Part shown: positions 1 through 64,000 of the stretch, piece by piece | How the letters are laid out: the number at the start of each line of letters is the position of its first letter | How positions within the stretch are numbered: position 1 is the stretch's first letter | Assembly: GCA_013289955.1 (NCBI GenBank) | Contig: JABCYZ010000007.1 | Coordinates: 186,001-250,000, forward strand | Source of the DNA: Acidobacteriota bacterium | GTDB lineage: Bacteria > Acidobacteriota > Terriglobia > Acidiferrales > UBA7541 | Reading direction: 5' to 3' | DNA: 64,000 nucleotides | The notes under the pieces: generated by a model | The model's input: the letters and a program-made list of their open reading frames with translations, nothing else | Database searches by the model: none | Told to the model about the DNA's origin: nothing | Position numbers and translations under genes: made by a program

Positions 1-486
1 GCCAAATTTCCCAAGAAGTCGCCCCTCGCAGCCGGAATCGTCGCTATCGACACGATTTTCCGCAACGATTCGGACGAAAGTATGAAGGTTGACCTCGAAC
101 AAATCCGATTGAATGTCATGGTGTCAGAAGACAATCGCCAAGCGCTGCGCTCCCTGAGCGCGGACGACGTCGCCGACGTGATGACCGACACCGGGAAAAA
201 AGATCCAACGCAAACGCGACGGTCTCCCATTCCCATACCCAGGGGCCCCAAAGTCGGCCGCGACAAGCATTGGACAGAATTGCAGAAGGCCGCAGCCGAC
301 GCTGCTGTTTCCGGCAGCGTCGTCGCACCTCATCATGCCCTGCAAGGATTGCTTTACTTCGACCTGCAGGGACAACTCGATCTGCTCAGTACCGCCCATC
401 TCTACATCCCGGATGTCCGGTCTCTTGAAAAGAATCACCCGCTTGTGTATTTCGAAATCGATCTGAGCCAGCAGGGCGGGCGCTGA
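1..486 (+). CDS. C-terminal part of a conserved hypothetical protein (5' end outside window)
   Basis: The reading frame is open from the first base of the window to the stop at 484-486, so this is the 3' end of a gene that starts upstream. The ATG at 82 is probably internal, because the codons before it read as ordinary protein. I see about 160 residues, with a basic, proline-rich stretch in the middle (around the RRSPIPIPRGPK segment) and a hydrophilic C-terminus. There are no membrane segments and no catalytic motif that I recognise. It runs in the same direction as pcrA, 125 bases downstream. No function is assigned. Confidence 0.5.
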   Translation, partial: AKFPKKSPLAAGIVAIDTIFRNDSDESMKVDLEQIRLNVMVSEDNRQALRSLSADDVADVMTDTGKKDPTQTRRSPIPIPRGPKVGRDKHWTELQKAAADAAVSGSVVAPHHALQGLLYFDLQGQLDLLSTAHLYIPDVRSLEKNHPLVYFEIDLSQQGGR

Positions 487-611
487 CCGCGGATCGCGTT
501 TCTCCCCCTGCGCTTTTTTTGCCAAATGCTGGAGCAAAATCCTGTAATTTGCGCGCTTCCGCTCAGTCGGCTACCATCACAAGGCGTCGCATCTTCGAAC
601 ACAGCAGGTAC

Positions 612-2873
612 ATGTTGAATCTTCTCGATGAACTGAATCCGGAACAGCGCCAGGCCGCGGAAACAGTGGAAGGGCCCGTGCTCATTCTTGCCGGAGCAGG
701 TACGGGCAAGACGCGCGCCATTACCTTCCGTATGGCCAACTTGATTTCCAAAGGTGCGCCCGCTGAGTCGATCCTTGCGGTCACTTTCACGAACAAAGCC
801 GCGGAGGAGATGAGAACGCGGGTCTCCGACCTGCTGCTTCGCTCCGGAGTGCCCCCCGCGCAACCCTGGCTTTCGACGTTCCATTCGCTCTGCGCACGGC
901 TCTTGCGGCGGGAAGCTCCAAGCGCAGGATTGCCTCGCGATTTCGCAATCTACGATGATGACGATCAGCTCGCCGCTGTGAAACTCTCCATGAGCAAGCT
1001 GGCGATCGACGACGATAGCCTTACGCCGCGGAATATCCTGAGCCGCATCAGCTATGCGAAAAACCATGCGCAAACGCCGGAGATGATTCGCGGCGAAGCG
1101 ATCGACAAAGATGGGCGGCGCGTTGCGGACGTCTTTGCCGCTTACGAAAAACTCCTACACCAAAGCAATGCCCTGGATTTTGATGATTTGCTTCTGCGTT
1201 CGGTGCGCCTGCTTCGGGAAGTGCCGGCTGTGCGCGAGAAATGGCAAGCACGCTTTCAGTATATCCACGTCGACGAATATCAAGACACCAACCGCGTGCA
1301 GTACGAATTGCTGCGTCTCTTGACCGGGCCCAAGCACAACTTGTGTGTCGTTGGCGACGAAGACCAATCCATCTATCGGTGGCGCGGGGCGGACGTCTCG
1401 ATTTTGCTGAGTTTTTCGCGAGACTTCCCCGGCGCTCGGATCGTCAAGCTGGAGCAGAACTATCGCTCCACGCAGAATATTCTGGACGCGGCTGGGGCGG
1501 TGGTTGCAAACAATCCGGAAAGGCTCGGAAAGTCGCTAAGCGCGACGAAGGGAACGGGCGCGAATCTGCGTTACTTCGAAGCGCGCGATGCCCAGGCCGA
1601 GGCCGAATTTGTCGCTGAGGAGCTGGAAAGAATTCTGAACGATGATTCCGCACAGACTTGCGCCGTCGAATACCGCACGAATTTTCAGTCGCGGGCGTTC
1701 GAAGAGGTCTTCCGCCGCCGCGGGTTGCGTTACAAACTCGTCGGAGGCTTCAGCTTCTACAATCGTGCCGAGGTCAAGGACACATTGGCATACGTCCGCT
1801 TGGCCTTGCATCCGGAAGATGATATTTCGCTGCTGCGCGTGTTAAACGTCCCTCCTCGTGGAATCGGCAAAACCACTGTGGATTCTTTGCGCGAGACGGC
1901 GCGCTTGGACGGGACACCTCTCTGGACAGCAATAGAAAAATTCGTTTCCGGAGCAGCCGCCGGCCGCGCCGTGACGCCCCTGCGCTCGTTTCAAGAGCTG
2001 ATCACCAAGCTCGAAGAAGCCTTGGCCGAAAAGGATCCCGCCGAATTTCTGCACACTGTGCTGGAAGAGACCGGCTACATGGCCATGTTGAAGGATCGCA
2101 ACACACCCGAGGATGTCGCACGGCTCGAGAACTTGGAAGAACTGACACGTGCGGTTGCCGAAAGCATGGAAGCGGGCGAAGAGTTTACGGACTTTCTGGA
2201 TGCCGCGGCGCTAGTCAGCGATGCCGATTCGTTTGAAGGCAAGCCTGGCGTAACACTCATTACGCTGCACAGCACCAAGGGGCTGGAATTCGACCACGTC
2301 TTCCTGACGGGAATGGAAGAAGGCATTTGTCCCCATGGCCGCTCGTTGAACGAGGAAAAAGGAATTGAAGAGGAGCGTCGCCTGGTTTACGTGGGGATGA
2401 CGCGCGCGCGCACGTCGCTGACGCTCACGCGAGCCGTCTACCGGCGCATTTTCGGCAACGAACAACAATTGCGCGCGTCGCTGCCCTCGCGATTCCTCGG
2501 GGAAGTTCCCGGTGAACTGGTGGAGACAGTTCGCGGCTCGATGGCCGAAATCGGCGAAAAACGCCGTTACGAACCTGACCCGGAATATTCCTATTCGGCC
2601 GACGAATTTCTGCGCCGTGTACGCGGCAAGCCGGAACCCTCGGTGGCAGCACCCAAGCCCGCCCGTGCCACAACCTCGTTTGGCAGGCCGGCCGCAAAAC
2701 GCGGAGCCAATGCAGACCCCATGCTTGGCCGCAAGGTGCGGCATCCGAGCTACGGCGTTGGCACGGTCGTTGGAGTGGAAGGCGACGAAGAGGACCGCCG
2801 CGTCTCGGTGAGTTTTCCCGGCCGCGGCACGAAAAAATTCATCGAGCGCTATGCCCAGCTCGAACCGGCGTAA
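612..2873 (+). CDS. pcrA: PcrA/UvrD-type ATP-dependent DNA helicase
   Basis: This is a 753-residue superfamily 1A 3'-5' DNA helicase that acts in repair and in clearing replication forks. All core motifs are visible: Walker A GAGTGKT at residues 28-34, a Walker B/motif II DEYQDT near 221, motif III GDEDQSIYRWRG near 248, motif IV EQNYRST, motif V LHSTKGLEFDHVF and motif VI LVYVGMTRAR. The last 50 residues (LGRKVRHPSYGVGTVVGVEG) match the PcrA C-terminal Tudor-like domain that contacts RNA polymerase, which favours PcrA over Rep. The frame is open upstream to 519, but the ATG at 612 begins the family-typical MLNLLDELNPEQRQA and follows an AGCAGG-like ribosome site. It is complete and of normal length. 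Confidence 0.95.
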   Translation: MLNLLDELNPEQRQAAETVEGPVLILAGAGTGKTRAITFRMANLISKGAPAESILAVTFTNKAAEEMRTRVSDLLLRSGVPPAQPWLSTFHSLCARLLRREAPSAGLPRDFAIYDDDDQLAAVKLSMSKLAIDDDSLTPRNILSRISYAKNHAQTPEMIRGEAIDKDGRRVADVFAAYEKLLHQSNALDFDDLLLRSVRLLREVPAVREKWQARFQYIHVDEYQDTNRVQYELLRLLTGPKHNLCVVGDEDQSIYRWRGADVSILLSFSRDFPGARIVKLEQNYRSTQNILDAAGAVVANNPERLGKSLSATKGTGANLRYFEARDAQAEAEFVAEELERILNDDSAQTCAVEYRTNFQSRAFEEVFRRRGLRYKLVGGFSFYNRAEVKDTLAYVRLALHPEDDISLLRVLNVPPRGIGKTTVDSLRETARLDGTPLWTAIEKFVSGAAAGRAVTPLRSFQELITKLEEALAEKDPAEFLHTVLEETGYMAMLKDRNTPEDVARLENLEELTRAVAESMEAGEEFTDFLDAAALVSDADSFEGKPGVTLITLHSTKGLEFDHVFLTGMEEGICPHGRSLNEEKGIEEERRLVYVGMTRARTSLTLTRAVYRRIFGNEQQLRASLPSRFLGEVPGELVETVRGSMAEIGEKRRYEPDPEYSYSADEFLRRVRGKPEPSVAAPKPARATTSFGRPAAKRGANADPMLGRKVRHPSYGVGTVVGVEGDEEDRRVSVSFPGRGTKKFIERYAQLEPA

Positions 2874-2910
2874 GCCTGTACCCGGATCGCTTCGATCGAA
2901 AGGAGTCGCC

Positions 2911-3438
2911 ATGAGCTTCTCTTCCTCACGCTCAATCAGACCGCGATGGATGCCCTGCTTGCGGCGCGCCATCCTCACATTCCCAATATTCGCCGTCATG
3001 CTAGCCCCGTGTTTTTCTTCCGGCGCTTCCGCGCCCCCGCAAACTTCGACACTCGAAGCCCTCGCCAAAATCCGCGAAGCCTGGGCCCAAGACCTTCGCG
3101 CCAAACAACTGGAACCGATCCTGAAATTCTATGCCCCGGACGCTGTTTTCCTCCAACCCACCGGCGAGCGCATCGCCGGCTCGGGCGCCATCCGCGCCCT
3201 CTTCCAGAACATAATGGCAACATTCAACAGCGACCTCACCCTGCGCAGCCGGACCCTCGACACGTCCGGGGACCTCGCCTACGACAGCGGCGACTTTCAG
3301 GAAAGCCTGACCACCATCGCCACCGGCTCGAAGATCAACTCCCAGGGCAGCTACCTCCTCATCTACAGACGCCAGCCAGACGGCAGTTGGCGGATCGTTC
3401 AGCACGCATGGACCGGCATTCCCCCCGTCGGCACATGA
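2911..3438 (+). CDS. Secreted SnoaL/NTF2-like (DUF4440-type) protein
   Basis: This is a 175-residue protein with an N-terminal hydrophobic signal-like segment (about residues 15-38). A single cone-shaped NTF2-like domain follows: KIREAWAQDLRAKQLEPILKF..PDAVFLQPTGERIAGSGAIR.LF, ending in a YRRQPDGSWRIVQHAW strand. Such domains bind or isomerise small ligands, or serve as secreted helper proteins. The sequence does not reveal a substrate. The ATG at 2911 follows AAAGGAG at 2899-2905, which decides the start over the upstream in-frame ATG at 2851 inside pcrA. It lies 37 bases after pcrA on the same strand. Confidence 0.75.
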   Translation: MSFSSSRSIRPRWMPCLRRAILTFPIFAVMLAPCFSSGASAPPQTSTLEALAKIREAWAQDLRAKQLEPILKFYAPDAVFLQPTGERIAGSGAIRALFQNIMATFNSDLTLRSRTLDTSGDLAYDSGDFQESLTTIATGSKINSQGSYLLIYRRQPDGSWRIVQHAWTGIPPVGT

Positions 3439-3571
3439 GCCACGCCTCCTCCAGCACGCTTTGTTGCGAAACGAAGCATCTCAGGGTAAATTGAGCCAGA
3501 CAATCTTCCCTGAACGGCGTACCCGGTAATTCCAGGCTTCCGGCTTGCCCGGACGCGATCGGAGAGCATGG

Positions 3572-5104
3572 GTGGGATCACAACTCCTGCGCTGCAAAAA
3601 TATCGATCAACTCATCGCCGACGCCGAAGACCCGGAAAAACGTCTAAAAAAAACTCTTGGATGGGTTAGCCTCACCGCTCTCGGGATCGGCGCCATAATC
3701 GGCTCCGGGATTTTCGTCCTCACTGGAACCGCGGCAGCCGGCGAATACTTTCAAGCCCCCTCGATCCTTCACGCTCAGGTCCTCGATTTGGCGGTTAACT
3801 TTCTTCGCGGTGGCAGCACTGCTAGCGTGCTCATGCACGGTCGCCCCCCCGCGGGCCCGTCCATCGCCATCTCTTTCGTTCTGGTGGCGATTGCGTGCGG
3901 TTTCGCCGGTCTCTGTTACGCCGAACTTGCTTCTATGATTCCGATCGCCGGCAGCGCCTATACCTACTCCTACGCTACTCTTGGCGAAATCTTCGCGTGG
4001 ATCATCGGCTGGGATCTCATCCTCGAATACGTCGTCAGCAACGTCGCGGTTGCCATCAGCTTCAGCGCTTATACCAAAGCGCAACTCTTGTCCTTCGGTA
4101 TCCCTCTTCCAGACAGATGGTCTACCCCTGTCTGGGAGTCGGGCCACTGGACGGGTTCCTATTTCAACATTCCGGGCTTCCTGATTATTTTCGTTCTCAC
4201 CGTACTTCTCGTTCGCGGCATTCGTGAGTCAGCGAAAGCCAACAATGTGATGGTGGCGGTCAAGATTGGCGCCATCCTGCTTTTTCTCCTCATCGGAGGC
4301 ATGTTGGTGCACCCGGCAAACTGGAAACCATTTGCCCCTTCCGGTTTTGGTGGCATTGTCACCGGCGGCGCCATCGTCTTTTTCACCTACATCGGCTTCG
4401 ATTCGGTATCCACCGCAGCTGAGGAGGCAAAAAATCCGCAGCGCGACCTGCCCATCGGCATCATTCTCTCCTTGATCGTATGTACCATTCTCTACGTGGG
4501 CGTCTCCATCGTTTTGCTCGGCATGATGAGGTACACCACGTTTGTGTCAGGCGACGCCGCCGAAGCGCCCGTCGCCTACGCGCTGCACACGCTTGGCGCC
4601 AGCCACTTTGCGCAGACCGTCATTATCGTGGGCGCGCTGATGGGCATGATCTCTTCGCTGCTCGTCTTCCAGTACGGCCAGGCCCGCATCTGGTATGCCA
4701 TGTCTCGGGACTGCCTATTCCCGAAATTGTTCGCGCGCATCCATCCAAAATACAAGACCCCTCATATGTCGACCTGGGTGGCGGGCTTCGCCGTCGGTAT
4801 CCCCGCGGGCATTTTTGCCGTCAGCGACGTCGCCGATCTCTCGAACATTGGCACGCTTTTTGCCTTTGTCCTGGTTTCGCTTGGCGTAATCATTCTTCGG
4901 CGCAAGCAGCCGGAGCGTCCACGCGGTTTCCGTGTTCCTTTCGTGCCACTGTTCCCGATCATAGCGATCGTCCTTTGCGGCGGCTTGATGACTGGTCTAA
5001 CCGTGATCACCTGGATTCGTTTTCTCCTTTGGCTCGCGCTGGGTCTCGTCATCTATTACCTCTATAGCCGCAAACGCAGCACACTGCGGGGCGAGAACAC
5101 GTAA
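3572..5104 (+). CDS. APC-superfamily amino-acid permease (cationic amino acid transporter-like)
   Basis: This is a 510-residue integral membrane protein with about twelve hydrophobic segments. The first carries the APC signature GIGAIIGSGIFVLTG and the central region has the family motif YIGFDSVSTAAEEAKNPQRD. The N-terminal segment RCKNIDQLIADAE before the first helix resembles CAT-type permeases, so the likely role is uptake or exchange of an amino acid with protons. About 35 extra residues lie between helices 1 and 2. The GTG at 3572 is preferred because GGAGAG stands 5 bases upstream. A TTG at 3545 is also in frame. Substrate specificity cannot be read from the sequence. Confidence 0.85.
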   Translation: MGSQLLRCKNIDQLIADAEDPEKRLKKTLGWVSLTALGIGAIIGSGIFVLTGTAAAGEYFQAPSILHAQVLDLAVNFLRGGSTASVLMHGRPPAGPSIAISFVLVAIACGFAGLCYAELASMIPIAGSAYTYSYATLGEIFAWIIGWDLILEYVVSNVAVAISFSAYTKAQLLSFGIPLPDRWSTPVWESGHWTGSYFNIPGFLIIFVLTVLLVRGIRESAKANNVMVAVKIGAILLFLLIGGMLVHPANWKPFAPSGFGGIVTGGAIVFFTYIGFDSVSTAAEEAKNPQRDLPIGIILSLIVCTILYVGVSIVLLGMMRYTTFVSGDAAEAPVAYALHTLGASHFAQTVIIVGALMGMISSLLVFQYGQARIWYAMSRDCLFPKLFARIHPKYKTPHMSTWVAGFAVGIPAGIFAVSDVADLSNIGTLFAFVLVSLGVIILRRKQPERPRGFRVPFVPLFPIIAIVLCGGLMTGLTVITWIRFLLWLALGLVIYYLYSRKRSTLRGENT

Positions 5105-5111
5105 ACTAGCA

Positions 5112-5987
5112 ATGCGGATGCGGACACACACACGCAGTATCGGAATATGCCGGACATCCCTGGGGGCTCTCGCGACCCTGCTCCCGGCGCTTCTTCTTTT
5201 TCCCAGTTTCACCGCCGCCTGGGGCCGCAACGCGCACAAGCTGGTCATAAACCAGGCTATCGACACTTTGCCCCAGGACATTCGCGGCTTTTTTGAATCC
5301 TACCGCGGGATTCTCCTCCAGCACGTCATCGATCCGCTCGATGCCGTCGCAAAGACTCCCGCCGAGAAACGCAACGATCATCTTTATCTCGACAAGTACG
5401 GGCGCTTCCCCTTCGATGCCCTCCCGCGAAATTACAAAGCGGCCCTCGACAAATTCGGCAAATCAAAGCTTCAGGCAAACGGCGTCCTCCCCTGGCAGAT
5501 TGGCGTCTACAGTCAGAAGCTCACCGAGGACATGAAAACCGGCCACTGGGACGAAGCCAAGCTCGACGCCGCCATCCTTGCGAACTATGTCGCCGAAGCC
5601 CACGACCCCTTCAGCACGACGGAAGACTTTGACGGCAAGCTGACTGCGCAAGCGGGTGTGAATGAACGCTTCGGAACGGTCCTTATAGACCGCTACTCCT
5701 CCTTCTTCCCGATGCGACCAAATGACGCCGCGTACATCAACGATCCAACCGATCATGCGTTCGAGGTGTGCCTTGCCTCGCACAGTTGGCTCGAGACGAT
5801 TCTCCTGGCGGATCGCAATGCCTATGTCGCGGGAAAGTCTTACTCCTATAATGACGAATACTACGATCGCTTTTACAACCAGGCAGCCGCCGTCTTGATC
5901 CGACAGCTTTCCGGAGCGTCCACCGATGTCGGTTCGTATTGGATGACGGCATGGATTAATGCCGGCCGGCCGCAACTGCCACATTGA
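5112..5987 (+). CDS. Secreted zinc-dependent phospholipase C / S1-P1 nuclease-like protein
   Basis: This is a 291-residue protein with an N-terminal signal peptide ending near TAAWGRNAHK. In the S1/P1 nuclease and zinc phospholipase C superfamily, the mature protein begins with a Trp whose backbone binds zinc, followed by a nearby His. The WGRNAHKLV sequence fits that. Further candidate zinc ligands lie in RNDHLYLDKYGRFP and in YVAEAHDPFSTTEDFDG. The expected function is hydrolysis of phosphodiesters (lipid headgroups or nucleic acid) outside the cytoplasm, but the exact substrate is unknown. It begins 7 bases after the permease stop and ends 10 bases before the adenosine deaminase-like gene, so the three may be cotranscribed. 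Confidence 0.6.
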   Translation: MRMRTHTRSIGICRTSLGALATLLPALLLFPSFTAAWGRNAHKLVINQAIDTLPQDIRGFFESYRGILLQHVIDPLDAVAKTPAEKRNDHLYLDKYGRFPFDALPRNYKAALDKFGKSKLQANGVLPWQIGVYSQKLTEDMKTGHWDEAKLDAAILANYVAEAHDPFSTTEDFDGKLTAQAGVNERFGTVLIDRYSSFFPMRPNDAAYINDPTDHAFEVCLASHSWLETILLADRNAYVAGKSYSYNDEYYDRFYNQAAAVLIRQLSGASTDVGSYWMTAWINAGRPQLPH

Positions 5988-5997
5988 TAGCTCTCGG

Positions 5998-7014
5998 ATG
6001 AACTGGTCACCCCTCCCGGCGAGCATCTCTTCCCTTCCCAAAGCCGAGTTGCATCTGCATCTGGAAGGTTCGATTCAGCCGGCGACGGTTTGCGCGCTGA
6101 CCGCCGAACATAACATCCTGCTGACGGAGGACGAAGTTCGCCGCCGTTACAGCTATCGCGACTTCACCGGGTTCATCGACGCCTTCAAGTGGGTTACTTC
6201 TTTTCTGCGAGAGCCTCGCGACTACGGCCTCATCGCGCGAGACTTGTCGGAGCATCTGCTCACCCAGGGCGTGGTCTATGCCGAGGTCACGCTTTCCATC
6301 GGCGTGATGCTTCTTCGCAAACAGAAGCCGGAGGTCAATTTCGAAGCGATTTTGCGGGCCACCGAACCGTTCGAGAAAAAAGGGCTTCGCCTGAACTGGG
6401 TCTTCGACGCCGCGCGGCAGTTCGGCGCTGAGGCCGCTATGGAAGTCGTAAACGCAGCAAAACACTGCCAATCCAAAACAATTGTCGCGTTCGGCATTGG
6501 CGGCGACGAGATGAGCGTCGCTACGGAGGAATTTCGGCAAGTCTACGAACAAGCTGCGAACAGCGGCCTTCACCTGTTGATGCACGCGGGAGAAGTCGGC
6601 GGTCCTGAAAAAATCCGCGAAGCCATCGAGTTTCTAAACGTGGAGCGCATCGGGCACGGCATCGCGGCCGCCCAGGATCCCTCGCTTGTGGACTTGCTCG
6701 CCGACCGCCGCATCCCGCTCGAGATTTGTCCAGAGAGCAATATCCGCACGGGCGCGCTGGCGAGACAGTTGCACCTGCCCGAGGCGCGAATCACGGATCA
6801 TCCGTTACCCCAACTCTGGCGCCATGGTGTTCCTATCGTCCTCTCGACCGATGACCCAGCCATGTTTCACACCACCCTCGAAGCCGAATACAAGAACGCT
6901 GCCCAGACGGGCCTCAACGAAGCCGAACTCGCCCGCCTCGTGGATATGAGCTTCGAGCATGCCTTCCTCCCGGAAAACGAAAAGCTCGGCCTCAGGATGA
7001 TTCGCCATTCTTGA
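5998..7014 (+). CDS. add: Adenosine deaminase-family amidohydrolase
   Basis: This is a 338-residue zinc enzyme of the adenyl-deaminase family, which removes the 6-amino group of adenosine or a related nucleoside. Zinc-site and catalytic motifs are present in order: HLHLEGS near the N-terminus, HAGE, the ERIGHG helix, CPESN and the LSTDDPAMF metal-binding end. The ATG at 5998 begins MNWSPLPASISSLPKAELH. An in-frame ATG at 5959 overlaps the previous gene and is less likely. It lies directly before purS, so a purine-related role fits. The same fold also includes aminodeoxyfutalosine deaminase of the menaquinone pathway and N6-methyl-AMP deaminase, which I cannot exclude. Confidence 0.8.
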   Translation: MNWSPLPASISSLPKAELHLHLEGSIQPATVCALTAEHNILLTEDEVRRRYSYRDFTGFIDAFKWVTSFLREPRDYGLIARDLSEHLLTQGVVYAEVTLSIGVMLLRKQKPEVNFEAILRATEPFEKKGLRLNWVFDAARQFGAEAAMEVVNAAKHCQSKTIVAFGIGGDEMSVATEEFRQVYEQAANSGLHLLMHAGEVGGPEKIREAIEFLNVERIGHGIAAAQDPSLVDLLADRRIPLEICPESNIRTGALARQLHLPEARITDHPLPQLWRHGVPIVLSTDDPAMFHTTLEAEYKNAAQTGLNEAELARLVDMSFEHAFLPENEKLGLRMIRHS

Positions 7015-7098
7015 CCCACGCTGCTCTTGCTCCCTCCCCAGGCATTCTTGCCGCCTTCAAACACTTTCACCTGTCGCCTGCAATGTTATACTCGACTC

Positions 7099-7341
7099 AT
7101 GAAAGCACACGTTTGGGTGATGCCGAAACGCACGGTACTCGATCCCCAGGGACAAACCATCCAGCATGCCCTATCGGGTTTGGGCTACGCCTCCGTCAAG
7201 GACGTCCGCCAGGGAAAATTCTTCGTTCTAAACGTCGAAGGTCTGAGCCGCGACGAAGCCCAAAAGCAAATCGAACACATCTCAAAAGAAGTGCTGACCA
7301 ACCCGGTCATCGAAGAATCCCGCTTCGAAATCGTCGAATAG
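7099..7341 (+). CDS. purS: Phosphoribosylformylglycinamidine synthase subunit PurS
   Basis: This is an 80-residue protein with the PurS pattern: KAHVWVMPKRTVLDPQGQTI, then GLGYASVKDVRQGKFF and a C-terminal NPVIEESRFEIVE. PurS dimers bridge PurL and PurQ in the three-part enzyme that makes FGAM in purine synthesis. A TATACT hexamer at 7087-7092 lies only a few bases before the ATG at 7099, so the message may have a very short leader. Unusually, purQ and purL do not follow. The next gene is an unrelated small lipoprotein, so the other subunits must be elsewhere. Confidence 0.85.
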   Translation: MKAHVWVMPKRTVLDPQGQTIQHALSGLGYASVKDVRQGKFFVLNVEGLSRDEAQKQIEHISKEVLTNPVIEESRFEIVE

Positions 7342-7350
7342 GCGCATCCC

Positions 7351-7740
7351 ATGATTTGTCGTGGCAACTCCTTGTGGCTTCACTCGAATGTCTGGGCGTT
7401 CCTGATGCTAGCCTGTGCCGCCCTGATGGCGTCGCTGCTCGGCTTTGGCTGCCGAAAAAACGCTCACACTTCCGACTCGCGCCTTGAACAGATCGACGAG
7501 ATGCTCAATAAGCAGCTTCCTCCGGGCACGTCGCTTGCGCGTGTCGACCACTTCCTCAAGTCGCGCGGCTACGTCGTCCAGGATTCTCCGGACAAAAACT
7601 CTCTCGTAGCCCTGGTGCGCCACATCGACACCGAGATGCTCCAGCCCGCGACTGCGCGCGTCACGTTTCATTTCGATTCCAACAGCAATCTGATTTCCTA
7701 CGATATGCAGATGGTGCCGGACGCGCCTCTGCGGCCTTGA
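7351..7740 (+). CDS. Small putative lipoprotein
   Basis: This is a 129-residue protein with an N-terminal hydrophobic segment (residues 13-33) ending at Cys34 in LLGFGC, an imperfect lipobox, so it is probably membrane-anchored outside the cytoplasm. The rest is a small soluble domain (EQIDEMLNKQLPPGTSLARV, then FLKSRGYVV and a C-terminal beta hairpin). It resembles short bacterial immunity or assembly-factor-like folds only in general shape, and I do not recognise a family. It starts 9 bases after purS and is likely cotranscribed with it. Confidence 0.55.
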   Translation: MICRGNSLWLHSNVWAFLMLACAALMASLLGFGCRKNAHTSDSRLEQIDEMLNKQLPPGTSLARVDHFLKSRGYVVQDSPDKNSLVALVRHIDTEMLQPATARVTFHFDSNSNLISYDMQMVPDAPLRP

Positions 7741-7830
7741 TACGATTCGCCACATCCCCTGGAGGAACCCTCTGCCAGGTTGCAAGACCGTGCTAGTCTA
7801 ACCAAATAGCATTCTCAGGAGATCCCGCGC

Positions 7831-9696
7831 ATGTGCGGAATTGTCGGTTACATCGGGCCGAAGAAGGTAGTGCCTGTCATCATCGAAGGGCTGCGTAAAC
7901 TGGAATACCGCGGCTACGATTCTGCGGGCATCGCCGTCGTCACCAAGGATGGAAAACTGGAAATCCGCCGCGCCCCGGGAAAGCTGCGCAATCTCGAGGA
8001 AGTCATTCTGCACTCGCCTATCGAAGGCACCTACGGCATCGGCCACACCCGCTGGGCCACCCATGGCCGGCCAACCGAAGAAAATGCCCACCCGCACCGC
8101 GACTGCACCGGCCAAATCGTGGTCGTTCACAACGGGATCATCGAGAACTATCTCGAGCTGAAGGAACAGCTCCAGCGCGAAGGCCACAAGTTCGTTACTG
8201 AGACGGACACGGAAGTCGTCGCGCATCTTGTCGAGAAAAACTCGGAAGGCGGCGCGCCGCTGGAAGACGCCGTTCGCAGGTCACTCAAGGAGCTGCGCGG
8301 CATCTACTCCCTGGTTTTTCTGTCGGCCCGAGATCCCCACAAGATCGTAGCGGCGCGTATCGGCCCACCCTCGGTCATCGGCCTCGGCGACGGCGAGTAT
8401 TTTGTCGCCAGCGACATCCCCGCGCTCCTGGAACACACTCGCCAGATTTTCTTCCTCGCGGATGGCGACATCGCCGTCCTCACACAAAACGGCGTCCGCG
8501 TGATGGATCACGACGGCAGCCCGGTCGAACGCCTCGCGCACCACGTCGCCTGGGATCCCATCATGGCCGAAAAGGGCGGGTACAAGCACTTCATGCAAAA
8601 GGAGATTTTCGAGCAGCCCCGCGCCGTTCGCGACACGCTCCTCGGCCGCATCTCGCAAGACACCGGAAAAGTTTTTCTCGACGAGATGCAAATCTCCGAA
8701 AAACAGTTCCGCGAGTTCGAACAAGTGCGCATCGTCGCCTGCGGAACCAGCTGGCACTCCGCCCTTGCCGGCAAATTCATGATCGAACGCCTCGCTCGTC
8801 TGCAGGTCGAGGTCGATTACGGCAGCGAATTCCGCTATCGTGATCCTATTCTCGATTCGAAAACGCTCACCGTCTGCGTCAGCCAGTCCGGCGAAACCGC
8901 CGACACATTGGCTGCTCAGCGCGAAGCAAAACTCAAAGGTTCGCCGACTCTCGCCATTTGCAACGTCATGGGCTCGATGATCACGCGCGAAGCTGCGGGA
9001 ACGGTTATCACCCACGCCGGTCCGGAAATCGGCGTGGCCTCCACAAAAGCCTTCACCGCGCAACTGGCGGCGCTCCTTCTCTTGGCTTCTTACCTCGGAC
9101 AAATTCGCGGCAAGCTCGCTCCGGCTGCTGCGGTAAAGCTGATGCAGGAGTTCACGCGCATCCCTCACAAGATGGAGACGATTTTGCAGGCGGATGAGTC
9201 CGGCTTTTACGAAAACCTCGCTCGCCAGTTTTTCCGTTACACCGATTTTCTCTATCTCGGCCGGGGCATCCACTATCCGATCGCTCTCGAGGGCGCCCTT
9301 AAGCTGAAGGAGATCTCCTACATCCATGCCGAAGGCTATCCCGCCGGGGAAATGAAGCACGGCCCCAATGCGCTCATCGATGAAAATCTCCCTGTAGTCG
9401 TGCTGGCCACGCGCGACGAAACCGATCCGGAATCTGTCACGCGTTACGAAAAAAGCGTTTCCAATATTAAAGAGGTCAAAGCTCGCGACGGCATTGTCAT
9501 CTGCATCGCTACCGAAAAAGACCATCTGGCTCGCGAAGCCTCTGACCATATCATCGAGCTTCCCACGGCGCCGGAAATTCTCGCGCCACTGCTCGAGATC
9601 ATTCCATTGCAACTCCTCGCCTATCACATCGCGGTGCGCCGCGGCTGCGACGTCGACCAGCCGCGCAACCTGGCGAAATCGGTGACCGTCGAATAG
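7831..9696 (+). CDS. glmS: Glutamine-fructose-6-phosphate aminotransferase (isomerizing)
   Basis: This 621-residue enzyme makes glucosamine-6-phosphate from fructose-6-phosphate and glutamine, the first committed step to UDP-GlcNAc for the cell wall. The N-terminal glutaminase domain begins MCGIVGYIG with Cys2 as the nucleophile and has the GHTRWATHG motif near residue 70. Two SIS sugar-binding domains follow ([18 protein letters not shown]), then [11 protein letters not shown]. The C-terminus [11 protein letters not shown] is the exact family ending. A CAGGAG ribosome site precedes the ATG. No glmS ribozyme is recognisable upstream. Confidence 0.96.
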
Positions 9697-9786
9697 CAGA
9701 AAGAGCACTCCAAAGGCTCCGCGCAGGTTCCCGCCGAACGTAGCCCGCGGATAGGCCCCCGCACGTTTTTCCGTTAAAATAAGTCC

Positions 9787-11100
9787 ATGCTGCGGTTCTA
9801 CCGGGTCTTCCTGGGAGCTTCTCTTTTTATCGCGTTCCTTCCCGCGCTTCCGGCGCGAGCCCAAACACCCCCGCCCCGAACGGCAAGTCTCCACGAGATT
9901 CGTACGGAAGGCCTAAAGACTTTTTCGGAAGCCCAAGTCGTCACCCTCTCTCAGCTGGAAAAAGGCTCCCAGGTGGGAAAAACGGAGTTACAAGCCGCCG
10001 CTGACCGACTGCTGCAAACCGGGCTCTTCGCCAAGGTGAACTACACGTTCCAGACGCGCGCCGACGGCCTCACGGTAACCTTCCAGTTGGAAGAAGCTCC
10101 CCGCGTCCCTATCTATTTCGACAACCTTCCCTGGTTTACGGACGGCGAGCTCGGGGATGCCATCCGCAAGAAAGCCCCCTTTTTCGACGGCACTCTCCCC
10201 GAAGCCGGCGCAGCCGTGGATCTAGCAACCGAAGCCGTGCAAGAGCTGTTGGCATCGCATCAACTCAATGTGACGGTGGACCACCAGTTACTTGCCAACC
10301 CTCTTGGAGAAGGCAATGCCCAGGAATTTCACGTCGAGGGCGCCGCGTTCTTTATCGCCAGCGTCGAGTTCAGCGATCCTGCCCTTGCCTCTTCCCACGT
10401 CGTGCAGCAGCAGCTCGCGGACGTACAAGGAAAGCCTTTTTCGCGCATGACCATCGATCTCTTTCTTTCCGAGCAATTGCGCCCGTTCTATCTGCAGCAA
10501 GGCTATCTGCGCGTAAAGCTGGGCCCACCCGAGGTGCGCTTGACCGGCAATCCCAATCAGAAACTGCCCGACCAAATCCCCGTTTTCGTCCCGGTGTCGT
10601 CAGGCGCCATTTATCACTGGAAAGGATCCGAATGGTCTGGAAACTCCGCCCTCTCCTCGATCACGCTTTCCAATGAAATCGGGTTAAAGCCCGGCGACAT
10701 TGCGGATGGCATGCTAATCGAAGCAGGCTGGGACCGCACCCGTGAAGAATACGGACACAAGGGCTACCTCGACGTAAAGATTGATCCCGTCGCCTCCTAC
10801 GATGACCAGGCGCATACCGTTTCCTATGCTGTCTCCGTGGCAGAAGGCCCGCAATACCAGTACAACACCATGGTTCTGACAGGCCTTTCGCTTGCAGCCG
10901 AGGGCCATGTTCGTCAAATGTGGCCAATCGCTCCGGGCGCCGTCTTTGACAAATCGCTTTTCGAGAAGTTCCTTACGAAGCTGCAATCCCATCCTGCAGA
11001 GATTTTTGGCGAACTGCCCGTACACTACGAAACCGTCGGCCACTGGCTGCGCACGGACTCCGAGAAACACGTGGTCGACGTGTTGCTCGATTTCAAATGA
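9787..11100 (+). CDS. Secreted POTRA-domain protein without a barrel
   Basis: This is a 437-residue protein with a signal peptide (cleavage near ARAQTPPP) and several POTRA-like repeats. The first is recognisable as LHEIRTEGLKTFSEAQVVTL followed by ADRLLQTGLFAKVNYTFQ, and later ones include YHWKGSEWSGNSAL..IGLKPGDIADG and the Y-GHKGYLDVKI segment. POTRA domains are the periplasmic arms of BamA/Omp85 and FtsQ-like proteins. No C-terminal Omp85 barrel is present: the protein ends HVVDVLLDFK, and the next 120 bases contain no continuing frame. It may act as a stand-alone periplasmic adaptor. A TAAAAT hexamer lies just upstream of the ATG. Confidence 0.7.
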   Translation: MLRFYRVFLGASLFIAFLPALPARAQTPPPRTASLHEIRTEGLKTFSEAQVVTLSQLEKGSQVGKTELQAAADRLLQTGLFAKVNYTFQTRADGLTVTFQLEEAPRVPIYFDNLPWFTDGELGDAIRKKAPFFDGTLPEAGAAVDLATEAVQELLASHQLNVTVDHQLLANPLGEGNAQEFHVEGAAFFIASVEFSDPALASSHVVQQQLADVQGKPFSRMTIDLFLSEQLRPFYLQQGYLRVKLGPPEVRLTGNPNQKLPDQIPVFVPVSSGAIYHWKGSEWSGNSALSSITLSNEIGLKPGDIADGMLIEAGWDRTREEYGHKGYLDVKIDPVASYDDQAHTVSYAVSVAEGPQYQYNTMVLTGLSLAAEGHVRQMWPIAPGAVFDKSLFEKFLTKLQSHPAEIFGELPVHYETVGHWLRTDSEKHVVDVLLDFK

Positions 11101-11220
11101 GTAGCCAAACGCCTTGGTTGCTTTCTAGGGAGCGGGACTTGTTTACCCCGTAAGCGTCACCCATCGTTTGGCCTGGCTTAGACAAAAAGCCGCAAGCGCT
11201 GGGTTATACTCTCAAAGCCG

Positions 11221-12072
11221 ATGAATTCACTAGTGCGTATCCACACCCAGGACGAGACGCAGCTCTTTGCCGACGAAAAAGAGTCGCTGCTTCTGAAGCA
11301 ACTGGCTGCATTCCCTTCGCTGATCATTGCGCTTTCCGGAGGCGCTGACTCCGCTTACCTCGCGTGGGCCGCACATCGCGCGATGGGTGAGCATGCCTTG
11401 TCGGTAACCGCGCTTTCGCCAAGTTATTCGGCACACGATCGCGCCGTGGTCGAGAAATTTGTCCGCCAGCTCGGTTTGCGCCACGAATACATTGAAACGC
11501 GCGAGATGGAAAATCCCAACTACCGCGCGAACGCAGCCGACCGCTGCTATTTCTGCAAAGATGAATTATTCGCCGCGTTGGATGTGATAGCGGCTGAGCG
11601 CGGCTTCGCCGCCGTAGCCTACGGCGTTAACGCCGATGACACCCTCGATTTTCGCCCCGGCCACCGCGCCGCATCGGAACATCGCGTCCTGACGCCTCTC
11701 CTCGGCGCCGGTCTGCACAAGGCGGAGATTCGTCAGCTCTCCCAGCGTGCCGGCCTGCCCACTTGGGACCGCCCCGCCTCCGCTTGTCTCGCCTCGCGCC
11801 TCCCCTACGGGACAGAAGTGACGCCGGAGAGGCTCGCGCTGGTCGAGCGTGGCGAAGCCGCACTGCGTGAACTTGGGTTCCGGCAATTTCGCGTCCGCCT
11901 GCACGAAAAGCTCGCGCGTATCGAAATTGCCCCGGAGGAAATGCCCCGCGCCATGTCGCCGCAGATGGCTGCCGCTATCTCCGCGCGTCTGAAAGCGGCA
12001 GGCTTTACGTATGTGGCCCTTGATCTCGAAGGTTATCGGCAAGGTTCGCTGAACGAGAGCCTGGCGCGCTAG
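11221..12072 (+). CDS. larE: ATP-dependent sacrificial sulfur transferase LarE
   Basis: This is a 283-residue PP-loop ATPase (SGGADSAY near residue 38-45) of the LarE family, which donates sulfur to the nickel-pincer nucleotide cofactor of lactate racemase-type enzymes. The family signatures RCYFCK (Cys109/Cys112) and RPASACLASRLPYG (Cys189, aligning with the sacrificial cysteine of the Lactiplantibacillus enzyme) are both present. A TATACT hexamer at 11205-11210 sits just before the ATG, so the leader is very short. larC lies about 9 kb away on the opposite strand, and no larA or larB is visible in the window. Confidence 0.88.
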   Translation: MNSLVRIHTQDETQLFADEKESLLLKQLAAFPSLIIALSGGADSAYLAWAAHRAMGEHALSVTALSPSYSAHDRAVVEKFVRQLGLRHEYIETREMENPNYRANAADRCYFCKDELFAALDVIAAERGFAAVAYGVNADDTLDFRPGHRAASEHRVLTPLLGAGLHKAEIRQLSQRAGLPTWDRPASACLASRLPYGTEVTPERLALVERGEAALRELGFRQFRVRLHEKLARIEIAPEEMPRAMSPQMAAAISARLKAAGFTYVALDLEGYRQGSLNESLAR

Positions 12073-12175
12073 GGCAGGCCCAGAAACGCCGGGCAACCGG
12101 AACATATATCCCCGTGATTGCGTATCTTCTGGTAGGGATTGTCAGAGTAAGCCCGCAATTGGCGCTGGAGGAAGA

Positions 12176-13159
12176 ATGACGCGACACCACAAGCTGGCCT
12201 CATCTTTCGCCTTGCTGGCCATCGTCCTGGCCTTCGCCGGCTGCCAGATGGGGCCTTCGGTCTCCGGCAGCTTCGACCGTTCCTTGGATGTTTCGGGTCC
12301 CATCCGCCTTGAATTGAGCAATGTTGCCGGTGACGTGACCATTGTCGGCAGTGCCGACGGGAAAGTGCACGTGCACGGCGATGTGCGTGTTTCCGGATTT
12401 GGATTTGGTAGCCCGGAGAAGCGCCTCGACGACCTCGTTGCCAACCCCCCCGTCGAACTCAAGGGGGATACCCTCCGCATCGGGAAGGAAATGTCGCGCC
12501 AGCATAATGTCGCTATCACCTATTCCGTCGAAGTGCCGCGTGCTACGGAAGTCAATTCAACAAGCGTTTCTGGAGCCCAGTCCGTTCGCAACGTGCGCGG
12601 CCCCGTTCTGGCGGAATCGGTGTCTGGAGCGGTCCACGGCCAGGACATCGGGCGCGAGGTCAAACTCGCTTCCACCAGCGGAACCGTCACCGCCGAAAAT
12701 TGCGGCGATGATGTGCGTGCCACCAGCATTTCCGGAACGGTTACCGTCACCAACGCCAAGGGTGACGTGCTGGCTCATTCCGTTTCAGGAAATGTTGAGG
12801 TCAGGAATCCAGGCGGGCGCGTCGATGCCAACACTTCCAGCGGGACAGTGGACGTGCGTGACGCGGGTGGCGACGTGAAGGCCCACGCCACGGCGGGCCG
12901 CGTGACCGTTCAGGGCAATCCGAGCGGAAACAGCTATTGGGATTTGAAAACCGTCTCTGGCACCGTGGATATCTCTGTGCCTTCCAACGCCAGCTTTCAT
13001 CTTTCAGCAGGCGCCGTGACCGGACAAATTAGTGCACAAATTCCCATCATGATTGAAGAGCAGGGTAAGCACTCGCTGCGAGCGCACATGGGTGACGGCG
13101 GTGGCCGCGTGGAGATTCACACCGTTTCCGGCGCCATTGAACTGCAGGGCGCGCAATAA
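12176..13159 (+). CDS. DUF4097-family beta-helical lipoprotein
   Basis: This is a 327-residue protein with a lipoprotein signal (lipobox LAFAGC, Cys23). It is followed by a regular run of short beta-strand repeats such as SVSGAVHGQDIG, STSGTVTAENCG, SISGTVTVTNAKG and SVSGNVEVRNPGG. These [ST]xSG[TA]V units are typical of DUF4097, predicted to form a beta-solenoid resembling adhesins. The likely place is the periplasmic face of the outer or inner membrane, and the function of the family is not settled. A strong GGAGGAAG site precedes the ATG. Confidence 0.8.
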   Translation: MTRHHKLASSFALLAIVLAFAGCQMGPSVSGSFDRSLDVSGPIRLELSNVAGDVTIVGSADGKVHVHGDVRVSGFGFGSPEKRLDDLVANPPVELKGDTLRIGKEMSRQHNVAITYSVEVPRATEVNSTSVSGAQSVRNVRGPVLAESVSGAVHGQDIGREVKLASTSGTVTAENCGDDVRATSISGTVTVTNAKGDVLAHSVSGNVEVRNPGGRVDANTSSGTVDVRDAGGDVKAHATAGRVTVQGNPSGNSYWDLKTVSGTVDISVPSNASFHLSAGAVTGQISAQIPIMIEEQGKHSLRAHMGDGGGRVEIHTVSGAIELQGAQ

Positions 13160-13295
13160 CTGATCTTTCTGTCAGAGGAAGCCCATTGTCGCGGCCATCG
13201 CCAACCTCTGCAGGGGCGGGGCTTGCCCTGTCGTTTGCACCCCAATTTGGACGCGACTCGGCAATTTTCCCTCAAACAGACTAGAATTCTAGTTG

Positions 13296-14687
13296 ATGAA
13301 CAGCACGCGAAATCGCCCGGCACTGCCGCTCCTCTCTCTTCTGGTCCTGTACGTGTGCCACACCATCCAGCCAGCCCAGGCGCAGCAGAGCCAAAGTCAG
13401 GCGACCCCTGCGCTGAGTTCCAAGCCCGCCGCTCCCAAGCAGCCTCCCGCCGCAAAACCGTTATCTGAAACTGAAGAGTTGCAGCAAGCCATCGATCGCG
13501 CGGGCAATGACCGCGCCTCGCTCGTCCGCAACCTCGAAGATTTTCTCAAGGATTATCCCGAGTCGCGCCAGCGTCCCCAAATCTATCGCGCGATTGTCGA
13601 AGCCAGCTTGCAGTTACGGGATTCCCCTCGCGCCACCGAGTATGCCGAGCGCATCGTCGCCCTGACTCCGGAAGACATGTCCATGACCTTGCTCGCCATC
13701 CAGCTTCTCGAGCGCAATGGGGACGAAGCGGCCCTTCGCCGCGCGCTGAATTACTCAACACGGGTGCTGGACTTTATCGGCAACAGCTCCGCCGGCGAAA
13801 AATCTCCCAAAGTTTCGAAAGAGCAATGGGAACTCGAGCAGAAGCGCGACAAGGTCAATATCCTCGTGCTTCGCGGAAGGCTCGCCTTCAAGCTCCACGA
13901 CAACGCCGCTGCCGAAAAAGACTTTCGCGCGAGCATGGCGTTATCCCCAAGCGCCGCCGCCGGTGAGAAACTCGGAGAAATCGCGGAATTGAACAAGGAT
14001 TTGCCCGCCGCCATCCGGGAATATGCTAGAGCCTTCGCTTTAGTGGACACCTCAGCCTCCGCCACTGCCGCGAACCGCCGCGAAATTCGCCAAAAGCTTG
14101 GAAACGTCTGGCGCCTGGCCCACGGTTCCGACCAGGGCCTGGGCGATTACATCTTGCACTCCTACGACGAAGTCATCGCGTCATTGGAAGCTCCCAAACC
14201 GAAAAGAAACGCGGACGCGAAAGAGCCCTACGATTTCACGTTGCGCAAGGTTCCGGATGGCTCACCTTACGCACTCGCAGAACAAAAAGGAAAAATCCTC
14301 GTGGTGAATTTTTGGGCCACCTGGTGCGGCCCGTGCCGCGAGATGGAGCCCCATTTCGAGCGTGTCGCCGCCCAATTCCAGGGAATCGCGGATGTTATTT
14401 TCCTTTCCGCGGATTGCGACGAAGACGAATCTCTCGTGCTGCCCTATCTACAGGAAGAAAAACCGCGCACAACGGTAGTTTTTGCGGACGGGCTGGATTC
14501 GCTCCTCACCGTCAACTCCTTCCCCACCGTCGTCATTCTCGATCGCTCGGGGAAAATTGCCTACCGCGCGGAAGGATTCGACCCCGGCGATGCGGAGACG
14601 GAACTAAGCAACGCGGTCCGCCATGCGCTGGCGTCGCAAAAAGAACACGCGCGGAACTTCGCTCACGGCGCCAAATCGGCGTTGTAA
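13296..14687 (+). CDS. Secreted TPR-like protein with C-terminal TlpA/ResA thioredoxin domain
   Basis: This is a 463-residue protein. After a signal peptide (cleavage near AQAQQSQ) and an Ala/Pro/Gln-rich linker, about 250 residues form helical TPR-like repeats. Residues from about 310 form a TlpA/ResA-like thioredoxin fold with VVNFWATWCGPCREMEP (redox Cys pair WCGPC), a cis-Pro segment NSFPTVVILDRSG and a standard C-terminal helix. It probably works as a periplasmic thiol-disulfide oxidoreductase, and the TPR part may bind client proteins. The ATG at 13296 is preferred over a TTG immediately before it. Its last 25 bases overlap the end of the convergent M55 peptidase gene. Confidence 0.82.
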   Translation: MNSTRNRPALPLLSLLVLYVCHTIQPAQAQQSQSQATPALSSKPAAPKQPPAAKPLSETEELQQAIDRAGNDRASLVRNLEDFLKDYPESRQRPQIYRAIVEASLQLRDSPRATEYAERIVALTPEDMSMTLLAIQLLERNGDEAALRRALNYSTRVLDFIGNSSAGEKSPKVSKEQWELEQKRDKVNILVLRGRLAFKLHDNAAAEKDFRASMALSPSAAAGEKLGEIAELNKDLPAAIREYARAFALVDTSASATAANRREIRQKLGNVWRLAHGSDQGLGDYILHSYDEVIASLEAPKPKRNADAKEPYDFTLRKVPDGSPYALAEQKGKILVVNFWATWCGPCREMEPHFERVAAQFQGIADVIFLSADCDEDESLVLPYLQEEKPRTTVVFADGLDSLLTVNSFPTVVILDRSGKIAYRAEGFDPGDAETELSNAVRHALASQKEHARNFAHGAKSAL

Positions 14688-15607
14688 TTCCCTACGAATT
14701 CTTCGAAATCGTCAATCTCGTCCATATCCTTGCCCACAAAGCGGATCGTGTGCGAGTCCACGCGCTCGACCGATCGCAAGTAGCTAAGCAACTCCGCCGG
14801 GGTGTAATTCTTGAATGTAATTTCCAGCGTCACAGGAGTTTTGATCACGTATGGCTTGAAATCATGCAGCCGGCTCAACGCGGATTTCACGCCGAGATTG
14901 ATTTTTTCGCAAGAAACCCCCGGGGTAAGGGTCTCCGCGGAGTGGAAACCAAGCGATTTTTTTGTCTCGACGCTCTCAATATCTCCTAATCGCGACTTGA
15001 TCTCGGCCACGGCAACATCATCGCCGGAAACAAAAATCACGGGCACTCCCTTCGCCCCGGCATAAGCAGCGTTGTACTCCCCCTCGGTCACCGCATTGCC
15101 ATTCAATGTCACCCGCGCGTAGTGCGCGCTGGAAAACGTGTGCGCCCGAACGCCCTTTGGATTCGTTGTCGAAGCGTGATAACCGATGAAAATCGCCGCG
15201 CTGAAGCTGGAATCCAGCCCAGCCATCATTCCGCCATGCCGCGGCCACGAGCGCACAATCCGCACGTTCTTTGGAAACTCCTCGATCAACAGATTCTCGC
15301 CGTTCCCATGCGAATCGCTCACCACAATCTCTCCGGCGCCCGCCTCATTCGCCGCCCGCACTGCCGCCATCGTTTCGTCGGTCATAAAACGCCGAAACCG
15401 CTCGTATTCAAAACCGCTCGGAATAAGCTGGTCTGCGGTGACAGTCCCGGCCACACCTTCCATGTCCACCGAAATGTACACCTTCAACTTCTTCGACGAG
15501 TCGCCGGCCGTTTGCGCCGCCGCTTTCCGCTGCGCCGCGAGCCCTAGCAGTAAGAAGGTCCCGGCAACCAAAGAACACGAAACACTCCGCAATCCGAATG
15601 GCTTCAT
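14663..15607 (-). CDS. Secreted M55-family D-aminopeptidase-like metallopeptidase (DppA-like)
   Basis: This is a 314-residue protein. After a signal peptide (residues 1-31, ending AAAQTAG) comes an M55 domain: VYISVDMEGVAGTVTADQL with the first zinc Asp/Glu pair, VSDSHGNGENLL with the Asp-x-His ligand, and AIFIGYHAST with a further His. Known M55 members such as Bacillus DppA hydrolyse D-Ala-D-Ala or dipeptides as decamers in the cytoplasm, so a secreted form is notable. It may act on peptidoglycan-derived D-peptides, which is inference. It ends a leftward gene group, 51 bases after the deacetylase-like gene. Confidence 0.85.
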   Translation of the reverse strand: MKPFGLRSVSCSLVAGTFLLLGLAAQRKAAAQTAGDSSKKLKVYISVDMEGVAGTVTADQLIPSGFEYERFRRFMTDETMAAVRAANEAGAGEIVVSDSHGNGENLLIEEFPKNVRIVRSWPRHGGMMAGLDSSFSAAIFIGYHASTTNPKGVRAHTFSSAHYARVTLNGNAVTEGEYNAAYAGAKGVPVIFVSGDDVAVAEIKSRLGDIESVETKKSLGFHSAETLTPGVSCEKINLGVKSALSRLHDFKPYVIKTPVTLEITFKNYTPAELLSYLRSVERVDSHTIRFVGKDMDEIDDFEEFVGNYNADLAP

Positions 15608-15658
15608 GAACTGCCTCTCAGTCCTGTGCAGGAGAATACCGCCGCCGCGCGAAAGAGT

Positions 15659-16597
15659 TTACTGCTGTCCAGCGGCCCACGCCGCAGGAAATTCGAGCGC
15701 CACTTCACGTGCCGCAACAATCGTGTTCGCATGAATTCGAACCGTGTCTTCGACGCGCCGCGCGTATCCCCCGGCCAAAGCCGTCGCCACAGGAATCCCC
15801 CGCCGCCGCGCCTCTTCAAACACCAGCTTGTCCCGAGTCTGCAACCCGGTCTTCGTAAGCATCAGCCCGCCAAGCTGGTCCTCGCAAAACGGATCCGCTC
15901 CTCCCACGTAAAAAACGATTTGCGGTTGAAACTCATCCAGCGCCGACTGCACTGCCGGAATCAGCGTTCCCAGATATTCGTCATCCTCCGCCCGATCCGC
16001 CATCTCCAGATCCACATCCGAGGGCGGCTTGTACGCCGGATAGTTATTCTCCTGATGGATCGAAAGAGTGAAAACAGATTCATCCCCGGTGAAAATGGCA
16101 GCCGTTCCGTTCCCCTGATGCACGTCCGTATCCACGACCATGGCCCTTCGAATCGATCCGTCGGACTGCAGCCTTCGAATCGCCACCGCCACGTCATGGA
16201 TCGCACAAAACCCCTCGCCATGCCCCGGATAGGCATGATGAAATCCGCCGCCCAAGTTGCATCCAAACCCATCCCGCAAAGCCGCCTGCCCCGCCAAAAT
16301 CGATCCGCCCGCCGCCAGCCAGCACGCATTCACCGCCTCCCGCGAAAACGGAATCTCCAATTTCATAATCTCGCTGGCGGATAGCGTCCCGGTCTTCAGC
16401 TTCGACACCCACTCCGCCGTATGCACGCGCAGCATATCCTCATCCGCCGCGGGATCAGGCGTAAGAAAATCCTCGCTCGCGGCAATCCCCTCGCGCACCA
16501 GCGTCTCCGCAATCAAATGAAATTTCTGTGAAGGAAAAACGTGCTCGCCAAGATTTAAATCGTAGCCCTTGTGGTAGACCAGTTTAAAAGGAAGCAT
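15659..16597 (-). CDS. Histone-deacetylase-family amidohydrolase
   Basis: This is a 312-residue zinc deacetylase of the arginase/HDAC fold. The motifs are clear: GGGFHHAYPGHGEGFC with the catalytic His pair, VVDTDVHQGNG with zinc-binding Asp and His, GGADPFCEDQLGG with the third ligand Asp, and ALAGGYAR at the end. Bacterial members remove acetyl groups from small molecules (acetoin-type or polyamines) or from proteins, and the substrate cannot be read here. The gene follows the polyprenyl synthase gene by 56 bases in the same direction, with a small imperfect palindrome in the gap. Confidence 0.88.
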   Translation of the reverse strand: MLPFKLVYHKGYDLNLGEHVFPSQKFHLIAETLVREGIAASEDFLTPDPAADEDMLRVHTAEWVSKLKTGTLSASEIMKLEIPFSREAVNACWLAAGGSILAGQAALRDGFGCNLGGGFHHAYPGHGEGFCAIHDVAVAIRRLQSDGSIRRAMVVDTDVHQGNGTAAIFTGDESVFTLSIHQENNYPAYKPPSDVDLEMADRAEDDEYLGTLIPAVQSALDEFQPQIVFYVGGADPFCEDQLGGLMLTKTGLQTRDKLVFEEARRRGIPVATALAGGYARRVEDTVRIHANTIVAAREVALEFPAAWAAGQQ

Positions 16598-16603
16598 TTC
16601 CGT

Positions 16604-16626
16604 AGGGGCACGGCACGCGGTGCCCG
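16604..16626. repeat. REP-like imperfect palindrome between two genes
   Basis: The segment GGGGCACGGCACGCGGTGCCC can fold with a GGGCAC/GTGCCC stem. It lies in the 56-base gap between the polyprenyl synthase and deacetylase-like genes and has no T-run. A loosely similar GC-rich element occurs near 13209-13231. Both resemble short dispersed palindromes, but with so few copies here the call is tentative. Confidence 0.3.
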
Positions 16627-16653
16627 TCTTCGCAGTTTTGCATGCTCTGGAGG

Positions 16654-17664
16654 CTAATTCTCGCGCTCCAAGATGAAATCCGGCAAGGTCAACAACGCCC
16701 GCGCATACTCCGAATCCCCGCGTCCCTCCAAACAGGCCTTGGCTCGCCGCGCATAGTCATGCGCCAAATTTCTCGCCCGCTCCAGCGCCCCAGAATCCTG
16801 CACCAAGGAAACAATCGTCTCCGCCCGCACCGAATGAAACTCCTTTTCCTCCAGTACCCGCGCCACCAAGCCACGCGCCTCGCGGTGCCCATTCTCCATC
16901 GCATAAATCAGGGGTAACGTGACCTTCCCCTCTTTCAAGTCGCTCAAGACCGGCTTCCCCAGCTGCTCCGTCGAAGCCGTAAAATCCAAGAGATCGTCCA
17001 CCAGCTGAAACGCCAACCCCGCATACCGCCCGTAATCCGCCAGCGCCTCTTCCTCCGCGCCTTCGAGCCCGCCGAGGACCGCGCCCAATCTCGCGCACCC
17101 GCTGAACAAACACGCCGTCTTGTAAGTCGCAAGTCGCAGCGCATCTTCTTCCGTCACGTCGATGCGCCCAATCTTTGCCAGCTGGATCAACTCGCCTTCG
17201 ACCATCTTCTGCGTCAGGTCGATCAAAACATCGAGAATGCGAAAATTTCTCTCCTCCAGCGCCATCTGGAACGACTGCATGTACAACCAATCCCCAGCGA
17301 GAACACTGCGATGATTGCCCCACCGCGAATTCGCCGAAGGCCGCCCCCGCCGCGTATCCGCGCTATCAATCACATCGTCATGAATCAAGGTCGCGCTATG
17401 CAACAGCTCCACCACCGCCGCCAGGCGAATCGCCCCCGCACTGCGCCGGCCAGTTGACGCATTGCAGAGCAGGAGCAGAGCCGGCCGAAGCCGCTTCCCT
17501 CCGCCGCCCAACAGATAGCTCGTAATTTCTGAAACCGGTTCGAATGCGCCAGCGCTCTGTCGCGCGAGCTCTTCCTCCACCAAAACCAGATCGTCTCGCA
17601 CGAGATCGAAAATCTCTTTGGCAGTAAGCAGCGCGATAGCCTTCCTCCCGGAACCAGGAATCAT
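16654..17664 (-). CDS. Trans-polyprenyl diphosphate synthase (IspB/HepT/GGPPS-like)
   Basis: This is a 336-residue all-helical prenyltransferase that condenses isopentenyl diphosphate onto an allylic diphosphate to make the side chain of quinones or related lipids. The first aspartate-rich motif is HDDVIDSADTRRGRPS and the second is QLVDDLLDFTAS, followed by GKPVLSDLKEGKVTLPLIYA. The residues before the first motif that set chain length (VVELLHSATLIH) are small to medium, as in long-chain synthases, so octa- or heptaprenyl products are plausible but not proven. Its ATG overlaps the stop of tatD by four bases (ATGA), showing translational coupling. Confidence 0.88.
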   Translation of the reverse strand: MIPGSGRKAIALLTAKEIFDLVRDDLVLVEEELARQSAGAFEPVSEITSYLLGGGGKRLRPALLLLCNASTGRRSAGAIRLAAVVELLHSATLIHDDVIDSADTRRGRPSANSRWGNHRSVLAGDWLYMQSFQMALEERNFRILDVLIDLTQKMVEGELIQLAKIGRIDVTEEDALRLATYKTACLFSGCARLGAVLGGLEGAEEEALADYGRYAGLAFQLVDDLLDFTASTEQLGKPVLSDLKEGKVTLPLIYAMENGHREARGLVARVLEEKEFHSVRAETIVSLVQDSGALERARNLAHDYARRAKACLEGRGDSEYARALLTLPDFILEREN

Positions 17665-18476
17665 CTTTGGGACTCCGCAGCCGCGCTCATCGACGGCTGG
17701 GCAAGGTGGAAAAATCGCCGGAAATTCCCTGCTGTCCTGGCGGCGAATTCTTCCGCGGCTAAGTCTCTCACACTAGCGAGTGTACGCGCCACTTCCGCCA
17801 CGTACGCCGGTTCATTCCTCTTTCCCCGGTAGGGCTGGGGTGCAAGGTACGGAGAGTCCGTCTCAATCAAAATATTCTCCAGCGGCAAAGCTTTCGCAAC
17901 GTCCCGCAAATTCTGCGTCTTCGGATAGGTCGAATTCCCCGCAAACGAAACCAGGAATCCCATTTCGATGCCGCGCCGCGCGTCTTCCAGAGTGCTGGTA
18001 AAGCAATGCAAAATCCCGCCCAACCCGGTCGGCCGCCACGCCTCTCCGATCACTCGCAAACAATCCGCCCAAGCGTCCCGGCAATGAATAATAATCGGCA
18101 ACTTCGCCGCCGCCGCCAACTCCATCTGCTCCCGAAACACGCGTTCCTGGACATCGCGCGGCGAATGATCATAAAAATAATCCAACCCAATCTCGCCCCA
18201 GGCAATCACCTTGGGATGTTTCGCCAGCCGCGCCAATTCATCCAAATGCGCCTGCGTCACATCCTTAGCCTCATGCGGATGGATCCCCACTGTGGTGTAG
18301 ATCCACTCGTGGGCCTCGGCAAAAGGCACCGCAGCATCCAATTTGTGCGCCCCCGGTCCAGTCCCAATCGCCAGCAAGGTGGTTACACCGGAAGCCCGCG
18401 CCCGAGCGAACATCTCCTCCCGATCCTCCGCGAATCGCGCGTCATCGATGTGCGCATGCGAATCAATCAATTCCAT
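17661..18476 (-). CDS. tatD: TatD-family metal-dependent DNase/deacylase
   Basis: This is a 271-residue TIM-barrel hydrolase. Metal ligands appear in order: DSHAHIDDARF at the start, AWGEIGLDYFYDHS (Glu), LPIIIHCRDAW (His), GGILHCFTSTLEDA (His) and IETDSPYLAPQPYRGKRNEP (Asp). Family members show 3'-5' DNase or RNase activity or D-aminoacyl-tRNA deacylase activity in quality control. It follows metG by 99 bases and is translationally coupled to the polyprenyl synthase. The arrangement metG-tatD is common in bacteria. Confidence 0.9.
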   Translation of the reverse strand: MELIDSHAHIDDARFAEDREEMFARARASGVTTLLAIGTGPGAHKLDAAVPFAEAHEWIYTTVGIHPHEAKDVTQAHLDELARLAKHPKVIAWGEIGLDYFYDHSPRDVQERVFREQMELAAAAKLPIIIHCRDAWADCLRVIGEAWRPTGLGGILHCFTSTLEDARRGIEMGFLVSFAGNSTYPKTQNLRDVAKALPLENILIETDSPYLAPQPYRGKRNEPAYVAEVARTLASVRDLAAEEFAARTAGNFRRFFHLAQPSMSAAAESQR

Positions 18477-18575
18477 CTTGTAGGCGAGGCGATTCCTCGC
18501 GCCCTCTTCTCTGCACCAGAAAACCCAGCCCGTTGGGTCTCTCTTCCTGTACTTCCCCTAACCCATTTACTTCCT

Positions 18576-20567
18576 CTATTTCAATCTCGCACCAATCTCC
18601 ACATCCTCATCCGGAAATCCCGCCAACACCGGCCTGCCTTCCGGCCCGACCGACGCCGCCACAATCATCCCGTTCGACTCCACTCCTCGCAACTTCCGCG
18701 GCGCCAGATTCACGACCACCGCCACCTTCCGCCCAATCAATTTCTCCGGTTCATAAAACTGCGCAATCCCCGCGCAAATCTGCCGGATCTCCGTCCCAAT
18801 ATCCACGGTCAGCTTCAACAATTTGTCCGCGCCCACAATGCGCTCGGCTGTCTTGATCTGCCCCACGCGCATCTCGACTTTCGCAAAATCCTCGATACCG
18901 ATTTTCTCCGCAGGCGCAGGAGCAGCAGGAGCCGCCGCTGCTCCTGCCGCAGCGGGCGCTGCCGCAGGCGTCGTGGCCGCAACTGGTGAAGGTGCGTTCT
19001 GTGCTTCTTTTTCCATGGCTTCCATCCTCTCAATCGCATCTGCTTTTTCAATCCGCGGAAACAGCGCCTGTGACTTGCCAAGCGCCGCACCCGGCGCGAG
19101 TTGTCCCCACGCCAATCCATCCAAATCCACCGCTCCGAGCGCGCCCGTCTCTCCAAGCAACGCCCAGACCTTCGCCGTACTCTCCGGCAAAACCGGGTGC
19201 GTCAGCACCGTAACCACACGCAACACTTGCGCGGTCGTCCACAAGATCGTCCCGCGCCGTTTCTGGTCAGCCTCGCTCTCGCCGAGCGACCACGGATGAC
19301 CGCTCGTCAAGTATTTATCGGTTGCCGCAATCAAAGCCCAAATCGCTTCTAGCGCCCGCGAAAATCCAAGCGCCTCGTACTCCTCGAGCACGTCACCAAT
19401 CGTCGCTTGCGCGATTTTTGCCAACTCATCGTCTTGCGCGAGCTTCTCCGAAGCCTTCGGGATCCTACCGCCGCAATTCTTCTCAATCATCGCGGCAGTT
19501 CGGCTGGCCAGATTCCCCAGCCCATTCGCCAAGTCGCTGTTGTACCTCTGCACCAACGCGTCATAACTGAAATTCCCATCCTGTCCAAACACCGTCTCGC
19601 GCAGCAAATAATACCGGAGCGCATCCATCCCCAAAACGCGCACAATCGGCCGCGGCCGCACTACATTCCCCAGCGACTTGCTCATCTTCGCGCTGTCCAT
19701 CAACAACCACCCATGCGCCCAGATCTGTTTTGGAATCGGCAACCCCGCCGCCATCAAAAACGCCGGCCAATACACAGCGTGAAACCGAATAATCTCCTTG
19801 CCTACCAAATGCAAATCCGCCGGCCAATATCCAACCTTTTCGTATTGCGGCCCGCCCACCGCGCTCAAGTACGCCGTCAACGCGTCAAACCACACATAAA
19901 AAACATGCGGTTCCTCGCCCGGCACCGGAATCCCCCAGCGAACCGTCGTCCGGGTAATGCTCAAATCCCGCAGCTCGCCCTCCACAAAACTCAAAACCTC
20001 ATTCCGCCGCGCCTCCGGCTGAATAAAGTCGGGATTCTTCGCGTAAAAATCGAGCAGCGGCTTCTGAAACGCGGACAGTTTGAAAAAGTAATTTGGCTCT
20101 GTGACCGTCTCCGTAGGCCGCCCGCAATCCGGACAATTCTCCCCCGGCTTCACGTCCACATACGCATTGTCGTAAATACAGTACTGCCCCGTGTAATGCC
20201 CCGGATAAACGTATCCATTCTCCCGGCACAATTTAAAAAGCCACTGCACCGTATGCGCATGCTTCAAATCCGTTGTGCGAATAAACTCGTCGCCCTGCAC
20301 CCCCAACTCATCCCAAAGCGCCTTCCACTGCGCCGCCATCTTCGCCACAAATTCAGACTCGGCGATCCCGGCTTGCTTTGCAGAGCGCTCCACGTTGATG
20401 CCGTGCTCGTCTGTACCGGTCGTCAACACCACGTCATACCCGCGCATCCGCTTGTACCGCCGAATGGTGTCGCACACGATCGTCGAATAGGTGTGCCCGA
20501 TGTGCGGCAATCCGTTCGTGTAATAGATCGGCGTAGTCAGATAATACTTCTGTTTCCCCGCAGCCAT
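18576..20567 (-). CDS. metG: Methionyl-tRNA synthetase
   Basis: This 663-residue class I enzyme charges tRNA-Met. It has the HIGH-type motif (NGLPHIGHTYSTI), a CPDC pair in the connective-peptide region, and KMSKS as AKMSKSLGN. After the anticodon-binding helices there is an Ala/Pro-rich linker. It then has a C-terminal tRNA-binding OB domain of the EMAPII/Trbp111 type (EKIGIEDFAKVEMRVGQI to NLAPRKLRGVESNGMIVAAS), which dimerises the enzyme. The ATG at 20567 is chosen because GGAG lies just before it. Another ATG 15 bases upstream is in frame. It follows larC by 66 bases. Confidence 0.95.
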   Translation of the reverse strand: MAAGKQKYYLTTPIYYTNGLPHIGHTYSTIVCDTIRRYKRMRGYDVVLTTGTDEHGINVERSAKQAGIAESEFVAKMAAQWKALWDELGVQGDEFIRTTDLKHAHTVQWLFKLCRENGYVYPGHYTGQYCIYDNAYVDVKPGENCPDCGRPTETVTEPNYFFKLSAFQKPLLDFYAKNPDFIQPEARRNEVLSFVEGELRDLSITRTTVRWGIPVPGEEPHVFYVWFDALTAYLSAVGGPQYEKVGYWPADLHLVGKEIIRFHAVYWPAFLMAAGLPIPKQIWAHGWLLMDSAKMSKSLGNVVRPRPIVRVLGMDALRYYLLRETVFGQDGNFSYDALVQRYNSDLANGLGNLASRTAAMIEKNCGGRIPKASEKLAQDDELAKIAQATIGDVLEEYEALGFSRALEAIWALIAATDKYLTSGHPWSLGESEADQKRRGTILWTTAQVLRVVTVLTHPVLPESTAKVWALLGETGALGAVDLDGLAWGQLAPGAALGKSQALFPRIEKADAIERMEAMEKEAQNAPSPVAATTPAAAPAAAGAAAAPAAPAPAEKIGIEDFAKVEMRVGQIKTAERIVGADKLLKLTVDIGTEIRQICAGIAQFYEPEKLIGRKVAVVVNLAPRKLRGVESNGMIVAASVGPEGRPVLAGFPDEDVEIGARLK

Positions 20568-20633
20568 CTTTCTCCGTTCCATTCTTCTTTGTGCTCCCTG
20601 TGTCCCTAGAGAGCTTCGTGTAAATGTTTTGTC

Positions 20634-21812
20634 CTAGTGTTTTCCTTCGTAACTCCGCAAAGCCTCCGCAATCACCCGCTGCAAAGGCACATTTTTCTCG
20701 ACCGCCAACTTGCGGCAATCCTCAAACTCCGGCGCCAAATGCAAAATCCGCCCATTCACCCGCGAAACCTTAATCCGCACTTCTCCAAACTCCGTCCCGA
20801 CACACACCCACTCCCGGGGCAAAACTCGCCGCTGCGCCCGATAGGTCCTAACACCGAAAGTCGTTGTCTCCGCAAAAATCAGCGACATGAGTGCGTTCGT
20901 ATCCACCGGCTTGCACAAAACCGTCAACAGAGTCCCGGGCCGATTCTTCTTCATCTGCACGGGGGTCGTATAAACATCCAACGCCCCCACTCCCAGCGCC
21001 TTCTCCAAAAAATAGCCATAGATCTGCGGATTCATATCATCGAGATTCGCCTCGATCACAGCGATCTCCTCATCAAACCCGACGACGCTCTTCTCGGTAG
21101 CCTCGCCAATCATGATCCGCACAACATTCGGCTGCCCTTCCAGATCCGCCGTGCCGGCCCCGTACCCGATTGCCGATACCGTCATTCCCGGCTGCGGCCC
21201 GAACGCTTCACAAAGGGTCGCCACAATCGCCGCCCCGGTAGGCGTCACGAGTTCTTTCTGAACGCCATTAGAATAAGTCGGCCGCCCTTGCAACAAATTC
21301 GCGGTCGCCGGCGCAGGCACGGGCAATATCCCGTGCGCCATCTTGGCCGTCCCGCCCCCCACATTTAGAGCCGAACAAGCAAACCTCTCAATTCCCAAAG
21401 CCTCAAAGCCAACGCAAGCCCCCACAATATCCACAATTGCATCCACCGCCCCAACCTCGTGGAAATGGATCTTTTCAAGTGGCACATCGTGAACGCGGGC
21501 CTCCGCCTCCCCCAACTTCCGAAAAATCGCCCCCGCCCGATTCCGCACCCGCGGCGCCAGCTGAGACTTCTCCAGAATCTCCAGAATCGCACTGAGCGAA
21601 CGGTGCTTCGATTGATCCTCCGTCACCACCTGCACATAGGTCGCCGCCATGCCATTCTTCCAGACCTTCTCCGCCGTCAAATCCCATCCCGCCACCTCTA
21701 GCCCTTGCAACTCTCCGCGCAAATGCTCCGCCGCGCAGCCCGCATCCACCAGCGCACCCAGCGTCATGTTCCCGCTAATCCCGCTAAAACAATCAAAATA
21801 AGCAAGTTTCAT
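20634..21812 (-). CDS. larC: Nickel-pincer cofactor cyclometallase LarC
   Basis: This 392-residue protein inserts nickel into the pincer nucleotide cofactor used by lactate racemase and related enzymes. It begins MKLAYFDCFSGISGNMTLGA, the standard LarC start, and continues with HFHEVGAVDAIVDIVG and EANLDDMNPQIYGYF typical of the C-terminal half. The frame extends upstream to 21896, but the ATG at 21812 matches the family start. It appears as one uninterrupted frame, unlike species in which larC is made by programmed frameshifting. It heads the leftward group with metG and tatD and complements larE at 11221. The racemase itself is not in view. Confidence 0.9.
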   Translation of the reverse strand: MKLAYFDCFSGISGNMTLGALVDAGCAAEHLRGELQGLEVAGWDLTAEKVWKNGMAATYVQVVTEDQSKHRSLSAILEILEKSQLAPRVRNRAGAIFRKLGEAEARVHDVPLEKIHFHEVGAVDAIVDIVGACVGFEALGIERFACSALNVGGGTAKMAHGILPVPAPATANLLQGRPTYSNGVQKELVTPTGAAIVATLCEAFGPQPGMTVSAIGYGAGTADLEGQPNVVRIMIGEATEKSVVGFDEEIAVIEANLDDMNPQIYGYFLEKALGVGALDVYTTPVQMKKNRPGTLLTVLCKPVDTNALMSLIFAETTTFGVRTYRAQRRVLPREWVCVGTEFGEVRIKVSRVNGRILHLAPEFEDCRKLAVEKNVPLQRVIAEALRSYEGKH

Positions 21813-22251
21813 AGAATGCAGCCGCCCGAGGAACGCCTGTTGGACAAACTCCCGTCGGAGTCTCTCGATACTATCGACGCAACTCATGAGTGTCAACGAA
21901 AGCGACCCGCTTTCCCTGGTCTCAGGAGAATCTTGCGGGTCGAAATTCCTCGGACGCGCTAATTGCGTCCGCTCTGGTCGTTAGCCTGAGAGTGCGCCCA
22001 CGCCACTCTCAACTCTTGCGCCAGCTAACCTGGGGCACCGGAACATCTCGATTCCTTCCCCCGATTTCTTCCGTAATTCCTCCCTTGCCGATCTTCACGG
22101 CCTCCCGCCAACCTCATCAAAACACGCCACTTTAACCCTGCCATTTGGGACTCTCAAGGGAACCTGCGTGGAAATTCTTCCTTTGCCACTCTTCAGAAAA
22201 GCCAGGGGGGATAGCAGAGATAGCCCATTCGCTGCCCGCTCCTGTTACTTT
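21813..22251. other. Intergenic region between larC and argS
   Basis: This stretch of about 440 bases separates the divergent larC and argS genes. I found no supported gene, RNA gene or clear riboswitch in it. The only readable element is the argS promoter at its right end. Short frames on either strand lack ribosome sites and family-like sequence. Confidence 0.5.
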
Positions 22252-22280
22252 TTGACCCCGCTCTGTCCTGCCCTTATACT
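22252..22280 (+). promoter_or_regulatory. Sigma-70-type promoter of argS
   Basis: TTGACC (22252-22257) and TATACT (22275-22280) are separated by exactly 17 bases. The GTG start of argS lies 25 bases after the -10 hexamer, with TGAGGA as ribosome site in between. The match is close to consensus, but transcription has not been tested. Confidence 0.6.
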
Positions 22281-22304
22281 TGCCTCTTCTTATCCTGAGG
22301 ACTT

Positions 22305-24287
22305 GTGTACCTGACACTCCAAAATCGTCTCCGCGAGGCACTCGCGCGCCATATCCAGGAACACTATGCCGTCACTCTCGACATAGTGCTTGATCGCCCG
22401 CCCAAAATCGAAATGGGCGAAGCCGCCTCTCCTGTCTGCTTCGAGCTAGCCAAACGCCTCAAAAAAGCCCCCCGCGTTCTCGCGCAAGAGATCGCGAATG
22501 GTCTGGGCAAGATCGACGGCATTGCGCGCGTGGAAGTGGCAGGTGCCGGCTATCTAAACGCATATTTCGATCGCGCAGCTTTCTGGGCCTCTGTCTCCTC
22601 ACCCGGCACTCGTTACTCACCCCTTCCCTCACAAAAAATATCCGGGAAAGTCATCGTCGAACACACCAGCATCAATCCCAACAAAGCCGCCCACATCGGC
22701 CACGTGCGGAACGCGGTGTTAGGCGACACCATGGCGCGAGTGCTACGCCACGCAGGCCACGCCGTGCAAGTGCAAAACTACATTGACAACACCGGCGTGC
22801 AAGTCGCCGACGTCGTCATCGGCTTCCTCGACATGGAACGCCTTAGCCCCGTCAGCGTAAAGATGGCGGCCATGGAGCCGCGCTTCGATTACTACTGCTG
22901 GGATCTCTACGCGAAAGCTACGCACTTTTTTGAAGAAGACAAAGCCCGCGCCGCGGAACTGCGTGGACGAACTCTAAAAGCCATCGAGGAGGATCGCGGC
23001 GAAGAAGTCGAGGTCGCGCAAGTCGTCGCCGACGCCATCGTCAGCCTGCACCTGAAAACGATGGCGCGCCTTGGCATTGCGTATGACCTGCTAGCGCGCG
23101 AAAGCGAAATTCTCCACCTGAAATTCTGGGACGCAGCCTTCGAGAAACTTAAATCAGCAGGCGTGATTCAACTCGCTTCGACTGGAAAAATGGCCGGCTG
23201 CTGGATCATGCCATGGAAAGAAGAAACGACAAGCGCAGAGGCCGCTTCGAACGACGAAGAAAATATTCAAGACAAAATCATCGTCCGCTCCAACGGTACG
23301 GTAACGTACGTCGGCAAAGACATCGCCTATCAGCTCTGGAAATTCGGTCTGCTCGGAAAAGATTTCAACTACCGCAAATGGCCTACTCCGCCGGAAGGCG
23401 AGACCGTCTGGGCCACAACTACTTCCCAAAACGATCCGGCCGCTCCTCGTTTCGGCGAGCCGGCGACCATCGTCTTCAATGTCATTGACACTCGGCAGTC
23501 GTATTTACAAGACGTTGTCGCCGAAGGCTTGCGCCGGCTAGGTCACGCGCAAGCCGCCGAAAATTCCATTCACTTGTCGTACGAAATCGTCGCCCTTACG
23601 CCGCGCTGTGCCGCCGAAATGGGCTACGAACTCACGCCCGAAGAAGCGAGGAAACCGTACGTCGAAGTCAGCGGCCGCAAAGGCTTCGGCGTCAAAGCTG
23701 ACGATCTTCTCGACAAACTCGAAGCCGCCACGCTCGCCGAAGTGCATGAACGCCACGCGGACATGGGCGACAGCTTCCAGAAGCGCACCGCTCACTCCAT
23801 CGCCGTAGGCGCGCTGCGTTTTTTCCTGCTGAAATTTACGCGCAACGCCATCATCGCCTTCGACTTCAAAGACGCCCTCAGCTTTGAAGGCGAAACGGGC
23901 CCCTATTGCCAGTACGCGGTCGTGCGCATTCGCGGCATCCGCCGCAAAGGCGTGGAAGGCGGCGCGACGAACGTCGCCGTGACGCAGGAAACGGTTGCGA
24001 CACTCTTCAGCGGTCCCGATGGAAACGGCCTCTGGGAATTGTTGCTCAGTGCTGGATCGCTGGACCTTGCCGTAAATGCTGCCATCGGCGCGCAAGAACC
24101 TGCCTTCGTCGCCAAGTACGCGTTCCAACTAGCGCAAACTTTCAATAATTTTTATCACAAACACCACATCCTGAACGAACCAGACGAACAGAAGCGCGCT
24201 TTCCTCCTGCGCATGACGGAGCTGGTCGAAGCGCGGTTGGTAGAAACACTGTCTCTGCTGGGAATCGAAGCGCCTGAGAAAATGTAG
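22305..24287 (+). CDS. argS: Arginyl-tRNA synthetase
   Basis: This is a 660-residue class I synthetase. The N-terminal Add-1 domain leads to INPNKAAHIGHVRNAVLGDT, containing the HIGH motif, and VQNYIDNTGVQVADV. The catalytic core contains SNGTVTYVGKDIAYQLWKFG, and the anticodon-binding helical domain closes with the family ending (ARLVETLSLLGIEAPEKM). As in many ArgRS enzymes, the canonical KMSKS is replaced by a degenerate VSGRKG segment. Translation starts at GTG 22305 after a TGAGGA site. It faces pepA convergently. Confidence 0.93.
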   Translation: MYLTLQNRLREALARHIQEHYAVTLDIVLDRPPKIEMGEAASPVCFELAKRLKKAPRVLAQEIANGLGKIDGIARVEVAGAGYLNAYFDRAAFWASVSSPGTRYSPLPSQKISGKVIVEHTSINPNKAAHIGHVRNAVLGDTMARVLRHAGHAVQVQNYIDNTGVQVADVVIGFLDMERLSPVSVKMAAMEPRFDYYCWDLYAKATHFFEEDKARAAELRGRTLKAIEEDRGEEVEVAQVVADAIVSLHLKTMARLGIAYDLLARESEILHLKFWDAAFEKLKSAGVIQLASTGKMAGCWIMPWKEETTSAEAASNDEENIQDKIIVRSNGTVTYVGKDIAYQLWKFGLLGKDFNYRKWPTPPEGETVWATTTSQNDPAAPRFGEPATIVFNVIDTRQSYLQDVVAEGLRRLGHAQAAENSIHLSYEIVALTPRCAAEMGYELTPEEARKPYVEVSGRKGFGVKADDLLDKLEAATLAEVHERHADMGDSFQKRTAHSIAVGALRFFLLKFTRNAIIAFDFKDALSFEGETGPYCQYAVVRIRGIRRKGVEGGATNVAVTQETVATLFSGPDGNGLWELLLSAGSLDLAVNAAIGAQEPAFVAKYAFQLAQTFNNFYHKHHILNEPDEQKRAFLLRMTELVEARLVETLSLLGIEAPEKM

Positions 24288-24311
24288 AGGGACGGCACGT
24301 GGAGCCCCTCT

Positions 24312-24341
24312 TGTAGCGGCCCACTATGCCGCGCCGCTACA
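24312..24341. repeat. Perfect 9-bp-stem hairpin between convergent genes
   Basis: TGTAGCGGC (24312-24320) and GCCGCTACA (24333-24341) form a perfect stem with a 12-base loop between the ends of argS and pepA. There is no T-run on either side, so it is not a classical rho-independent terminator. It may be a REP-like element or a bidirectional mRNA-end structure. Confidence 0.45.
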
Positions 24342-24366
24342 AAGGAAACCGGCACGCACAGGAAAA

Positions 24367-25860
24367 TCAGTAGGACAGCGCGAGTTCAACGAGAGTGCGA
24401 AGGGCCACGCCGGTAGGGCCTTTTGCGAGCCATGGTTTGGCGTCGTCGTTCCAGGCGGTCCCGGCGATGTCGAGATGGACCCAAGGGGTGTCACCTGCAA
24501 ATTCGCGGATGAACCATGCGCCAGTGATCGAGCCCCCGCCTTTGCCGCTGCCGATATTTTGAATATCGGCGACGGTGCCTTTGATGTATTCGCGATATTC
24601 GTCGTCCATGGGCATTTGCCACATTTTTTCGCCGGCGGCTTTTGCAGAGGCGAGGACTTTGTCGGTCCAAGATTGATCGGCGCCACCGAATACGCCGACG
24701 TTGATGCTGGCTAGGGCAACGACGATGGCCCCGGTCAGAGTCGCCGCGTCGACGAGATGCGTAGCGCCGAGCTGCTTTGCGTAGTGAACGGCGTCAGCGA
24801 GAATCAGGCGGCCCTCGGCGTCCGTGTTCAAGACTTCGATGGTTTTGCCGGACATGGCCGTCTGAATGTCGCCCGGCTTTTGGGCGGTGCCGCCGGGCAT
24901 GTTCTCTGTGGCGGGTACGACGCAGATGACTTTGACGTTTGGCTTAAGGGCGGCCAAAGCGCGCATGGCGCCGAGCATGGTGGCGCCGCCGGCCATGTCG
25001 TACTTCATTTTTTCCATGCCGTCGGCTGGCTTGATCGAGATGCCGCCGGTATCGAAGGTGACGGCCTTCCCGATTAGACCGAGGACCGGTGTACCGGGCT
25101 TGGCGTTTGCGGGCGTGTAGGTGACGACGATAACGCGGGGTGGTTCCGGGCCGCCTTGCGAAACGCTGAGCAGGGCGCCCATCTTGAGATCCGTGATTTT
25201 CTTCTCGTCGAGAATTTCCACCGTGAGGCCAGCTTGACGGGCCATGGCTTCCGCTTTTTGGGCCAGAATCCTTGGCGTGAGTTTATTGGAAGGCTCGTTG
25301 ATGAGGTCGCGCGCAAAATTTTGCGATTCACCAATGACCGTGCCGCGCGCGAGTCCCTTTTCCGCGGCGGCGCGTTCGGCGGCGGAATAACCCGCGAGCT
25401 GCACGCTGTCGATTGACTTGTCGTTCTTCTTCTCGGTCTTGTACTTGTCGGATTCAAAATCCGCGGCGAGGAGCCCTTCGGCGATAGCCTGCGCCGAATC
25501 TTCGGTGGCGTTGCCCTCGCGAACCGCAAAAACAAATTTGTGCACGCCTCGCGATTTCAGATAGCGAAGGGCGGCGCCTGAGATTTTTCGCAGCGCAGCG
25601 GAATCAAATTTCTCGCGCTTCCCCGCCCCCACCAGCAAGAGACGCGCAGCCTTGAGCCAGGCGGGCGCGTGAATCAGCGTCATTTCGAGCACCTTGCCCG
25701 TGACTTCCCCGCTCTTGGCAAGGTTGCGCAAAAGGCTATTCGCCGCCGGATCGATCTCCGCGATGCGGCCTTGAATGGGATCGCTCTCTTCGAAAACATA
25801 GGAAACCAGAGCTTCGGTTTCCAGCGCTGCAAATGGCTTTGCTTCCACTGTAATTTGCAT
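24367..25860 (-). CDS. pepA: Cytosol (leucyl) aminopeptidase, M17 family
   Basis: This is a 497-residue two-domain metallopeptidase that removes N-terminal residues from peptides in the cytoplasm. The M17 signature NTDAEGRLILADAVHYA is present, preceded by KAVTFDTGGISIKPADGMEKMKYDMAGG, which carries the catalytic Lys and metal-binding Asp residues. The N-terminal macro-like domain is complete. Some PepA proteins also bind DNA in recombination (Xer accessory role), and nothing here supports or excludes that. It lies 6 bases after smpB in the same direction. Confidence 0.93.
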   Translation of the reverse strand: MQITVEAKPFAALETEALVSYVFEESDPIQGRIAEIDPAANSLLRNLAKSGEVTGKVLEMTLIHAPAWLKAARLLLVGAGKREKFDSAALRKISGAALRYLKSRGVHKFVFAVREGNATEDSAQAIAEGLLAADFESDKYKTEKKNDKSIDSVQLAGYSAAERAAAEKGLARGTVIGESQNFARDLINEPSNKLTPRILAQKAEAMARQAGLTVEILDEKKITDLKMGALLSVSQGGPEPPRVIVVTYTPANAKPGTPVLGLIGKAVTFDTGGISIKPADGMEKMKYDMAGGATMLGAMRALAALKPNVKVICVVPATENMPGGTAQKPGDIQTAMSGKTIEVLNTDAEGRLILADAVHYAKQLGATHLVDAATLTGAIVVALASINVGVFGGADQSWTDKVLASAKAAGEKMWQMPMDDEYREYIKGTVADIQNIGSGKGGGSITGAWFIREFAGDTPWVHLDIAGTAWNDDAKPWLAKGPTGVALRTLVELALSY

Positions 25861-25866
25861 GATTCT

Positions 25867-26364
25867 TCAACGCCTCCGGTTGTTGTACATAGCTTTTTCG
25901 GTTTCTCTGCGGGCTTCCTTATCGCGCTCGTCCTGGCGGCGGTCCCACGACTTCTTTCCTTGCGCCAACGCGATTTCGACCTTGGCCAAACCCTTTCGAA
26001 AGTAGATGCGCAGAGGGATGACGGTCAAGCCCTTGGATTCGGTGCGCCCGGCGAGCTTATGAATTTCGTTCTTGCGGAGAAGCAGTTTGCGAGAGCCAAG
26101 GGGTTCGTGGTTCCAGGGCCCTCCGGGCAAGTACTGTGCAATGTGTGCGTTAACGAGCCAGGCGCCACTGGGCTTAAAATCGATATAGGCGTCACGAATG
26201 TTCGCTTTTCCTTCGCGCAAGGCTTTCACTTCCGTGCCGTGGAGAACCAGACCTGCCTCATAACGATCCAGCAGATGGTAATTATAGGAAGCCGCGCGGT
26301 TCTGAGCCACGATTTGCTCGCCGGTTTTGCTGTCTTTCTCGGGTTTTTTCGCTGGCTTGGGCAC
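25867..26364 (-). CDS. smpB: SsrA-binding protein SmpB
   Basis: This 165-residue protein partners tmRNA in rescue of stalled ribosomes. It has the full family pattern: NRAASYNYHLLDRYEAGLVL, GTEVKALREGKANIRDAYID, YLPGGPWNHEPLGSRKLLL, and a basic C-terminal tail (KKSWDRRQDERDKEARRETE) that enters the mRNA channel. The N-terminus has a short lysine-rich extension. It is transcribed away from the secretin operon and leads into pepA. Confidence 0.95.
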   Translation of the reverse strand: MPKPAKKPEKDSKTGEQIVAQNRAASYNYHLLDRYEAGLVLHGTEVKALREGKANIRDAYIDFKPSGAWLVNAHIAQYLPGGPWNHEPLGSRKLLLRKNEIHKLAGRTESKGLTVIPLRIYFRKGLAKVEIALAQGKKSWDRRQDERDKEARRETEKAMYNNRRR

Positions 26365-26394
26365 AATCTTCCATCATAACTGGAGTGTTAAAAC

Positions 26395-26425
26395 TTGGCT
26401 ACACGCATCAAAAAAAACATATTAT
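26395..26425 (+). promoter_or_regulatory. Possible promoter of the secretin-pseudopilin operon
   Basis: TTGGCT (26395-26400) and TATTAT (26420-26425) are 19 bases apart, with an A-run in the spacer, in the short gap between smpB and the secretin gene. The spacing is longer than ideal, so this is a candidate only. Confidence 0.3.
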
Positions 26426-26517
26426 CGGATGTAGGACAGCCAACCTTCCGCGTATTGCCCGTGCTCTAAAGCGAGTGATAGACTGCAATGGCTTCGTGTC
26501 GAGGCACCGGAGAGTCC

Positions 26518-28836
26518 ATGCGACGTTGTGGCAGCGTTCTTTTATGTGTCGGGATGGGTCTGTTCGCCGTGGGCTGCCCGAAGGGCCAGACAGATTATAG
26601 CAAAGGGCGGAAGGCAGAGACACTCGAGGATTACGACGCCGCTTTGGAGTTTTATCAGAAAGCCCTGAAGACCGACCCCAACAATGCAGGCTACAAAATC
26701 CGGCTCAACCAAGCGAGGTTTGAGGCCGGAGAGATGCATGTAAAGCAGGGGCTGAAGCAGAGGGAAAACGGGGATCTGCAAGGCGCGGCGGCACAGTTCC
26801 AGCGGGCCCAGATGGATGATCCATCCAGCGCGATTGCAGCTCAGGAACTGAAGAAAACGCTGGCGATGATCGTGGAGCAATCGCACGCGGGAGATAACGC
26901 CAAGCCAGCCTCGGACGACGAATTGGGAAAATACATGGCGGAGCCGCCGGAACTCAAGCCGCTCTCCAATGTGGCCATCACGTATAAGGCGTCCGCCGAC
27001 GCAAGGGTTGTCTTCGACACCATCGGGAAGCTGGCGGGATTAACAGTGATCTATGACCCCGATTTCCCTGCCCGGCGAATCACCGTGGATTTGAATAATT
27101 TGACCTTAGAGCAGGCCCTGGAGGTGGTGTGCCTGGAGAGCAAAGCGTTCACAAAAGCAGTCACAGAAAACATCATCATGGTGATTCCCGACCAGGCGGC
27201 CAAGCGGAAAGACTACGAAGAAGAGGTGTTGAAGACGTTTTATCTGTCGAACACGGTGACGCCGCAGGATTTGACGGAAATCCTCACGGGGTTGCGGTCG
27301 TTGTTTGATTTGCATCGCGTCCAGCAGCTGAACTCTCAAAACGCGATTATTATCCGGGCGACTCCGGACGTGCTGAAACTCGTCGGCAAAGTGCTCGATG
27401 ACGTGGATAAGGCGAAATCAGAAGTGGTGGTTCAGGTGGAAGTGCTGGAGGCGCGCACAGATCGTCTGCGCACTCTGGGAATCCAGCCGGGTCAAACCGC
27501 TTCGATTGCCATAAATCCGAATGCGACAACGACGACCGGGAGCACGACGACCACAACGACCACGAACAACACCACTCTGAACACACTTGCCCATCTCAAC
27601 AGCAACGACTACACCGTGACTCTTCCGAACTTTACAGCCAACGCCGTACTGACGGACACGTTCACCAAGATTATTCAGAACCCGGAGCTTCGTTCCGTGG
27701 ACGGGCAGCAGGCAAAACTCAAAATTGGCGACCGCATCCCGATCGCGACAGGAAGCTTTCAGGCTGGTGTAGGCGTGGGCGCGGTGGGCACGGCAGGTCT
27801 CGTGAACCCGCTGGTCAACACGCAGTTTCAATATCAGGATGTTGGCGTGAATATAGACATGACCCCGCGGGTCCATCCGAATCACGACGTCAGCCTGAAG
27901 ATTAAGATTGAAGTATCTTCGGTCACAGGCACATCCACGATTGGCGGAATCAGCCAGCCAATTATCAGCCAGCGTGTCGTAGAGCACGACATTCGATTGG
28001 GAGACGGCCAGGCCTATATTCTGGGTGGCCTCATCGAAAGGACAGACACAAAGACATTGAACGGATGGCCCGGGTTGGCAAAGATTCCGGTCATACGTTA
28101 TCTATTCTCGAGCGACAACGTGGAGCACGAGGAAGATGAAGTTTTGATCATGCTGATTCCGCATATCGTGAGGCTGCCGGACTGGACGCGCGAGAATCTG
28201 CGCGGAATCTACTCGGGTCCTGATCAGAATCCTCAGGTCAAGCGCGACAGTGAAATCCGCACGCCAGCTACGGAACCCGCAAAATCACTTGCGCAAGCTT
28301 CGGCCGGTGCAACGCCCGGAGCAGCGGTGACCGCCCCTGGAGCAGTAGGGCCGGGCGGTGTCCCCAATGGGCCGTCTGTGAATCCTCCGCAAGGTCAACC
28401 TGGCAAGTTGCGGTTTGACCCGTCGGCACTCACTGTGAAAGTGGGAGAGACGAAAATGGTTGCGGTAGTTGTGGAGAATGTGAGCGACCTGTTCTCCATA
28501 CCGATGTTGCTGCAGTACAACCCGGCGCTCATCAGCATCGAGGATGTGCAGCATGCGGTAAGTGAAGGACAGCACGGAGGATTCCTCTCAGGCGGTACGC
28601 AGGAGATTGCTATCGTAAAGAGCGTCAATGCGGAAAAGGGCCAAGCCATAATTTCCGCGACGCGTCAGCCGAATACCCAGGGTGTGAGTGGAAGCGGCAC
28701 CCTGGTCGGTATTGTGATCAAGGGCATCGCGCCGGGCTCGTCGAATCTCACCATCATGCAACAGAACGCCAAGGATTCGCAGCAGAGGCCCATTCCATTG
28801 GTCACGAATGAAGCCACGGTGCAAGTTCAGCCTTAA
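26518..28836 (+). CDS. TPR-secretin-cohesin-domain lipoprotein (type II/IV pilus-like secretion secretin)
   Basis: This is a 772-residue outer-membrane channel protein. It has a lipoprotein signal (Cys20 in LFAVGC), two or three TPR repeats (ALEFYQKALKTDPNNAGYKI, then AAAQFQRAQMDDPSSA) and an STN-like domain with N1-type ring domains. The secretin core follows: ELRSVDGQQAKLKIGDRIPI, QYQDVGVNIDMTPRVHPN and AYILGGLIERTDTK. A Pro/Ala-rich linker then leads to a cohesin-like beta domain (about residues 625-772, LRFDPSALTVKVGETKMVAV to SNLTIMQQNAKD). The ATG at 26518 follows GGAGAG. It is the first gene of a three-gene operon with two pseudopilins. ATPase and platform genes are not visible. Confidence 0.85.
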   Translation: MRRCGSVLLCVGMGLFAVGCPKGQTDYSKGRKAETLEDYDAALEFYQKALKTDPNNAGYKIRLNQARFEAGEMHVKQGLKQRENGDLQGAAAQFQRAQMDDPSSAIAAQELKKTLAMIVEQSHAGDNAKPASDDELGKYMAEPPELKPLSNVAITYKASADARVVFDTIGKLAGLTVIYDPDFPARRITVDLNNLTLEQALEVVCLESKAFTKAVTENIIMVIPDQAAKRKDYEEEVLKTFYLSNTVTPQDLTEILTGLRSLFDLHRVQQLNSQNAIIIRATPDVLKLVGKVLDDVDKAKSEVVVQVEVLEARTDRLRTLGIQPGQTASIAINPNATTTTGSTTTTTTTNNTTLNTLAHLNSNDYTVTLPNFTANAVLTDTFTKIIQNPELRSVDGQQAKLKIGDRIPIATGSFQAGVGVGAVGTAGLVNPLVNTQFQYQDVGVNIDMTPRVHPNHDVSLKIKIEVSSVTGTSTIGGISQPIISQRVVEHDIRLGDGQAYILGGLIERTDTKTLNGWPGLAKIPVIRYLFSSDNVEHEEDEVLIMLIPHIVRLPDWTRENLRGIYSGPDQNPQVKRDSEIRTPATEPAKSLAQASAGATPGAAVTAPGAVGPGGVPNGPSVNPPQGQPGKLRFDPSALTVKVGETKMVAVVVENVSDLFSIPMLLQYNPALISIEDVQHAVSEGQHGGFLSGGTQEIAIVKSVNAEKGQAIISATRQPNTQGVSGSGTLVGIVIKGIAPGSSNLTIMQQNAKDSQQRPIPLVTNEATVQVQP

Positions 28837-28855
28837 TTCAAGTTAGAGGAAATAA

Positions 28856-29362
28856 ATGATGTTGCGTCGCGAGTTTCGTTCCCTCAGCAGTTCCCGGCAA
28901 GGGCGCCTCTCTCTAAATGCGGGAATGACGCTGCTGGAATTGATTATTGCCTGCGCGATTCTGATGATCTTGTCTTCCATGGCGCTGCCGGTTTTTCGTT
29001 ATACGGTGATCCGCCAAAAGGAGTCGGAACTGCGCTACGACCTGCGGTCGATGAAGGACGCGATCGACCGCTATAGGGATCTTGCCGATCAACACAAATT
29101 CCGGACAGAAGTCGGGAGCGAGAATTATCCACCTGATTTGGATACGCTGGTGAAAGGTGTGCAGCTTGGGGCGGGGGACGATAAGAGACTCCGGTTTCTG
29201 AGGAAGGTTCCCGTGGACCCGATGACAGGACGTGCGGACTGGGGATTGCGCTCGATCAGCGACGATCCGGATTCGACGAGCTGGGGCGGGAAAAATGTTT
29301 TCGATGTGTACTCGAAGTCGTCGGGGACGGCGCTCGATGGGACAAAGTATAGCGACTGGTAA
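28856..29362 (+). CDS. GspG-like type II secretion pseudopilin
   Basis: This is a 168-residue protein with a 24-residue basic leader ending in Gly and the processed N-terminus MTLLELIIACAILMILSSMA (Glu at position 5 of the mature protein), a type IV prepilin signature. The C-terminal globular part shows the GspG pattern RKVPVDPMTGRADWGLRS, which forms the calcium-binding loop region. It is probably cleaved by a prepilin peptidase and polymerises into the pseudopilus beneath the secretin encoded upstream. A GAGGA site precedes the ATG, 19 bases after the secretin stop. Confidence 0.85.
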   Translation: MMLRREFRSLSSSRQGRLSLNAGMTLLELIIACAILMILSSMALPVFRYTVIRQKESELRYDLRSMKDAIDRYRDLADQHKFRTEVGSENYPPDLDTLVKGVQLGAGDDKRLRFLRKVPVDPMTGRADWGLRSISDDPDSTSWGGKNVFDVYSKSSGTALDGTKYSDW

Positions 29363-29380
29363 TTGGGTCGGGGTGCTGAG

Positions 29381-29830
29381 ATGGACAAAATCATGGGAAG
29401 ATTCATGGAAAACGGAGCTGCGCGGCGGAAACGCGCGAAGCGGCTTTCCAACGTTGGGTTTACGCTGATCGAATTGATGATCGTCATTGCGATCATCCTT
29501 ATCCTGTTGGGGTTAGCCGCTGGACGATACGACATGACCATCCAGCGATCACGAGAAGCGGTGCTGAAACATGATTTGCAGGTTTTGCGCGAAGCGATTG
29601 ACAATTTCACGCTGGACAAGCAGGCCGCGCCGCAATCACTCGAAGACCTCCACCAGGCAGGATATCTGCGGGAAGTCCCCGTGGATCCGATGACTCAGGC
29701 CACTGACTGGGACCCGGCATTCGACAATGTGGTACTGAGCCCGGATCAAGTGATTACGGGGATGGTTGACGTGCATTCGCACTCAGCGCTTACATCGCGG
29801 TTCGATGGAACGGCGTACAATACCTGGTAG
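29381..29830 (+). CDS. GspG-like type II secretion pseudopilin
   Basis: This is a 149-residue prepilin-like protein with a basic leader and cleavage site NVGFTLIELMIVIAIILILL (Phe+1, Glu+5), followed by REVPVDPMTQATDWDPAFD, the GspG-type loop also seen in the upstream gene. Two GspG-like proteins side by side suggest either a major and a minor subunit or a recent duplication that has diverged. ATG 29381 is chosen, and two further in-frame ATGs are close by. It is the last gene of the secretin operon. Confidence 0.8.
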   Translation: MDKIMGRFMENGAARRKRAKRLSNVGFTLIELMIVIAIILILLGLAAGRYDMTIQRSREAVLKHDLQVLREAIDNFTLDKQAAPQSLEDLHQAGYLREVPVDPMTQATDWDPAFDNVVLSPDQVITGMVDVHSHSALTSRFDGTAYNTW

Positions 29831-30035
29831 AAGCCTGACAGGATTTTTCTGCGGTTCGCTCCTCCTTCCATGATCCTCGGCAGCGATTCATCCTCACGCA
29901 ACTGAAGAAGCGCGAGTTGCGGAAGATCGAGAAGACATGAGTAGAAGACGATGCCGTCCCCCAACTCGACGGCGGCCCACCGCCGTCTGAAATGCCTTAG
30001 AGATTCCGGAAAAGGCGTGTCAGAGTACTCTTGCA

Positions 30036-30872
30036 ATGCCCATTCTCGTTACAAGCGCGTCGGGTACCAATGGGAATGGATTTGGCGCGCTGCTCGCCTT
30101 TGAATTGGACGGAAGATTCCGCGGAACGTTTATTGAGGATGATCGCATTGCCGATCCGCGTGGCCTTGCCGTCGATACAGAGGAAAATTTGCTGTTTCTA
30201 AACAGCGGGACTGATCGCGTATTAGCGATCTCCTCGGATGGGACCGTTGTTCGGGATACTGGCCGGATCGAAGGTCTGAATCCCGGCGGTGGCAATTTCG
30301 GCCCGGATGGCCGGTATTTCGTCGGCTTGCGCAGCGCACGCACAATCATCGCCTTGTCGACCAGTCTTGATGCTGCTGTAGAGCATGTGTTGCCACTGCA
30401 GGTCGTACCTTTTCCTCGAGGATTTGCCTTCGGTCACGATGGCCAGCTGTTCCTCGCCTCGGGAATTGGGCCGAATGGCCAAGGTGATAACGCCATACTG
30501 GCCTTCACTTTAGGCGCACCTCTGCAACCGTCTCGACTGGTCACGGATCCCGAACTGAGTCCGCTCGATCTCGCTATCGCGCCCAACGGCAATGTCGTTG
30601 TCTCTAGCGAGCGTCCATTCGGCGCGTTAGACGCTTTAGCGAGCGTTCGGGAATACGATACGAAGGATGGGCACCTCGTCCGAGTGTTCTCTCCAAATGG
30701 GAAGGCTGAGTTCCGTAAACCGCGCGGCTTGCGCTTTGCTCCCAATGGACTCCTCTACTGCGTCGCCCTTGACGAGGTTGTTGGCTTCGACTTCGCGAGT
30801 GGCGAATGCCTCGGGGCTATCGCCCGATTGCCACGATTAAACGGACAAGCCTTGGTGTTTTTTCCATACTGA
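30036..30872 (+). CDS. NHL/SMP-30-like beta-propeller protein
   Basis: This is a 278-residue protein made of propeller blades such as IADPRGLAVDTEENLLFLNS, PFPRGFAFGHDGQLFLASG, LSPLDLAIAPNGNVVVSSE and FRKPRGLRFAPNGLLYCVA. These (D/F)PRGLAxxxxGxLxV units are typical of NHL and SMP-30/gluconolactonase folds. No signal peptide is visible, so it is probably cytoplasmic. Catalytic residues of gluconolactonases are not clear, so a sugar-lactonase activity is not claimed. It is a lone gene between the pseudopilin operon and the tRNA region. Confidence 0.65.
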   Translation: MPILVTSASGTNGNGFGALLAFELDGRFRGTFIEDDRIADPRGLAVDTEENLLFLNSGTDRVLAISSDGTVVRDTGRIEGLNPGGGNFGPDGRYFVGLRSARTIIALSTSLDAAVEHVLPLQVVPFPRGFAFGHDGQLFLASGIGPNGQGDNAILAFTLGAPLQPSRLVTDPELSPLDLAIAPNGNVVVSSERPFGALDALASVREYDTKDGHLVRVFSPNGKAEFRKPRGLRFAPNGLLYCVALDEVVGFDFASGECLGAIARLPRLNGQALVFFPY

Positions 30873-30934
30873 GCCGACTGCGAGGCCATAATTTAGTCGA
30901 GCTTTCATGACTCGTTGGCCGTCCAAGGAACTAA

Positions 30935-31194
30935 CAATCGCCCGCCGAGGGACTTCCCGTGGTTGACGATTCCACGCTCTGGACGGTCGTTGCGGGAGGT
31001 ATTTATTTTGTCCCTAACGAAACTCACCCTTCTGTCCAGCACTATGAATTCGGCACCCGGAGAATCCGCGAAATCTTCAAAGTAGAAAGAGAGTTCGGCG
31101 AGGCCTCTCGATATCACCTGACGGCAGATACTTCGTGTATTCCCTAAATGAGCGTAAGGACCGCGACATCATGCCGGTCGATCACTTCCAATAA
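30935..31194 (+). pseudogene. Decayed C-terminal fragment of a WD40/TolB-like propeller protein
   Basis: From 30935 one frame encodes PVVDDSTLWTVVAGGIYFVP, QHYEFGTRRIREIFKVERE and so on, then stops at 31147. The neighbouring frame continues seamlessly as LSISPDGRYFVYSLNERKDR to DIMPVDHFQ and a stop at 31192-31194. Joining the frames near 31101-31112 gives the C-terminal blade of the WD40-type proteins that follow winged-helix domains in many Acidobacteria. The 5' part is missing (stop at 30932-30934), so this is a truncated, frameshifted remnant next to the tRNA integration hotspot. Confidence 0.6.
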
Positions 31195-31465
31195 AGAGCC
31201 CGTAACCGCCATTCTCGCTCCCCTGGCCATTCCTCGATCCTCGAAAAGTGCGGAGGGAGCAAGTCATCGGCGCTTTCCATAAATTGCGAGTGAATTACGG
31301 CCAACCGGAAGTAATGCGTTGGTCGCTCGGAATTTTGGGGCACTAAACGGGCACCTGGAAAGCGCAGAACAGCAGAACAACGCTAGTCGCGCAATATCAA
31401 CGCGAAACGTGGAGGAGCCGAATAGCTCGTCGGGCAAGGATAACGACAGCCTTGCAGACAGGCTT
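31195..31465. other. Intergenic region before the initiator tRNA, with a decayed tRNA half
   Basis: No protein gene is supported here. The segment 31409-31435 matches the 5' half of the tRNA-fMet gene 99 bases downstream at 23 of 27 positions (gtggagNagcc then tagctcgtcgggc), without the rest of the tRNA. It looks like a relic of an earlier tRNA copy. Otherwise I see nothing. Confidence 0.45.
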
Positions 31466-31496
31466 TTGCTGAAAAATCTAAGTTGTGTGTTATGAT
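31466..31496 (+). promoter_or_regulatory. Probable tRNA-fMet promoter
   Basis: TTGCTG (31466-31471) and TATGAT (31491-31496) lie 19 bases apart, directly upstream of the tRNA. The -10 is good and the -35 is weak. The 5-base distance from the -10 to the mature tRNA implies little or no 5' leader. Confidence 0.4.
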
Positions 31497-31501
31497 GGTT
31501 C

Positions 31502-31578
<77 letters not shown>

Positions 31579-31579
31579 T

Positions 31580-31620
31580 GGGCGTTTATGAGGAAAATCC
31601 TCTAAGCGCCCTTCTTATTT
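31580..31620 (+). terminator. Rho-independent terminator after tRNA-fMet
   Basis: GGGCG...GAGGA, a short AAA loop, then TCCTC...GCGCCC (31580-31611) form a long stem with one bulge, followed by a T-rich tract (CTTCTTATTT). It lies between the tRNA and the convergent integrase gene. It belongs to the element side of attL, so it replaced the tRNA's original terminator. Confidence 0.65.
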
Positions 31621-31654
31621 ACAGTTACGAGTTGAGCCGTAACACTTGCCAACC

Positions 31655-32839
31655 TCAGTTCGCAGCCGCCGACTTGTTCCCGTTCCCGAGTTGGGAACAG
31701 ATTGGGAACAGATCACCATAGATCGCCCGTTCTACGGCTTGTGCTGCCTCGCGTTCTGATTCCATGGAAACGTGCGTGTAAACATTCGCCGTCATGTTGA
31801 TCGTGGAATGTCCCAAGAGATTCTGCGCAAGCTTTAGGTTTCCCGTCTGGGCATTGATGAAGCTTGCCACCGAATGCCTGAACGCGTGAAAACCGGATGC
31901 ACCTGACGGACGTGGGATACCAAGTCTGTCGAGAACCGGATACAGCACGTCTTTCCGAAGCACGTCCGGGTCAAACGGGAAGCCATCTTTCTTGCAAAAG
32001 ACGAAGTCGTTGGGTTTCTTCCGTTCTGCAGCCTCGCGATGCCTTTTCAATGCCGAAACAAGTAAAGCACCAAGGTTAATCGTCCGAATGCTGCCCTTTG
32101 TCTTCGGCGCTATCAATTGCCCGCGCCAAAGACTCTGCTCTATCTGCATTTGTTCTTTCCCGAGATCAACATATTTCCATTGTAGGCCGAGAATTTCCCC
32201 TGCCCGGACGCCGGTAAGAGCAAGCACCTGGAAGAACACGCCATAACGTTCCGGCGCATTTTCCAAGATTTGCTTCACTTGGTTCGGCGACCAAACAGGT
32301 TTCTCGACACGTTCAACAGTTGGCTTGTGGCGTTCGCGAATCGGAGACTTCTCAACTAGGTCGTTATCCATGGCCAGTGAGAAAATTCCCTGAAGCAACA
32401 CAAGCAAATTCCGAGCAGTCTTTGAAGACAGACCGGACTTTAACTTGGTTTGCACGAAATTCTCGATCTGAAGTGGAATAACGTCTCGCAGCGGAGAGTC
32501 CCCGAATGCAGGAAGGATGTGCAGCTTCAATGCGGATTCGTAAGTCGCGCGTGTTGAAAGCTTCACTCTCTGGCGGTCCAGGTAAGGTCTCCAGTAATTC
32601 TCCACGAATCCTCGGATCGTCAAGGCACTGACTTCCGGGCGTACCGTTGAAGCTGACTGGATACGTTGCTCCAAGACCGCGCGAGCTGCCTTACGTCCAG
32701 ACAGCCCGTAGAGTGTCTCCCTCCTGTGTTGCCATTTGCCACTCTGTGTTCGCACCCGGTAGCGAATCTTGAAAGCAATCCCCTGCCGGGTCTGGATTGG
32801 TTCTGAAATGTAGCCCTGCTGATACGATTGACGAGTCAC
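31655..32839 (-). CDS. int: Tyrosine recombinase (integrase) of the element
   Basis: This 394-residue site-specific recombinase excises and inserts the element. The catalytic residues are visible: Arg in LTGVRAGEILGLQW, the HAFRHSVASF box (His-x-x-Arg), His in NLLGHSTINMTANVYTHVSM and the nucleophilic Tyr in the same segment. The N-terminus has an arm-binding-like domain and a core-binding SAM-like domain. Translation starts at GTG 32839, overlapping the stop of the upstream small gene (GTGA) and preceded by AAAGGAG, so the two are coupled. Its last codons run through the TTGGGAACAG iterons at 31691-31710. Confidence 0.93.
   Translation of the reverse strand: MTRQSYQQGYISEPIQTRQGIAFKIRYRVRTQSGKWQHRRETLYGLSGRKAARAVLEQRIQSASTVRPEVSALTIRGFVENYWRPYLDRQRVKLSTRATYESALKLHILPAFGDSPLRDVIPLQIENFVQTKLKSGLSSKTARNLLVLLQGIFSLAMDNDLVEKSPIRERHKPTVERVEKPVWSPNQVKQILENAPERYGVFFQVLALTGVRAGEILGLQWKYVDLGKEQMQIEQSLWRGQLIAPKTKGSIRTINLGALLVSALKRHREAAERKKPNDFVFCKKDGFPFDPDVLRKDVLYPVLDRLGIPRPSGASGFHAFRHSVASFINAQTGNLKLAQNLLGHSTINMTANVYTHVSMESEREAAQAVERAIYGDLFPICSQLGNGNKSAAAN
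31691..31718. repeat. Left copy of the integrase-arm-like iterons
   Basis: Two tandem TTGGGAACAG-type units lie here, 112 bases inside attL and within the integrase 3' end. Twenty-six of the 28 bases recur at 59762-59789, inside attR, in the same orientation. Candidate arm-type integrase sites, or a short remnant of an integrase 3' end on the right side. Confidence 0.5.
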
Positions 32840-33039
32840 TGTTTATTCTCCTTTCGCTTTTGTGACCCGTCTTTGCTCCTCATTTGGATATAGAGCATGC
32901 CTCCGTTACGGAAGATCGAGGCGACCGATTCCCCCAGAGCGCGAGCTTTTCTTGAAAAGAATTCTGTCTCGCGGGGCGAAAGCCTGAGAGGAAACAGCTT
33001 GCTGCGCTTGTGATCTTCCGATTTTCGAGGCCGTCCCAT
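32836..33039 (-). CDS. Small ribbon-helix-helix-like DNA-binding protein
   Basis: This is a 67-residue basic protein starting MGRPRKSEDHKRSKLFPLRL, with a helix RETEFFSRKARALGESVASI. This resembles short RHH/MobC-like repressors with an N-terminal beta strand (KLFPLRLS) followed by two helices. The frame extends upstream to 33243, but the MGRPRKSE start is the natural one. It overlaps the integrase start by four bases (GTGA), so it is likely a regulator or recombination directionality helper for the integrase. The family assignment is by pattern only. Confidence 0.6.
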   Translation of the reverse strand: MGRPRKSEDHKRSKLFPLRLSPRETEFFSRKARALGESVASIFRNGGMLYIQMRSKDGSQKRKENKQ

Positions 33040-33128
33040 ATCCACCGTAAATGTATATACATCTACGCAGCGAGTCAAACAGATCAGAAGACACCCGCCG
33101 GTCGACTGCAACACTTCGGAGGCATGGA

Positions 33129-33518
33129 TCATTTCTCTAAACTCTCTAAACGCTCTAAACGCTCCAACACCTTCGACCAGGAGAATCGCAGGTATTTCCC
33201 AAGGTGATAGGCTCCCAGCGCGTCTGCGTGGCTGTAAACCCAATTGCAGCTAACACACAAGCGAACGGCTACTTCCTTAACTGTGAGAAAGTGGCACGCG
33301 TCCCGCTCTTTAGAAACGGCTTCAGCCCTCCGATCGGTGAGCGGCAAATCAAAGACTTCAGTCGCGCGTTGCCGGGGCGGAGATGCTTCGGCTCCCTCCG
33401 GCGACGATTCAATTCCCCTCACCAATTCTGACGACGAGCTCACTGCGAGGCGCAGGCCATGCACTCTTGGCGAGTCTGGGTTCCTACGCGGGTCGGATTG
33501 GACATTGCGGACTTTCAT
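33129..33518 (-). CDS. Excisionase-like helix-turn-helix protein
   Basis: This is a 129-residue protein whose C-terminal half (FLTVKEVAVRLCVSCNWVYS, then HADALGAYHLGKYLRFSWSK) matches the MerR-like HTH_17 fold of excisionases, ending with a leucine-rich helix (VLERLERLESLEK). The first 70 residues are low-complexity and may not all be translated, since several later starts are possible. It is encoded upstream of the RHH and integrase genes on the same strand, as expected for an Xis-type protein controlling excision of the element. Confidence 0.65.
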   Translation of the reverse strand: MKVRNVQSDPRRNPDSPRVHGLRLAVSSSSELVRGIESSPEGAEASPPRQRATEVFDLPLTDRRAEAVSKERDACHFLTVKEVAVRLCVSCNWVYSHADALGAYHLGKYLRFSWSKVLERLERLESLEK

Positions 33519-33521
33519 CAG

Positions 33522-33574
33522 ATCCCATGGAAAATGGGATTGACATCATAGCCGGTCGCATGTATTCTGTCAAT
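33522..33574. promoter_or_regulatory. Divergent regulatory region: sigma-70 promoter with two nested inverted repeats
   Basis: TTGACA (33540-33545) and TATTCT (33563-33568) are 17 bases apart and point at the rightward gene starting at 33630. An inverted repeat ATCCCAT (33522-33528)/ATGGGAT (33534-33540) touches the -35. A second, ATTGACA (33539-33545)/TGTCAAT (33568-33574), brackets the promoter. Both look like operator sites, placed between the excisionase-like gene and the rightward mobilization genes. Confidence 0.55.
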
Positions 33575-33629
33575 ATGTTTCGATACACTTTGTCGGAATG
33601 TATTTGCCACCGAGAAAGCGAGTCTCCTA

Positions 33630-34805
33630 TTGCCTGACAAGCCTGAACAACCCGAGGGAAAGCCCCCGGACAAATCGGACAAAGCAAAGCAGCAACAGAC
33701 TCTTTCCGTCCGAATCAGCGAAGCGCTACGCCAGCGCCTGGACAGAGCCAAGAATCTCATGTCGTCCAGGACAGGCGAAAGCGTCTCCACGTCAGAGATT
33801 GCAAAACAATTTCTCGAATCGGCCCGCGAAGACCGCCTCGAAGTCGTGGACCTTATGTCGGAGCCGACCAAAGCGCTTCGTGAAATTCGCAGAAAGGGCG
33901 AGGCTCAGCATCTCCTGTCGAAGGCAGAGTGGGTGGTCCTTGCCCACTTTGTTCAACAGGGACTGGAAGCATTTTCGAGCGACACACCAAGTCATGTATC
34001 TCGCGGTTCTCTCATCGCCGTCCTCGATGCGTTCTCGGCAGCCTACGATTTGCGCAAGGGCCAGTCCGCCTCAGATGAGTATTACCTGGGCAATCTTCCC
34101 TGGGACTGTCGTCCCTCGAAAGTAAGGGCCACCGAAGGCAGCGAGAAAGTCACGCCCGAAATCGTGCGTCGAACCGTGGCGGAAACACGCCGACAGTTTA
34201 GCGATCCGGCCACAAAGTGGGAACCACTGCTAGCGGGGCGGAATCTTTATGCGCTTCTCGAAGATGATGGCCTCAAAGATGCGGACGCACTCAATCGTGC
34301 GCTCCGCCCTCATTGGCCGTCCCTTTGGCGACTCGCCGCACGGGGCCATTATCACCTCACGAAGGAGCCCGTCCGCGACAAGGCCAAGGCCGTCGCTGAG
34401 AGTTTCTTTCAGGTAGCGATCCCGCCGATTAGCGAGGGCGGATTCACTCTGTCTTTTGCTCGTGGGGAGGGCAACGACTTCTCCGTGCTCCTCAGCTTCC
34501 CCGGCGCGAGAGCGCCAATGTACCCACTGTCTGAGTATGCGGTCATGGCCGAGTTTCGGGCCATGCTAGTAACCCTCGACCCGGAAGGTTCGACGCAGCA
34601 CTGGAAGGGCGAATACTTTTTTGGCTATGTCGGCGAGCATGGGAAAGAGGTCGAGTTCTCCTTTCGCGCGCGCAGCAACGGAATCACGTTCACGTTCTCG
34701 GAGAAAGAGTGGAAGGCGGTGCGGGAGCTATTCCGCCGTGCCTGGGAAGTCCCAGCCGTGCGGGCGCTGTGGGACGGTTTGATCCTCGAATACGGTGAGC
34801 TATGA
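33630..34805 (+). CDS. Hypothetical protein with N-terminal RHH-like segment
   Basis: This is a 391-residue cytoplasmic protein. A charged, Pro/Lys-rich N-terminus leads into TLSVRISEALRQRLDRAKNL...SEIAKQFLESAREDRLEV, which looks like a ribbon-helix-helix DNA-binding module. The remaining 300 residues are a mixed alpha/beta domain with no motif I recognise (LSKAEWVVLAHFVQQGLEAF; the C-terminus has strands such as EYFFGYVGEHGKEVEFSF). The start is the TTG at 33630, since no ATG lies in frame. Position at the head of the mobilization block suggests a regulator or relaxosome component, which is inference. Confidence 0.6.
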   Translation: MPDKPEQPEGKPPDKSDKAKQQQTLSVRISEALRQRLDRAKNLMSSRTGESVSTSEIAKQFLESAREDRLEVVDLMSEPTKALREIRRKGEAQHLLSKAEWVVLAHFVQQGLEAFSSDTPSHVSRGSLIAVLDAFSAAYDLRKGQSASDEYYLGNLPWDCRPSKVRATEGSEKVTPEIVRRTVAETRRQFSDPATKWEPLLAGRNLYALLEDDGLKDADALNRALRPHWPSLWRLAARGHYHLTKEPVRDKAKAVAESFFQVAIPPISEGGFTLSFARGEGNDFSVLLSFPGARAPMYPLSEYAVMAEFRAMLVTLDPEGSTQHWKGEYFFGYVGEHGKEVEFSFRARSNGITFTFSEKEWKAVRELFRRAWEVPAVRALWDGLILEYGEL

Positions 34806-34883
34806 GGAGCGGTGCCTTCGGCACCGGGAGTTGGACTGACACGTCACCCCGTTTCGGGTGCTGTTTGGAGACCAAAGTTGCTA

Positions 34884-34970
34884 TATGGGAACTTGCTGAA
34901 AATGTGGAAGCTAGCAACTTTTCGCTCACTGTGGTCCGCTACCACCGGTCTTTGGTTCCCATAGGGGAAC
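34884..34970. other. Candidate origin of transfer (oriT)
   Basis: The noncoding gap before the MobC-like gene contains TATGGGAAC (34884-34892) and its inverse GTTCCCATA (34955-34963). It also has a compact GTTCCC-ATAG-GGGAAC palindrome (34955-34970). GGGAACTTG occurs twice in direct orientation. Inverted repeats directly upstream of relaxosome genes are typical of oriT, but no nic sequence is recognised. Confidence 0.35.
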
Positions 34971-35039
34971 TTGTTGATTTTGCTGGGCGGTAGTTCGCAC
35001 CCACGCGTTTTCTCTTCAGTCAAATTCAGGAAGTGCCGC

Positions 35040-35360
35040 ATGCCTAGACCACGGAGCAAGTCCATCAGCACCAAAGTCACCGAAGAGGAGTACGCGCACT
35101 TTGAAGCCCTCGCTGGCGATCAAACGATCAGTGAATGGACTCGCGATGCTTTGTTGAAGGCAGCCAAGCCTTCTCCTGCCGAGCAAACCATCGTTGCCGA
35201 ACTACTGGCTCTGCGAACGATCCTGATGAACATCCTGTTTTCTATTGCCAATCGGGAGCAACTCACAAGCGCAGCTATGGATGACATTATTAAGCACGCC
35301 GATGCGGGCAAGTTGGCAAAAGCAATGGACCGGCTGAGGAGTGCAACTAGGGAGCCATAG
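35040..35360 (+). CDS. MobC/TraJ-like relaxosome accessory protein
   Basis: This is a 106-residue protein starting MPRPRSKSISTKVTEEEYAH, the pattern of RHH-type mobilization proteins (strand STKVTEEE, then helices AHFEALAGD and ISEWTRDALLKAA). A C-terminal helical part (TIVAELLALRTILMNILFSI) would mediate multimerisation. Such proteins bind oriT and help the relaxase nick DNA. It sits right after the candidate oriT and before the membrane protein and relaxase genes, all in one direction. Confidence 0.65.
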   Translation: MPRPRSKSISTKVTEEEYAHFEALAGDQTISEWTRDALLKAAKPSPAEQTIVAELLALRTILMNILFSIANREQLTSAAMDDIIKHADAGKLAKAMDRLRSATREP

Positions 35361-35393
35361 CGAGGCTGAAAGACAACGCATCGGAGCGAAGCA

Positions 35394-36266
35394 ATGCGGA
35401 TGGAATGGGGCCGAGCAAGGAGCAGGGTTGGACCGAGCATTCAGCCGGTGTACACCTACGTCCTCGTGCTCCTCTCCATCGTGGCAACTCTGGGAGTCCA
35501 AGGCTTTCGCCACGAGCGGGTCTGGACGCCCCTTGAACGACATTATTTTGGTGCTTATTCCGTCTCGCAGATAGCCGGTGTTGTTCGCGACAACGGCTGG
35601 TACACCCTGCTGCAAATAGTTACGCGTAAGGGGAGCCGATTGGCGCTGGACAGTGACGTGGTGCCTGTGGTTGCAGAAAGCGGGGAGAACACTTTCGCGC
35701 TCACTGAGGAAGCCTTGAAGCATGGCGCGATGCGCCTTGAATTCCGTCGTACTTATTGCAACAACTCCGAGATGCACGCCTACCTCGGCAACTGGATTTA
35801 TCAGAACCAAACCTTCATGGATCTTGTCCGGCCAGCTTTGTGGGCCGGGCTCGTTCTGTTCTTTGCGGGCCTGTTGCCGGCGACCTATCTGGACCGGAAG
35901 CGTTTTATTGGGTTGCGTTATGGGAAGAAACCAAGTGGCCCGAATTTGATGAATGTGGCGAAGCACAATCCCACGCACCGCTTCCGGGGCTTTGGCTTAG
36001 TGAACGGCAAACGCACGATGCTGGACAGACTGTTCAGCCTTGGCAAGAAGCTCCCTGTTCCACCACGCAAAGAGAATCCCCCCGTCCTGGTGCCGGTCGA
36101 GCCCGCGCCTCAGGAACCAGTCAGGAGAGCAGCCCCGAAAGCGGGAACAGATCGCGAGTTCCCATGGGGCACGCGACAGGAATCAGTGCAACAAGAGCAT
36201 ACGCCGAGTAAGGAAACAGAGTTGGAGCACGCCGTGAAGCCCACCACGAGGCGCTTTTTCGAATAA
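35394..36266 (+). CDS. Short membrane protein resembling the N-terminus of a type IV coupling protein
   Basis: This is a 290-residue protein with two membrane helices (residues about 19-37 and 147-166) separated by about 110 periplasmic residues. It continues with DRKRFIGLRYGKKPSGPNLM and HRFRGFGLVNGKRTMLDRLF. This layout and the GLRYGKxxSGPNLM segment resemble the membrane domain and start of the cytosolic domain of VirD4/TraD coupling proteins. The Walker ATPase part is absent: the protein runs into a Pro/Glu-rich tail and stops. It could be a truncated coupling protein or a dedicated adaptor. GGAG precedes the ATG, and the relaxase follows by 6 bases. Confidence 0.55.
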   Translation: MRMEWGRARSRVGPSIQPVYTYVLVLLSIVATLGVQGFRHERVWTPLERHYFGAYSVSQIAGVVRDNGWYTLLQIVTRKGSRLALDSDVVPVVAESGENTFALTEEALKHGAMRLEFRRTYCNNSEMHAYLGNWIYQNQTFMDLVRPALWAGLVLFFAGLLPATYLDRKRFIGLRYGKKPSGPNLMNVAKHNPTHRFRGFGLVNGKRTMLDRLFSLGKKLPVPPRKENPPVLVPVEPAPQEPVRRAAPKAGTDREFPWGTRQESVQQEHTPSKETELEHAVKPTTRRFFE

Positions 36267-36272
36267 AAGAAC

Positions 36273-39047
36273 ATGCTGACCATTTCCAAGCCTCTGAGTG
36301 CTGGTCAAGCACGCGCTTATCATCAGGAGGAGTTTAGCAACGCGCAGGAGAACTACTACAGCGAAGGCGACCGGATACGCGGTGAGTGGCACGGGAAATT
36401 GGCGGAGAAGTGGGGTCTGCATGGTGGCGTTCAAGAGGAACAATTTCGGCGGCTCAGCGACGGCCAACATCCGGTTAGCGGCAAGCAGTTGGTTCGCCAT
36501 CAGACGGCGCGTGAATACGTAGACGAGCAAGGCAAAACGGTCAAAACGATGGAGCACCGCGCGGGCTGGGATGCCACCTTCTCCGCGCCGAAAAGTATAT
36601 CGCTGACGGCGCTTGTGGGCGGCGATGAACGCGTACAGGAGGCCCATCGAGCCAGTGTGGGACTTGCGCTGGACGAAATGGAACGATACGTCCAGGCCCG
36701 GCTTGGAGGAAATCTTCCGCCGGAGACAACCGGAAATTGGGTCGCCGCAAAATTCGAGCACGATAGCGCGAGGCCCGTGAACGGTTATGCAGCCCCGCAG
36801 CTTCACACGCACGTGGTCTTCTTCAATCTGACAGAAACGCCCAATGGAGAAACACGTCCACTTCAACCTCAGGAACTCTACCGCACGCAGCAGTATGCCA
36901 CCGCCGTATATCGCTCAGAACTGGCGCACCGTTTGCAACAGTTGGGCTACGAGATCGAGCACGGCAAGAGCGGTCAACCGGAAATCAAAGGGTATAGCCG
37001 CGAGTATCTCGACGCTTCGAGTCCCCGCCGGAAACAGATCAAAGAGCATCTGGCGATGGAGAATCAGAGCGGTGCGGCCGCTGCGCAGATCGCCGCCCAT
37101 CACACGCGCGAGGCAAAGATTGGGCTCTCGCGTGAAGAGATGCAGCAGCGACACAAGGACATGGCAATTGAGTTTGGGGACCAGCCTCAGCACGTGACGG
37201 CGGGGGCCAAAGCAAGAGCACGTGACGTTGGCCAGGATGCGGGAAAGAAGATTGCACCCTCGGCTGTGACCTTCGCCAAAGAACGAAACTTCGAACGCGA
37301 TGCCGTAGCCGATGAGCGAGCCCTGCTGACCGATGCGCTCAGGCGCTCCATGGGTGGAGCGACATTGGCCGAGGTGAAAGCGAACTTCGAAGAGCGCATC
37401 AAATCAGGTGAATTCGTCGAAGTGCAAAGGAACGGCGACTCGCCCGACCGGGCGTTTACAACCACGGAGATGATCGGCTGCGAACGGGACACGGTGAATG
37501 CCATGCGCGCCGGACAAGATCGGCATGAGGCGCTAGTAAGTTTTGGCACTCGCTGGGCTATGCGGGATGCACATGGCCATCTGAGCGATACGCAATGCCG
37601 GGCTATAGAACAAATCTTGTCGAGTCGCGATCAAGTGACGGCGCTCGAAGGCGTGGCAGGCGCGGGCAAGACTACATCTCTTGCGGCGATCCGCGAAGCC
37701 GCCGAACGAGAGAACTACCTCGTCAAGGGGTTAGCGCCCACCTCTCGTGCTGCGCAGAAATTAGAAGAAAGTGGAATCAGATCGAACACTTTGCAACGGC
37801 ATCTTGCCCAAAGCTATGAAGGGCACGATGAACGAAAACGGCTGTACATCCTGGACGAATCGAGCTTGGCGAGCACGAGGCAAATGAACGAATTCCTCCA
37901 CCGGCTGCAGAAAGATGATCGCGTGTTGCTTGTTGGCGACACACGCCAGCACCAAGCCGTCGAAGCGGGCAAACCGTATCAGCAGTTGCAGGAAGCCGGA
38001 ATCCAGACGGCTCGACTGGACGAGATCGTTCGGCAGAAAGATCCGGCACTCAAAGAGGTTGTAGAAAAGCTCGCGCGAGGCCACGTCAATGAAGCGATGG
38101 AGAAACTCAATGCCGACGGCCGCGTGCATGAGATCTTCGATCGGGACGAGCGTATCGCTGTGATCGCGCATGAATATGCGAAGCAGCCCAAAGGCACGCT
38201 CGTCGTGTCGCCTGACAACCAATCGCGGATGGCTATCAACGAAGCGATCCACTATGCCATGCAGGATACGGACCAGATGCCGTACCTCGAACACCAGATG
38301 AGGGTGTTAGTCGCCCGGCAGGAGATCACGGGAGCAGATCGTCGGTGGGCCGCCCAGTACGAACCCGGCAATGTAGTGCGCTACGCTAAGGGCAGCAAGA
38401 CACTCGGCATTGCACCAGGCGAGTATGCGCACGTCAAAGGCGTTGATGAGAAACAGAACCACGTCACGATTGAACGGGCGAATGGCCAACGTCTGTGCTA
38501 CGACCCTCGCCGTTTGCAAGGCATGACGCTGTACCGAGGCGCAGAGCGGGCGTTCAGCAAAGGTGACCGCATACAGTTCACCGCTCCGAATCGAGACCAG
38601 CATGTTGCCAACCGTGAGCTGGGCACTATCGAGAAGATCGACCAAAGTGGCAACCTTCGAATCCGTCTCGACTCGGGACGTGCGCTCGCGTTCAACATTC
38701 GAGAGAATCCGCATCTCGACTACGGCTATGCGGTGACAAGCCACAGCAGCCAGGGGCAGACTGCTGACCGCGTGCTCATCCATATAGACGCCGAGCAGGG
38801 AGGAGAGAAGCTCGTCAATCGTCGCTTGGCATACGTCGCGGTATCGCGTGGCCGCTACGACGCGCAAATCTACACCAACGATAGAACCGCCCTTGCGGAA
38901 GGCCTCGGCCGCGATGTTTCACGCAGATCAGCGTTGGAGTCGGCACGCGCAGCAGAACAGCGGGTCGCTCAAAAGAGCGAGCCAACCTCTTCTCCAACTC
39001 TGGAGAGGGAACGAACAATCGAACGAGATCTCAGCCCTGGCCGTTAG
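36273..39047 (+). CDS. mobF: MobF-family relaxase-helicase (TrwC/TraI-like)
   Basis: This 924-residue protein nicks oriT and unwinds DNA for transfer. The N-terminal relaxase has the tyrosine pair in ENYYSEGDRIRGEWHGKLAE and the metal-binding His triad in APQLHTHVVFFN. The C-terminal RecD-like SF1 helicase has Walker A LEGVAGAGKTTSL, Walker B YILDESSLAS, GDTRQHQAVEAG, a DEIVRQ motif, and the late motifs VTSHSSQGQTADRV and YVAVSRGRYDAQIYTND. It appears complete. It follows the coupling-protein-like gene by 6 bases, ending the mobilization operon. Confidence 0.93.
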   Translation: MLTISKPLSAGQARAYHQEEFSNAQENYYSEGDRIRGEWHGKLAEKWGLHGGVQEEQFRRLSDGQHPVSGKQLVRHQTAREYVDEQGKTVKTMEHRAGWDATFSAPKSISLTALVGGDERVQEAHRASVGLALDEMERYVQARLGGNLPPETTGNWVAAKFEHDSARPVNGYAAPQLHTHVVFFNLTETPNGETRPLQPQELYRTQQYATAVYRSELAHRLQQLGYEIEHGKSGQPEIKGYSREYLDASSPRRKQIKEHLAMENQSGAAAAQIAAHHTREAKIGLSREEMQQRHKDMAIEFGDQPQHVTAGAKARARDVGQDAGKKIAPSAVTFAKERNFERDAVADERALLTDALRRSMGGATLAEVKANFEERIKSGEFVEVQRNGDSPDRAFTTTEMIGCERDTVNAMRAGQDRHEALVSFGTRWAMRDAHGHLSDTQCRAIEQILSSRDQVTALEGVAGAGKTTSLAAIREAAERENYLVKGLAPTSRAAQKLEESGIRSNTLQRHLAQSYEGHDERKRLYILDESSLASTRQMNEFLHRLQKDDRVLLVGDTRQHQAVEAGKPYQQLQEAGIQTARLDEIVRQKDPALKEVVEKLARGHVNEAMEKLNADGRVHEIFDRDERIAVIAHEYAKQPKGTLVVSPDNQSRMAINEAIHYAMQDTDQMPYLEHQMRVLVARQEITGADRRWAAQYEPGNVVRYAKGSKTLGIAPGEYAHVKGVDEKQNHVTIERANGQRLCYDPRRLQGMTLYRGAERAFSKGDRIQFTAPNRDQHVANRELGTIEKIDQSGNLRIRLDSGRALAFNIRENPHLDYGYAVTSHSSQGQTADRVLIHIDAEQGGEKLVNRRLAYVAVSRGRYDAQIYTNDRTALAEGLGRDVSRRSALESARAAEQRVAQKSEPTSSPTLERERTIERDLSPGR

Positions 39048-39469
39048 GCATACTCCAATTCGTAGCTCACGAAAATGTCATCGCAGGCGAAAAGCCTAAG
39101 AATCAGCGACATCCAGGTCGAATCCCAGTGACTGACGGTCAAAGAAGAAGGGGGCGTGTAGCGATGTTGCGTGGGCCCTGCAGTAGCTGTGATGGGCCAG
39201 ACGAAGCTTTCTGCAGACACGTGCAACACGCGAAGCCGTTGGGCCTAAGAACTGGTCCGCACCGATATCTAGGAAGATACAAGCTAAAAAAAGGGCCAAT
39301 ACCCGGTTCTCGAGGGAAATCTGCGCTTCGGGCGAATCTACAAACAACACTGCAATCTGGCGGTCCGATCATCCGGAGGACCAACGCCATTTTGCGTCGC
39401 CGCAAGAAACGTTTAGGTCGCAGGAAAGCTTTTTATCTTTTTATTCACACGATTATAAATCTAAGACTA
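39048..39469. other. Noncoding gap after the relaxase
   Basis: About 420 bases separate the relaxase from the promoter of the giant surface-protein gene. I see no supported gene, no convincing terminator and no tRNA. The last 80 bases are markedly AT-rich (runs of T and TTATTCACACGATTATAAAT), consistent with an upstream promoter element. Confidence 0.45.
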
Positions 39470-39498
39470 TTGACTCTGCCGAATAAGTGATGTATGAC
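39470..39498 (+). promoter_or_regulatory. Sigma-70-type promoter of the giant surface-protein gene
   Basis: TTGACT (39470-39475) and TATGAC (39493-39498) are separated by 17 bases and preceded by an AT-rich stretch. The coding start is at 39626, giving a leader of about 120 bases. Confidence 0.5.
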
Positions 39499-39625
39499 GC
39501 ATCTACTGCGTGGTATCTCATCTTCACATTCGGTTGTTTTCTAGCATCTCGAGTTCGGCGAGTTATCAGTAGTCGGAGAGACGGCTGCTTTGCTCGTGAG
39601 TGGAAAGCCTGGGAGGGTGGTTCTT

Positions 39626-42600
39626 ATGCGTGTGCAAAGCTGGAAGTCGATTCCTTTCCTTGCGGTTTCTTTTTTGTTCTTCACGGCGATTGAAACTCGG
39701 GCTGCGGCACCCACCATAACGAGTCTGTCCCCGACTTCCGGAGCTGTCGGGGCTTCGGTCACGATTACGGGTACGAATTTCGGTTCGTCTCAAGGCAGCA
39801 GTACGGTGAAGTTCAATGGTACTTCCGCTACTGCGGCTAGTTGGAGTGCGACGAGTATCGTCGCGGCAGTTCCTACGGGTGCCACGACAGGGAACGTCGT
39901 GGTGACAGTTTCTGGTACGGCTAGCAATGGGAAGAGCTTCACAGTTGTTTCGGCGCCCAGCATTACCAGTCTCTCTCCAACCACAGGAGCGGTTGGAGCC
40001 TCTGTGACGATCACGGGGACGAACTTCGGATCGAGTCAGGGTTCTGGAACAGTGAAGTTCAATGGGACGACAGCCACGGTGACGAGTTGGAGCGCTACGA
40101 GTATTGCGACAACGGTTCCGAGCGGGGCTACGACGGGAAATGTGGTGGTGTTTGCCAGCGGAGTGAACAGCAGTGGGAAGAGCTTCACAGTTGTGTCAGC
40201 GCCGAGCATCACCAGCCTCTCGCCGACCACAGGGGCGGTTGGGGCGGCGGTGACAATCACAGGAACGAACTTTGGGTCGAGCCAGGGTTCGAGCACGGTG
40301 AAGTTTAACGGGACGACAGCGACGGTGACGACCTGGAGTGCGACGAGCATTGTTACAACGGTTCCGAGTGGAGCGACGACGGGAAACGTCGTGGTGTTTG
40401 CCAGTGGAGTGAACAGCAACGGATCGAGTTTCACCGTAGTATCAGCGCCGAGCATTACGAGTCTCTCAAAGACCTCCGGAGCTGTGGGCACTTCGATAAC
40501 AATCACAGGGACAAACTTTGGATCGAGCCAGGGTTCGAGCACGGTGAAGTTTAACGGGACGACAGCGACAGTGACGACTTGGAGTGCAACGAGCATTGCC
40601 ACTACTGTTCCGAGTGGAGCGACGACAGGAAACGTGGTGGTGTTTGCCAGCGGAGTGAACAGTAACGGGTCGAGCTTCACCGTGGTTCCGAATATTACGA
40701 GCCTATCACCTACCACGGGCGCAGTTGGGGCATCGGTGACAATCACAGGCACTACCTTCGGGTCAACACAGGGAACCAGCACAGTGAAGTTTAACGGGAC
40801 GACAGGAACGCCGACGAATTGGAGCGCTACAAGTATCGTGGTGCCAGTGCCCAGCGGGGCCACCACAGGGAATGTGGTGGTCACAGTGTCGAGTCAGGCG
40901 AGCAACGGGATCAGCTTCACGGTGGTGTCGGCCCCGAGCATAACCAGCCTCTCACCGACCACAGGGGCGGTTGGGGCGTCAGTGACGATTACGGGGACAA
41001 ACTTTGGATCGAGCCAGGGTTCGAGCACGGTGAAGTTCAACGGCACAGCAGGAACGGTGACAAGTTGGAGCGCAACGAGCATCGCCACAACTGTTCCGAG
41101 CGGAGCGACCACCGGGAACGTGGTGGTGTTTGCCAGCGGAGTGAACAGCAACGGATCGAGTTTCACCGTGGTATCAGCGCCGAGCATTACCAGCCTCTCG
41201 CCGACTTCAGGAGCGGTTGGAACGCCCGTAACAATTACGGGGACGAACTTCGGATCGAGCCAGGGTTCGAGTACGGTGAAATTCAATGGAACGACAGCAA
41301 CGGTGACGACCTGGAGTGCGACGAGCATTGCCACAACGGTTCCAAGCGGGGCGACGACGGGGAATGTGGTGGTGGTTGACAGCGGAGTGAACAGCAACGG
41401 ATCAAGTTTCACTGTGGTCTCAGGGCCAAGCATTACCAGCCTCTCACCGACATCAGGAGGGGCTGGAGCGGCCGTGACGATTACGGGGACGAATTTCGGA
41501 TCGAGCCAGGGTTCGAGTACGGTGAAATTCAATGGAACGACGTCGACGGTGACAAGTTGGAGCGCGACGAGTATTGGGACAATGGTTCCGAGTGGAGCGA
41601 CGACGGGGAACATCGTAGTTACTGTGGGAGGAGTGCCAAGCAACGGGTCTAGCTTCACAGTGGCGGCACTTGCGAGTCTTTCGGTAACGCCACAGAATTC
41701 CACCATCTTGGCCGGGAACACTCAACAATTTACTGCTACGGGCACCTATTCGGATAACAGTACGCAAAATCTGACAGCTACAGCGACGTGGACTTCGTCG
41801 GCAAGCGCTGCTGCGACGATCAATAGTTCAGCATTGGCAACCGCCGTAGGACCGGGACAAACGACGATCCAAGCGTCGGTGGGAAGCATCCAAGGCTCCG
41901 CCCTGCTAACTGTGTCGGGTTTTGCTTTAACCGGGAGCCTGAACACCGCGCGAAATGACCAAACGGCTACGTTGCTGAATAACGGCACTGTTCTCGTAGT
42001 TGGAGGGGACGACATCAATGGTAACGCCCTGGCCAGCGCAGAGCTCTATAACCCAGCGACGGGATCTTTCACGACCACAGGAAGCCTCAATACAGCCCGT
42101 ATAAATGACACTGCCACTCTGCTGGACGACGGCACCGTTCTGTTTGCTGGAGGTTCCGACTCCAACGGAAATCTACTCTCAAGCGCAGAAATTTACAATC
42201 CAGCGACAGGAGTCTTCACAGTAGCCACAGGGAGCCTTGTCACGCCTCGCGCAAACCACACAGCTACGCTCCTCGGCAACGGCATGGTGCTACTGGTTGG
42301 CAGTGCCGACAGCAGCGGAAACGTGTCCGGCTCAGCTGAGATCTACAACGCGGCTACGCAATCGTTTACGGGAACCGGCAGTTTGAATACAGCCCGAGGC
42401 CTGCAAACCGCGGCACTTTTGAATAACGGAACCGTGCTGATTTTGGGAGGAGGAGCAAATGGCAGCGTCCTGGCCAGCGCGGAATTATACAACGTTGGGT
42501 CCGGCACTTTCACTGCTACAGGGAGTCTAAATACAGGACGTGTCCAAAACACCGTAACTCTTTTGAACAGCGGGTCAGTTCTGGTCGCCGGAGGGTCAGA

Positions 42601-45600
42601 CATTAATGGGAATGCTCTCGCCACCGCGGAGCTGTACAACCCCACGACCATGACGTTCACTCCAACGGGCAGCTTGAACACAGCACGTGGCGATCATGCT
42701 GCGACCTTACTAAACAACGGGACGGTGCTAGTTGAGGGTGGTTACACCAGCTCGGCGGATATGACCGCAAGCGCCGAGCTCTATGATCCGGTGGCAGCCA
42801 CATTCAGTCCAACGGGTAGCCTAAACGTGGCGCGCCAAGTACAAACTGCGACTTTGCTCGTGAACGGTGCTGTATTGGTAGCCGGCGGATTCAGCGACAG
42901 CCCCCGTGCCTTGTCTAGCGCAGAATTATATGAGCCGGCATCGTTTGTTCCAACTAATCTCGTGTCGATCTCTCTTAGCCCTCTCAATTCTTCGATTCCG
43001 GCAGGAACACCGCAGTCCTTTATTGCGACCGGGACATTCAGCGACAACAGCACACAAACTTTGGCCTCCGTTGCGTGGAGCTCCTCGAACACACCTGTCA
43101 TCACCATGTCGAACGATTCAGGAAATCGCGGTGTTGCTTTGGGCTTGGCCGTCGGCTCTGCAACGATAAGTGCATGCGCTGGAACGATCTGCGGCTCCAC
43201 AGCTATCACAGTTGTTCCCGCCGACCCAATCATCACGACTTTGACGCCGAACGCCGGGCCAGTGGGCGCTTCCGTTTCCATTGCGGGTACAGGCTTCGGA
43301 ACGCTTGAGGGCCCCAGCACGGTTACGGTTGACGGAATCACAGCGATAGTTAACACATGGAGCCCCACAACCATCAATGCAGTGGTGCCCGCCAGCGCGA
43401 CAACGGGCAACACCATCGTTTATGTCGATGGGGTGAACAGCAACCTGGTACAGTTCACGGTTCTTCCAACACCATTTATCTCGAGTGTCTCTCCGACGAG
43501 CGGCGATCTTGGATCGGCGGTTGAAATCGACGGCTCAAGTTTTGGAGATACACAGGGCAGCAGCACCGTTACTGTGAACGGCACGGGACTTACCATAATA
43601 AACTGGTCGGCCACATCCATTACTGGAACGATTCCGACTGGTGCGACAACTGGAAACGTGATCGTCACGGTTGGGGGCGTAGCGAGTGATCCAGTGGTTT
43701 TTACTGTTGCTAATGTGCCCGCGATATTCAGTTTATCGCCGCCGTTAGGTCCTGCCGGAACTGTGGTCACCATCGCGGGGGCCGACTTCGGACCAACCCA
43801 GGGAACCAGCACAGTCGCGTTCAATGGAATCGTGGCAAGCGTCACCAATTGGAGTTCCGCGAGCGTTACTGCAATCGTGCCCACAGGCGCCACTACGGGC
43901 CCTGTTGTAATGAACATTGCCGGAACGCTCAGCAACGGTACCGTTTTCATTACCCCTGGACCTCCGAACGTTTCAAGTCTGTCTCCGGCAACGGCGCCAA
44001 TAGGCTGGCCGGTTACGATCATTGGGACAAATTTCGGGGCGACTCAGGGTACGAGCACAATCTCGTTTAACGGCACTTTGGCGACCGCCACGAGTTGGAG
44101 TCCGACACAGATTGTTACGACAGTTCCATCCGGGGCGACGAGCGGAATTGTGACAGTGACGGCTTCAGGTGTAACTGGAACGGCGGCGTTTTTCAATGTG
44201 TTCACCGGGGTTGCCATCACCAGTTTTTCGCCAACAAGCGGTGATGTAGGCAATGGCGTAAATATTCAAGGGTCGAACTTTGGCGCTACGCAAGGCTCAA
44301 GCACAGTCGCATTCAATGGAACATTGGCGAGTGTGGCGTCTTGGAGTGATCAACAAATTCAGGTTCTCGTACCGAATGGAACAAGTACCGGTAATCTGGT
44401 GGTAACTGTCTACGGTATTGCGACGAATGCTGGAGCGTTCACGTTGGTTCCAACCCCTGTAATCTCGTCCATCTCACCAGCCTCGGGAGTGGTCGGTACC
44501 TCCATTACGATTTCAGGTTCACATTTTGGCGCGAGCCAAGGAGGCGGGGGAGTTCAATTTCCCGATTTAGACATTGGTGGATACGCTCCGGTGACAAGCT
44601 GGAGTGACACCACGATAGTGCTTCCAGTCCCTGCAGGCCGAGCTTTCTCCGGGAACGTGTTCGTCCGGGCCAGCGAGGGGCTATTTCAATCAACCGGGCC
44701 AAGTAATCAGGTGTTCTTCACGGTTCTTCCGAGCATCAATAGTTTGTCTCCAGCTTTAGGTACGGTTGCTACTTCGATTCAGATCAACGGCACCGGCTTT
44801 GGATTTGACCAGACGACAGGTACAGTCACCTTCAACGGCGTGGTAGCGAACCCGACTTCCTGGAGTCCTACACAAATCGTTACCTATCCGCCCGTAGGAG
44901 CAACCAGCGGGAATGTAGTAGTGACTGTGAGTGGAAACGCGTCACTAGGCACGAACTTCGCGTTGCAACCCGGACCTGCGATATCGAGTCTTTCTCCAAC
45001 GAATGGCGTAGCAGGAACCTCGATCACGATCACTGGTACTGGATTTGGAAGTCCCCAAGGTTCGAGCACGGTCACATTTAATGGAACGTCTGCGACACCG
45101 ACAGCATGGACCGCAACCAGCATTACTGTTCCCGTGCCGACAGCAGCGACCACGGGGAACGTCGTGGTGACGGTCGGCGGAGTGGCAAGTGAAGGAGTGA
45201 ATTTTACTCTAGACCCTGCGCCGGCAATCAGCAGCCTCTCGCAGACCTCCGGTTCGGTGGGAACTGCAATCACGATCTCCGGTTCCAATTTTCTCGACAC
45301 CCAAAGCTCGAGCACGGTCACATTCAATGGAACCGCTGCGACTCCTACCTTTTGGAGCGCGAACTCGATCGGAGTGAATGTCCCAACCGGAGCAACCACT
45401 GGAAATGTCGTTGTCACAGTTTTGGGACATGCGAGTGCAGGAGTGAGATTCACGCTCACAAGCGCTCCGAACATTAGCAGTCTGTCGCCAACCACCGGGC
45501 CTGCCGGAACACTCGTAACCATCAACGGATCAAATTTTGGGTCCACACAGGGTACTAGTTTCCTAACATTCAATGGTGTTCCAGTCACGCCAACGAGTTG

Positions 45601-48600
45601 GGCTTCCGGGAGAATCACTGCGGCCGTTCCCGAGGGCACGACAACCGGGCCTGTAGTCGTTACCGTGAACAATGGACCAAGCAACAACTCCACCTTTACG
45701 GTGACCGCCGGGCCTGGCATCACTGGGATTTCTCCGGCGAGCGGTGGAATCGGTGCAACGGTTACGATTACCGGTGCGGCGTTCGGTTCGAGTCAGGGTT
45801 CAAGCACCGTCAAGTTCAATGGCACTACCGCAGTACCCTCTCTCTGGAGCGATACGGGGATTGTCGTGCCAGTTCCGACAGGAGCAACGACGGGAAATAT
45901 TGTTGTGACTGTCGGAGCGCCGAGCAATGGCGTGAGCTTCACAATCTCTTCTGGCCTAAGCGTCACGACGGTGAGTCCAACTTCGGGAAACACTGGAAAC
46001 GCCGTCGTGATAACCGGCACGGGATTCGGTACGACTCAGGGCGGCAGCACGGTGACATTTAACGGAGCGACGGCCACCGTCATTTCGTGGAGCAACACCT
46101 CCATCGTGACTTCCGTGCCAGCGGCCGCGATATCCGGACCAGTGGTCGTAACTGTGGGCGGTGCATCAAGCGATGGGATTTATTTCACGGCACAGCCGCA
46201 GATTCTTGGAATTTCGCCTAATCCGGCTGCTTTGGGAGCGAATGTCACAATTACAGGGGAAAATTACGGGGCCGCCCAGGGTGTCAGCGTCATTTCTTGC
46301 GGTGGCACTTCACAGTTTGTCAGCAGCTGGAGTCAATCCAGTATTACGCTGCAAGGGTGCATCTCAGCGGCAGGCCAAATTCCAATACAAATCACTGTCA
46401 ATGGAGTTGCCAGCCTTCCGGCCATCATCCAGGGAATACCTGCACCGACGATTTCTGGAGTGGCTCCTAACACGGCACCGGTCGGAGCTGCGGTTCTGAT
46501 TCGGGGGGCGAACTTCGGTTCGACCCAAGGGCAGAGTTCAGTCACGATCGATGGGGTCGCAGCTCCAATGCTAAGCTGGTCCAATTCAGGGATCGTCGTT
46601 TCCGTTCCATCCGTGGCATCTGGTCTCGCAACGATTACTGTCACTGTGGGTGGCATACCCGCGAGCCTCTCAAACGTGCTAGAAATAGGGACATTGCCGG
46701 CGCCGACAACACTACAAATCACACCCTCCGGCGTTAACCTTTTGATTGGTAGCACCAAGCTCTTTAACGTGGTGGACAATACTGGTAAGGCACGCTCCGA
46801 TGCCACGTGGTCTGTCGACAACACAAGCCTCGCGACTATCGCCACGAATGCTTCGCCTTTAACGGGCAACTCGGCCCTACTCACGGCAATTGCGGCTGGC
46901 ACCGTCACTCTAACGGCAACGGTGCAAGGTATGAGCGCAGAGATGCCGGTAACAATCTCGTCTGCGGTCTCGTTTCCGGCTGGCACGGTACTTTGGTCCG
47001 CGCCTCCAGTTAGTGGTTTTTCGCCCTCACAGATCGCACAAGCCTTACCCAGTGATTTTGGGCCCAATGCGTACTCCATCCAGAAGAACAGTAGCGGCAC
47101 ACAGACTTTGGTTCAAGCATTCACAGCGGGACAGATGTTGTGGCAAACCACGGTGCGTGCACTGGCTTCTAATGCTGTTCCAGATGGCTTCGGAGGACTC
47201 CTGGTGACGGAAGTCTGCGATGCCACGAATAATCTGCCGATGGATATCATCGATCTCGACGGCGTTACAGGTGCCTCAGTATGGACGGCCACTGTCGCGC
47301 AGCCGACGAATGGTGCTTGCCCGCTGGGAGCGCCGAAACTGGCTATTCGGCAAGATGGTGCTGTCGTCATTGCTAATCCTTTGCAGGTATCGCCGGCGCT
47401 GGTGATTCTTGACGGGCCGTCTGGAGGCGTTTTGCCGACACCGACGATCCCCGGTTCCACATTGATTAACGCCATGGGGCAGCCACAGACCTGCGACTGC
47501 TTTACGCCGGTAGGTCAACCCATCGTGGACTCCGGTGGCTCTATTTACGTTGGCTACGAAACGCGGGAAATTCCTTCAACAAGCGCGATGTCAAGCGTTC
47601 TCTCGCTTTTGACGATCGGCATCGACGGCTCGACAGCAACCACGCAGCTAAGTTCTTCCACTGGCGCGAATCTATTTCCAGGGAACATTATCCCCGACGG
47701 GCAAGGTGGTGCGCTTGTTACATGGACCATTGCAAACGCCAATCCGCCTGCAGCTGCGCAGCCGTACGAAGCGGCGTACGTATCCGGTGGAGCTGTCATA
47801 GCTGCTTACCCATTACCCAACGCTCCGACGACGCTGAATACTGGGAGCGACGGCTTGCCAATCAACCCACCGCTCCTTCTGGGGCAAAATGCCGCGGCTG
47901 TCGCTTCTTACGGTTCGAACCTGACCTCCTTCAACCTCAATCTGGGCTCGGCCAATTGGAATTATCAAGCGCCAGGACAAGACATCCTCACACCGGTGGA
48001 GCTTACCTCCGACGGAGGTCTCACGATAAATGACTCTGTTGCGGGTGCGGTCCAATTAGACCCCAATGGGAATGTCTTGGGGAGCGCCCCCTATTTGCAG
48101 GGAGCGTCTCCGTTTTCGCTGTTTACGTGGGTGGGACTAACGAATGGTGTCTTTGGTGAAATACTTAGCCCGAGCGGCTCAAACGCGATTGTTAACACAC
48201 TTCTTGAGTCTCCATGGCCGGCACCGGAAGGCGATCCACAAAGTCAGCACCAACCGCCATATTGCGCAAGAGCGAATTCTCACTGTGTAATCGCTCCACA
48301 CTCCGACATTTCCACGATAGATGCGTTTTCGGGAGCCCCGTTAAGAGAAGTGGAATATGATGTGCTCTCGCTTCAGAATGGCGTGCTATCTCCAATCGAT
48401 TTAACGACTATCCAGCAAGTAAAGATGTTCGTGTTCGAGACGAATCCGACGAACTCCGCTACGATCATATGCAGCCAACAACTTATTCTGGGAGGTGGAT
48501 GCCAGAGTCCAGTCCCCAATTGCAATCCAGCCGCAGGATCTTTTTGTTTTTCCCCAGGCGTTTACATTGACGACTACTCAGCGAGGAACACGGGCCCGAA

Positions 48601-48838
48601 CACGGTCACGCAACAGTTCTTCATAGACAGGTGGCTTGTTGGGGTGTACTGGCCACAAAAGGCTTCTGATGGAAACGTTTATTGGTATGGGGCGTACTCA
48701 CAAACTGCTGGGGTCAACAGAGCCACTATTCCGCAAGGAGCGCTAATCATCCAGGTTAATCCTGACCTACAACATGCCGCTAGTTGCCCGAGAGGGTGCT
48801 CCTTCACGAAGGCGGACGGAACCCAGTTGCAGCCCTGA
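39626..48838 (+). CDS. Giant secreted surface protein: 22 IPT/TIG repeats, kelch propeller and C-terminal propeller
   Basis: This is a 3,070-residue protein. A signal peptide (residues 1-28, ending ETRAAAP) is followed by eight nearly identical 82-residue IPT/TIG repeats (SLSPTTGAVGASVTITGTNF type). Next come a BIG2-like domain (about 685-765), seven kelch units of the form GSLNTARxxxTATLLNNGTV (770-1111), another BIG2-like domain, fourteen diverged IPT repeats (about 1198-2355) and a third BIG2-like domain. The protein ends with a PQQ-like propeller region (about 2450-2855) and a Cys-containing terminal domain. The ATG at 39626 follows GGGAGG. It is likely a secreted or surface adhesin or carbohydrate-binding scaffold, and no anchoring signal is recognised. 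Confidence 0.85.
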   Translation: MRVQSWKSIPFLAVSFLFFTAIETRAAAPTITSLSPTSGAVGASVTITGTNFGSSQGSSTVKFNGTSATAASWSATSIVAAVPTGATTGNVVVTVSGTASNGKSFTVVSAPSITSLSPTTGAVGASVTITGTNFGSSQGSGTVKFNGTTATVTSWSATSIATTVPSGATTGNVVVFASGVNSSGKSFTVVSAPSITSLSPTTGAVGAAVTITGTNFGSSQGSSTVKFNGTTATVTTWSATSIVTTVPSGATTGNVVVFASGVNSNGSSFTVVSAPSITSLSKTSGAVGTSITITGTNFGSSQGSSTVKFNGTTATVTTWSATSIATTVPSGATTGNVVVFASGVNSNGSSFTVVPNITSLSPTTGAVGASVTITGTTFGSTQGTSTVKFNGTTGTPTNWSATSIVVPVPSGATTGNVVVTVSSQASNGISFTVVSAPSITSLSPTTGAVGASVTITGTNFGSSQGSSTVKFNGTAGTVTSWSATSIATTVPSGATTGNVVVFASGVNSNGSSFTVVSAPSITSLSPTSGAVGTPVTITGTNFGSSQGSSTVKFNGTTATVTTWSATSIATTVPSGATTGNVVVVDSGVNSNGSSFTVVSGPSITSLSPTSGGAGAAVTITGTNFGSSQGSSTVKFNGTTSTVTSWSATSIGTMVPSGATTGNIVVTVGGVPSNGSSFTVAALASLSVTPQNSTILAGNTQQFTATGTYSDNSTQNLTATATWTSSASAAATINSSALATAVGPGQTTIQASVGSIQGSALLTVSGFALTGSLNTARNDQTATLLNNGTVLVVGGDDINGNALASAELYNPATGSFTTTGSLNTARINDTATLLDDGTVLFAGGSDSNGNLLSSAEIYNPATGVFTVATGSLVTPRANHTATLLGNGMVLLVGSADSSGNVSGSAEIYNAATQSFTGTGSLNTARGLQTAALLNNGTVLILGGGANGSVLASAELYNVGSGTFTATGSLNTGRVQNTVTLLNSGSVLVAGGSDINGNALATAELYNPTTMTFTPTGSLNTARGDHAATLLNNGTVLVEGGYTSSADMTASAELYDPVAATFSPTGSLNVARQVQTATLLVNGAVLVAGGFSDSPRALSSAELYEPASFVPTNLVSISLSPLNSSIPAGTPQSFIATGTFSDNSTQTLASVAWSSSNTPVITMSNDSGNRGVALGLAVGSATISACAGTICGSTAITVVPADPIITTLTPNAGPVGASVSIAGTGFGTLEGPSTVTVDGITAIVNTWSPTTINAVVPASATTGNTIVYVDGVNSNLVQFTVLPTPFISSVSPTSGDLGSAVEIDGSSFGDTQGSSTVTVNGTGLTIINWSATSITGTIPTGATTGNVIVTVGGVASDPVVFTVANVPAIFSLSPPLGPAGTVVTIAGADFGPTQGTSTVAFNGIVASVTNWSSASVTAIVPTGATTGPVVMNIAGTLSNGTVFITPGPPNVSSLSPATAPIGWPVTIIGTNFGATQGTSTISFNGTLATATSWSPTQIVTTVPSGATSGIVTVTASGVTGTAAFFNVFTGVAITSFSPTSGDVGNGVNIQGSNFGATQGSSTVAFNGTLASVASWSDQQIQVLVPNGTSTGNLVVTVYGIATNAGAFTLVPTPVISSISPASGVVGTSITISGSHFGASQGGGGVQFPDLDIGGYAPVTSWSDTTIVLPVPAGRAFSGNVFVRASEGLFQSTGPSNQVFFTVLPSINSLSPALGTVATSIQINGTGFGFDQTTGTVTFNGVVANPTSWSPTQIVTYPPVGATSGNVVVTVSGNASLGTNFALQPGPAISSLSPTNGVAGTSITITGTGFGSPQGSSTVTFNGTSATPTAWTATSITVPVPTAATTGNVVVTVGGVASEGVNFTLDPAPAISSLSQTSGSVGTAITISGSNFLDTQSSSTVTFNGTAATPTFWSANSIGVNVPTGATTGNVVVTVLGHASAGVRFTLTSAPNISSLSPTTGPAGTLVTINGSNFGSTQGTSFLTFNGVPVTPTSWASGRITAAVPEGTTTGPVVVTVNNGPSNNSTFTVTAGPGITGISPASGGIGATVTITGAAFGSSQGSSTVKFNGTTAVPSLWSDTGIVVPVPTGATTGNIVVTVGAPSNGVSFTISSGLSVTTVSPTSGNTGNAVVITGTGFGTTQGGSTVTFNGATATVISWSNTSIVTSVPAAAISGPVVVTVGGASSDGIYFTAQPQILGISPNPAALGANVTITGENYGAAQGVSVISCGGTSQFVSSWSQSSITLQGCISAAGQIPIQITVNGVASLPAIIQGIPAPTISGVAPNTAPVGAAVLIRGANFGSTQGQSSVTIDGVAAPMLSWSNSGIVVSVPSVASGLATITVTVGGIPASLSNVLEIGTLPAPTTLQITPSGVNLLIGSTKLFNVVDNTGKARSDATWSVDNTSLATIATNASPLTGNSALLTAIAAGTVTLTATVQGMSAEMPVTISSAVSFPAGTVLWSAPPVSGFSPSQIAQALPSDFGPNAYSIQKNSSGTQTLVQAFTAGQMLWQTTVRALASNAVPDGFGGLLVTEVCDATNNLPMDIIDLDGVTGASVWTATVAQPTNGACPLGAPKLAIRQDGAVVIANPLQVSPALVILDGPSGGVLPTPTIPGSTLINAMGQPQTCDCFTPVGQPIVDSGGSIYVGYETREIPSTSAMSSVLSLLTIGIDGSTATTQLSSSTGANLFPGNIIPDGQGGALVTWTIANANPPAAAQPYEAAYVSGGAVIAAYPLPNAPTTLNTGSDGLPINPPLLLGQNAAAVASYGSNLTSFNLNLGSANWNYQAPGQDILTPVELTSDGGLTINDSVAGAVQLDPNGNVLGSAPYLQGASPFSLFTWVGLTNGVFGEILSPSGSNAIVNTLLESPWPAPEGDPQSQHQPPYCARANSHCVIAPHSDISTIDAFSGAPLREVEYDVLSLQNGVLSPIDLTTIQQVKMFVFETNPTNSATIICSQQLILGGGCQSPVPNCNPAAGSFCFSPGVYIDDYSARNTGPNTVTQQFFIDRWLVGVYWPQKASDGNVYWYGAYSQTAGVNRATIPQGALIIQVNPDLQHAASCPRGCSFTKADGTQLQP
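39710..41662 (+). repeat. Eight tandem ~246-bp coding repeats
   Basis: Eight consecutive IPT/TIG-encoding units of about 246 bp share long identical DNA stretches (for example the GGATCGAGCCAGGGTTCGAG block). The fourteen IPT units further downstream are clearly diverged at DNA level. This contrast points to recent expansion or gene conversion in the first block and predicts length variation between strains. Confidence 0.8.
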
Positions 48839-48847
48839 GGTGTTTTG

Positions 48848-49600
48848 ATGAAACGGGTTTTAAAAATATTTCTGTACATCGGGTCAGGATTCTTCCTGAT
48901 GGTATTCCTTGCCGAGGCCACATTCTATATTGAAAATATGAGAGTCCGTCGGAGGGGTGAAGAGCTCCTGGGCGCAATTCGTCATTTGCAAGTTGGCGAA
49001 TCCACCTTGTCTTCTACCGAAGCCCTTCGGACGCAGTTCGGGGCGCAAAAATTGGTTGTCTCACGCACTTCTGGGCTGCCGCCTGAGCAACGCTTCCAGA
49101 TACTTTTGTCAAACTACTTGCTCAACAATCTCAGGTTGCGTTTTCCAAATCTTTGGGCTTTCGGCCTACGACCGGCTGCCGTCGAACTAGAGTTGAGGTA
49201 CGAAGACCAGAAGCTAACCGAGCTGATTTACATGGTTCACACTCCAGTAATTACAGATTCCGGCGGACCTATTGAGCTAGTTGCCAGCATGGCTATCGCG
49301 GCGAGCCAGGGCATCGATGCGCCTCCCAATTCTGGCCTTCTCTATCGCGTCCAACCGAGCTCGCTCATGGCCAAGGCTCGGGAACTACGGATTGGCGAAG
49401 TGCTCACTCGAAGCGCCCCACAAGAAGACCGAGCGGCTGCTTTCGATTTCGATCTCCACTGCGTCTCTAGCTTTAGGGGCTGCTATGCTTTCTGCCAAAT
49501 CTTGCCTTCCGTCTGGCGGGAAGCGTTGCGCAGATATGAGAACAAGCAAATATCGCTGCCCAAAGAAGTGTTGGAAAATTCTGGATGCGCTACGCACTAG
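48848..49600 (+). CDS. Membrane-anchored hypothetical protein
   Basis: This is a 250-residue protein with an N-terminal membrane anchor (residues about 5-25, LKIFLYIGSGFFLMVFLAEA) and a periplasmic or extracytoplasmic remainder with several cysteines near the C-terminus (DLHCVSSFRGCYAFCQILPS). I do not recognise the domain. It starts 9 bases after the giant surface-protein gene, so the two are probably cotranscribed and it could help its export or anchoring, which is inference. A TTG precedes the ATG in frame. Confidence 0.6.
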   Translation: MKRVLKIFLYIGSGFFLMVFLAEATFYIENMRVRRRGEELLGAIRHLQVGESTLSSTEALRTQFGAQKLVVSRTSGLPPEQRFQILLSNYLLNNLRLRFPNLWAFGLRPAAVELELRYEDQKLTELIYMVHTPVITDSGGPIELVASMAIAASQGIDAPPNSGLLYRVQPSSLMAKARELRIGEVLTRSAPQEDRAAAFDFDLHCVSSFRGCYAFCQILPSVWREALRRYENKQISLPKEVLENSGCATH

Positions 49601-49827
49601 AGACTTGGGGTCCTCAGCTGCCCAAACGTTATATCTGAAAAATGTTGGGACAGGCACCACAGTTGCCGGCCTATTTGCACAAAACTCTCAGGTGGGTGCT
49701 TTAGCGTCCTATCAGCCGACTCCACAAAGCGGGCCCGATCGTCACGGTTTTATTCGCCGGCGCTCCGTGGTTGACCCGGGCCGTAACTTCAATTCCTCAA
49801 ATTCCGTGGGTAAGTATGGGAGACGCC

Positions 49828-50402
49828 ATGATTAACTTTGGACGTATATCGCCGATGAGGTTATTAGGGGTCGTGACTATCTGAGTGTATGCCACAGCCA
49901 CTGGAGTGATTACTCAAAACAGTTTTCCGCCAGATATCCGCACACTCATGGAGCAGCTTAACGATCCGCATGCTGGTCACGCTGACACGTTAATGCAAAT
50001 TGTCGTGGTTTCAGAAAGGACCCTGCGACACGGCAGTTCGTCGTGGAGAAATTACCGGATTTGATTCGTGGCCCCGAATCAGACTTGTGGCTCGATGCCA
50101 TTCGCCTTGCGGGCAAATTGAAGGCAGCGGAGGCCGTGCCGGCATTACAGGAAGCTATGTCACGGCCCCCGGTTCCTGCCGAGGCTTACATCACCTTTGC
50201 TGGTTTAGAACGGCTCGACAATGATATTGTCGCGAAGACGCTCTCCCAAATCGGGGAGCCTGCAATTCCTGCCGTTACATCTCTGCCGAAGAGCAAAGAT
50301 TCCCGCATGCGGTATCGCGCAATATTGATCCTCAGAAATATCGGGTCACTCTCAGCCCGCAAGGCGCTGGAGAATCAGCGGTCCCTTGAGAGCAACCCGT
50401 AA
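49828..50402 (+). pseudogene. HEAT-repeat protein broken by a stop codon and a frameshift
   Basis: The frame starting at ATG 49828 encodes a short signal-like start (MINFGRISPMRLLGVVTI) and meets a TGA at 49882-49884. It continues in the same frame as VYATATGVITQNSFPPDIRT, LMEQLNDPHAGHADTLM, up to VSE. At the AAAGG tract (about 50015-50019) the reading shifts by one base to KDPATRQFVVEKLPDLIRG and helical HEAT-like units (LWLDAIRLAGKLKAAEAVP, MRYRAILILRNIGSLSARK), ending at 50402. Restoring one A joins the frames perfectly. The intact ancestor was a small exported HEAT-repeat protein. A GTG at 50043 could still give a 119-residue product. Confidence 0.65.
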
Positions 50403-51220
50403 AACGTCAAACTAATCGGGGAGAGTTTACGGCCCTAGAGTTGTTCTGCTTCAATCCGCCCGACACGCAGCGTCTTCTCCCGCCGCATGACCCATCCCGA
50501 TCAACTTCTCGAGACGGTCAGGTTCAGACGCTTACGAATATCGCGTTGAAAGCCCGGCTCCTTTCGCCTGCCAAGGCGCGATGGTCGATGACTACGCACA
50601 ATTAACCCAGTTGTTTGGACTTTCAACGAGCAGGTGTAATTTTACGTTCAGCGCCGGCGCTGCCGCGAGGATGCTCGACGAAAGCGCACAGCCACCGCGC
50701 CTATGTCCACACTCTCCCAACTCCGTGTACCCGGCGTGTACCTCAGTTGGGCGACTTCGATGTTTTTGGCGTTTTTCGCGATTAATGGAATCAATAATTT
50801 GCGCGTTTTCAACGTCGCTTTTAGTTCGATCCCCACCGCCCCATCGGCAAAGCATGGTGTCCGATGCCCCAATCGCGGGGCCGGCAAGCAACGTCGGTCA
50901 ATATCTACGCGGAATAGTTTCATCTTTGTGACTCTTTTTCCCTAAGGACCGCGCCTAAGCTCCGCGCGTCACTTGACTCTCACATGCTTTACTCGGCGCA
51001 ACATAGGCCGTAGTCCGCTCCCACTGTAAAGCCCGCTTGTGCAGCTCCGCTCGGTAATACCCCAACCGTGCTCGCTTCCGCGCCCCTCCGGGCTGCGCTG
51101 AAATGTGCTTCGGGGCTTGACAGCCGCGAACCACGGCCAGAACCCGCCTCCAGTAAAGCATGTTGTTTTTTGTGCCCTGAAAGGGCGACACAACAGCAAA
51201 TCAAAACTGGAGCGCATACG
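50403..51220. other. Long gene-poor stretch containing one copy of a dispersed repeat
   Basis: About 820 bases without a supported gene. The segment 50730-50841 is related to 57680-57793. Short frames elsewhere in the stretch lack ribosome sites and protein-like composition. An imperfect hairpin (TGTGCCCT/AGGGCGACACA, about 51169-51193) lies just before the ArdC-like gene and could be regulatory. Confidence 0.45.
50730..50841. repeat. Dispersed ~110-bp direct repeat, copy 1
   Basis: The sequence from GTGTACCTCAGTTGGGCGA through GTTTTTGGCGTTTTTCGCG to TCAACGTCGCTTTTAG aligns along its whole length with 57680-57793 at roughly three quarters identity, in the same orientation. Function unknown. 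The pair brackets about 7 kb of cargo. Confidence 0.6.
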
Positions 51221-52177
51221 ATGCCTAGCGTCTACGAAATCATCACCGAGAAAATCATCAAGCAGCTTGAATCCGGCGTGGCTCCTTGGCGCAAGCCCTG
51301 GACCTCTCAGACTCCCGCAAACCTGATCACGCAAAAAGAGTATCGCGGACTCAACGTCTTTACTCTTGCTTCTCAGGGGTTCCCATCACGATTCTGGCTT
51401 ACTTTCAATCAGGCAACGAAACTGGGCGGGAGGATTCGCAGGGGCGAGAGGTCTTCGCCCGTCATCTTCTGGAACGTTGGCGAAGAGGAGGAAACGACTA
51501 CGCAGGACGGCACGAAAGAGAACTCGCGGCCTTTCCTGCTCCGTTATTATAGCGTGTTCAATTTGTCGCAGACGGAAGGAATCGACATTCCCGCATCCCT
51601 TCTGCAGGAGACGCGCACCAACGATCCCATCGAAACGTGCGAACAGATCGTGACGAATATGCCGAACCCGCCAGCGTTCGAGCAATCCGACATAGCGTGG
51701 TACTCACCAAGCAACGATGTGGTGGGCATGCCAGCACGCGGACTCTTTCATTCATCGGAAGAATTTTACGCCACCGAATTCCACGAATTGGCTCACAGCA
51801 GCGGACACGCAAAGCGCTTGCACCGGGAGAACTTCGACAACCCGGTTTCCTTTGGCTCGGAATCCTACTCGAAAGAGGAACTCATCGCGGAGATGACCGC
51901 CGCCATGCTCTGCGGCATCGCGGGAATCGAGCAGCGGATTCTTGAAAACTCCGCCGCTTATCTCAAGACGTGGATTGCACGGCTTAAGTCTGATTCGCGG
52001 TTGCTTGTTTCCGCCGCATCGCAAGCCCAAAAAGCCGCCGACTTTATCCAGGGCAAACTTGCGCGTCAGGAAGGCGAAAGGCAACCCGTGGGCGTAGACG
52101 ACATCAAAGGCGATCCTTCCCTCACCAATACACTGCAACGGCATAGGTTCGTGGGGCATAAATGCATTTCCGCGTGA
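51221..52177 (+). CDS. ardC: ArdC-like antirestriction protein (ssDNA-binding domain plus zincin)
   Basis: This is a 318-residue protein starting MPSVYEIITEKIIKQLESGV APWRKPW (first 20 given plus the next seven). This is the ArdC N-terminal single-strand-DNA-binding domain (DUF1738), continuing with YRGLNVFTLASQGFPSRFW. The C-terminal metallopeptidase-like domain carries FHELAHSSGH, with two His and a Glu of a zincin site, and SYSKEELIAEMTAAMLCG, with the third ligand Glu. ArdC proteins protect incoming mobile DNA from host restriction, which fits an IME. The ATG at 51221 follows GGAG. Confidence 0.85.
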   Translation: MPSVYEIITEKIIKQLESGVAPWRKPWTSQTPANLITQKEYRGLNVFTLASQGFPSRFWLTFNQATKLGGRIRRGERSSPVIFWNVGEEEETTTQDGTKENSRPFLLRYYSVFNLSQTEGIDIPASLLQETRTNDPIETCEQIVTNMPNPPAFEQSDIAWYSPSNDVVGMPARGLFHSSEEFYATEFHELAHSSGHAKRLHRENFDNPVSFGSESYSKEELIAEMTAAMLCGIAGIEQRILENSAAYLKTWIARLKSDSRLLVSAASQAQKAADFIQGKLARQEGERQPVGVDDIKGDPSLTNTLQRHRFVGHKCISA

Positions 52178-52228
52178 CAGGGAGCAATACGTAACTTAAA
52201 CTTAGGGGGTAAGCTGGAAAAGTATCTC

Positions 52229-52504
52229 ATGACGCTTGACGTTAAGCCCAAAATCGCCGCCGCACTGGAAGCCCTAGCTTCTGCCAAAGGGTTGTCTGTG
52301 GAAGACTACCTTGAGCAACTCGTGGAAAAAGAGCTGCCGCTCAAGCTGGAAGATTCCACCCGTTCGGAGGGCAGTGGCATGGTTTGGGAAAACGGGCTAT
52401 TTGTCTACCGTACCGGCAGACCCCTGCCATTGCGCGTAGTCGATGATGCTATCCGCCAAGTCCGCGAAGAAAGGGCGCAGCACATCCTGGGCAAGCATTC
52501 TTGA
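52229..52504 (+). CDS. Antitoxin-like protein of a VapBC-type pair
   Basis: This is a 91-residue protein with a helical N-terminus (DVKPKIAAALEALASAKGLS VEDYLEQ) typical of short RHH/VapB-like antitoxins, and a C-terminal tail (VVDDAIRQVREERAQHILGK) that would wrap the toxin. It overlaps the start of the PIN-domain gene (TTG/TGA overlap at 52501-52504), the usual coupled arrangement. It presumably neutralises the toxin and represses the operon. Confidence 0.7.
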   Translation: MTLDVKPKIAAALEALASAKGLSVEDYLEQLVEKELPLKLEDSTRSEGSGMVWENGLFVYRTGRPLPLRVVDDAIRQVREERAQHILGKHS

Positions 52505-52932
52505 AGCTGTTCTTCGACAGCTCTGTTCTGGTTCCGGTTTTTTACGCTGACCATCCGCAGCATGCAACTAGCACAAAATTATTCCTAGCCGCGGGAAAAG
52601 ACGATTTCTGTGCGCTTCGCACGCTCGGCGAGGTCTACGCTACGCTCACTGGCCTGCCACTTCGGCCCCGCATCACCGGGCCGGAGGGCATAAGCATCGT
52701 AAAGCAGATACGCGAAAGGCTCACTCTGATTACTCTCAGTGAACAGGAATATGTTTCCGCTCTTGAGCTGGCTTCCTCTGAGACCATCGTCGGTGCAGCT
52801 GCATATGATGCACTTATTGCTCATTGCGCTCTGTAGGCCGGCGCAGTTACTTTGCTGACCTGGAACGTCCGCGATTTCACAAGGTTCGGACCTGCTATCG
52901 CACGGCTCGTTAAGACGCCGCTGGAACTGTAG
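52501..52932 (+). pseudogene. vapC: PIN-domain (VapC-type) toxin interrupted by an in-frame TAG
   Basis: From the TTG at 52501 the protein begins LKLFFDSSVLVPVFYADHPQ with the first PIN aspartate, and continues to AAYDALIAHCAL, where a TAG stands at 52834-52836. The same frame continues without any shift as AGAVTLLTWNVRDFTRFGPA IARLVKTPLEL (stop 52930-52932), the normal end of a PIN domain with the last acidic residue (WNVRDF). A single base change (for example AAG to TAG) would explain it. The toxin is probably inactive unless the stop is read through. Confidence 0.75.
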
Positions 52933-53109
52933 TCCTCATGTGGAACCTCCGTAGCTTCTGGAGCACCCGCGGTTTCTTTTCGTCATGCAACTCCGAGCGA
53001 TTGACCGCAAACAAAGGTGTCCGTCCTTCTCGCTGTCTTCAAGTAAGCAATTGGGAACACGACCGGGCCACCCGTTCAATTCTCATCCTCGATGCACGGC
53101 TCATAGGAG

Positions 53110-53778
53110 TCAGGGCGTTTGTTTCTGATTCGGCTTCGTCGCAGCAGGGACTTGCGGCTGTTTCGGTTGCTGTCCTTGTGGATGAGGCGTTGGGGAGAGG
53201 GCGAACACACAAGCTCCTGCATCATCGCGATAGTAATTTCGCGGGCAGGGGTCTGGCTGCTTTTGTTTCATGAGCAGAGACACCAGTGCGAGGACAAAAC
53301 CCACTAGCGCGAGCAGAGTCGTTATCCATTTTCGGTATTCGTCGTAATCGGAGCGCTTCTCTTCCCTAATTTCTTTGCGAAGGCGTTGCGCGGTCGTCTC
53401 GGCCAAGATCCATTCGTATGTTGTAAACGTCTGTTTCCAATCTTCTGTTTCCTCGTCATCGGATGGAATCGGGGGAACGGTGATGCCATATTTCCGAGCC
53501 TTCGCAACGAGTAAGTCCGATTCTAAGACACTGGTTGGTTCAAGAACGAGGAGCTGTTCAGTTGACCATTCTGACTCTAAATGCTTGACCTCGTTGGAAT
53601 TTTTGGCTGCGCGCGCCTTCTGGACTAACGGCAGATATTTGTCGCGGAGTTTTTTGAGCGCACGAGCGTCAGACCTGCGAATCACCCATAGACGGGCCGT
53701 CGGAAATCTGAACAACACTTTTCGAATTGGTCGCCACACGGTGCCAGGGATTCTCTCATGCGGTAAGTCCACGGCCAA
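53110..53778 (-). CDS. Single-pass membrane hypothetical protein
   Basis: This is a 222-residue protein: about 140 mostly charged, helical residues (RALKKLRDKYLPLVQKARAA, RLRKEIREEKRSDYDEYRKW), one membrane helix (residues about 152-168, ITTLLALVGFVLALVSLLM) and a Pro/Gln-rich tail. No family recognised. The start is uncertain (TTG at 53778 or GTG at 53772). It lies 31 bases after the exported protein encoded at 53810-54385, probably in one operon. Confidence 0.55.
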   Translation of the reverse strand: MAVDLPHERIPGTVWRPIRKVLFRFPTARLWVIRRSDARALKKLRDKYLPLVQKARAAKNSNEVKHLESEWSTEQLLVLEPTSVLESDLLVAKARKYGITVPPIPSDDEETEDWKQTFTTYEWILAETTAQRLRKEIREEKRSDYDEYRKWITTLLALVGFVLALVSLLMKQKQPDPCPRNYYRDDAGACVFALSPTPHPQGQQPKQPQVPAATKPNQKQTP

Positions 53779-53809
53779 ACGCGCAGCGAAATTAGTGAAA
53801 GTGGGAGCG

Positions 53810-54385
53810 TTAAAGCTTCTTTGGAGTTAGGTCATCGAGCTCTTCATATATATCCACTCCTGTCACCGGCTCCCCGCGATAGTGACTCAGGGAAGCATCT
53901 ACGCTTATTCCCTTCGAGCCACACGAAATTAGAACTGCATCGTGCTCGATCTCGGGCTGATTGGGCTTTCGCGTCGACACAGAACAGTTCGTAAAGCCTT
54001 CCTCCCGCAAATGGTCAAGAAGGTTCGAAACTGTGTGCACGACATCATAGGCACCACCGGTTTGAGGCCAATACTTTCCGGCTCGGGTGAGCCTCCCACC
54101 CTCAAAAGACACATATCCAATCAGCGGGTGGTTTCCGTGCTCGTCCGCTCGCCTGTCTGCTACCCCCCAAGTGTCACTCTGGTCGCCACCCTTCCAAGGT
54201 GAGACCGTAAATGATTCGGTGAGCAACTCGATTGCGTGTCCTTTGGGCATCGCCGGAATCAATCTAACCGGCCCAAGCTCAATATGTGGTTGCACCCTGG
54301 CCGCGGATTCTTGGGTTGCAATATTTGGCGCGACGAAGACTAACGCCAACAGCGAAGCTCCGACCAATTGTAGAGCAGATTTCAC
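53810..54385 (-). CDS. Exported hypothetical protein
   Basis: This is a 191-residue protein with a signal peptide (VKSALQLVGASLLALVFVAP) when started at the GTG at 54385. That start follows a G-rich ribosome site, and the frame remains open upstream to 54445. The mature part has two cysteines (FTNCSVS and LISCGSKG) and ends in an acidic segment. No domain recognised. It forms a likely two-gene unit with the membrane protein downstream and follows the M41-like gene by about 180 bases. Confidence 0.55.
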   Translation of the reverse strand: MKSALQLVGASLLALVFVAPNIATQESAARVQPHIELGPVRLIPAMPKGHAIELLTESFTVSPWKGGDQSDTWGVADRRADEHGNHPLIGYVSFEGGRLTRAGKYWPQTGGAYDVVHTVSNLLDHLREEGFTNCSVSTRKPNQPEIEHDAVLISCGSKGISVDASLSHYRGEPVTGVDIYEELDDLTPKKL

Positions 54386-54565
54386 AACGCCCCCCTTGTT
54401 ACTTTGTTCCGCATTCAGCGATTTATTAGGGCGCGAGATTGACACTCACTCTGGAGATCAGCCTTTAGTTTGTAGGTGGCGAGTATACCTCGGGGGGAGG
54501 GCGTCTGGCTCAGGCATGCGAACAATTTCAGGCGGTTGCGCAGAGAATGTCTTCCGGGGAATAAA

Positions 54566-55138
54566 TTAGTCGACGACTGTAGTAGACTCATCTTCGATGG
54601 TACAGTCGTCAACGCTGCTAGAGATATTCCACTCCTTTAAAATCTCGACGATTACAGAGGCTCCAACCGTTTTTTCTACCGGCAGCTTAGTGCCCCAATC
54701 CTTAGTGACGGGAGTACACTCTTTGGTCCACAGGGTCTCCGCGAGTTTTGTTATAGCACACCAGAACCCTTCCACTAGTCGCTCGGCTTCTTGCTTGAGA
54801 TAATTTCGGGCTGTCAACTTGGCCGCCTCATCAGTAGAGTAGATCGCGCCCAGGTACTGCTGGATTTTCTCCTCGTCGTCCGATGCGCTCTTGTTTGAGG
54901 AGTCAGTGCAGAACTTCTTCTGCGCAAGGAGTCCAGCAAGAAGGACGATGACCATTCGCGTTTGACTTGCCTGCAAATCAGAAAAAGGACTTGAGCACTT
55001 CCGAGACGGGCGCACGATGAGAGTGGTACCTATTCCGTCGCGATCAATATGGATGCCGGATGAACGGAACGGGAATCCCAGAACGGCCGCGGCCACGGCG
55101 TGTCCGGCTTCGTGATAGGCGTACCGAGCGTCGCTCAT
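54566..55138 (-). CDS. M41 (FtsH peptidase)-like metalloprotease domain protein
   Basis: This is a 190-residue protein starting MSDARYAYHEAGHAVAAAVL with the HEAGH zinc motif of M41 peptidases. It continues through MVIVLLAGLLAQKKF and an acidic SASDDEEKI segment, where the third metal ligand lies in FtsH. Helices that match the FtsH peptidase end (AAKLTARNYLKQEAERLVEG) follow. The AAA ATPase and membrane parts of FtsH are missing, so it is a stand-alone peptidase domain, a form often found in mobile or accessory regions. It is transcribed away from the trypsin-like protease gene. Confidence 0.75.
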   Translation of the reverse strand: MSDARYAYHEAGHAVAAAVLGFPFRSSGIHIDRDGIGTTLIVRPSRKCSSPFSDLQASQTRMVIVLLAGLLAQKKFCTDSSNKSASDDEEKIQQYLGAIYSTDEAAKLTARNYLKQEAERLVEGFWCAITKLAETLWTKECTPVTKDWGTKLPVEKTVGASVIVEILKEWNISSSVDDCTIEDESTTVVD

Positions 55139-55300
55139 TGCAAACGAAACACCATCAATGAAGATAAAGGCCGCAGGTGTTGTTTGTATTCGTTTGCCAT
55201 TTTCTCACCTTTTCCACCGCAGACTGGTCGTAGCAGTTTGGCTCTGTCCATTCCCCATTCCTACCGTACCTATCCCGCTAGAAAACCTGTCAAAAAAACG

Positions 55301-55328
55301 TTGACACTTCGCTCTGCAAAGCTAACAT
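55301..55328 (+). promoter_or_regulatory. Sigma-70-type promoter of the membrane-peptide/protease pair
   Basis: TTGACA (55301-55306) and TAACAT (55323-55328) are 16 bases apart, just upstream of the 47-residue membrane protein at 55339. The -35 is a perfect match and the -10 partial. The short distance to the ATG implies a nearly leaderless message. Confidence 0.45.
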
Positions 55329-55338
55329 TCGCTTTAGA

Positions 55339-55482
55339 ATGCCTCACCTCTTCCCCGATTTCAGCGGAATCGTTTTACGTTTGACAATCCTAATCGTGGT
55401 GTGGCTGGTGGTTTACCTGCTAACAAAGGGAGAGTCCTGTCGTCACTTTTATGATCTTCTTCGAAAACGAGAACAAACATGA
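55339..55482 (+). CDS. 47-residue single-pass membrane protein coupled to the protease gene
   Basis: The frame from ATG 55339 encodes 47 residues: a short N-terminus, one membrane helix (LRLTILIVVWLVVYLL) and a basic tail (CRHFYDLLRKREQT). Its TGA overlaps the ATG of the trypsin-like protease gene (ATGA at 55479-55482), a strong sign of translational coupling. A promoter-like element lies directly upstream. It may anchor or regulate the protease. I do not recognise a family. Confidence 0.6.
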   Translation: MPHLFPDFSGIVLRLTILIVVWLVVYLLTKGESCRHFYDLLRKREQT

Positions 55483-56651
55483 GAACCCCCCTTTTAATTG
55501 GTCTCGCAGCGGCTCTTACGGCGGGCCAGTCGGTGCCACCTCGAAAGGACATCCCCGCGATAGCCAAGTCTGCGACTGGCGCCATCGTATCTATTGTCAT
55601 GTCGGACAAGGATGGTCGCCCTCTGGCCCAAGGCAGCGGCTTCCTTGTGAGCAAGGATGGTCGCGTCGTGACCAATTACCACGTGATTCAACATGGTAGC
55701 TCAGCTGTGATCAAATTGCCCGACGGTGCCTTCTTTGTCGTTGATGGAGTGCTCGCAGCTGACAAATCCCGCGACATTGCTGTCGTTAAGGCACATGGAA
55801 ACAACTTCCGCACGGTCTCGCTTGGAGATTCCGACAGGCTCCAAGTAGGAGAAGAAGTTGTAGCGATTGGCAATCCCCTTTCCCTCGAATCAACTGTTTC
55901 TAACGGCATCCTGAGCGGAATTCGATCTGTTGAAAAAGAAGGCGGCAAATTGTTGCAGATCACAGCGCCGATCTCACCGGGCAGTAGCGGCGGGCCGCTG
56001 TTCAATATGGCGGGAGAGGTAGTCGGAATCACGACCTTGTATATCAAAGGTGGAGAGAATCTGAATTTCGCAATTCCCATTAACGATCTAAAGCCGATGC
56101 TTCAAACTAGTTTTTCGAAACTCGCCAATTTCCCTGATAAGGCCCAAGCCGACAACACCACGGCTTCCAAAGGGGCAACGGCTCGCGTAATCGGAATCGA
56201 GCACACGATCATAACCTTGCCCGGATATACGGTTAAAGATTATGTCGCGTGCATGAAATCAGCAGAAGACGTGCCCGATTTCGAAGGCAAGAAAGCAGTT
56301 GTGGAAGAGTTAAAGAAAAACTGTAAGAAATTAGATGAAATAAACAAGGGAATTCCTACCGGATATTATCCCCCGAGAAAGCAACCGGGCTACATGGTAA
56401 CGTTCGAGACCGCAACCGCTAGGTACGTTGTATCAACTGTGGGCAGCTGTAAGGAGGTGCTGGAGAATGGACAATGCGGCGGTGAAAACGTACCTGACGT
56501 AGTTGTTGGACAATCGTATATATTCTACCGGTCCTGCATCGGCGAGACAGATATGTGTCTCGATGACCCGCCCGTCAAGGAGGGCGCCGTCCCGGAGGTT
56601 AAACTGATAGGCCATTTAGAATCAGTCGTCGAAAAGAAACGGGCGGAGTGA
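55479..56651 (+). CDS. Secreted trypsin-like (DegP/HtrA-type) serine protease with novel C-terminal domain
   Basis: This is a 390-residue protein with a short signal peptide (MRTPLLIGLAAALTAGQSVP) and a complete S1C protease domain. The catalytic His is in VVTNYHVIQHG, Asp in KSRDIAVVKAH and Ser in APISPGSSGGPLFN. No PDZ domain follows. The last 170 residues instead form an unrecognised domain with paired cysteines (VACMKSA, KNCKKL, GSCKEV, GQCGG, RSCIGETDMCLDD), consistent with disulfides outside the cytoplasm. It is translationally coupled to the upstream 47-residue membrane protein. Confidence 0.85.
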   Translation: MRTPLLIGLAAALTAGQSVPPRKDIPAIAKSATGAIVSIVMSDKDGRPLAQGSGFLVSKDGRVVTNYHVIQHGSSAVIKLPDGAFFVVDGVLAADKSRDIAVVKAHGNNFRTVSLGDSDRLQVGEEVVAIGNPLSLESTVSNGILSGIRSVEKEGGKLLQITAPISPGSSGGPLFNMAGEVVGITTLYIKGGENLNFAIPINDLKPMLQTSFSKLANFPDKAQADNTTASKGATARVIGIEHTIITLPGYTVKDYVACMKSAEDVPDFEGKKAVVEELKKNCKKLDEINKGIPTGYYPPRKQPGYMVTFETATARYVVSTVGSCKEVLENGQCGGENVPDVVVGQSYIFYRSCIGETDMCLDDPPVKEGAVPEVKLIGHLESVVEKKRAE

Positions 56652-56771
56652 GAACTCTGGCGGCTTGCCGCGCTTTGTACGCTATGAGCTGTCTTTTCTA
56701 AGATTTTCGTTTCTCCTTCTGAATCTCTTGCCCTTTATTTCGAGGGGCGTCGCGCTAATGAGGGGCGGAAA

Positions 56772-56957
56772 ATGACACAACTTCAACGGAAAGTTCTCGC
56801 TGGGCTCAAGAGGTCGCTTGAGCGGGAGAAGAAAAACTTTGAACGCGACACCGGGCTTGTTCGGTTTGCGGGAATTACTTTGAAACCGCTGATCGAACGT
56901 CACCGCATCAATATAAAAATGTACGAAAAGCTGATTGCAGATTTGGAAGGCAAGTAA
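56772..56957 (+). CDS. Small helical hypothetical protein
   Basis: This is a 61-residue, strongly charged, probably coiled helical protein (LQRKVLAGLKRSLEREKKNF, then YEKLIADLEGK). GAGGGGCGG lies just before the ATG, giving a good ribosome site. No family is recognised. It lies alone between the protease gene and the next hypothetical gene. Confidence 0.5.
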   Translation: MTQLQRKVLAGLKRSLEREKKNFERDTGLVRFAGITLKPLIERHRINIKMYEKLIADLEGK

Positions 56958-57121
56958 CATCGCGCCGCAACGCATAGCAGCCTTCTGGCTGTACTAATTG
57001 CGTTTCACGCTCAGGCTTCGATGTGCCGGGTTCGAAACCAAGGCCTGCCAGTTTGGACGCCTTCGGCACGAACTGCCGATTGCACGGAGTAATTACGTTT
57101 TCGAAGCGTGGGAGGCCATCT

Positions 57122-57670
57122 ATGCCCGTCTCGGATGAACCGACGAAAAAGAGTTTTCTAGAGGAGGACCTGTACGATGCTCTCAGGTGGCTGTTCGTTG
57201 GCGCAGTGACGTGGGAGGCCTCTCGAAACCAACCGCACCGCTGCGGCAATCAAGATGTGCTCGCGATGTTCACCAGCTTTAGTCAGGCCCGGGCTCTCTA
57301 CGAGTTCTTCTACGCTAACGGAAGACAGCACGACGACGCGCGGGCATGTGATTTCACCTCGACTTCCGCGTGGCACCCGACCGAAACCAATCTCTACCGA
57401 ACATACATGGCTGGACATAAGCCTGCAAACAAGCGTGTCTTTCACCTCGTATACAGCCGCTCGTCTCACGCCGGCGGCCCTGGGCACGACGGGCCTGACC
57501 ACCTCAAAAACCAAGTCCTGGAAATCGCAAAAGATATTCGTAGTCTCACAGAACAATTGGCAAATTCCGCAGATACCGGTTTTCGGCACAGCATTCGGCA
57601 CGCTCTACAGAAAGCGCTTCAAGAAGCCAAGCTCACAGCGAACCTGTACGGCATCGCCAACCCTTTCTAG
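57122..57670 (+). CDS. Hypothetical cytoplasmic protein
   Basis: This is a 182-residue soluble protein starting MPVSDEPTKKSFLEEDLYDA. The ATG at 57122 follows GGGAGG, although the frame is open from 57023. It is mainly helical (LEIAKDIRSLTEQLANSADT, ALQKALQEAKLTANLYGI) with a His-rich central part (HLVYSRSSHAGGPGHDGPDH). There is no signal peptide and I do not recognise a family. The adjacent region carries copy 2 of the dispersed repeat. Confidence 0.55.
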   Translation: MPVSDEPTKKSFLEEDLYDALRWLFVGAVTWEASRNQPHRCGNQDVLAMFTSFSQARALYEFFYANGRQHDDARACDFTSTSAWHPTETNLYRTYMAGHKPANKRVFHLVYSRSSHAGGPGHDGPDHLKNQVLEIAKDIRSLTEQLANSADTGFRHSIRHALQKALQEAKLTANLYGIANPF

Positions 57671-57679
57671 CCGTGAAAC

Positions 57680-57793
57680 CCGCCGTGTACCTCACTTGGG
57701 CGAATCCGGTGTTTTTGGCGTTTTTTGCGCTGAGTAGAATCAATTAAGAGTTACGCGCCTTCAACGTCGCTTTCAGCCCAATCCTTACTGTCC
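57680..57793. repeat. Dispersed ~110-bp direct repeat, copy 2
   Basis: This copy aligns with 50730-50841 along its length, sharing GTGTACCTCA, TTGGGCGA, GTGTTTTTGGCGTTTTT and TTCAACGTCGCTTT. It lies directly after the hypothetical gene ending at 57670. Together the copies flank the ArdC, VapBC and protease cargo. Confidence 0.6.
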
Positions 57794-57903
57794 CTATGCG
57801 AGCGATTCGCTCCAGGCCGTGGTACACATCGAGGTACACAATAGGTGCAGCGGGTTCGCGCTGAATTGCGGACCAGGGTGCAGCTTGCCGCGATAACGTG
57901 GGC

Positions 57904-58761
57904 CTAGAAGAATCCCGCTGGGATCGGAGTGGAACTTTTCTTTGGAGCATCTTCTAGCATTAACGCGATTGCACATTTCGCCGACTCAAAGACGTTCATA
58001 GCCTGCGGTGGCTCTAGCGTCATGTCGGGATGCGAGATCGGATTGCGGTAGACGTTTTTAATCCTCGACAAGAAGTCGATTGCTAAATTTAGCAAGTCTT
58101 CGCTGTCAATCGTTTTCGACACCAAAAGCGCATTTCTCTTGTTCTGCAATGCTTGGATTAGTGGCCCAAGTGGGGTGCCGTCCGGTAGTGTCGTACCGAC
58201 AACGATTGTGTGGTAGCCGCGCGCGACTGCCTCAACCGCCCGCACCGAATGAAAGCCAACCGCAGTTGGTAGATCGAAGGCAATGGAGCGTCCAGCTTGT
58301 CGAATGTCCGTGAGCGTACGCTTGTTCAGCAGGGCCACTTCAGCTACTCCGAAAACTTGCTCGGCATTGTTGATTAGCGCGTCCACCGAATACGCTCGCC
58401 TTTTGGTGACGAAGTATATCGGCATCTTGTTCAGTTCTTGGTTCATCGAGATTTCAAGCTCGGTGATGGCTCCACCCAACTCGAAATTCATAGGCGTGCC
58501 CGCCAACGGGGAGTTCGAACGCCCCTGCCTACACTCTTCACCGATAACATCGATCGCAGTGATTAAGCGCTGCGCTGGATTGCGACTCTGTTCAAATGGA
58601 AGTACTTCTTCGGCCAACAAATGCTCCAATTCAACCCTCAACATGGCGCAGCCAGATAGAACACTGTATGGCGTCGCGGCGGGATGAAGCGCGATCCCTT
58701 TCACTTGACCCGCTGCGTGACCAATATTGTAGAGTGCGATGAGGTTTTCGACCTTTACCAC
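57904..58761 (-). CDS. HEPN-domain protein of an Ntn-hydrolase/HEPN module
   Basis: This is a 285-residue cytoplasmic protein. The N-terminal half has ELNKMPIYFVTKRRAYSVDA LINNAEQVFG and FDLPTAVGFHSVRAVEAVAR, features of a widespread HEPN-containing hypothetical family. Its C-terminal helical bundle contains VYRNPISHPDMTLEPPQAMN. The R-x4-H pattern (Arg239, His244) is the HEPN ribonuclease motif, placed before the last helix as usual. It starts at a GTG 24 bases after the Ntn-hydrolase stop, so the two genes form one operon. It is likely an RNase-type effector in a conflict system, which is inference from the motif and context. Confidence 0.65.
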   Translation of the reverse strand: MVKVENLIALYNIGHAAGQVKGIALHPAATPYSVLSGCAMLRVELEHLLAEEVLPFEQSRNPAQRLITAIDVIGEECRQGRSNSPLAGTPMNFELGGAITELEISMNQELNKMPIYFVTKRRAYSVDALINNAEQVFGVAEVALLNKRTLTDIRQAGRSIAFDLPTAVGFHSVRAVEAVARGYHTIVVGTTLPDGTPLGPLIQALQNKRNALLVSKTIDSEDLLNLAIDFLSRIKNVYRNPISHPDMTLEPPQAMNVFESAKCAIALMLEDAPKKSSTPIPAGFF

Positions 58762-58785
58762 ATTGCCCCATTTCCCGTAAGACCG

Positions 58786-59682
58786 TCACGCTGAGATTTC
58801 CGGGCTGTCTTTTTTTTCTGCCGTGGACTCTGGCGCAACAGCAGCGGAGTGCGCGGGCTCAATGCTCTTTTTCAGGGAAGAGTTAAGCATCTCAATCCAG
58901 TCCATTCGCACTTTGCCAATCTCCCTGACATTAACTTCAAAATCGTAGATGATCAAATCCGCATCTATGGCATTATCCGCGCGGACAAGTTTTCGCAACG
59001 TTCGCCACATCGAGTTGAGAAATCGATCTGGTAGCTGTTCACAGGGGTATATCCGAGCATCAACGTCGAAGCCGATCTCGCCGTTGGCTCTCATTACTAG
59101 GAATTCCGCTTCCCCACCACACGATTCGTCGTACTCCATAACGCTCTTGAGCGCGTACGCCGAGATAAGGCCAACGTCTTCAAGGGTGCGGGGTTCGCGG
59201 TGCGGCCCCCGCTCTTCAGATGAAAAAAACTTTCTAATCCAGTATTTCGCCAAATACGCACCAGCCCCGATGCACTCGTAGTCGGGCACGGGGGTAACGG
59301 TCGTCATGTATGAGGAGAACATCTGCATCTCCCCTCGCAGCCAAACTCCTGCCAACAACCGAAATTCAGTAGCGTACTTGTCTGGGTTTGGATAGATATG
59401 CTTCTGGTAGAAATCGACCAGTGCAATTTCGATCTCTCGTCTGATCTCCTCCATTGGTACGGTCAGGAAGTCGAGTTTTGCGATTCTATTTTCACACTCC
59501 AGAATTGATGCCCGTGCGTATGGAACAGAACCGGCAATGACAAAAACCGTAGCGCAGTAGCTGTCTCCGCCGTATGCGTTGGGGAAAATCTTTGTTTGAT
59601 TGGTTTTTATGTCTGTTGTGATCTTGGTGTCCGCGCAGAAGAGAACACCGTCATCAAATTTCAAACACGCGGCTATGGTCAC
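58786..59682 (-). CDS. Proteasome/HslV-like Ntn hydrolase
   Basis: This is a 298-residue protein. If translation starts at the GTG at 59682, which follows GGAGGGAG, the protein begins M-T-IAACLKFDDGVLFCADTK. Removal of Met would then expose a catalytic Thr1 directly, as in HslV and Anbu. Asp17 falls exactly where proteasome beta subunits need it, Lys30 lies where Lys33 is expected with a shorter loop, and ECIGAGAYLAKYW matches the GSGxxxA helix of the fold. About 80 extra C-terminal residues are charged. It heads a two-gene operon with the HEPN protein. No unfoldase gene is adjacent. Confidence 0.72.
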   Translation of the reverse strand: MTIAACLKFDDGVLFCADTKITTDIKTNQTKIFPNAYGGDSYCATVFVIAGSVPYARASILECENRIAKLDFLTVPMEEIRREIEIALVDFYQKHIYPNPDKYATEFRLLAGVWLRGEMQMFSSYMTTVTPVPDYECIGAGAYLAKYWIRKFFSSEERGPHREPRTLEDVGLISAYALKSVMEYDESCGGEAEFLVMRANGEIGFDVDARIYPCEQLPDRFLNSMWRTLRKLVRADNAIDADLIIYDFEVNVREIGKVRMDWIEMLNSSLKKSIEPAHSAAVAPESTAEKKDSPEISA

Positions 59683-59750
59683 AAGCTCCCTCCATGCACT
59701 GGATTCTATCACAGCCTATTCGCCATTTGTTCGCCTGGATGGTAGAGTGA

Positions 59751-59789
59751 CTGGGAACAAATTGGGAACAGATTGGGAACAAACCACCA
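59751..59789. repeat. Right copy of the integrase-arm-like iterons (three units)
   Basis: Three TGGGAACA-type units (starting CTGGGAACAA, ATTGGGAACA, GATTGGGAAC) lie 74 bases inside attR. The segment 59762-59789 matches 31691-31718 at 26 of 28 bases. Candidate integrase arm sites. Confidence 0.5.
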
Positions 59790-59863
59790 AAGAACAGGCG
59801 TGAAATAGGTAGAGCAATAGGTACGTAAGTCATTGAGAAGCAAAGACGGGCCTATTCAAAGTT

Positions 59864-59911
59864 GGGCTCATAACCCGAAGGTCGTCAGTTCAAATCTGAC
59901 CCCCGCAACCA
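59864..59911 (+). repeat. attR: second copy of the 48-bp tRNA 3' end
   Basis: This is an exact copy of 31531-31578 without the 5' half of the tRNA, so it is not a gene. It marks the right end of the 28.3-kb element. Just beyond it, CCCCGCAACCA occurs again at 59943-59953, a possible scar of another event. Confidence 0.92.
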
Positions 59912-60122
59912 CAAAATGTTTCCCTTCAATCACTTCCGCGAACCCCGCAACCATCCGAATTGACAATTCTTCACTCGTTGCACCCCAGTGTAGAACGTCC
60001 TTGCTGGGCGCGATTAGAGACAGCCCTTTGAATTCCTGACGTGGAGAGCAATATCATCCAAGACCCGGCTCATTGCATATCGCTACTCTCTGAAGTTGCA
60101 CCCAGAAAAGGGAGTGGATCGG

Positions 60123-61610
60123 ATGAGCGAACAAAAGGCGGCTCAGAGTCTCGATTGTGATTTGGAAACCTTTAGGCATGACCTGCAAAAGGCATCGGAG
60201 CTAGTCGTTCGATTATACGGACGACTGGACGAGGCTCGAATCACCCCGGCGAAAACTAGGACGGAGATCGCCGCATTGTTTGACGAGTCTCTTCCAGAGG
60301 AAGCTCAGCCGATGGAAGCTATCCTGCGCGAAGTGGAGAGCAACATCTTTGCGAATTCCACGCTTTATCTGAGCCCGCGTTTCCTGGGCTATATCAACTC
60401 AGGGGGAAATCAGGCGTCAGTTCTGGGCGAGTTGTTAGCATCTGCAGTCAACCAGATTTGCGCTCTGTGGCACTTTTCTCCGGCAGCTTCGGAGGTGGAA
60501 CAACGTGTGATCCGATGGATTGCCGAGTTCATCGGATACACCTCGGAAGCGGGAGGATGTCTCTTAAGCGGCGGATCGGCGGGCAATCTCGTAGGACTCG
60601 CGGTCGCTCGCAAACGGAAGGCGCAATTTGATGCGGCCTCGCTCGGATTGCGAGGAGGGCCCCCGCTAACGGTATATGTTTCGCAGGAGGGGCATGCGTC
60701 CGTGGAAAAGGGCATGGTGCTCTTGGGGATGGGGTGCAACCAGTTGCGGAAGATTTCCGTTCGGGACGACTTCACAATCGACCTTGACTCGTTGGAGAAG
60801 CAGGTAGCCGAAGACCGGAAGAGTGGATATCACCCCATTTGCGTGGTCGGAAACGCTGGCACGACGAACACGGGGTCCGTAGATCCACTGAATCTGCTTG
60901 CTGAATTTTGCCGGGACCAGGCGTTGTGGTTCCATGTTGATGCTGCTTACGGGGGACCTGCGGCATGCACCCAAGCCGCTGGAAAACTTTTCCGAGGACT
61001 GGACCAAGCTGATTCGGTCGTAGTCAATCCGCACAAGTGGATGTACGTGCCAGCGGAAGCCGCTTGCATCTTGGTTCGGGAACCGAGCGCACTTCGGAAC
61101 ACCTTTCAGGTTGTGGCGGATTACCTGCGAGAAGAGGACGAAACGGGGGCTGACGGACAACTCGATTTCAAGGATTACGGTCCCCAGCTTCACAGAAACT
61201 TCCGGGCGCTCAAGGTGTGGATGACTTTGAAGGCATACGGCACAAGGAAGCTGCGCGCGGCCATTGAAAGCAATATCGAAATCATGCGGCATCTGGCAGA
61301 CCGAATCGACCAATCCGAGGATTTTCTCCGCCTTGCCCCGGTTCCATTGTCAGTAGTGTGTTTCCAGTACCGCACCTCGGACACTTCCGTCCATAAAGAT
61401 GAGAAATACTTAGACGACTTGAACAGCTGGCTGCTGGATGCTTTGGAAAAAGACGGACGGGTGTTTCTATCGGGGACGAAGATTCATGGGATGAAAGTGC
61501 TTCGCGCGTGCAGTGTGAATCACCGCTTGCGTCGCGAGGATGTGGACTATTTGTTGGACGTGATCCGGGATGTTGGCCGTTCCTGGGTCGGTAAAGCCCA
61601 AGCCGGCTGA
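60123..61610 (+). CDS. PLP-dependent group II (aromatic/acidic) amino-acid decarboxylase
   Basis: This is a 495-residue enzyme of the pyridoxal-phosphate group II decarboxylase family, which converts L-amino acids to amines. Cofactor residues are visible: the SGGSAGNLVGL phosphate loop, WFHVDAAYGGP with the Asp that binds the pyridine ring, and VVNPHKWMYVP with the catalytic Lys. The segment SPRFLGYINSGGNQASVLGE is the substrate-side loop. The substrate (tryptophan, tyrosine, glutamate or other) cannot be decided. The ATG at 60123 follows GGGAG, with a TTG at 60096 also in frame. It lies outside attR, upstream of a MaoC-like gene. Confidence 0.88.
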   Translation: MSEQKAAQSLDCDLETFRHDLQKASELVVRLYGRLDEARITPAKTRTEIAALFDESLPEEAQPMEAILREVESNIFANSTLYLSPRFLGYINSGGNQASVLGELLASAVNQICALWHFSPAASEVEQRVIRWIAEFIGYTSEAGGCLLSGGSAGNLVGLAVARKRKAQFDAASLGLRGGPPLTVYVSQEGHASVEKGMVLLGMGCNQLRKISVRDDFTIDLDSLEKQVAEDRKSGYHPICVVGNAGTTNTGSVDPLNLLAEFCRDQALWFHVDAAYGGPAACTQAAGKLFRGLDQADSVVVNPHKWMYVPAEAACILVREPSALRNTFQVVADYLREEDETGADGQLDFKDYGPQLHRNFRALKVWMTLKAYGTRKLRAAIESNIEIMRHLADRIDQSEDFLRLAPVPLSVVCFQYRTSDTSVHKDEKYLDDLNSWLLDALEKDGRVFLSGTKIHGMKVLRACSVNHRLRREDVDYLLDVIRDVGRSWVGKAQAG

Positions 61611-61640
61611 CGCCATAGACAAGGCACCACTAAGATTGCG

Positions 61641-62114
61641 ATGTCATACATCCGAAAAAAAACGATTGCAGGGCTGAAGCCAGGCGACTCTTTCACTGTT
61701 TCACGCACATTCACGGAGAACGATTCGACGGCTTTTGCCGACGTTGGCAGGGACTATAACCCTGTGCATTTCGATCTTCGCTTTGCAAAGACGAAGAATT
61801 TCCATGGCCCAATTTGTCAGGGACTCTTGGTTGCCAGCCTACTCACTGAGATCGGTGGACAGATTGGATGGCTGGCGTCTGAAATGAATTTTCGTTTCAA
61901 GAAGCCAGTATATTTTGGAGACACAATAGAATGTCGTTTCACCATCACTGAGCTTGATGACCGCAACAGAGCCAAAGCTGAGGTGACGTTCAAAAACCAG
62001 CGGGACGAGACTGTCATAGAAGCATATGTGACTGGTATTACGCCCGGCCTTCCAGAAAGGCGCGTCATGGAGGTCATGATGGCTGAAGGAGATCCCACCA
62101 ATAAATGTCGCTAG
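61641..62114 (+). CDS. MaoC-like hotdog-fold dehydratase/hydratase
   Basis: This is a 157-residue single-hotdog protein with the hydratase-2 motif: FTENDSTAFADVGRDYNPVH contains the catalytic Asp and His, and FHGPICQGLLVASLLTEIGG follows. The family hydrates enoyl-CoA esters or acts on related thioesters. It follows the decarboxylase by 30 bases in the same direction, so both are likely in one operon, although the metabolic link is not obvious. Confidence 0.85.
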   Translation: MSYIRKKTIAGLKPGDSFTVSRTFTENDSTAFADVGRDYNPVHFDLRFAKTKNFHGPICQGLLVASLLTEIGGQIGWLASEMNFRFKKPVYFGDTIECRFTITELDDRNRAKAEVTFKNQRDETVIEAYVTGITPGLPERRVMEVMMAEGDPTNKCR

Positions 62115-62165
62115 AATCTGACGAGCGGCTTCGGTGATCCGAGCAGCCACCCGCTTCTATAGGGT

Positions 62166-63071
62166 CTACGATGCCGCGCGCAGACAACAAGAGTATCTGC
62201 CGGGCGTAACGCCGAGCGCGGCTCTGAAGCAACGGTTGAGGTGACTCTGATCACAAAATCCAGTGCGGTACGCGACCGCGGAAATTGGTTCGCCTGCCTT
62301 CAACAGCTTGCGTGCCCTCAGCACGCGCAGGTTTCTCTGATATTGGTGCGGGGGAATTCCCACGTACTTATGAAACACTCGCACCAGATAGTACGGGCTG
62401 AGGCCGCCAATCTGAGCTAGCGAGCGAACCGAGACGTCCTGCTCCGCGTGGACGTCAAGCCACTCTCTTACTCGCCGGACTGCCCCATGTTCATATCCTG
62501 GGTCACGAAGGGATTGACCGGGCACGAAATGGTCGGTGGCCAAGCGCGCCACAACTGACAACAGTAGCGATTCGTTCTGCAACAACGAATTTGAAGCACT
62601 CAAACTCGCGAAAACTTGAGCAAGCCGCGTCGCTAAGGCAGTGTCGTTCACAAGCGGGAATTTGAATCTTACGTCCGGCGGGCTGCGCCAGTCCAGGGAC
62701 TGAAGGAGTCTCGCCATGAGGGCTGTTTCTATATACAGGTTGCGATACGTCCAGCCATCGTCGGATGCGGCGTGACCCGTATGCAACTCACCTGGAGCGA
62801 TGAGATTGCATGTCCCAGGCACGGCATCGCGAAGTGCACGGCGACAATAGAACGCGCCTTGGCCTCCAAAATTGAGGCTCACGGCGTAGAAGTCATGCAT
62901 GTGTGGGACAAAAGAGTGTTCTAGCCACCGGGCACTCATGACTTCGAGACCATCTAACCCGGACACCCTTGAATATTCAGCGAAATCTCTCGCCTCCATG
63001 CTGGGAAGGATATCACTAAATCGTTCTGCTGGGCCGGCTGCGCACAGCCTATAGCTGGAATCCGGCGTCAT
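62166..63071 (-). CDS. AraC-family transcriptional regulator
   Basis: This is a 301-residue regulator with an N-terminal cupin-like sensor (HDFYAVSLNFGGQGAFYCRR, then GELHTGHAASDDGWTYRNLY) and a C-terminal double HTH (SVRSLAQIGGLSPYYLVRVF, then PISAVAYRTGFCDQSHLNRC) ending in the LGVTPGRYSC motif. It is convergent with the MaoC-like gene and could control the decarboxylase pair. Confidence 0.88.
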   Translation of the reverse strand: MTPDSSYRLCAAGPAERFSDILPSMEARDFAEYSRVSGLDGLEVMSARWLEHSFVPHMHDFYAVSLNFGGQGAFYCRRALRDAVPGTCNLIAPGELHTGHAASDDGWTYRNLYIETALMARLLQSLDWRSPPDVRFKFPLVNDTALATRLAQVFASLSASNSLLQNESLLLSVVARLATDHFVPGQSLRDPGYEHGAVRRVREWLDVHAEQDVSVRSLAQIGGLSPYYLVRVFHKYVGIPPHQYQRNLRVLRARKLLKAGEPISAVAYRTGFCDQSHLNRCFRAALGVTPGRYSCCLRAAS

Positions 63072-63135
63072 TGGCCGCCCAGGTGCTGCAAATGGATCAA
63101 TTCACTTCTGAACGCTATCGACAGAATTTGTCTAT

Positions 63136-63162
63136 TCGGTACATATCGGGCCCCCGCAACCA
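63136..63162 (+). repeat. Decayed third copy of the tRNA-fMet 3' end
   Basis: About 27 bases align with the tRNA T-arm and acceptor end: the final CCCCCGCAACCA (63151-63162) is exact and about 10 of the 15 bases before it also match. It lies 22 bases before a rho-independent terminator in the tRNA's orientation. This is what would be left at the original right-hand end of an older insertion. Confidence 0.5.
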
Positions 63163-63183
63163 TTTGTAAGTAGTTAAGCAGCA

Positions 63184-63220
63184 AGGGGCTTCTTGGACTC
63201 CACCAAGAGGCCCTTTTTCT
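63184..63220 (+). terminator. Rho-independent terminator, possibly the original tRNA-fMet terminator
   Basis: GGGCTTCTTGG (63186-63196) and CCAAGAGGCCC (63203-63213) form an 11-bp stem with one G-T pair and a 6-base loop, followed by TTTTTCT. No plus-strand gene ends just before it, except the decayed tRNA 3' end at 63162, so it probably once terminated the tRNA transcript. Confidence 0.65.
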
Positions 63221-63397
63221 TTGGTTACGGTTTGAAATGTTCCTCTGGGATAAGCGGTCGGTTGCGGTTCCGGGCGGATTCCACTTTACCGGTAACGCGA
63301 CTTCCCAGGCATGTCCGATTGGAAGCCAGAAAAAACGGAAGAGGCCGACAGTGGTACTTTCCATTGGAAGCGTGGCTGACGTTTTGGCGTGGATTCC

Positions 63398-63916
63398 TTA
63401 CGGGATCGAAATTAACAGGCCTCCACTTACCCCAAGCGATTGTTCGTGTCCCCGGCCAAAATTCCGCTCGTAACCGGGTTCCACGTACCAACCGAATCTG
63501 TGCTTTTTTGAAGGCCAAAACATAACATCGATGACACCTTCGCCGCTCACCGAGTTCGGTGTTTTCCCTGCTTCGTTCGAGTGAATCCACTCCGGGCCTA
63601 TCCCAACCATCAACTCCACTTTCCTAGATGGCGTCCACGGTTTCTTGAAGAGAAGATCGGTGCCCCACTCCGTAGAACGCCGATTGAACAGTGGGGTCAC
63701 ACCTGCCTCCAGTTCGAGCCATTTCTCGATGGGAGTGACTTCGACCGCGACAGCGGGTCCGAAACCCCACCCTCCATTGAAATTCCAGCTAGTGGCTGCC
63801 CCAAGTTCGATGACCGCAACCTCTTTCTCTTCTTTGTAGGCTGTCTGCGCAAATGCACTTCCGGCGAAGCATAAAAGCAAAGCTGCTATCGTTATGGTTC
63901 CTGTTGCGTGCGCCAT
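63398..63916 (-). CDS. Outer-membrane beta-barrel-like protein
   Basis: This is a 172-residue protein with a clear signal peptide (MAHATGTITIAALLLCFAGS, cleavage after AFAQ). It has alternating amphipathic strands rich in aromatic and glycine residues (TSWNFNGGWGFGPAVAVEV, VELMVGIGPEWIHS, HRFGWYVEPGYERNFGR), typical of small outer-membrane barrels. The end SLGVSGGLLISIP fits a final strand. Function unknown. Confidence 0.65.
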   Translation of the reverse strand: MAHATGTITIAALLLCFAGSAFAQTAYKEEKEVAVIELGAATSWNFNGGWGFGPAVAVEVTPIEKWLELEAGVTPLFNRRSTEWGTDLLFKKPWTPSRKVELMVGIGPEWIHSNEAGKTPNSVSGEGVIDVMFWPSKKHRFGWYVEPGYERNFGRGHEQSLGVSGGLLISIP

Positions 63917-64000
63917 TAGGATTGAGATTTTAGCACAGCGTGACTTCGTGCTCTGCGACCTTACTTTGGGTCACCTGTCTTGTGCTCTTCGATTTGAAAC

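What the first reader, a model, noticed from the sequence alone, without database searches (positions are those of the whole stretch)
39710..46690. Giant IPT/TIG protein with eight near-identical repeats and fourteen old ones
Seen: the first eight 246-bp units share long identical DNA blocks, while the later fourteen IPT units are strongly diverged. Inferred: recent expansion or gene conversion at the membrane-distal or N-terminal end, which predicts length variation (phase-like surface variation). The combination of IPT arrays, BIG2-like domains, a seven-unit kelch propeller and a C-terminal propeller in one 3,070-residue protein on an IME is unusual.
Basis: partly seen in the sequence, partly recalled or inferred. 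Interest (0 to 1): 0.58.

Follow-up and report, generated by a model that had tools for sequence, protein, structure and literature searches.

The report
Mobile giant protein with swappable tail
A mobile DNA element in an uncultured soil acidobacterium carries a giant exported protein built of Ig-like repeats and two propellers; its repeats are less alike than first thought, while its end piece is swapped between relatives together with a matching small neighbour gene, which suggests a modular weapon-and-immunity system that has not yet been tested.

Summary
The array is real: 22 TIG domains (8 + 14), three Big_2, a seven-blade kelch stretch and a propeller-like module in one ~3,070-aa exported protein. 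It sits on a 28.4-kb integrative element bounded by tRNA-Met and an exact 48-bp direct repeat. 'Near-identical' is too strong: units 1-8 share 65-87% of bases with heavy synonymous divergence; only units 2-4 and 6-8 are clearly younger. Unit number differs between five family members (5-12), but is constant (7 and 7, one-to-one) in two slot-sharing relatives, so phase-like variation is unsupported.

What varies most is the C-terminus. Eight proteins share the Big_2-propeller trunk (28 of 28 pairs aligned, 26-45%), yet only 2 of 28 pairs share a tail, and the same two pairs share the small gene just downstream. One relative carries an orphan tail cassette behind a 344-bp, 94%-identical arm. Giants of the same domain make-up follow the same relaxase in elements of two other species. 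Best reading: a polymorphic effector with cognate partner, carried by mobilizable elements. Toxicity and immunity are untested.

The parts
31531..59911 (.). integrative mobilizable element, from tRNA-Met 3' part to the distal repeat
   Evidence: exact 48-bp direct repeat 31531-31578 / 59864-59911, tRNA-Met 31502-31578, integrase and relaxase inside
31655..32839 (-). tyrosine integrase
   Evidence: PF00589 E 1.4e-22; 95% identical copy beside tRNA-Met in G035
35394..36266 (+). N-terminal stub of a TrwB-type coupling protein, without the ATPase domain
   Evidence: 33% identity over residues 1-233 to the 660-aa coupling protein of G034:C35, which has PF10412 E 7.5e-83; the stub has no Pfam match
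36273..39047 (+). TrwC/MOBF relaxase-helicase
   Evidence: PF08751 E 9.5e-85
39626..48838 (+). giant TIG/Big_2/kelch/propeller protein (open frame from 39590)
39710..41671 (+). TIG units 1-8 (N-zone, homogenised)
41672..43225 (+). Big_2 - seven-blade kelch - Big_2 insert between the two TIG arrays
   Evidence: Pfam Big_2 and Kelch; blades read
43226..46687 (+). TIG units 9-22 (diverged; units 14-22 pair one-to-one with paralog B units 12-20)
46688..48085 (+). trunk module: Big_2 plus PQQ/BamB-like propeller
   Evidence: Pfam Big_2 E 2.2e-5 and PQQ_2 E 1.2e-5 (the latter just under its cut-off); AF2 pLDDT mostly 60-90 for residues 1-466; Foldseek BamB E about 1e-7 with weak TM-scores
48086..48835 (+). 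variable C-terminal tail, shared only with G076 among 8 family members
   Evidence: fold not resolved
48848..49600 (+). tail-linked partner gene, 250 aa, one N-terminal hydrophobic segment
   Evidence: starts 9 bp after the giant's stop; homolog directly behind the same tail type in G076, E 4e-16
51068..52177 (+). ArdC-type antirestriction protein
   Evidence: PF08401 E 1.1e-31, PF18818 E 2.4e-31

Best explanation
The protein is the window's member of a family of giant exported proteins with a constant N-terminal and middle part (TIG arrays, Big_2, kelch) and a Big_2-propeller trunk that carries an exchangeable C-terminal tail. The tail is encoded together with a tail-specific small membrane-anchored or exported partner gene. 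I propose that it works like a polymorphic toxin: the TIG/kelch part is a long surface stalk that binds and spaces, the tail is the effector released onto or into neighbouring cells, and the partner protects the producer's envelope from that tail. Carriage next to the relaxase of a mobilizable element would make cells with the element win over cells without it, or tie the host to the element. Shown here: architecture, element boundaries, tail exchange, tail-partner co-variation, tight gene coupling, an orphan cassette. Inferred: surface display, delivery, toxicity, immunity, benefit to the element.
For: Trunks align in 28 of 28 pairs of 8 proteins (26-45%), but tails match in only 2 of 28 (A-G076 E 4e-22, G033-G083 E 1e-54). 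Among the same eight, exactly these two pairs have homologous downstream genes (E 4e-16 and 1e-21); the only other match is between a G036 partner and one of its own orphan-cassette genes, 3e-6. A's closest trunk (G083, 45%) has a different tail, its tail sharer G076 only 35% trunk identity. In 8 of 8 tails examined a small gene starts -16 to +37 bp from the stop and has an N-terminal hydrophobic segment; background 14 of 142 genes, Fisher p 6e-8. G036 has an orphan cassette: 344 bp at 93.9% identity to the trunk end, then another metzincin-like tail and another partner. Giants with TIG+Big_2+kelch lie 575-580 bp behind the same relaxase in the window, G034 and G035, with ends that differ. RHS-repeat genes share this setting: one follows the relaxase in G034:C40, and paralog B is followed by a gene with RHS-like repeats, read by eye. 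A partner homolog in G110 lies near an RHS-like gene and other short tail-like frames (read by eye).
Against: No activity is shown. The window's own tail has no recognised family, and its fold was not resolved (pLDDT under 50). The protease readings of other tails rest on sub-threshold Pfam hits (Reprolysin E about 0.004) and on motifs I recognise from memory. Of four further homologs of the partner found, G076 is behind the tail; G079 and G187 stand without a giant gene, so the partner family is not confined to this system. Its model resembles YbjN and type III chaperone folds only weakly (Z up to 5.6), which would fit a chaperone as well as an immunity protein. Secreted proteases with inhibitors or chaperones would give the same gene pattern. 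The trunk/tail border was set by me at the end of the modelled propeller.
Confidence: 0.48

Rival explanations
1. Modular extracellular adhesin/enzyme: the TIG, kelch and propeller domains bind polymers or cell surfaces, the tails are matrix-acting enzymes (proteases), and the downstream genes are anchors, inhibitors or chaperones for folding. No antagonism.
For: Metalloprotease-like HExxH motifs in two tail classes; TIG-like domains in solved glucanotransferases and other sugar-active enzymes; weak chaperone-like fold of the partner.
Against: Does not by itself explain why the partner changes class with the tail, nor the orphan cassette behind a 94%-identical arm.
Confidence: 0.27
2. Mating aid: like plasmid-borne high-mass Ig-like (Big) proteins that bind pili and flagella and raise conjugation (PMC8730810), the giant promotes mobilization of the element by holding cells together.
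For: Giants of the same make-up 575-580 bp behind the same relaxase in three species; published precedent for Ig-like proteins in transfer regions (abstract and sections 11 and 13 read).
Against: Homologs also lie away from any relaxase match, such as paralog B on contig 3 (one relaxase match in the genome at the cut-off). Related relaxase loci in G023 and G035:C54 lack it. The element encodes no recognised transfer channel among the frames scanned; VirB4-like matches lie on other contigs. Tail exchange is not predicted.
Confidence: 0.14
3. N-terminal repeat array as a contingency or phase-like surface variation system.
For: N-zone units are homogenised within proteins and differ in number between family members, 5-12; G017 units 2 and 5 are 96% identical in DNA.
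Against: Array 1 units are only 65-87% alike with high synonymous divergence, longest exact repeat 47 bp; slot-sharing giants in G034 and G035 keep 7 units each, one-to-one.
Confidence: 0.06
4. Passive cargo: a large exported-protein gene picked up by chance, with no role tied to the element.
For: Many giants of this kind are in other genomic places.
Against: Same slot and spacing in three species' elements; the frame is open over 9.2 kb and pN is far below pS in array 1.
Confidence: 0.05

Closest known systems
Polymorphic toxin systems (Rhs, CdiA, WapA types)
   Same: constant trunk, exchangeable C-terminal tail, tail-specific small downstream gene, orphan cassette with a homology arm
   Different: no Rhs core, no two-partner transporter recognised; trunk is Big_2 + propeller behind TIG arrays and kelch; tail toxicity and partner immunity untested
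Plasmid Big proteins RSP/RSP2 of IncHI and their IncA/C counterparts (PMC8730810)
   Same: very large exported Ig-like proteins coded with transfer genes of mobile elements
   Different: those plasmids are MOBH, with their own pilus genes; here a MOBF-type relaxase on an element without a recognised channel; TIG plus propellers; variable tail
NF047769 LIC10067 and NF058597 CoaZ repeat proteins (NCBIfam)
   Same: TIG-type repeats match both models far above cut-off
   Different: the models name repeats only and cover neither trunk nor tail
Teneurin-like bacterial proteins (PDB 9ifo, 9pt5)
   Same: a Big_2-type domain matched by the trunk profile, E about 1e-5
   Different: only that domain matched; no YD shell in the window protein

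Membership tests
Polymorphic toxin system | homologous trunks carry non-homologous C-terminal tails | tested here: met
   28 of 28 trunk pairs align, 2 of 28 tail pairs match
Polymorphic toxin system | each tail class has its own downstream partner | tested here: met
   8 of 8 tails examined have a coupled small gene; among the eight proteins, partner homology only in the two tail-sharing pairs
Polymorphic toxin system | orphan tail cassettes with a trunk homology arm | tested here: met
   G036, 344 bp at 93.9% identity; seen in one relative, not in the window
Polymorphic toxin system | tail is toxic and partner neutralises it | not testable with these tools
   needs expression tests
Polymorphic toxin system | known trafficking domain or secretion route | tested here: inconclusive
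   signal-peptide-like start read; Pfam, NCBIfam and PADLOC show no transporter-linked domain in the giant
TIG (PF01833) protein | TIG domains above the curated cut-off | tested here: met
   22 stretches, E 2e-213
Integrative mobilizable element | integrase, att repeats at a tRNA, relaxase, no own conjugation channel | tested here: met
   channel absence judged from Pfam of 20 frames between 30036 and 63071, shorter frames not scanned
Plasmid Big mating protein (RSP type) | binds conjugative pilus or flagella and raises transfer | not testable with these tools
   experiment needed
Phase-variable repeat protein | repeat number differs among strains | not tested
   no second strain was available; between-species data only

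The most novel reading that the evidence does not exclude
Mobilizable elements of Acidobacteriota carry, next to the relaxase, a new class of polymorphic antagonism system: giant TIG/kelch stalks with a Big_2-propeller trunk that presents exchangeable protease-like effector tails, each with a cognate envelope-anchored immunity protein, so that the element polices neighbouring cells that lack it and recombines its warheads through a conserved propeller arm.
Probability: 0.3. Interest if true: 0.75.

Novelty: new variant of a known kind. Interest (0 to 1): 0.56.

Why it matters
Giant Ig-repeat proteins are common in soil bacteria and are usually annotated only by their repeats. If the tail-partner logic holds, many of them are modular effector carriers, and their spread on mobilizable elements gives a testable reason for their abundance. 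The two-zone repeat pattern (homogenised N-zone, fixed distal block) also gives a clean natural case of concerted evolution inside a single gene.

Tried and rejected
Recent slippage or gene conversion in array 1: synonymous divergence too high and no tract survives correction. Named relatives of the C-terminal module: the first genome-contig scan found none; the second, with array 1, gave TIG arrays from many phyla (441 relatives, 80 kept) but none of the 80 loci holds the relaxase. Plasmid records: 24 with weaker TIG matches, all under 60% identity. A tail match in G119 lies on the strand opposite a 706-aa frame with a stop inside, rejected as spurious. G035's giant has its own Big_2-propeller end and is one of the 8 proteins; a 233-aa GTG frame 27 bp downstream is an uncertain partner and was not counted among the 8 of 8. 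The eight tails count G036 twice (main gene and cassette 2). PDB sequence search with the G083 tail: nothing at E up to 1. PADLOC: nothing for the giant or the partner. Paper searches: a mobilizable-element search on Acidoferrum and a search on TIG domains in Acidobacteria gave 0 papers each; a broad search gave only off-topic papers; two searches gave nothing on this family as far as the listings show. Paper use: PMC8730810, abstract and sections 11 and 13 read; other papers seen only in search listings.
Full report
What is there. The window is G000:C7:186001-250000 of a 6.5-Mb, 60-contig genome. Its genus is that of G033, whose contig C97 has the same length (47,967) as a record titled Candidatus Acidiferrum typicum RYN_23; this naming is an inference from length. 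The open frame 39590-48838 most likely starts at ATG 39626 with a signal-peptide-like start. Pfam gives 22 TIG stretches, kelch motifs and three Big_2. Order: TIG 1-8, Big_2, seven kelch blades, Big_2, TIG 9-22, Big_2, a PQQ/BamB-like propeller, and a 250-aa tail. The propeller is supported by a Pfam hit just under its cut-off and by a middling model (pLDDT mostly 60-90 in that part; weak TM-scores to BamB and other propellers).

The repeats. Units 1-8 share 65-87% of bases (mean 75) and 83.5% of residues on average; units 9-22 share 49% and 44%. At sites with the same residue the codon is the same in 0.49 of cases in array 1, 0.32 in array 2; random codon draws give 0.30-0.31. Array 2 is therefore saturated, array 1 is younger, and units 1 and 5 are old (0.28-0.46 against the other seven). 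A second protein of the same family in the same genome (B, contig 3, L001) has 24 units with the same split: units 1-5 alike, the rest not. A15-A20 and B13-B18 are each other's best match in order, and the tree extends this to A14-A22 and B12-B20, with support from 0.20 (one pair) to 0.99. In five family members 30 of 36 N-zone units are nearest to a unit of their own protein, against 13 of 55 distal units; the zone limits (8, 5, 12, 5, 6) were set by me. This is concerted evolution in the N-zone and a fixed order behind it. Against rapid length change: in G034 and G035 the first array has 7 units each, paired one-to-one at 77-99%.

The element. tRNA-Met 31502-31578 and an exact 48-bp direct repeat at 59864-59911 bound 28.4 kb with an integrase, a TrwC-type relaxase and ArdC. 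A 290-aa protein ahead of the relaxase matches the first part (about 233 residues) of a coupling protein and lacks its ATPase domain. The relaxase has matches in 27 of 151 genomes at E up to 1e-30. I read the context of 35 related relaxase loci plus the window. Of the eight loci with 84% or more identity to the window relaxase (window included; 84% rounding, G035:C57 at 83.98), one (G035:C150) ends about 1 kb downstream; of the other seven, three carry a TIG + Big_2 + kelch giant as the next gene (window, G034:C150, G035:C92; spacing 579, 580, 575 bp), one carries an RHS-repeat gene (G034:C40), one has an RHS-like fragment read by eye (G035:C57), and two have neither (G023:C20, G035:C54). A further giant lies about 6 kb from a 70%-identity relaxase fragment in G017:C371. 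The G034 and G035 giants are 65% identical over about 1,290 residues and then part; A matches G035 at 60% over A 123-1373. G034 and G035 may be one lineage, so the three cases are not fully independent.

The tail. The Big_2-propeller module recurs in few genomes: 9 of 399 in a class-wide sample, at E up to 1e-8. I compared eight proteins (window, G083, G217, G033, G036, G013, G076, G035), cutting at the end of the modelled propeller. All 28 trunk pairs align at 26-45%; only A-G076 and G033-G083 share tails at significant E (other hits had E 0.4 or more). HExxH motifs stand in the tails of G036 and G013, and a His-Gly/Cys pattern that I recall as caspase-like in G083 and G033. Small genes with an N-terminal hydrophobic segment follow 8 of 8 tails examined (seven proteins plus G036's cassette 2) at -16 to +37 bp, against 14 of 142 other genes of 400 aa or more (Fisher p 6e-8). 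Partner homology among the eight is limited to the same two pairs. In G036 a second cassette repeats 344 bp of trunk at 93.9% identity, followed by another tail and another partner.

How it most likely works. Shown: modular trunk, exchanged tail, co-varying partner, mobile context. Inferred: the giant is exported and stands on the surface, the TIG and kelch parts reach and bind, the tail acts on other cells, and the partner, held at the envelope, protects the producer. Rivals: an extracellular enzyme with chaperone or inhibitor, a mating aid like plasmid Big proteins (PMC8730810), a contingency array, or passive cargo. The partner's weak likeness to YbjN and type III chaperone folds (Z up to 5.6, below the level the tool calls meaningful) and its homologs in places without a giant keep the chaperone reading open.

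Verdict.

Noticed in passing
35394-36266: Coupling-protein stub: only the N-terminal ~230 residues of a TrwB-type protein remain; frames of 288-309 aa stand ahead of the relaxase in six further loci of the closest relaxase group, so a short form seems kept.
   Followed up: partly
L127 (G146:C2): A frame of 1,217 aa covers the relaxase and reaches about 0.97 kb further, so the relaxase there may be fused to another domain.
   Followed up: no
L113 (G035:C54): In a related element the relaxase is followed at some distance by a 1,213-aa frame whose start looks SIR2-like by eye, perhaps a defence gene in the same cargo zone.
   Followed up: no
55479-56651: Trypsin-like protease on the element, matching protease parts of PADLOC models (RT-Protease_XI E 2.8e-20).
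   Followed up: no
L001:12579-17001: The gene after paralog B reads (by eye) as kelch-like and then RHS-like repeats; kelch and TIG parts seem shared between one- and two-gene versions of the family.
   Followed up: partly
L064 (G017:C371): Family member with 12 N-zone TIG units, two of them identical in protein and 96% identical in DNA: the best place to look for recent repeat change.
   Followed up: no
L065 (G141:C5): A 4,777-aa open frame with 20 TIG units in another family of the same class.
   Followed up: no
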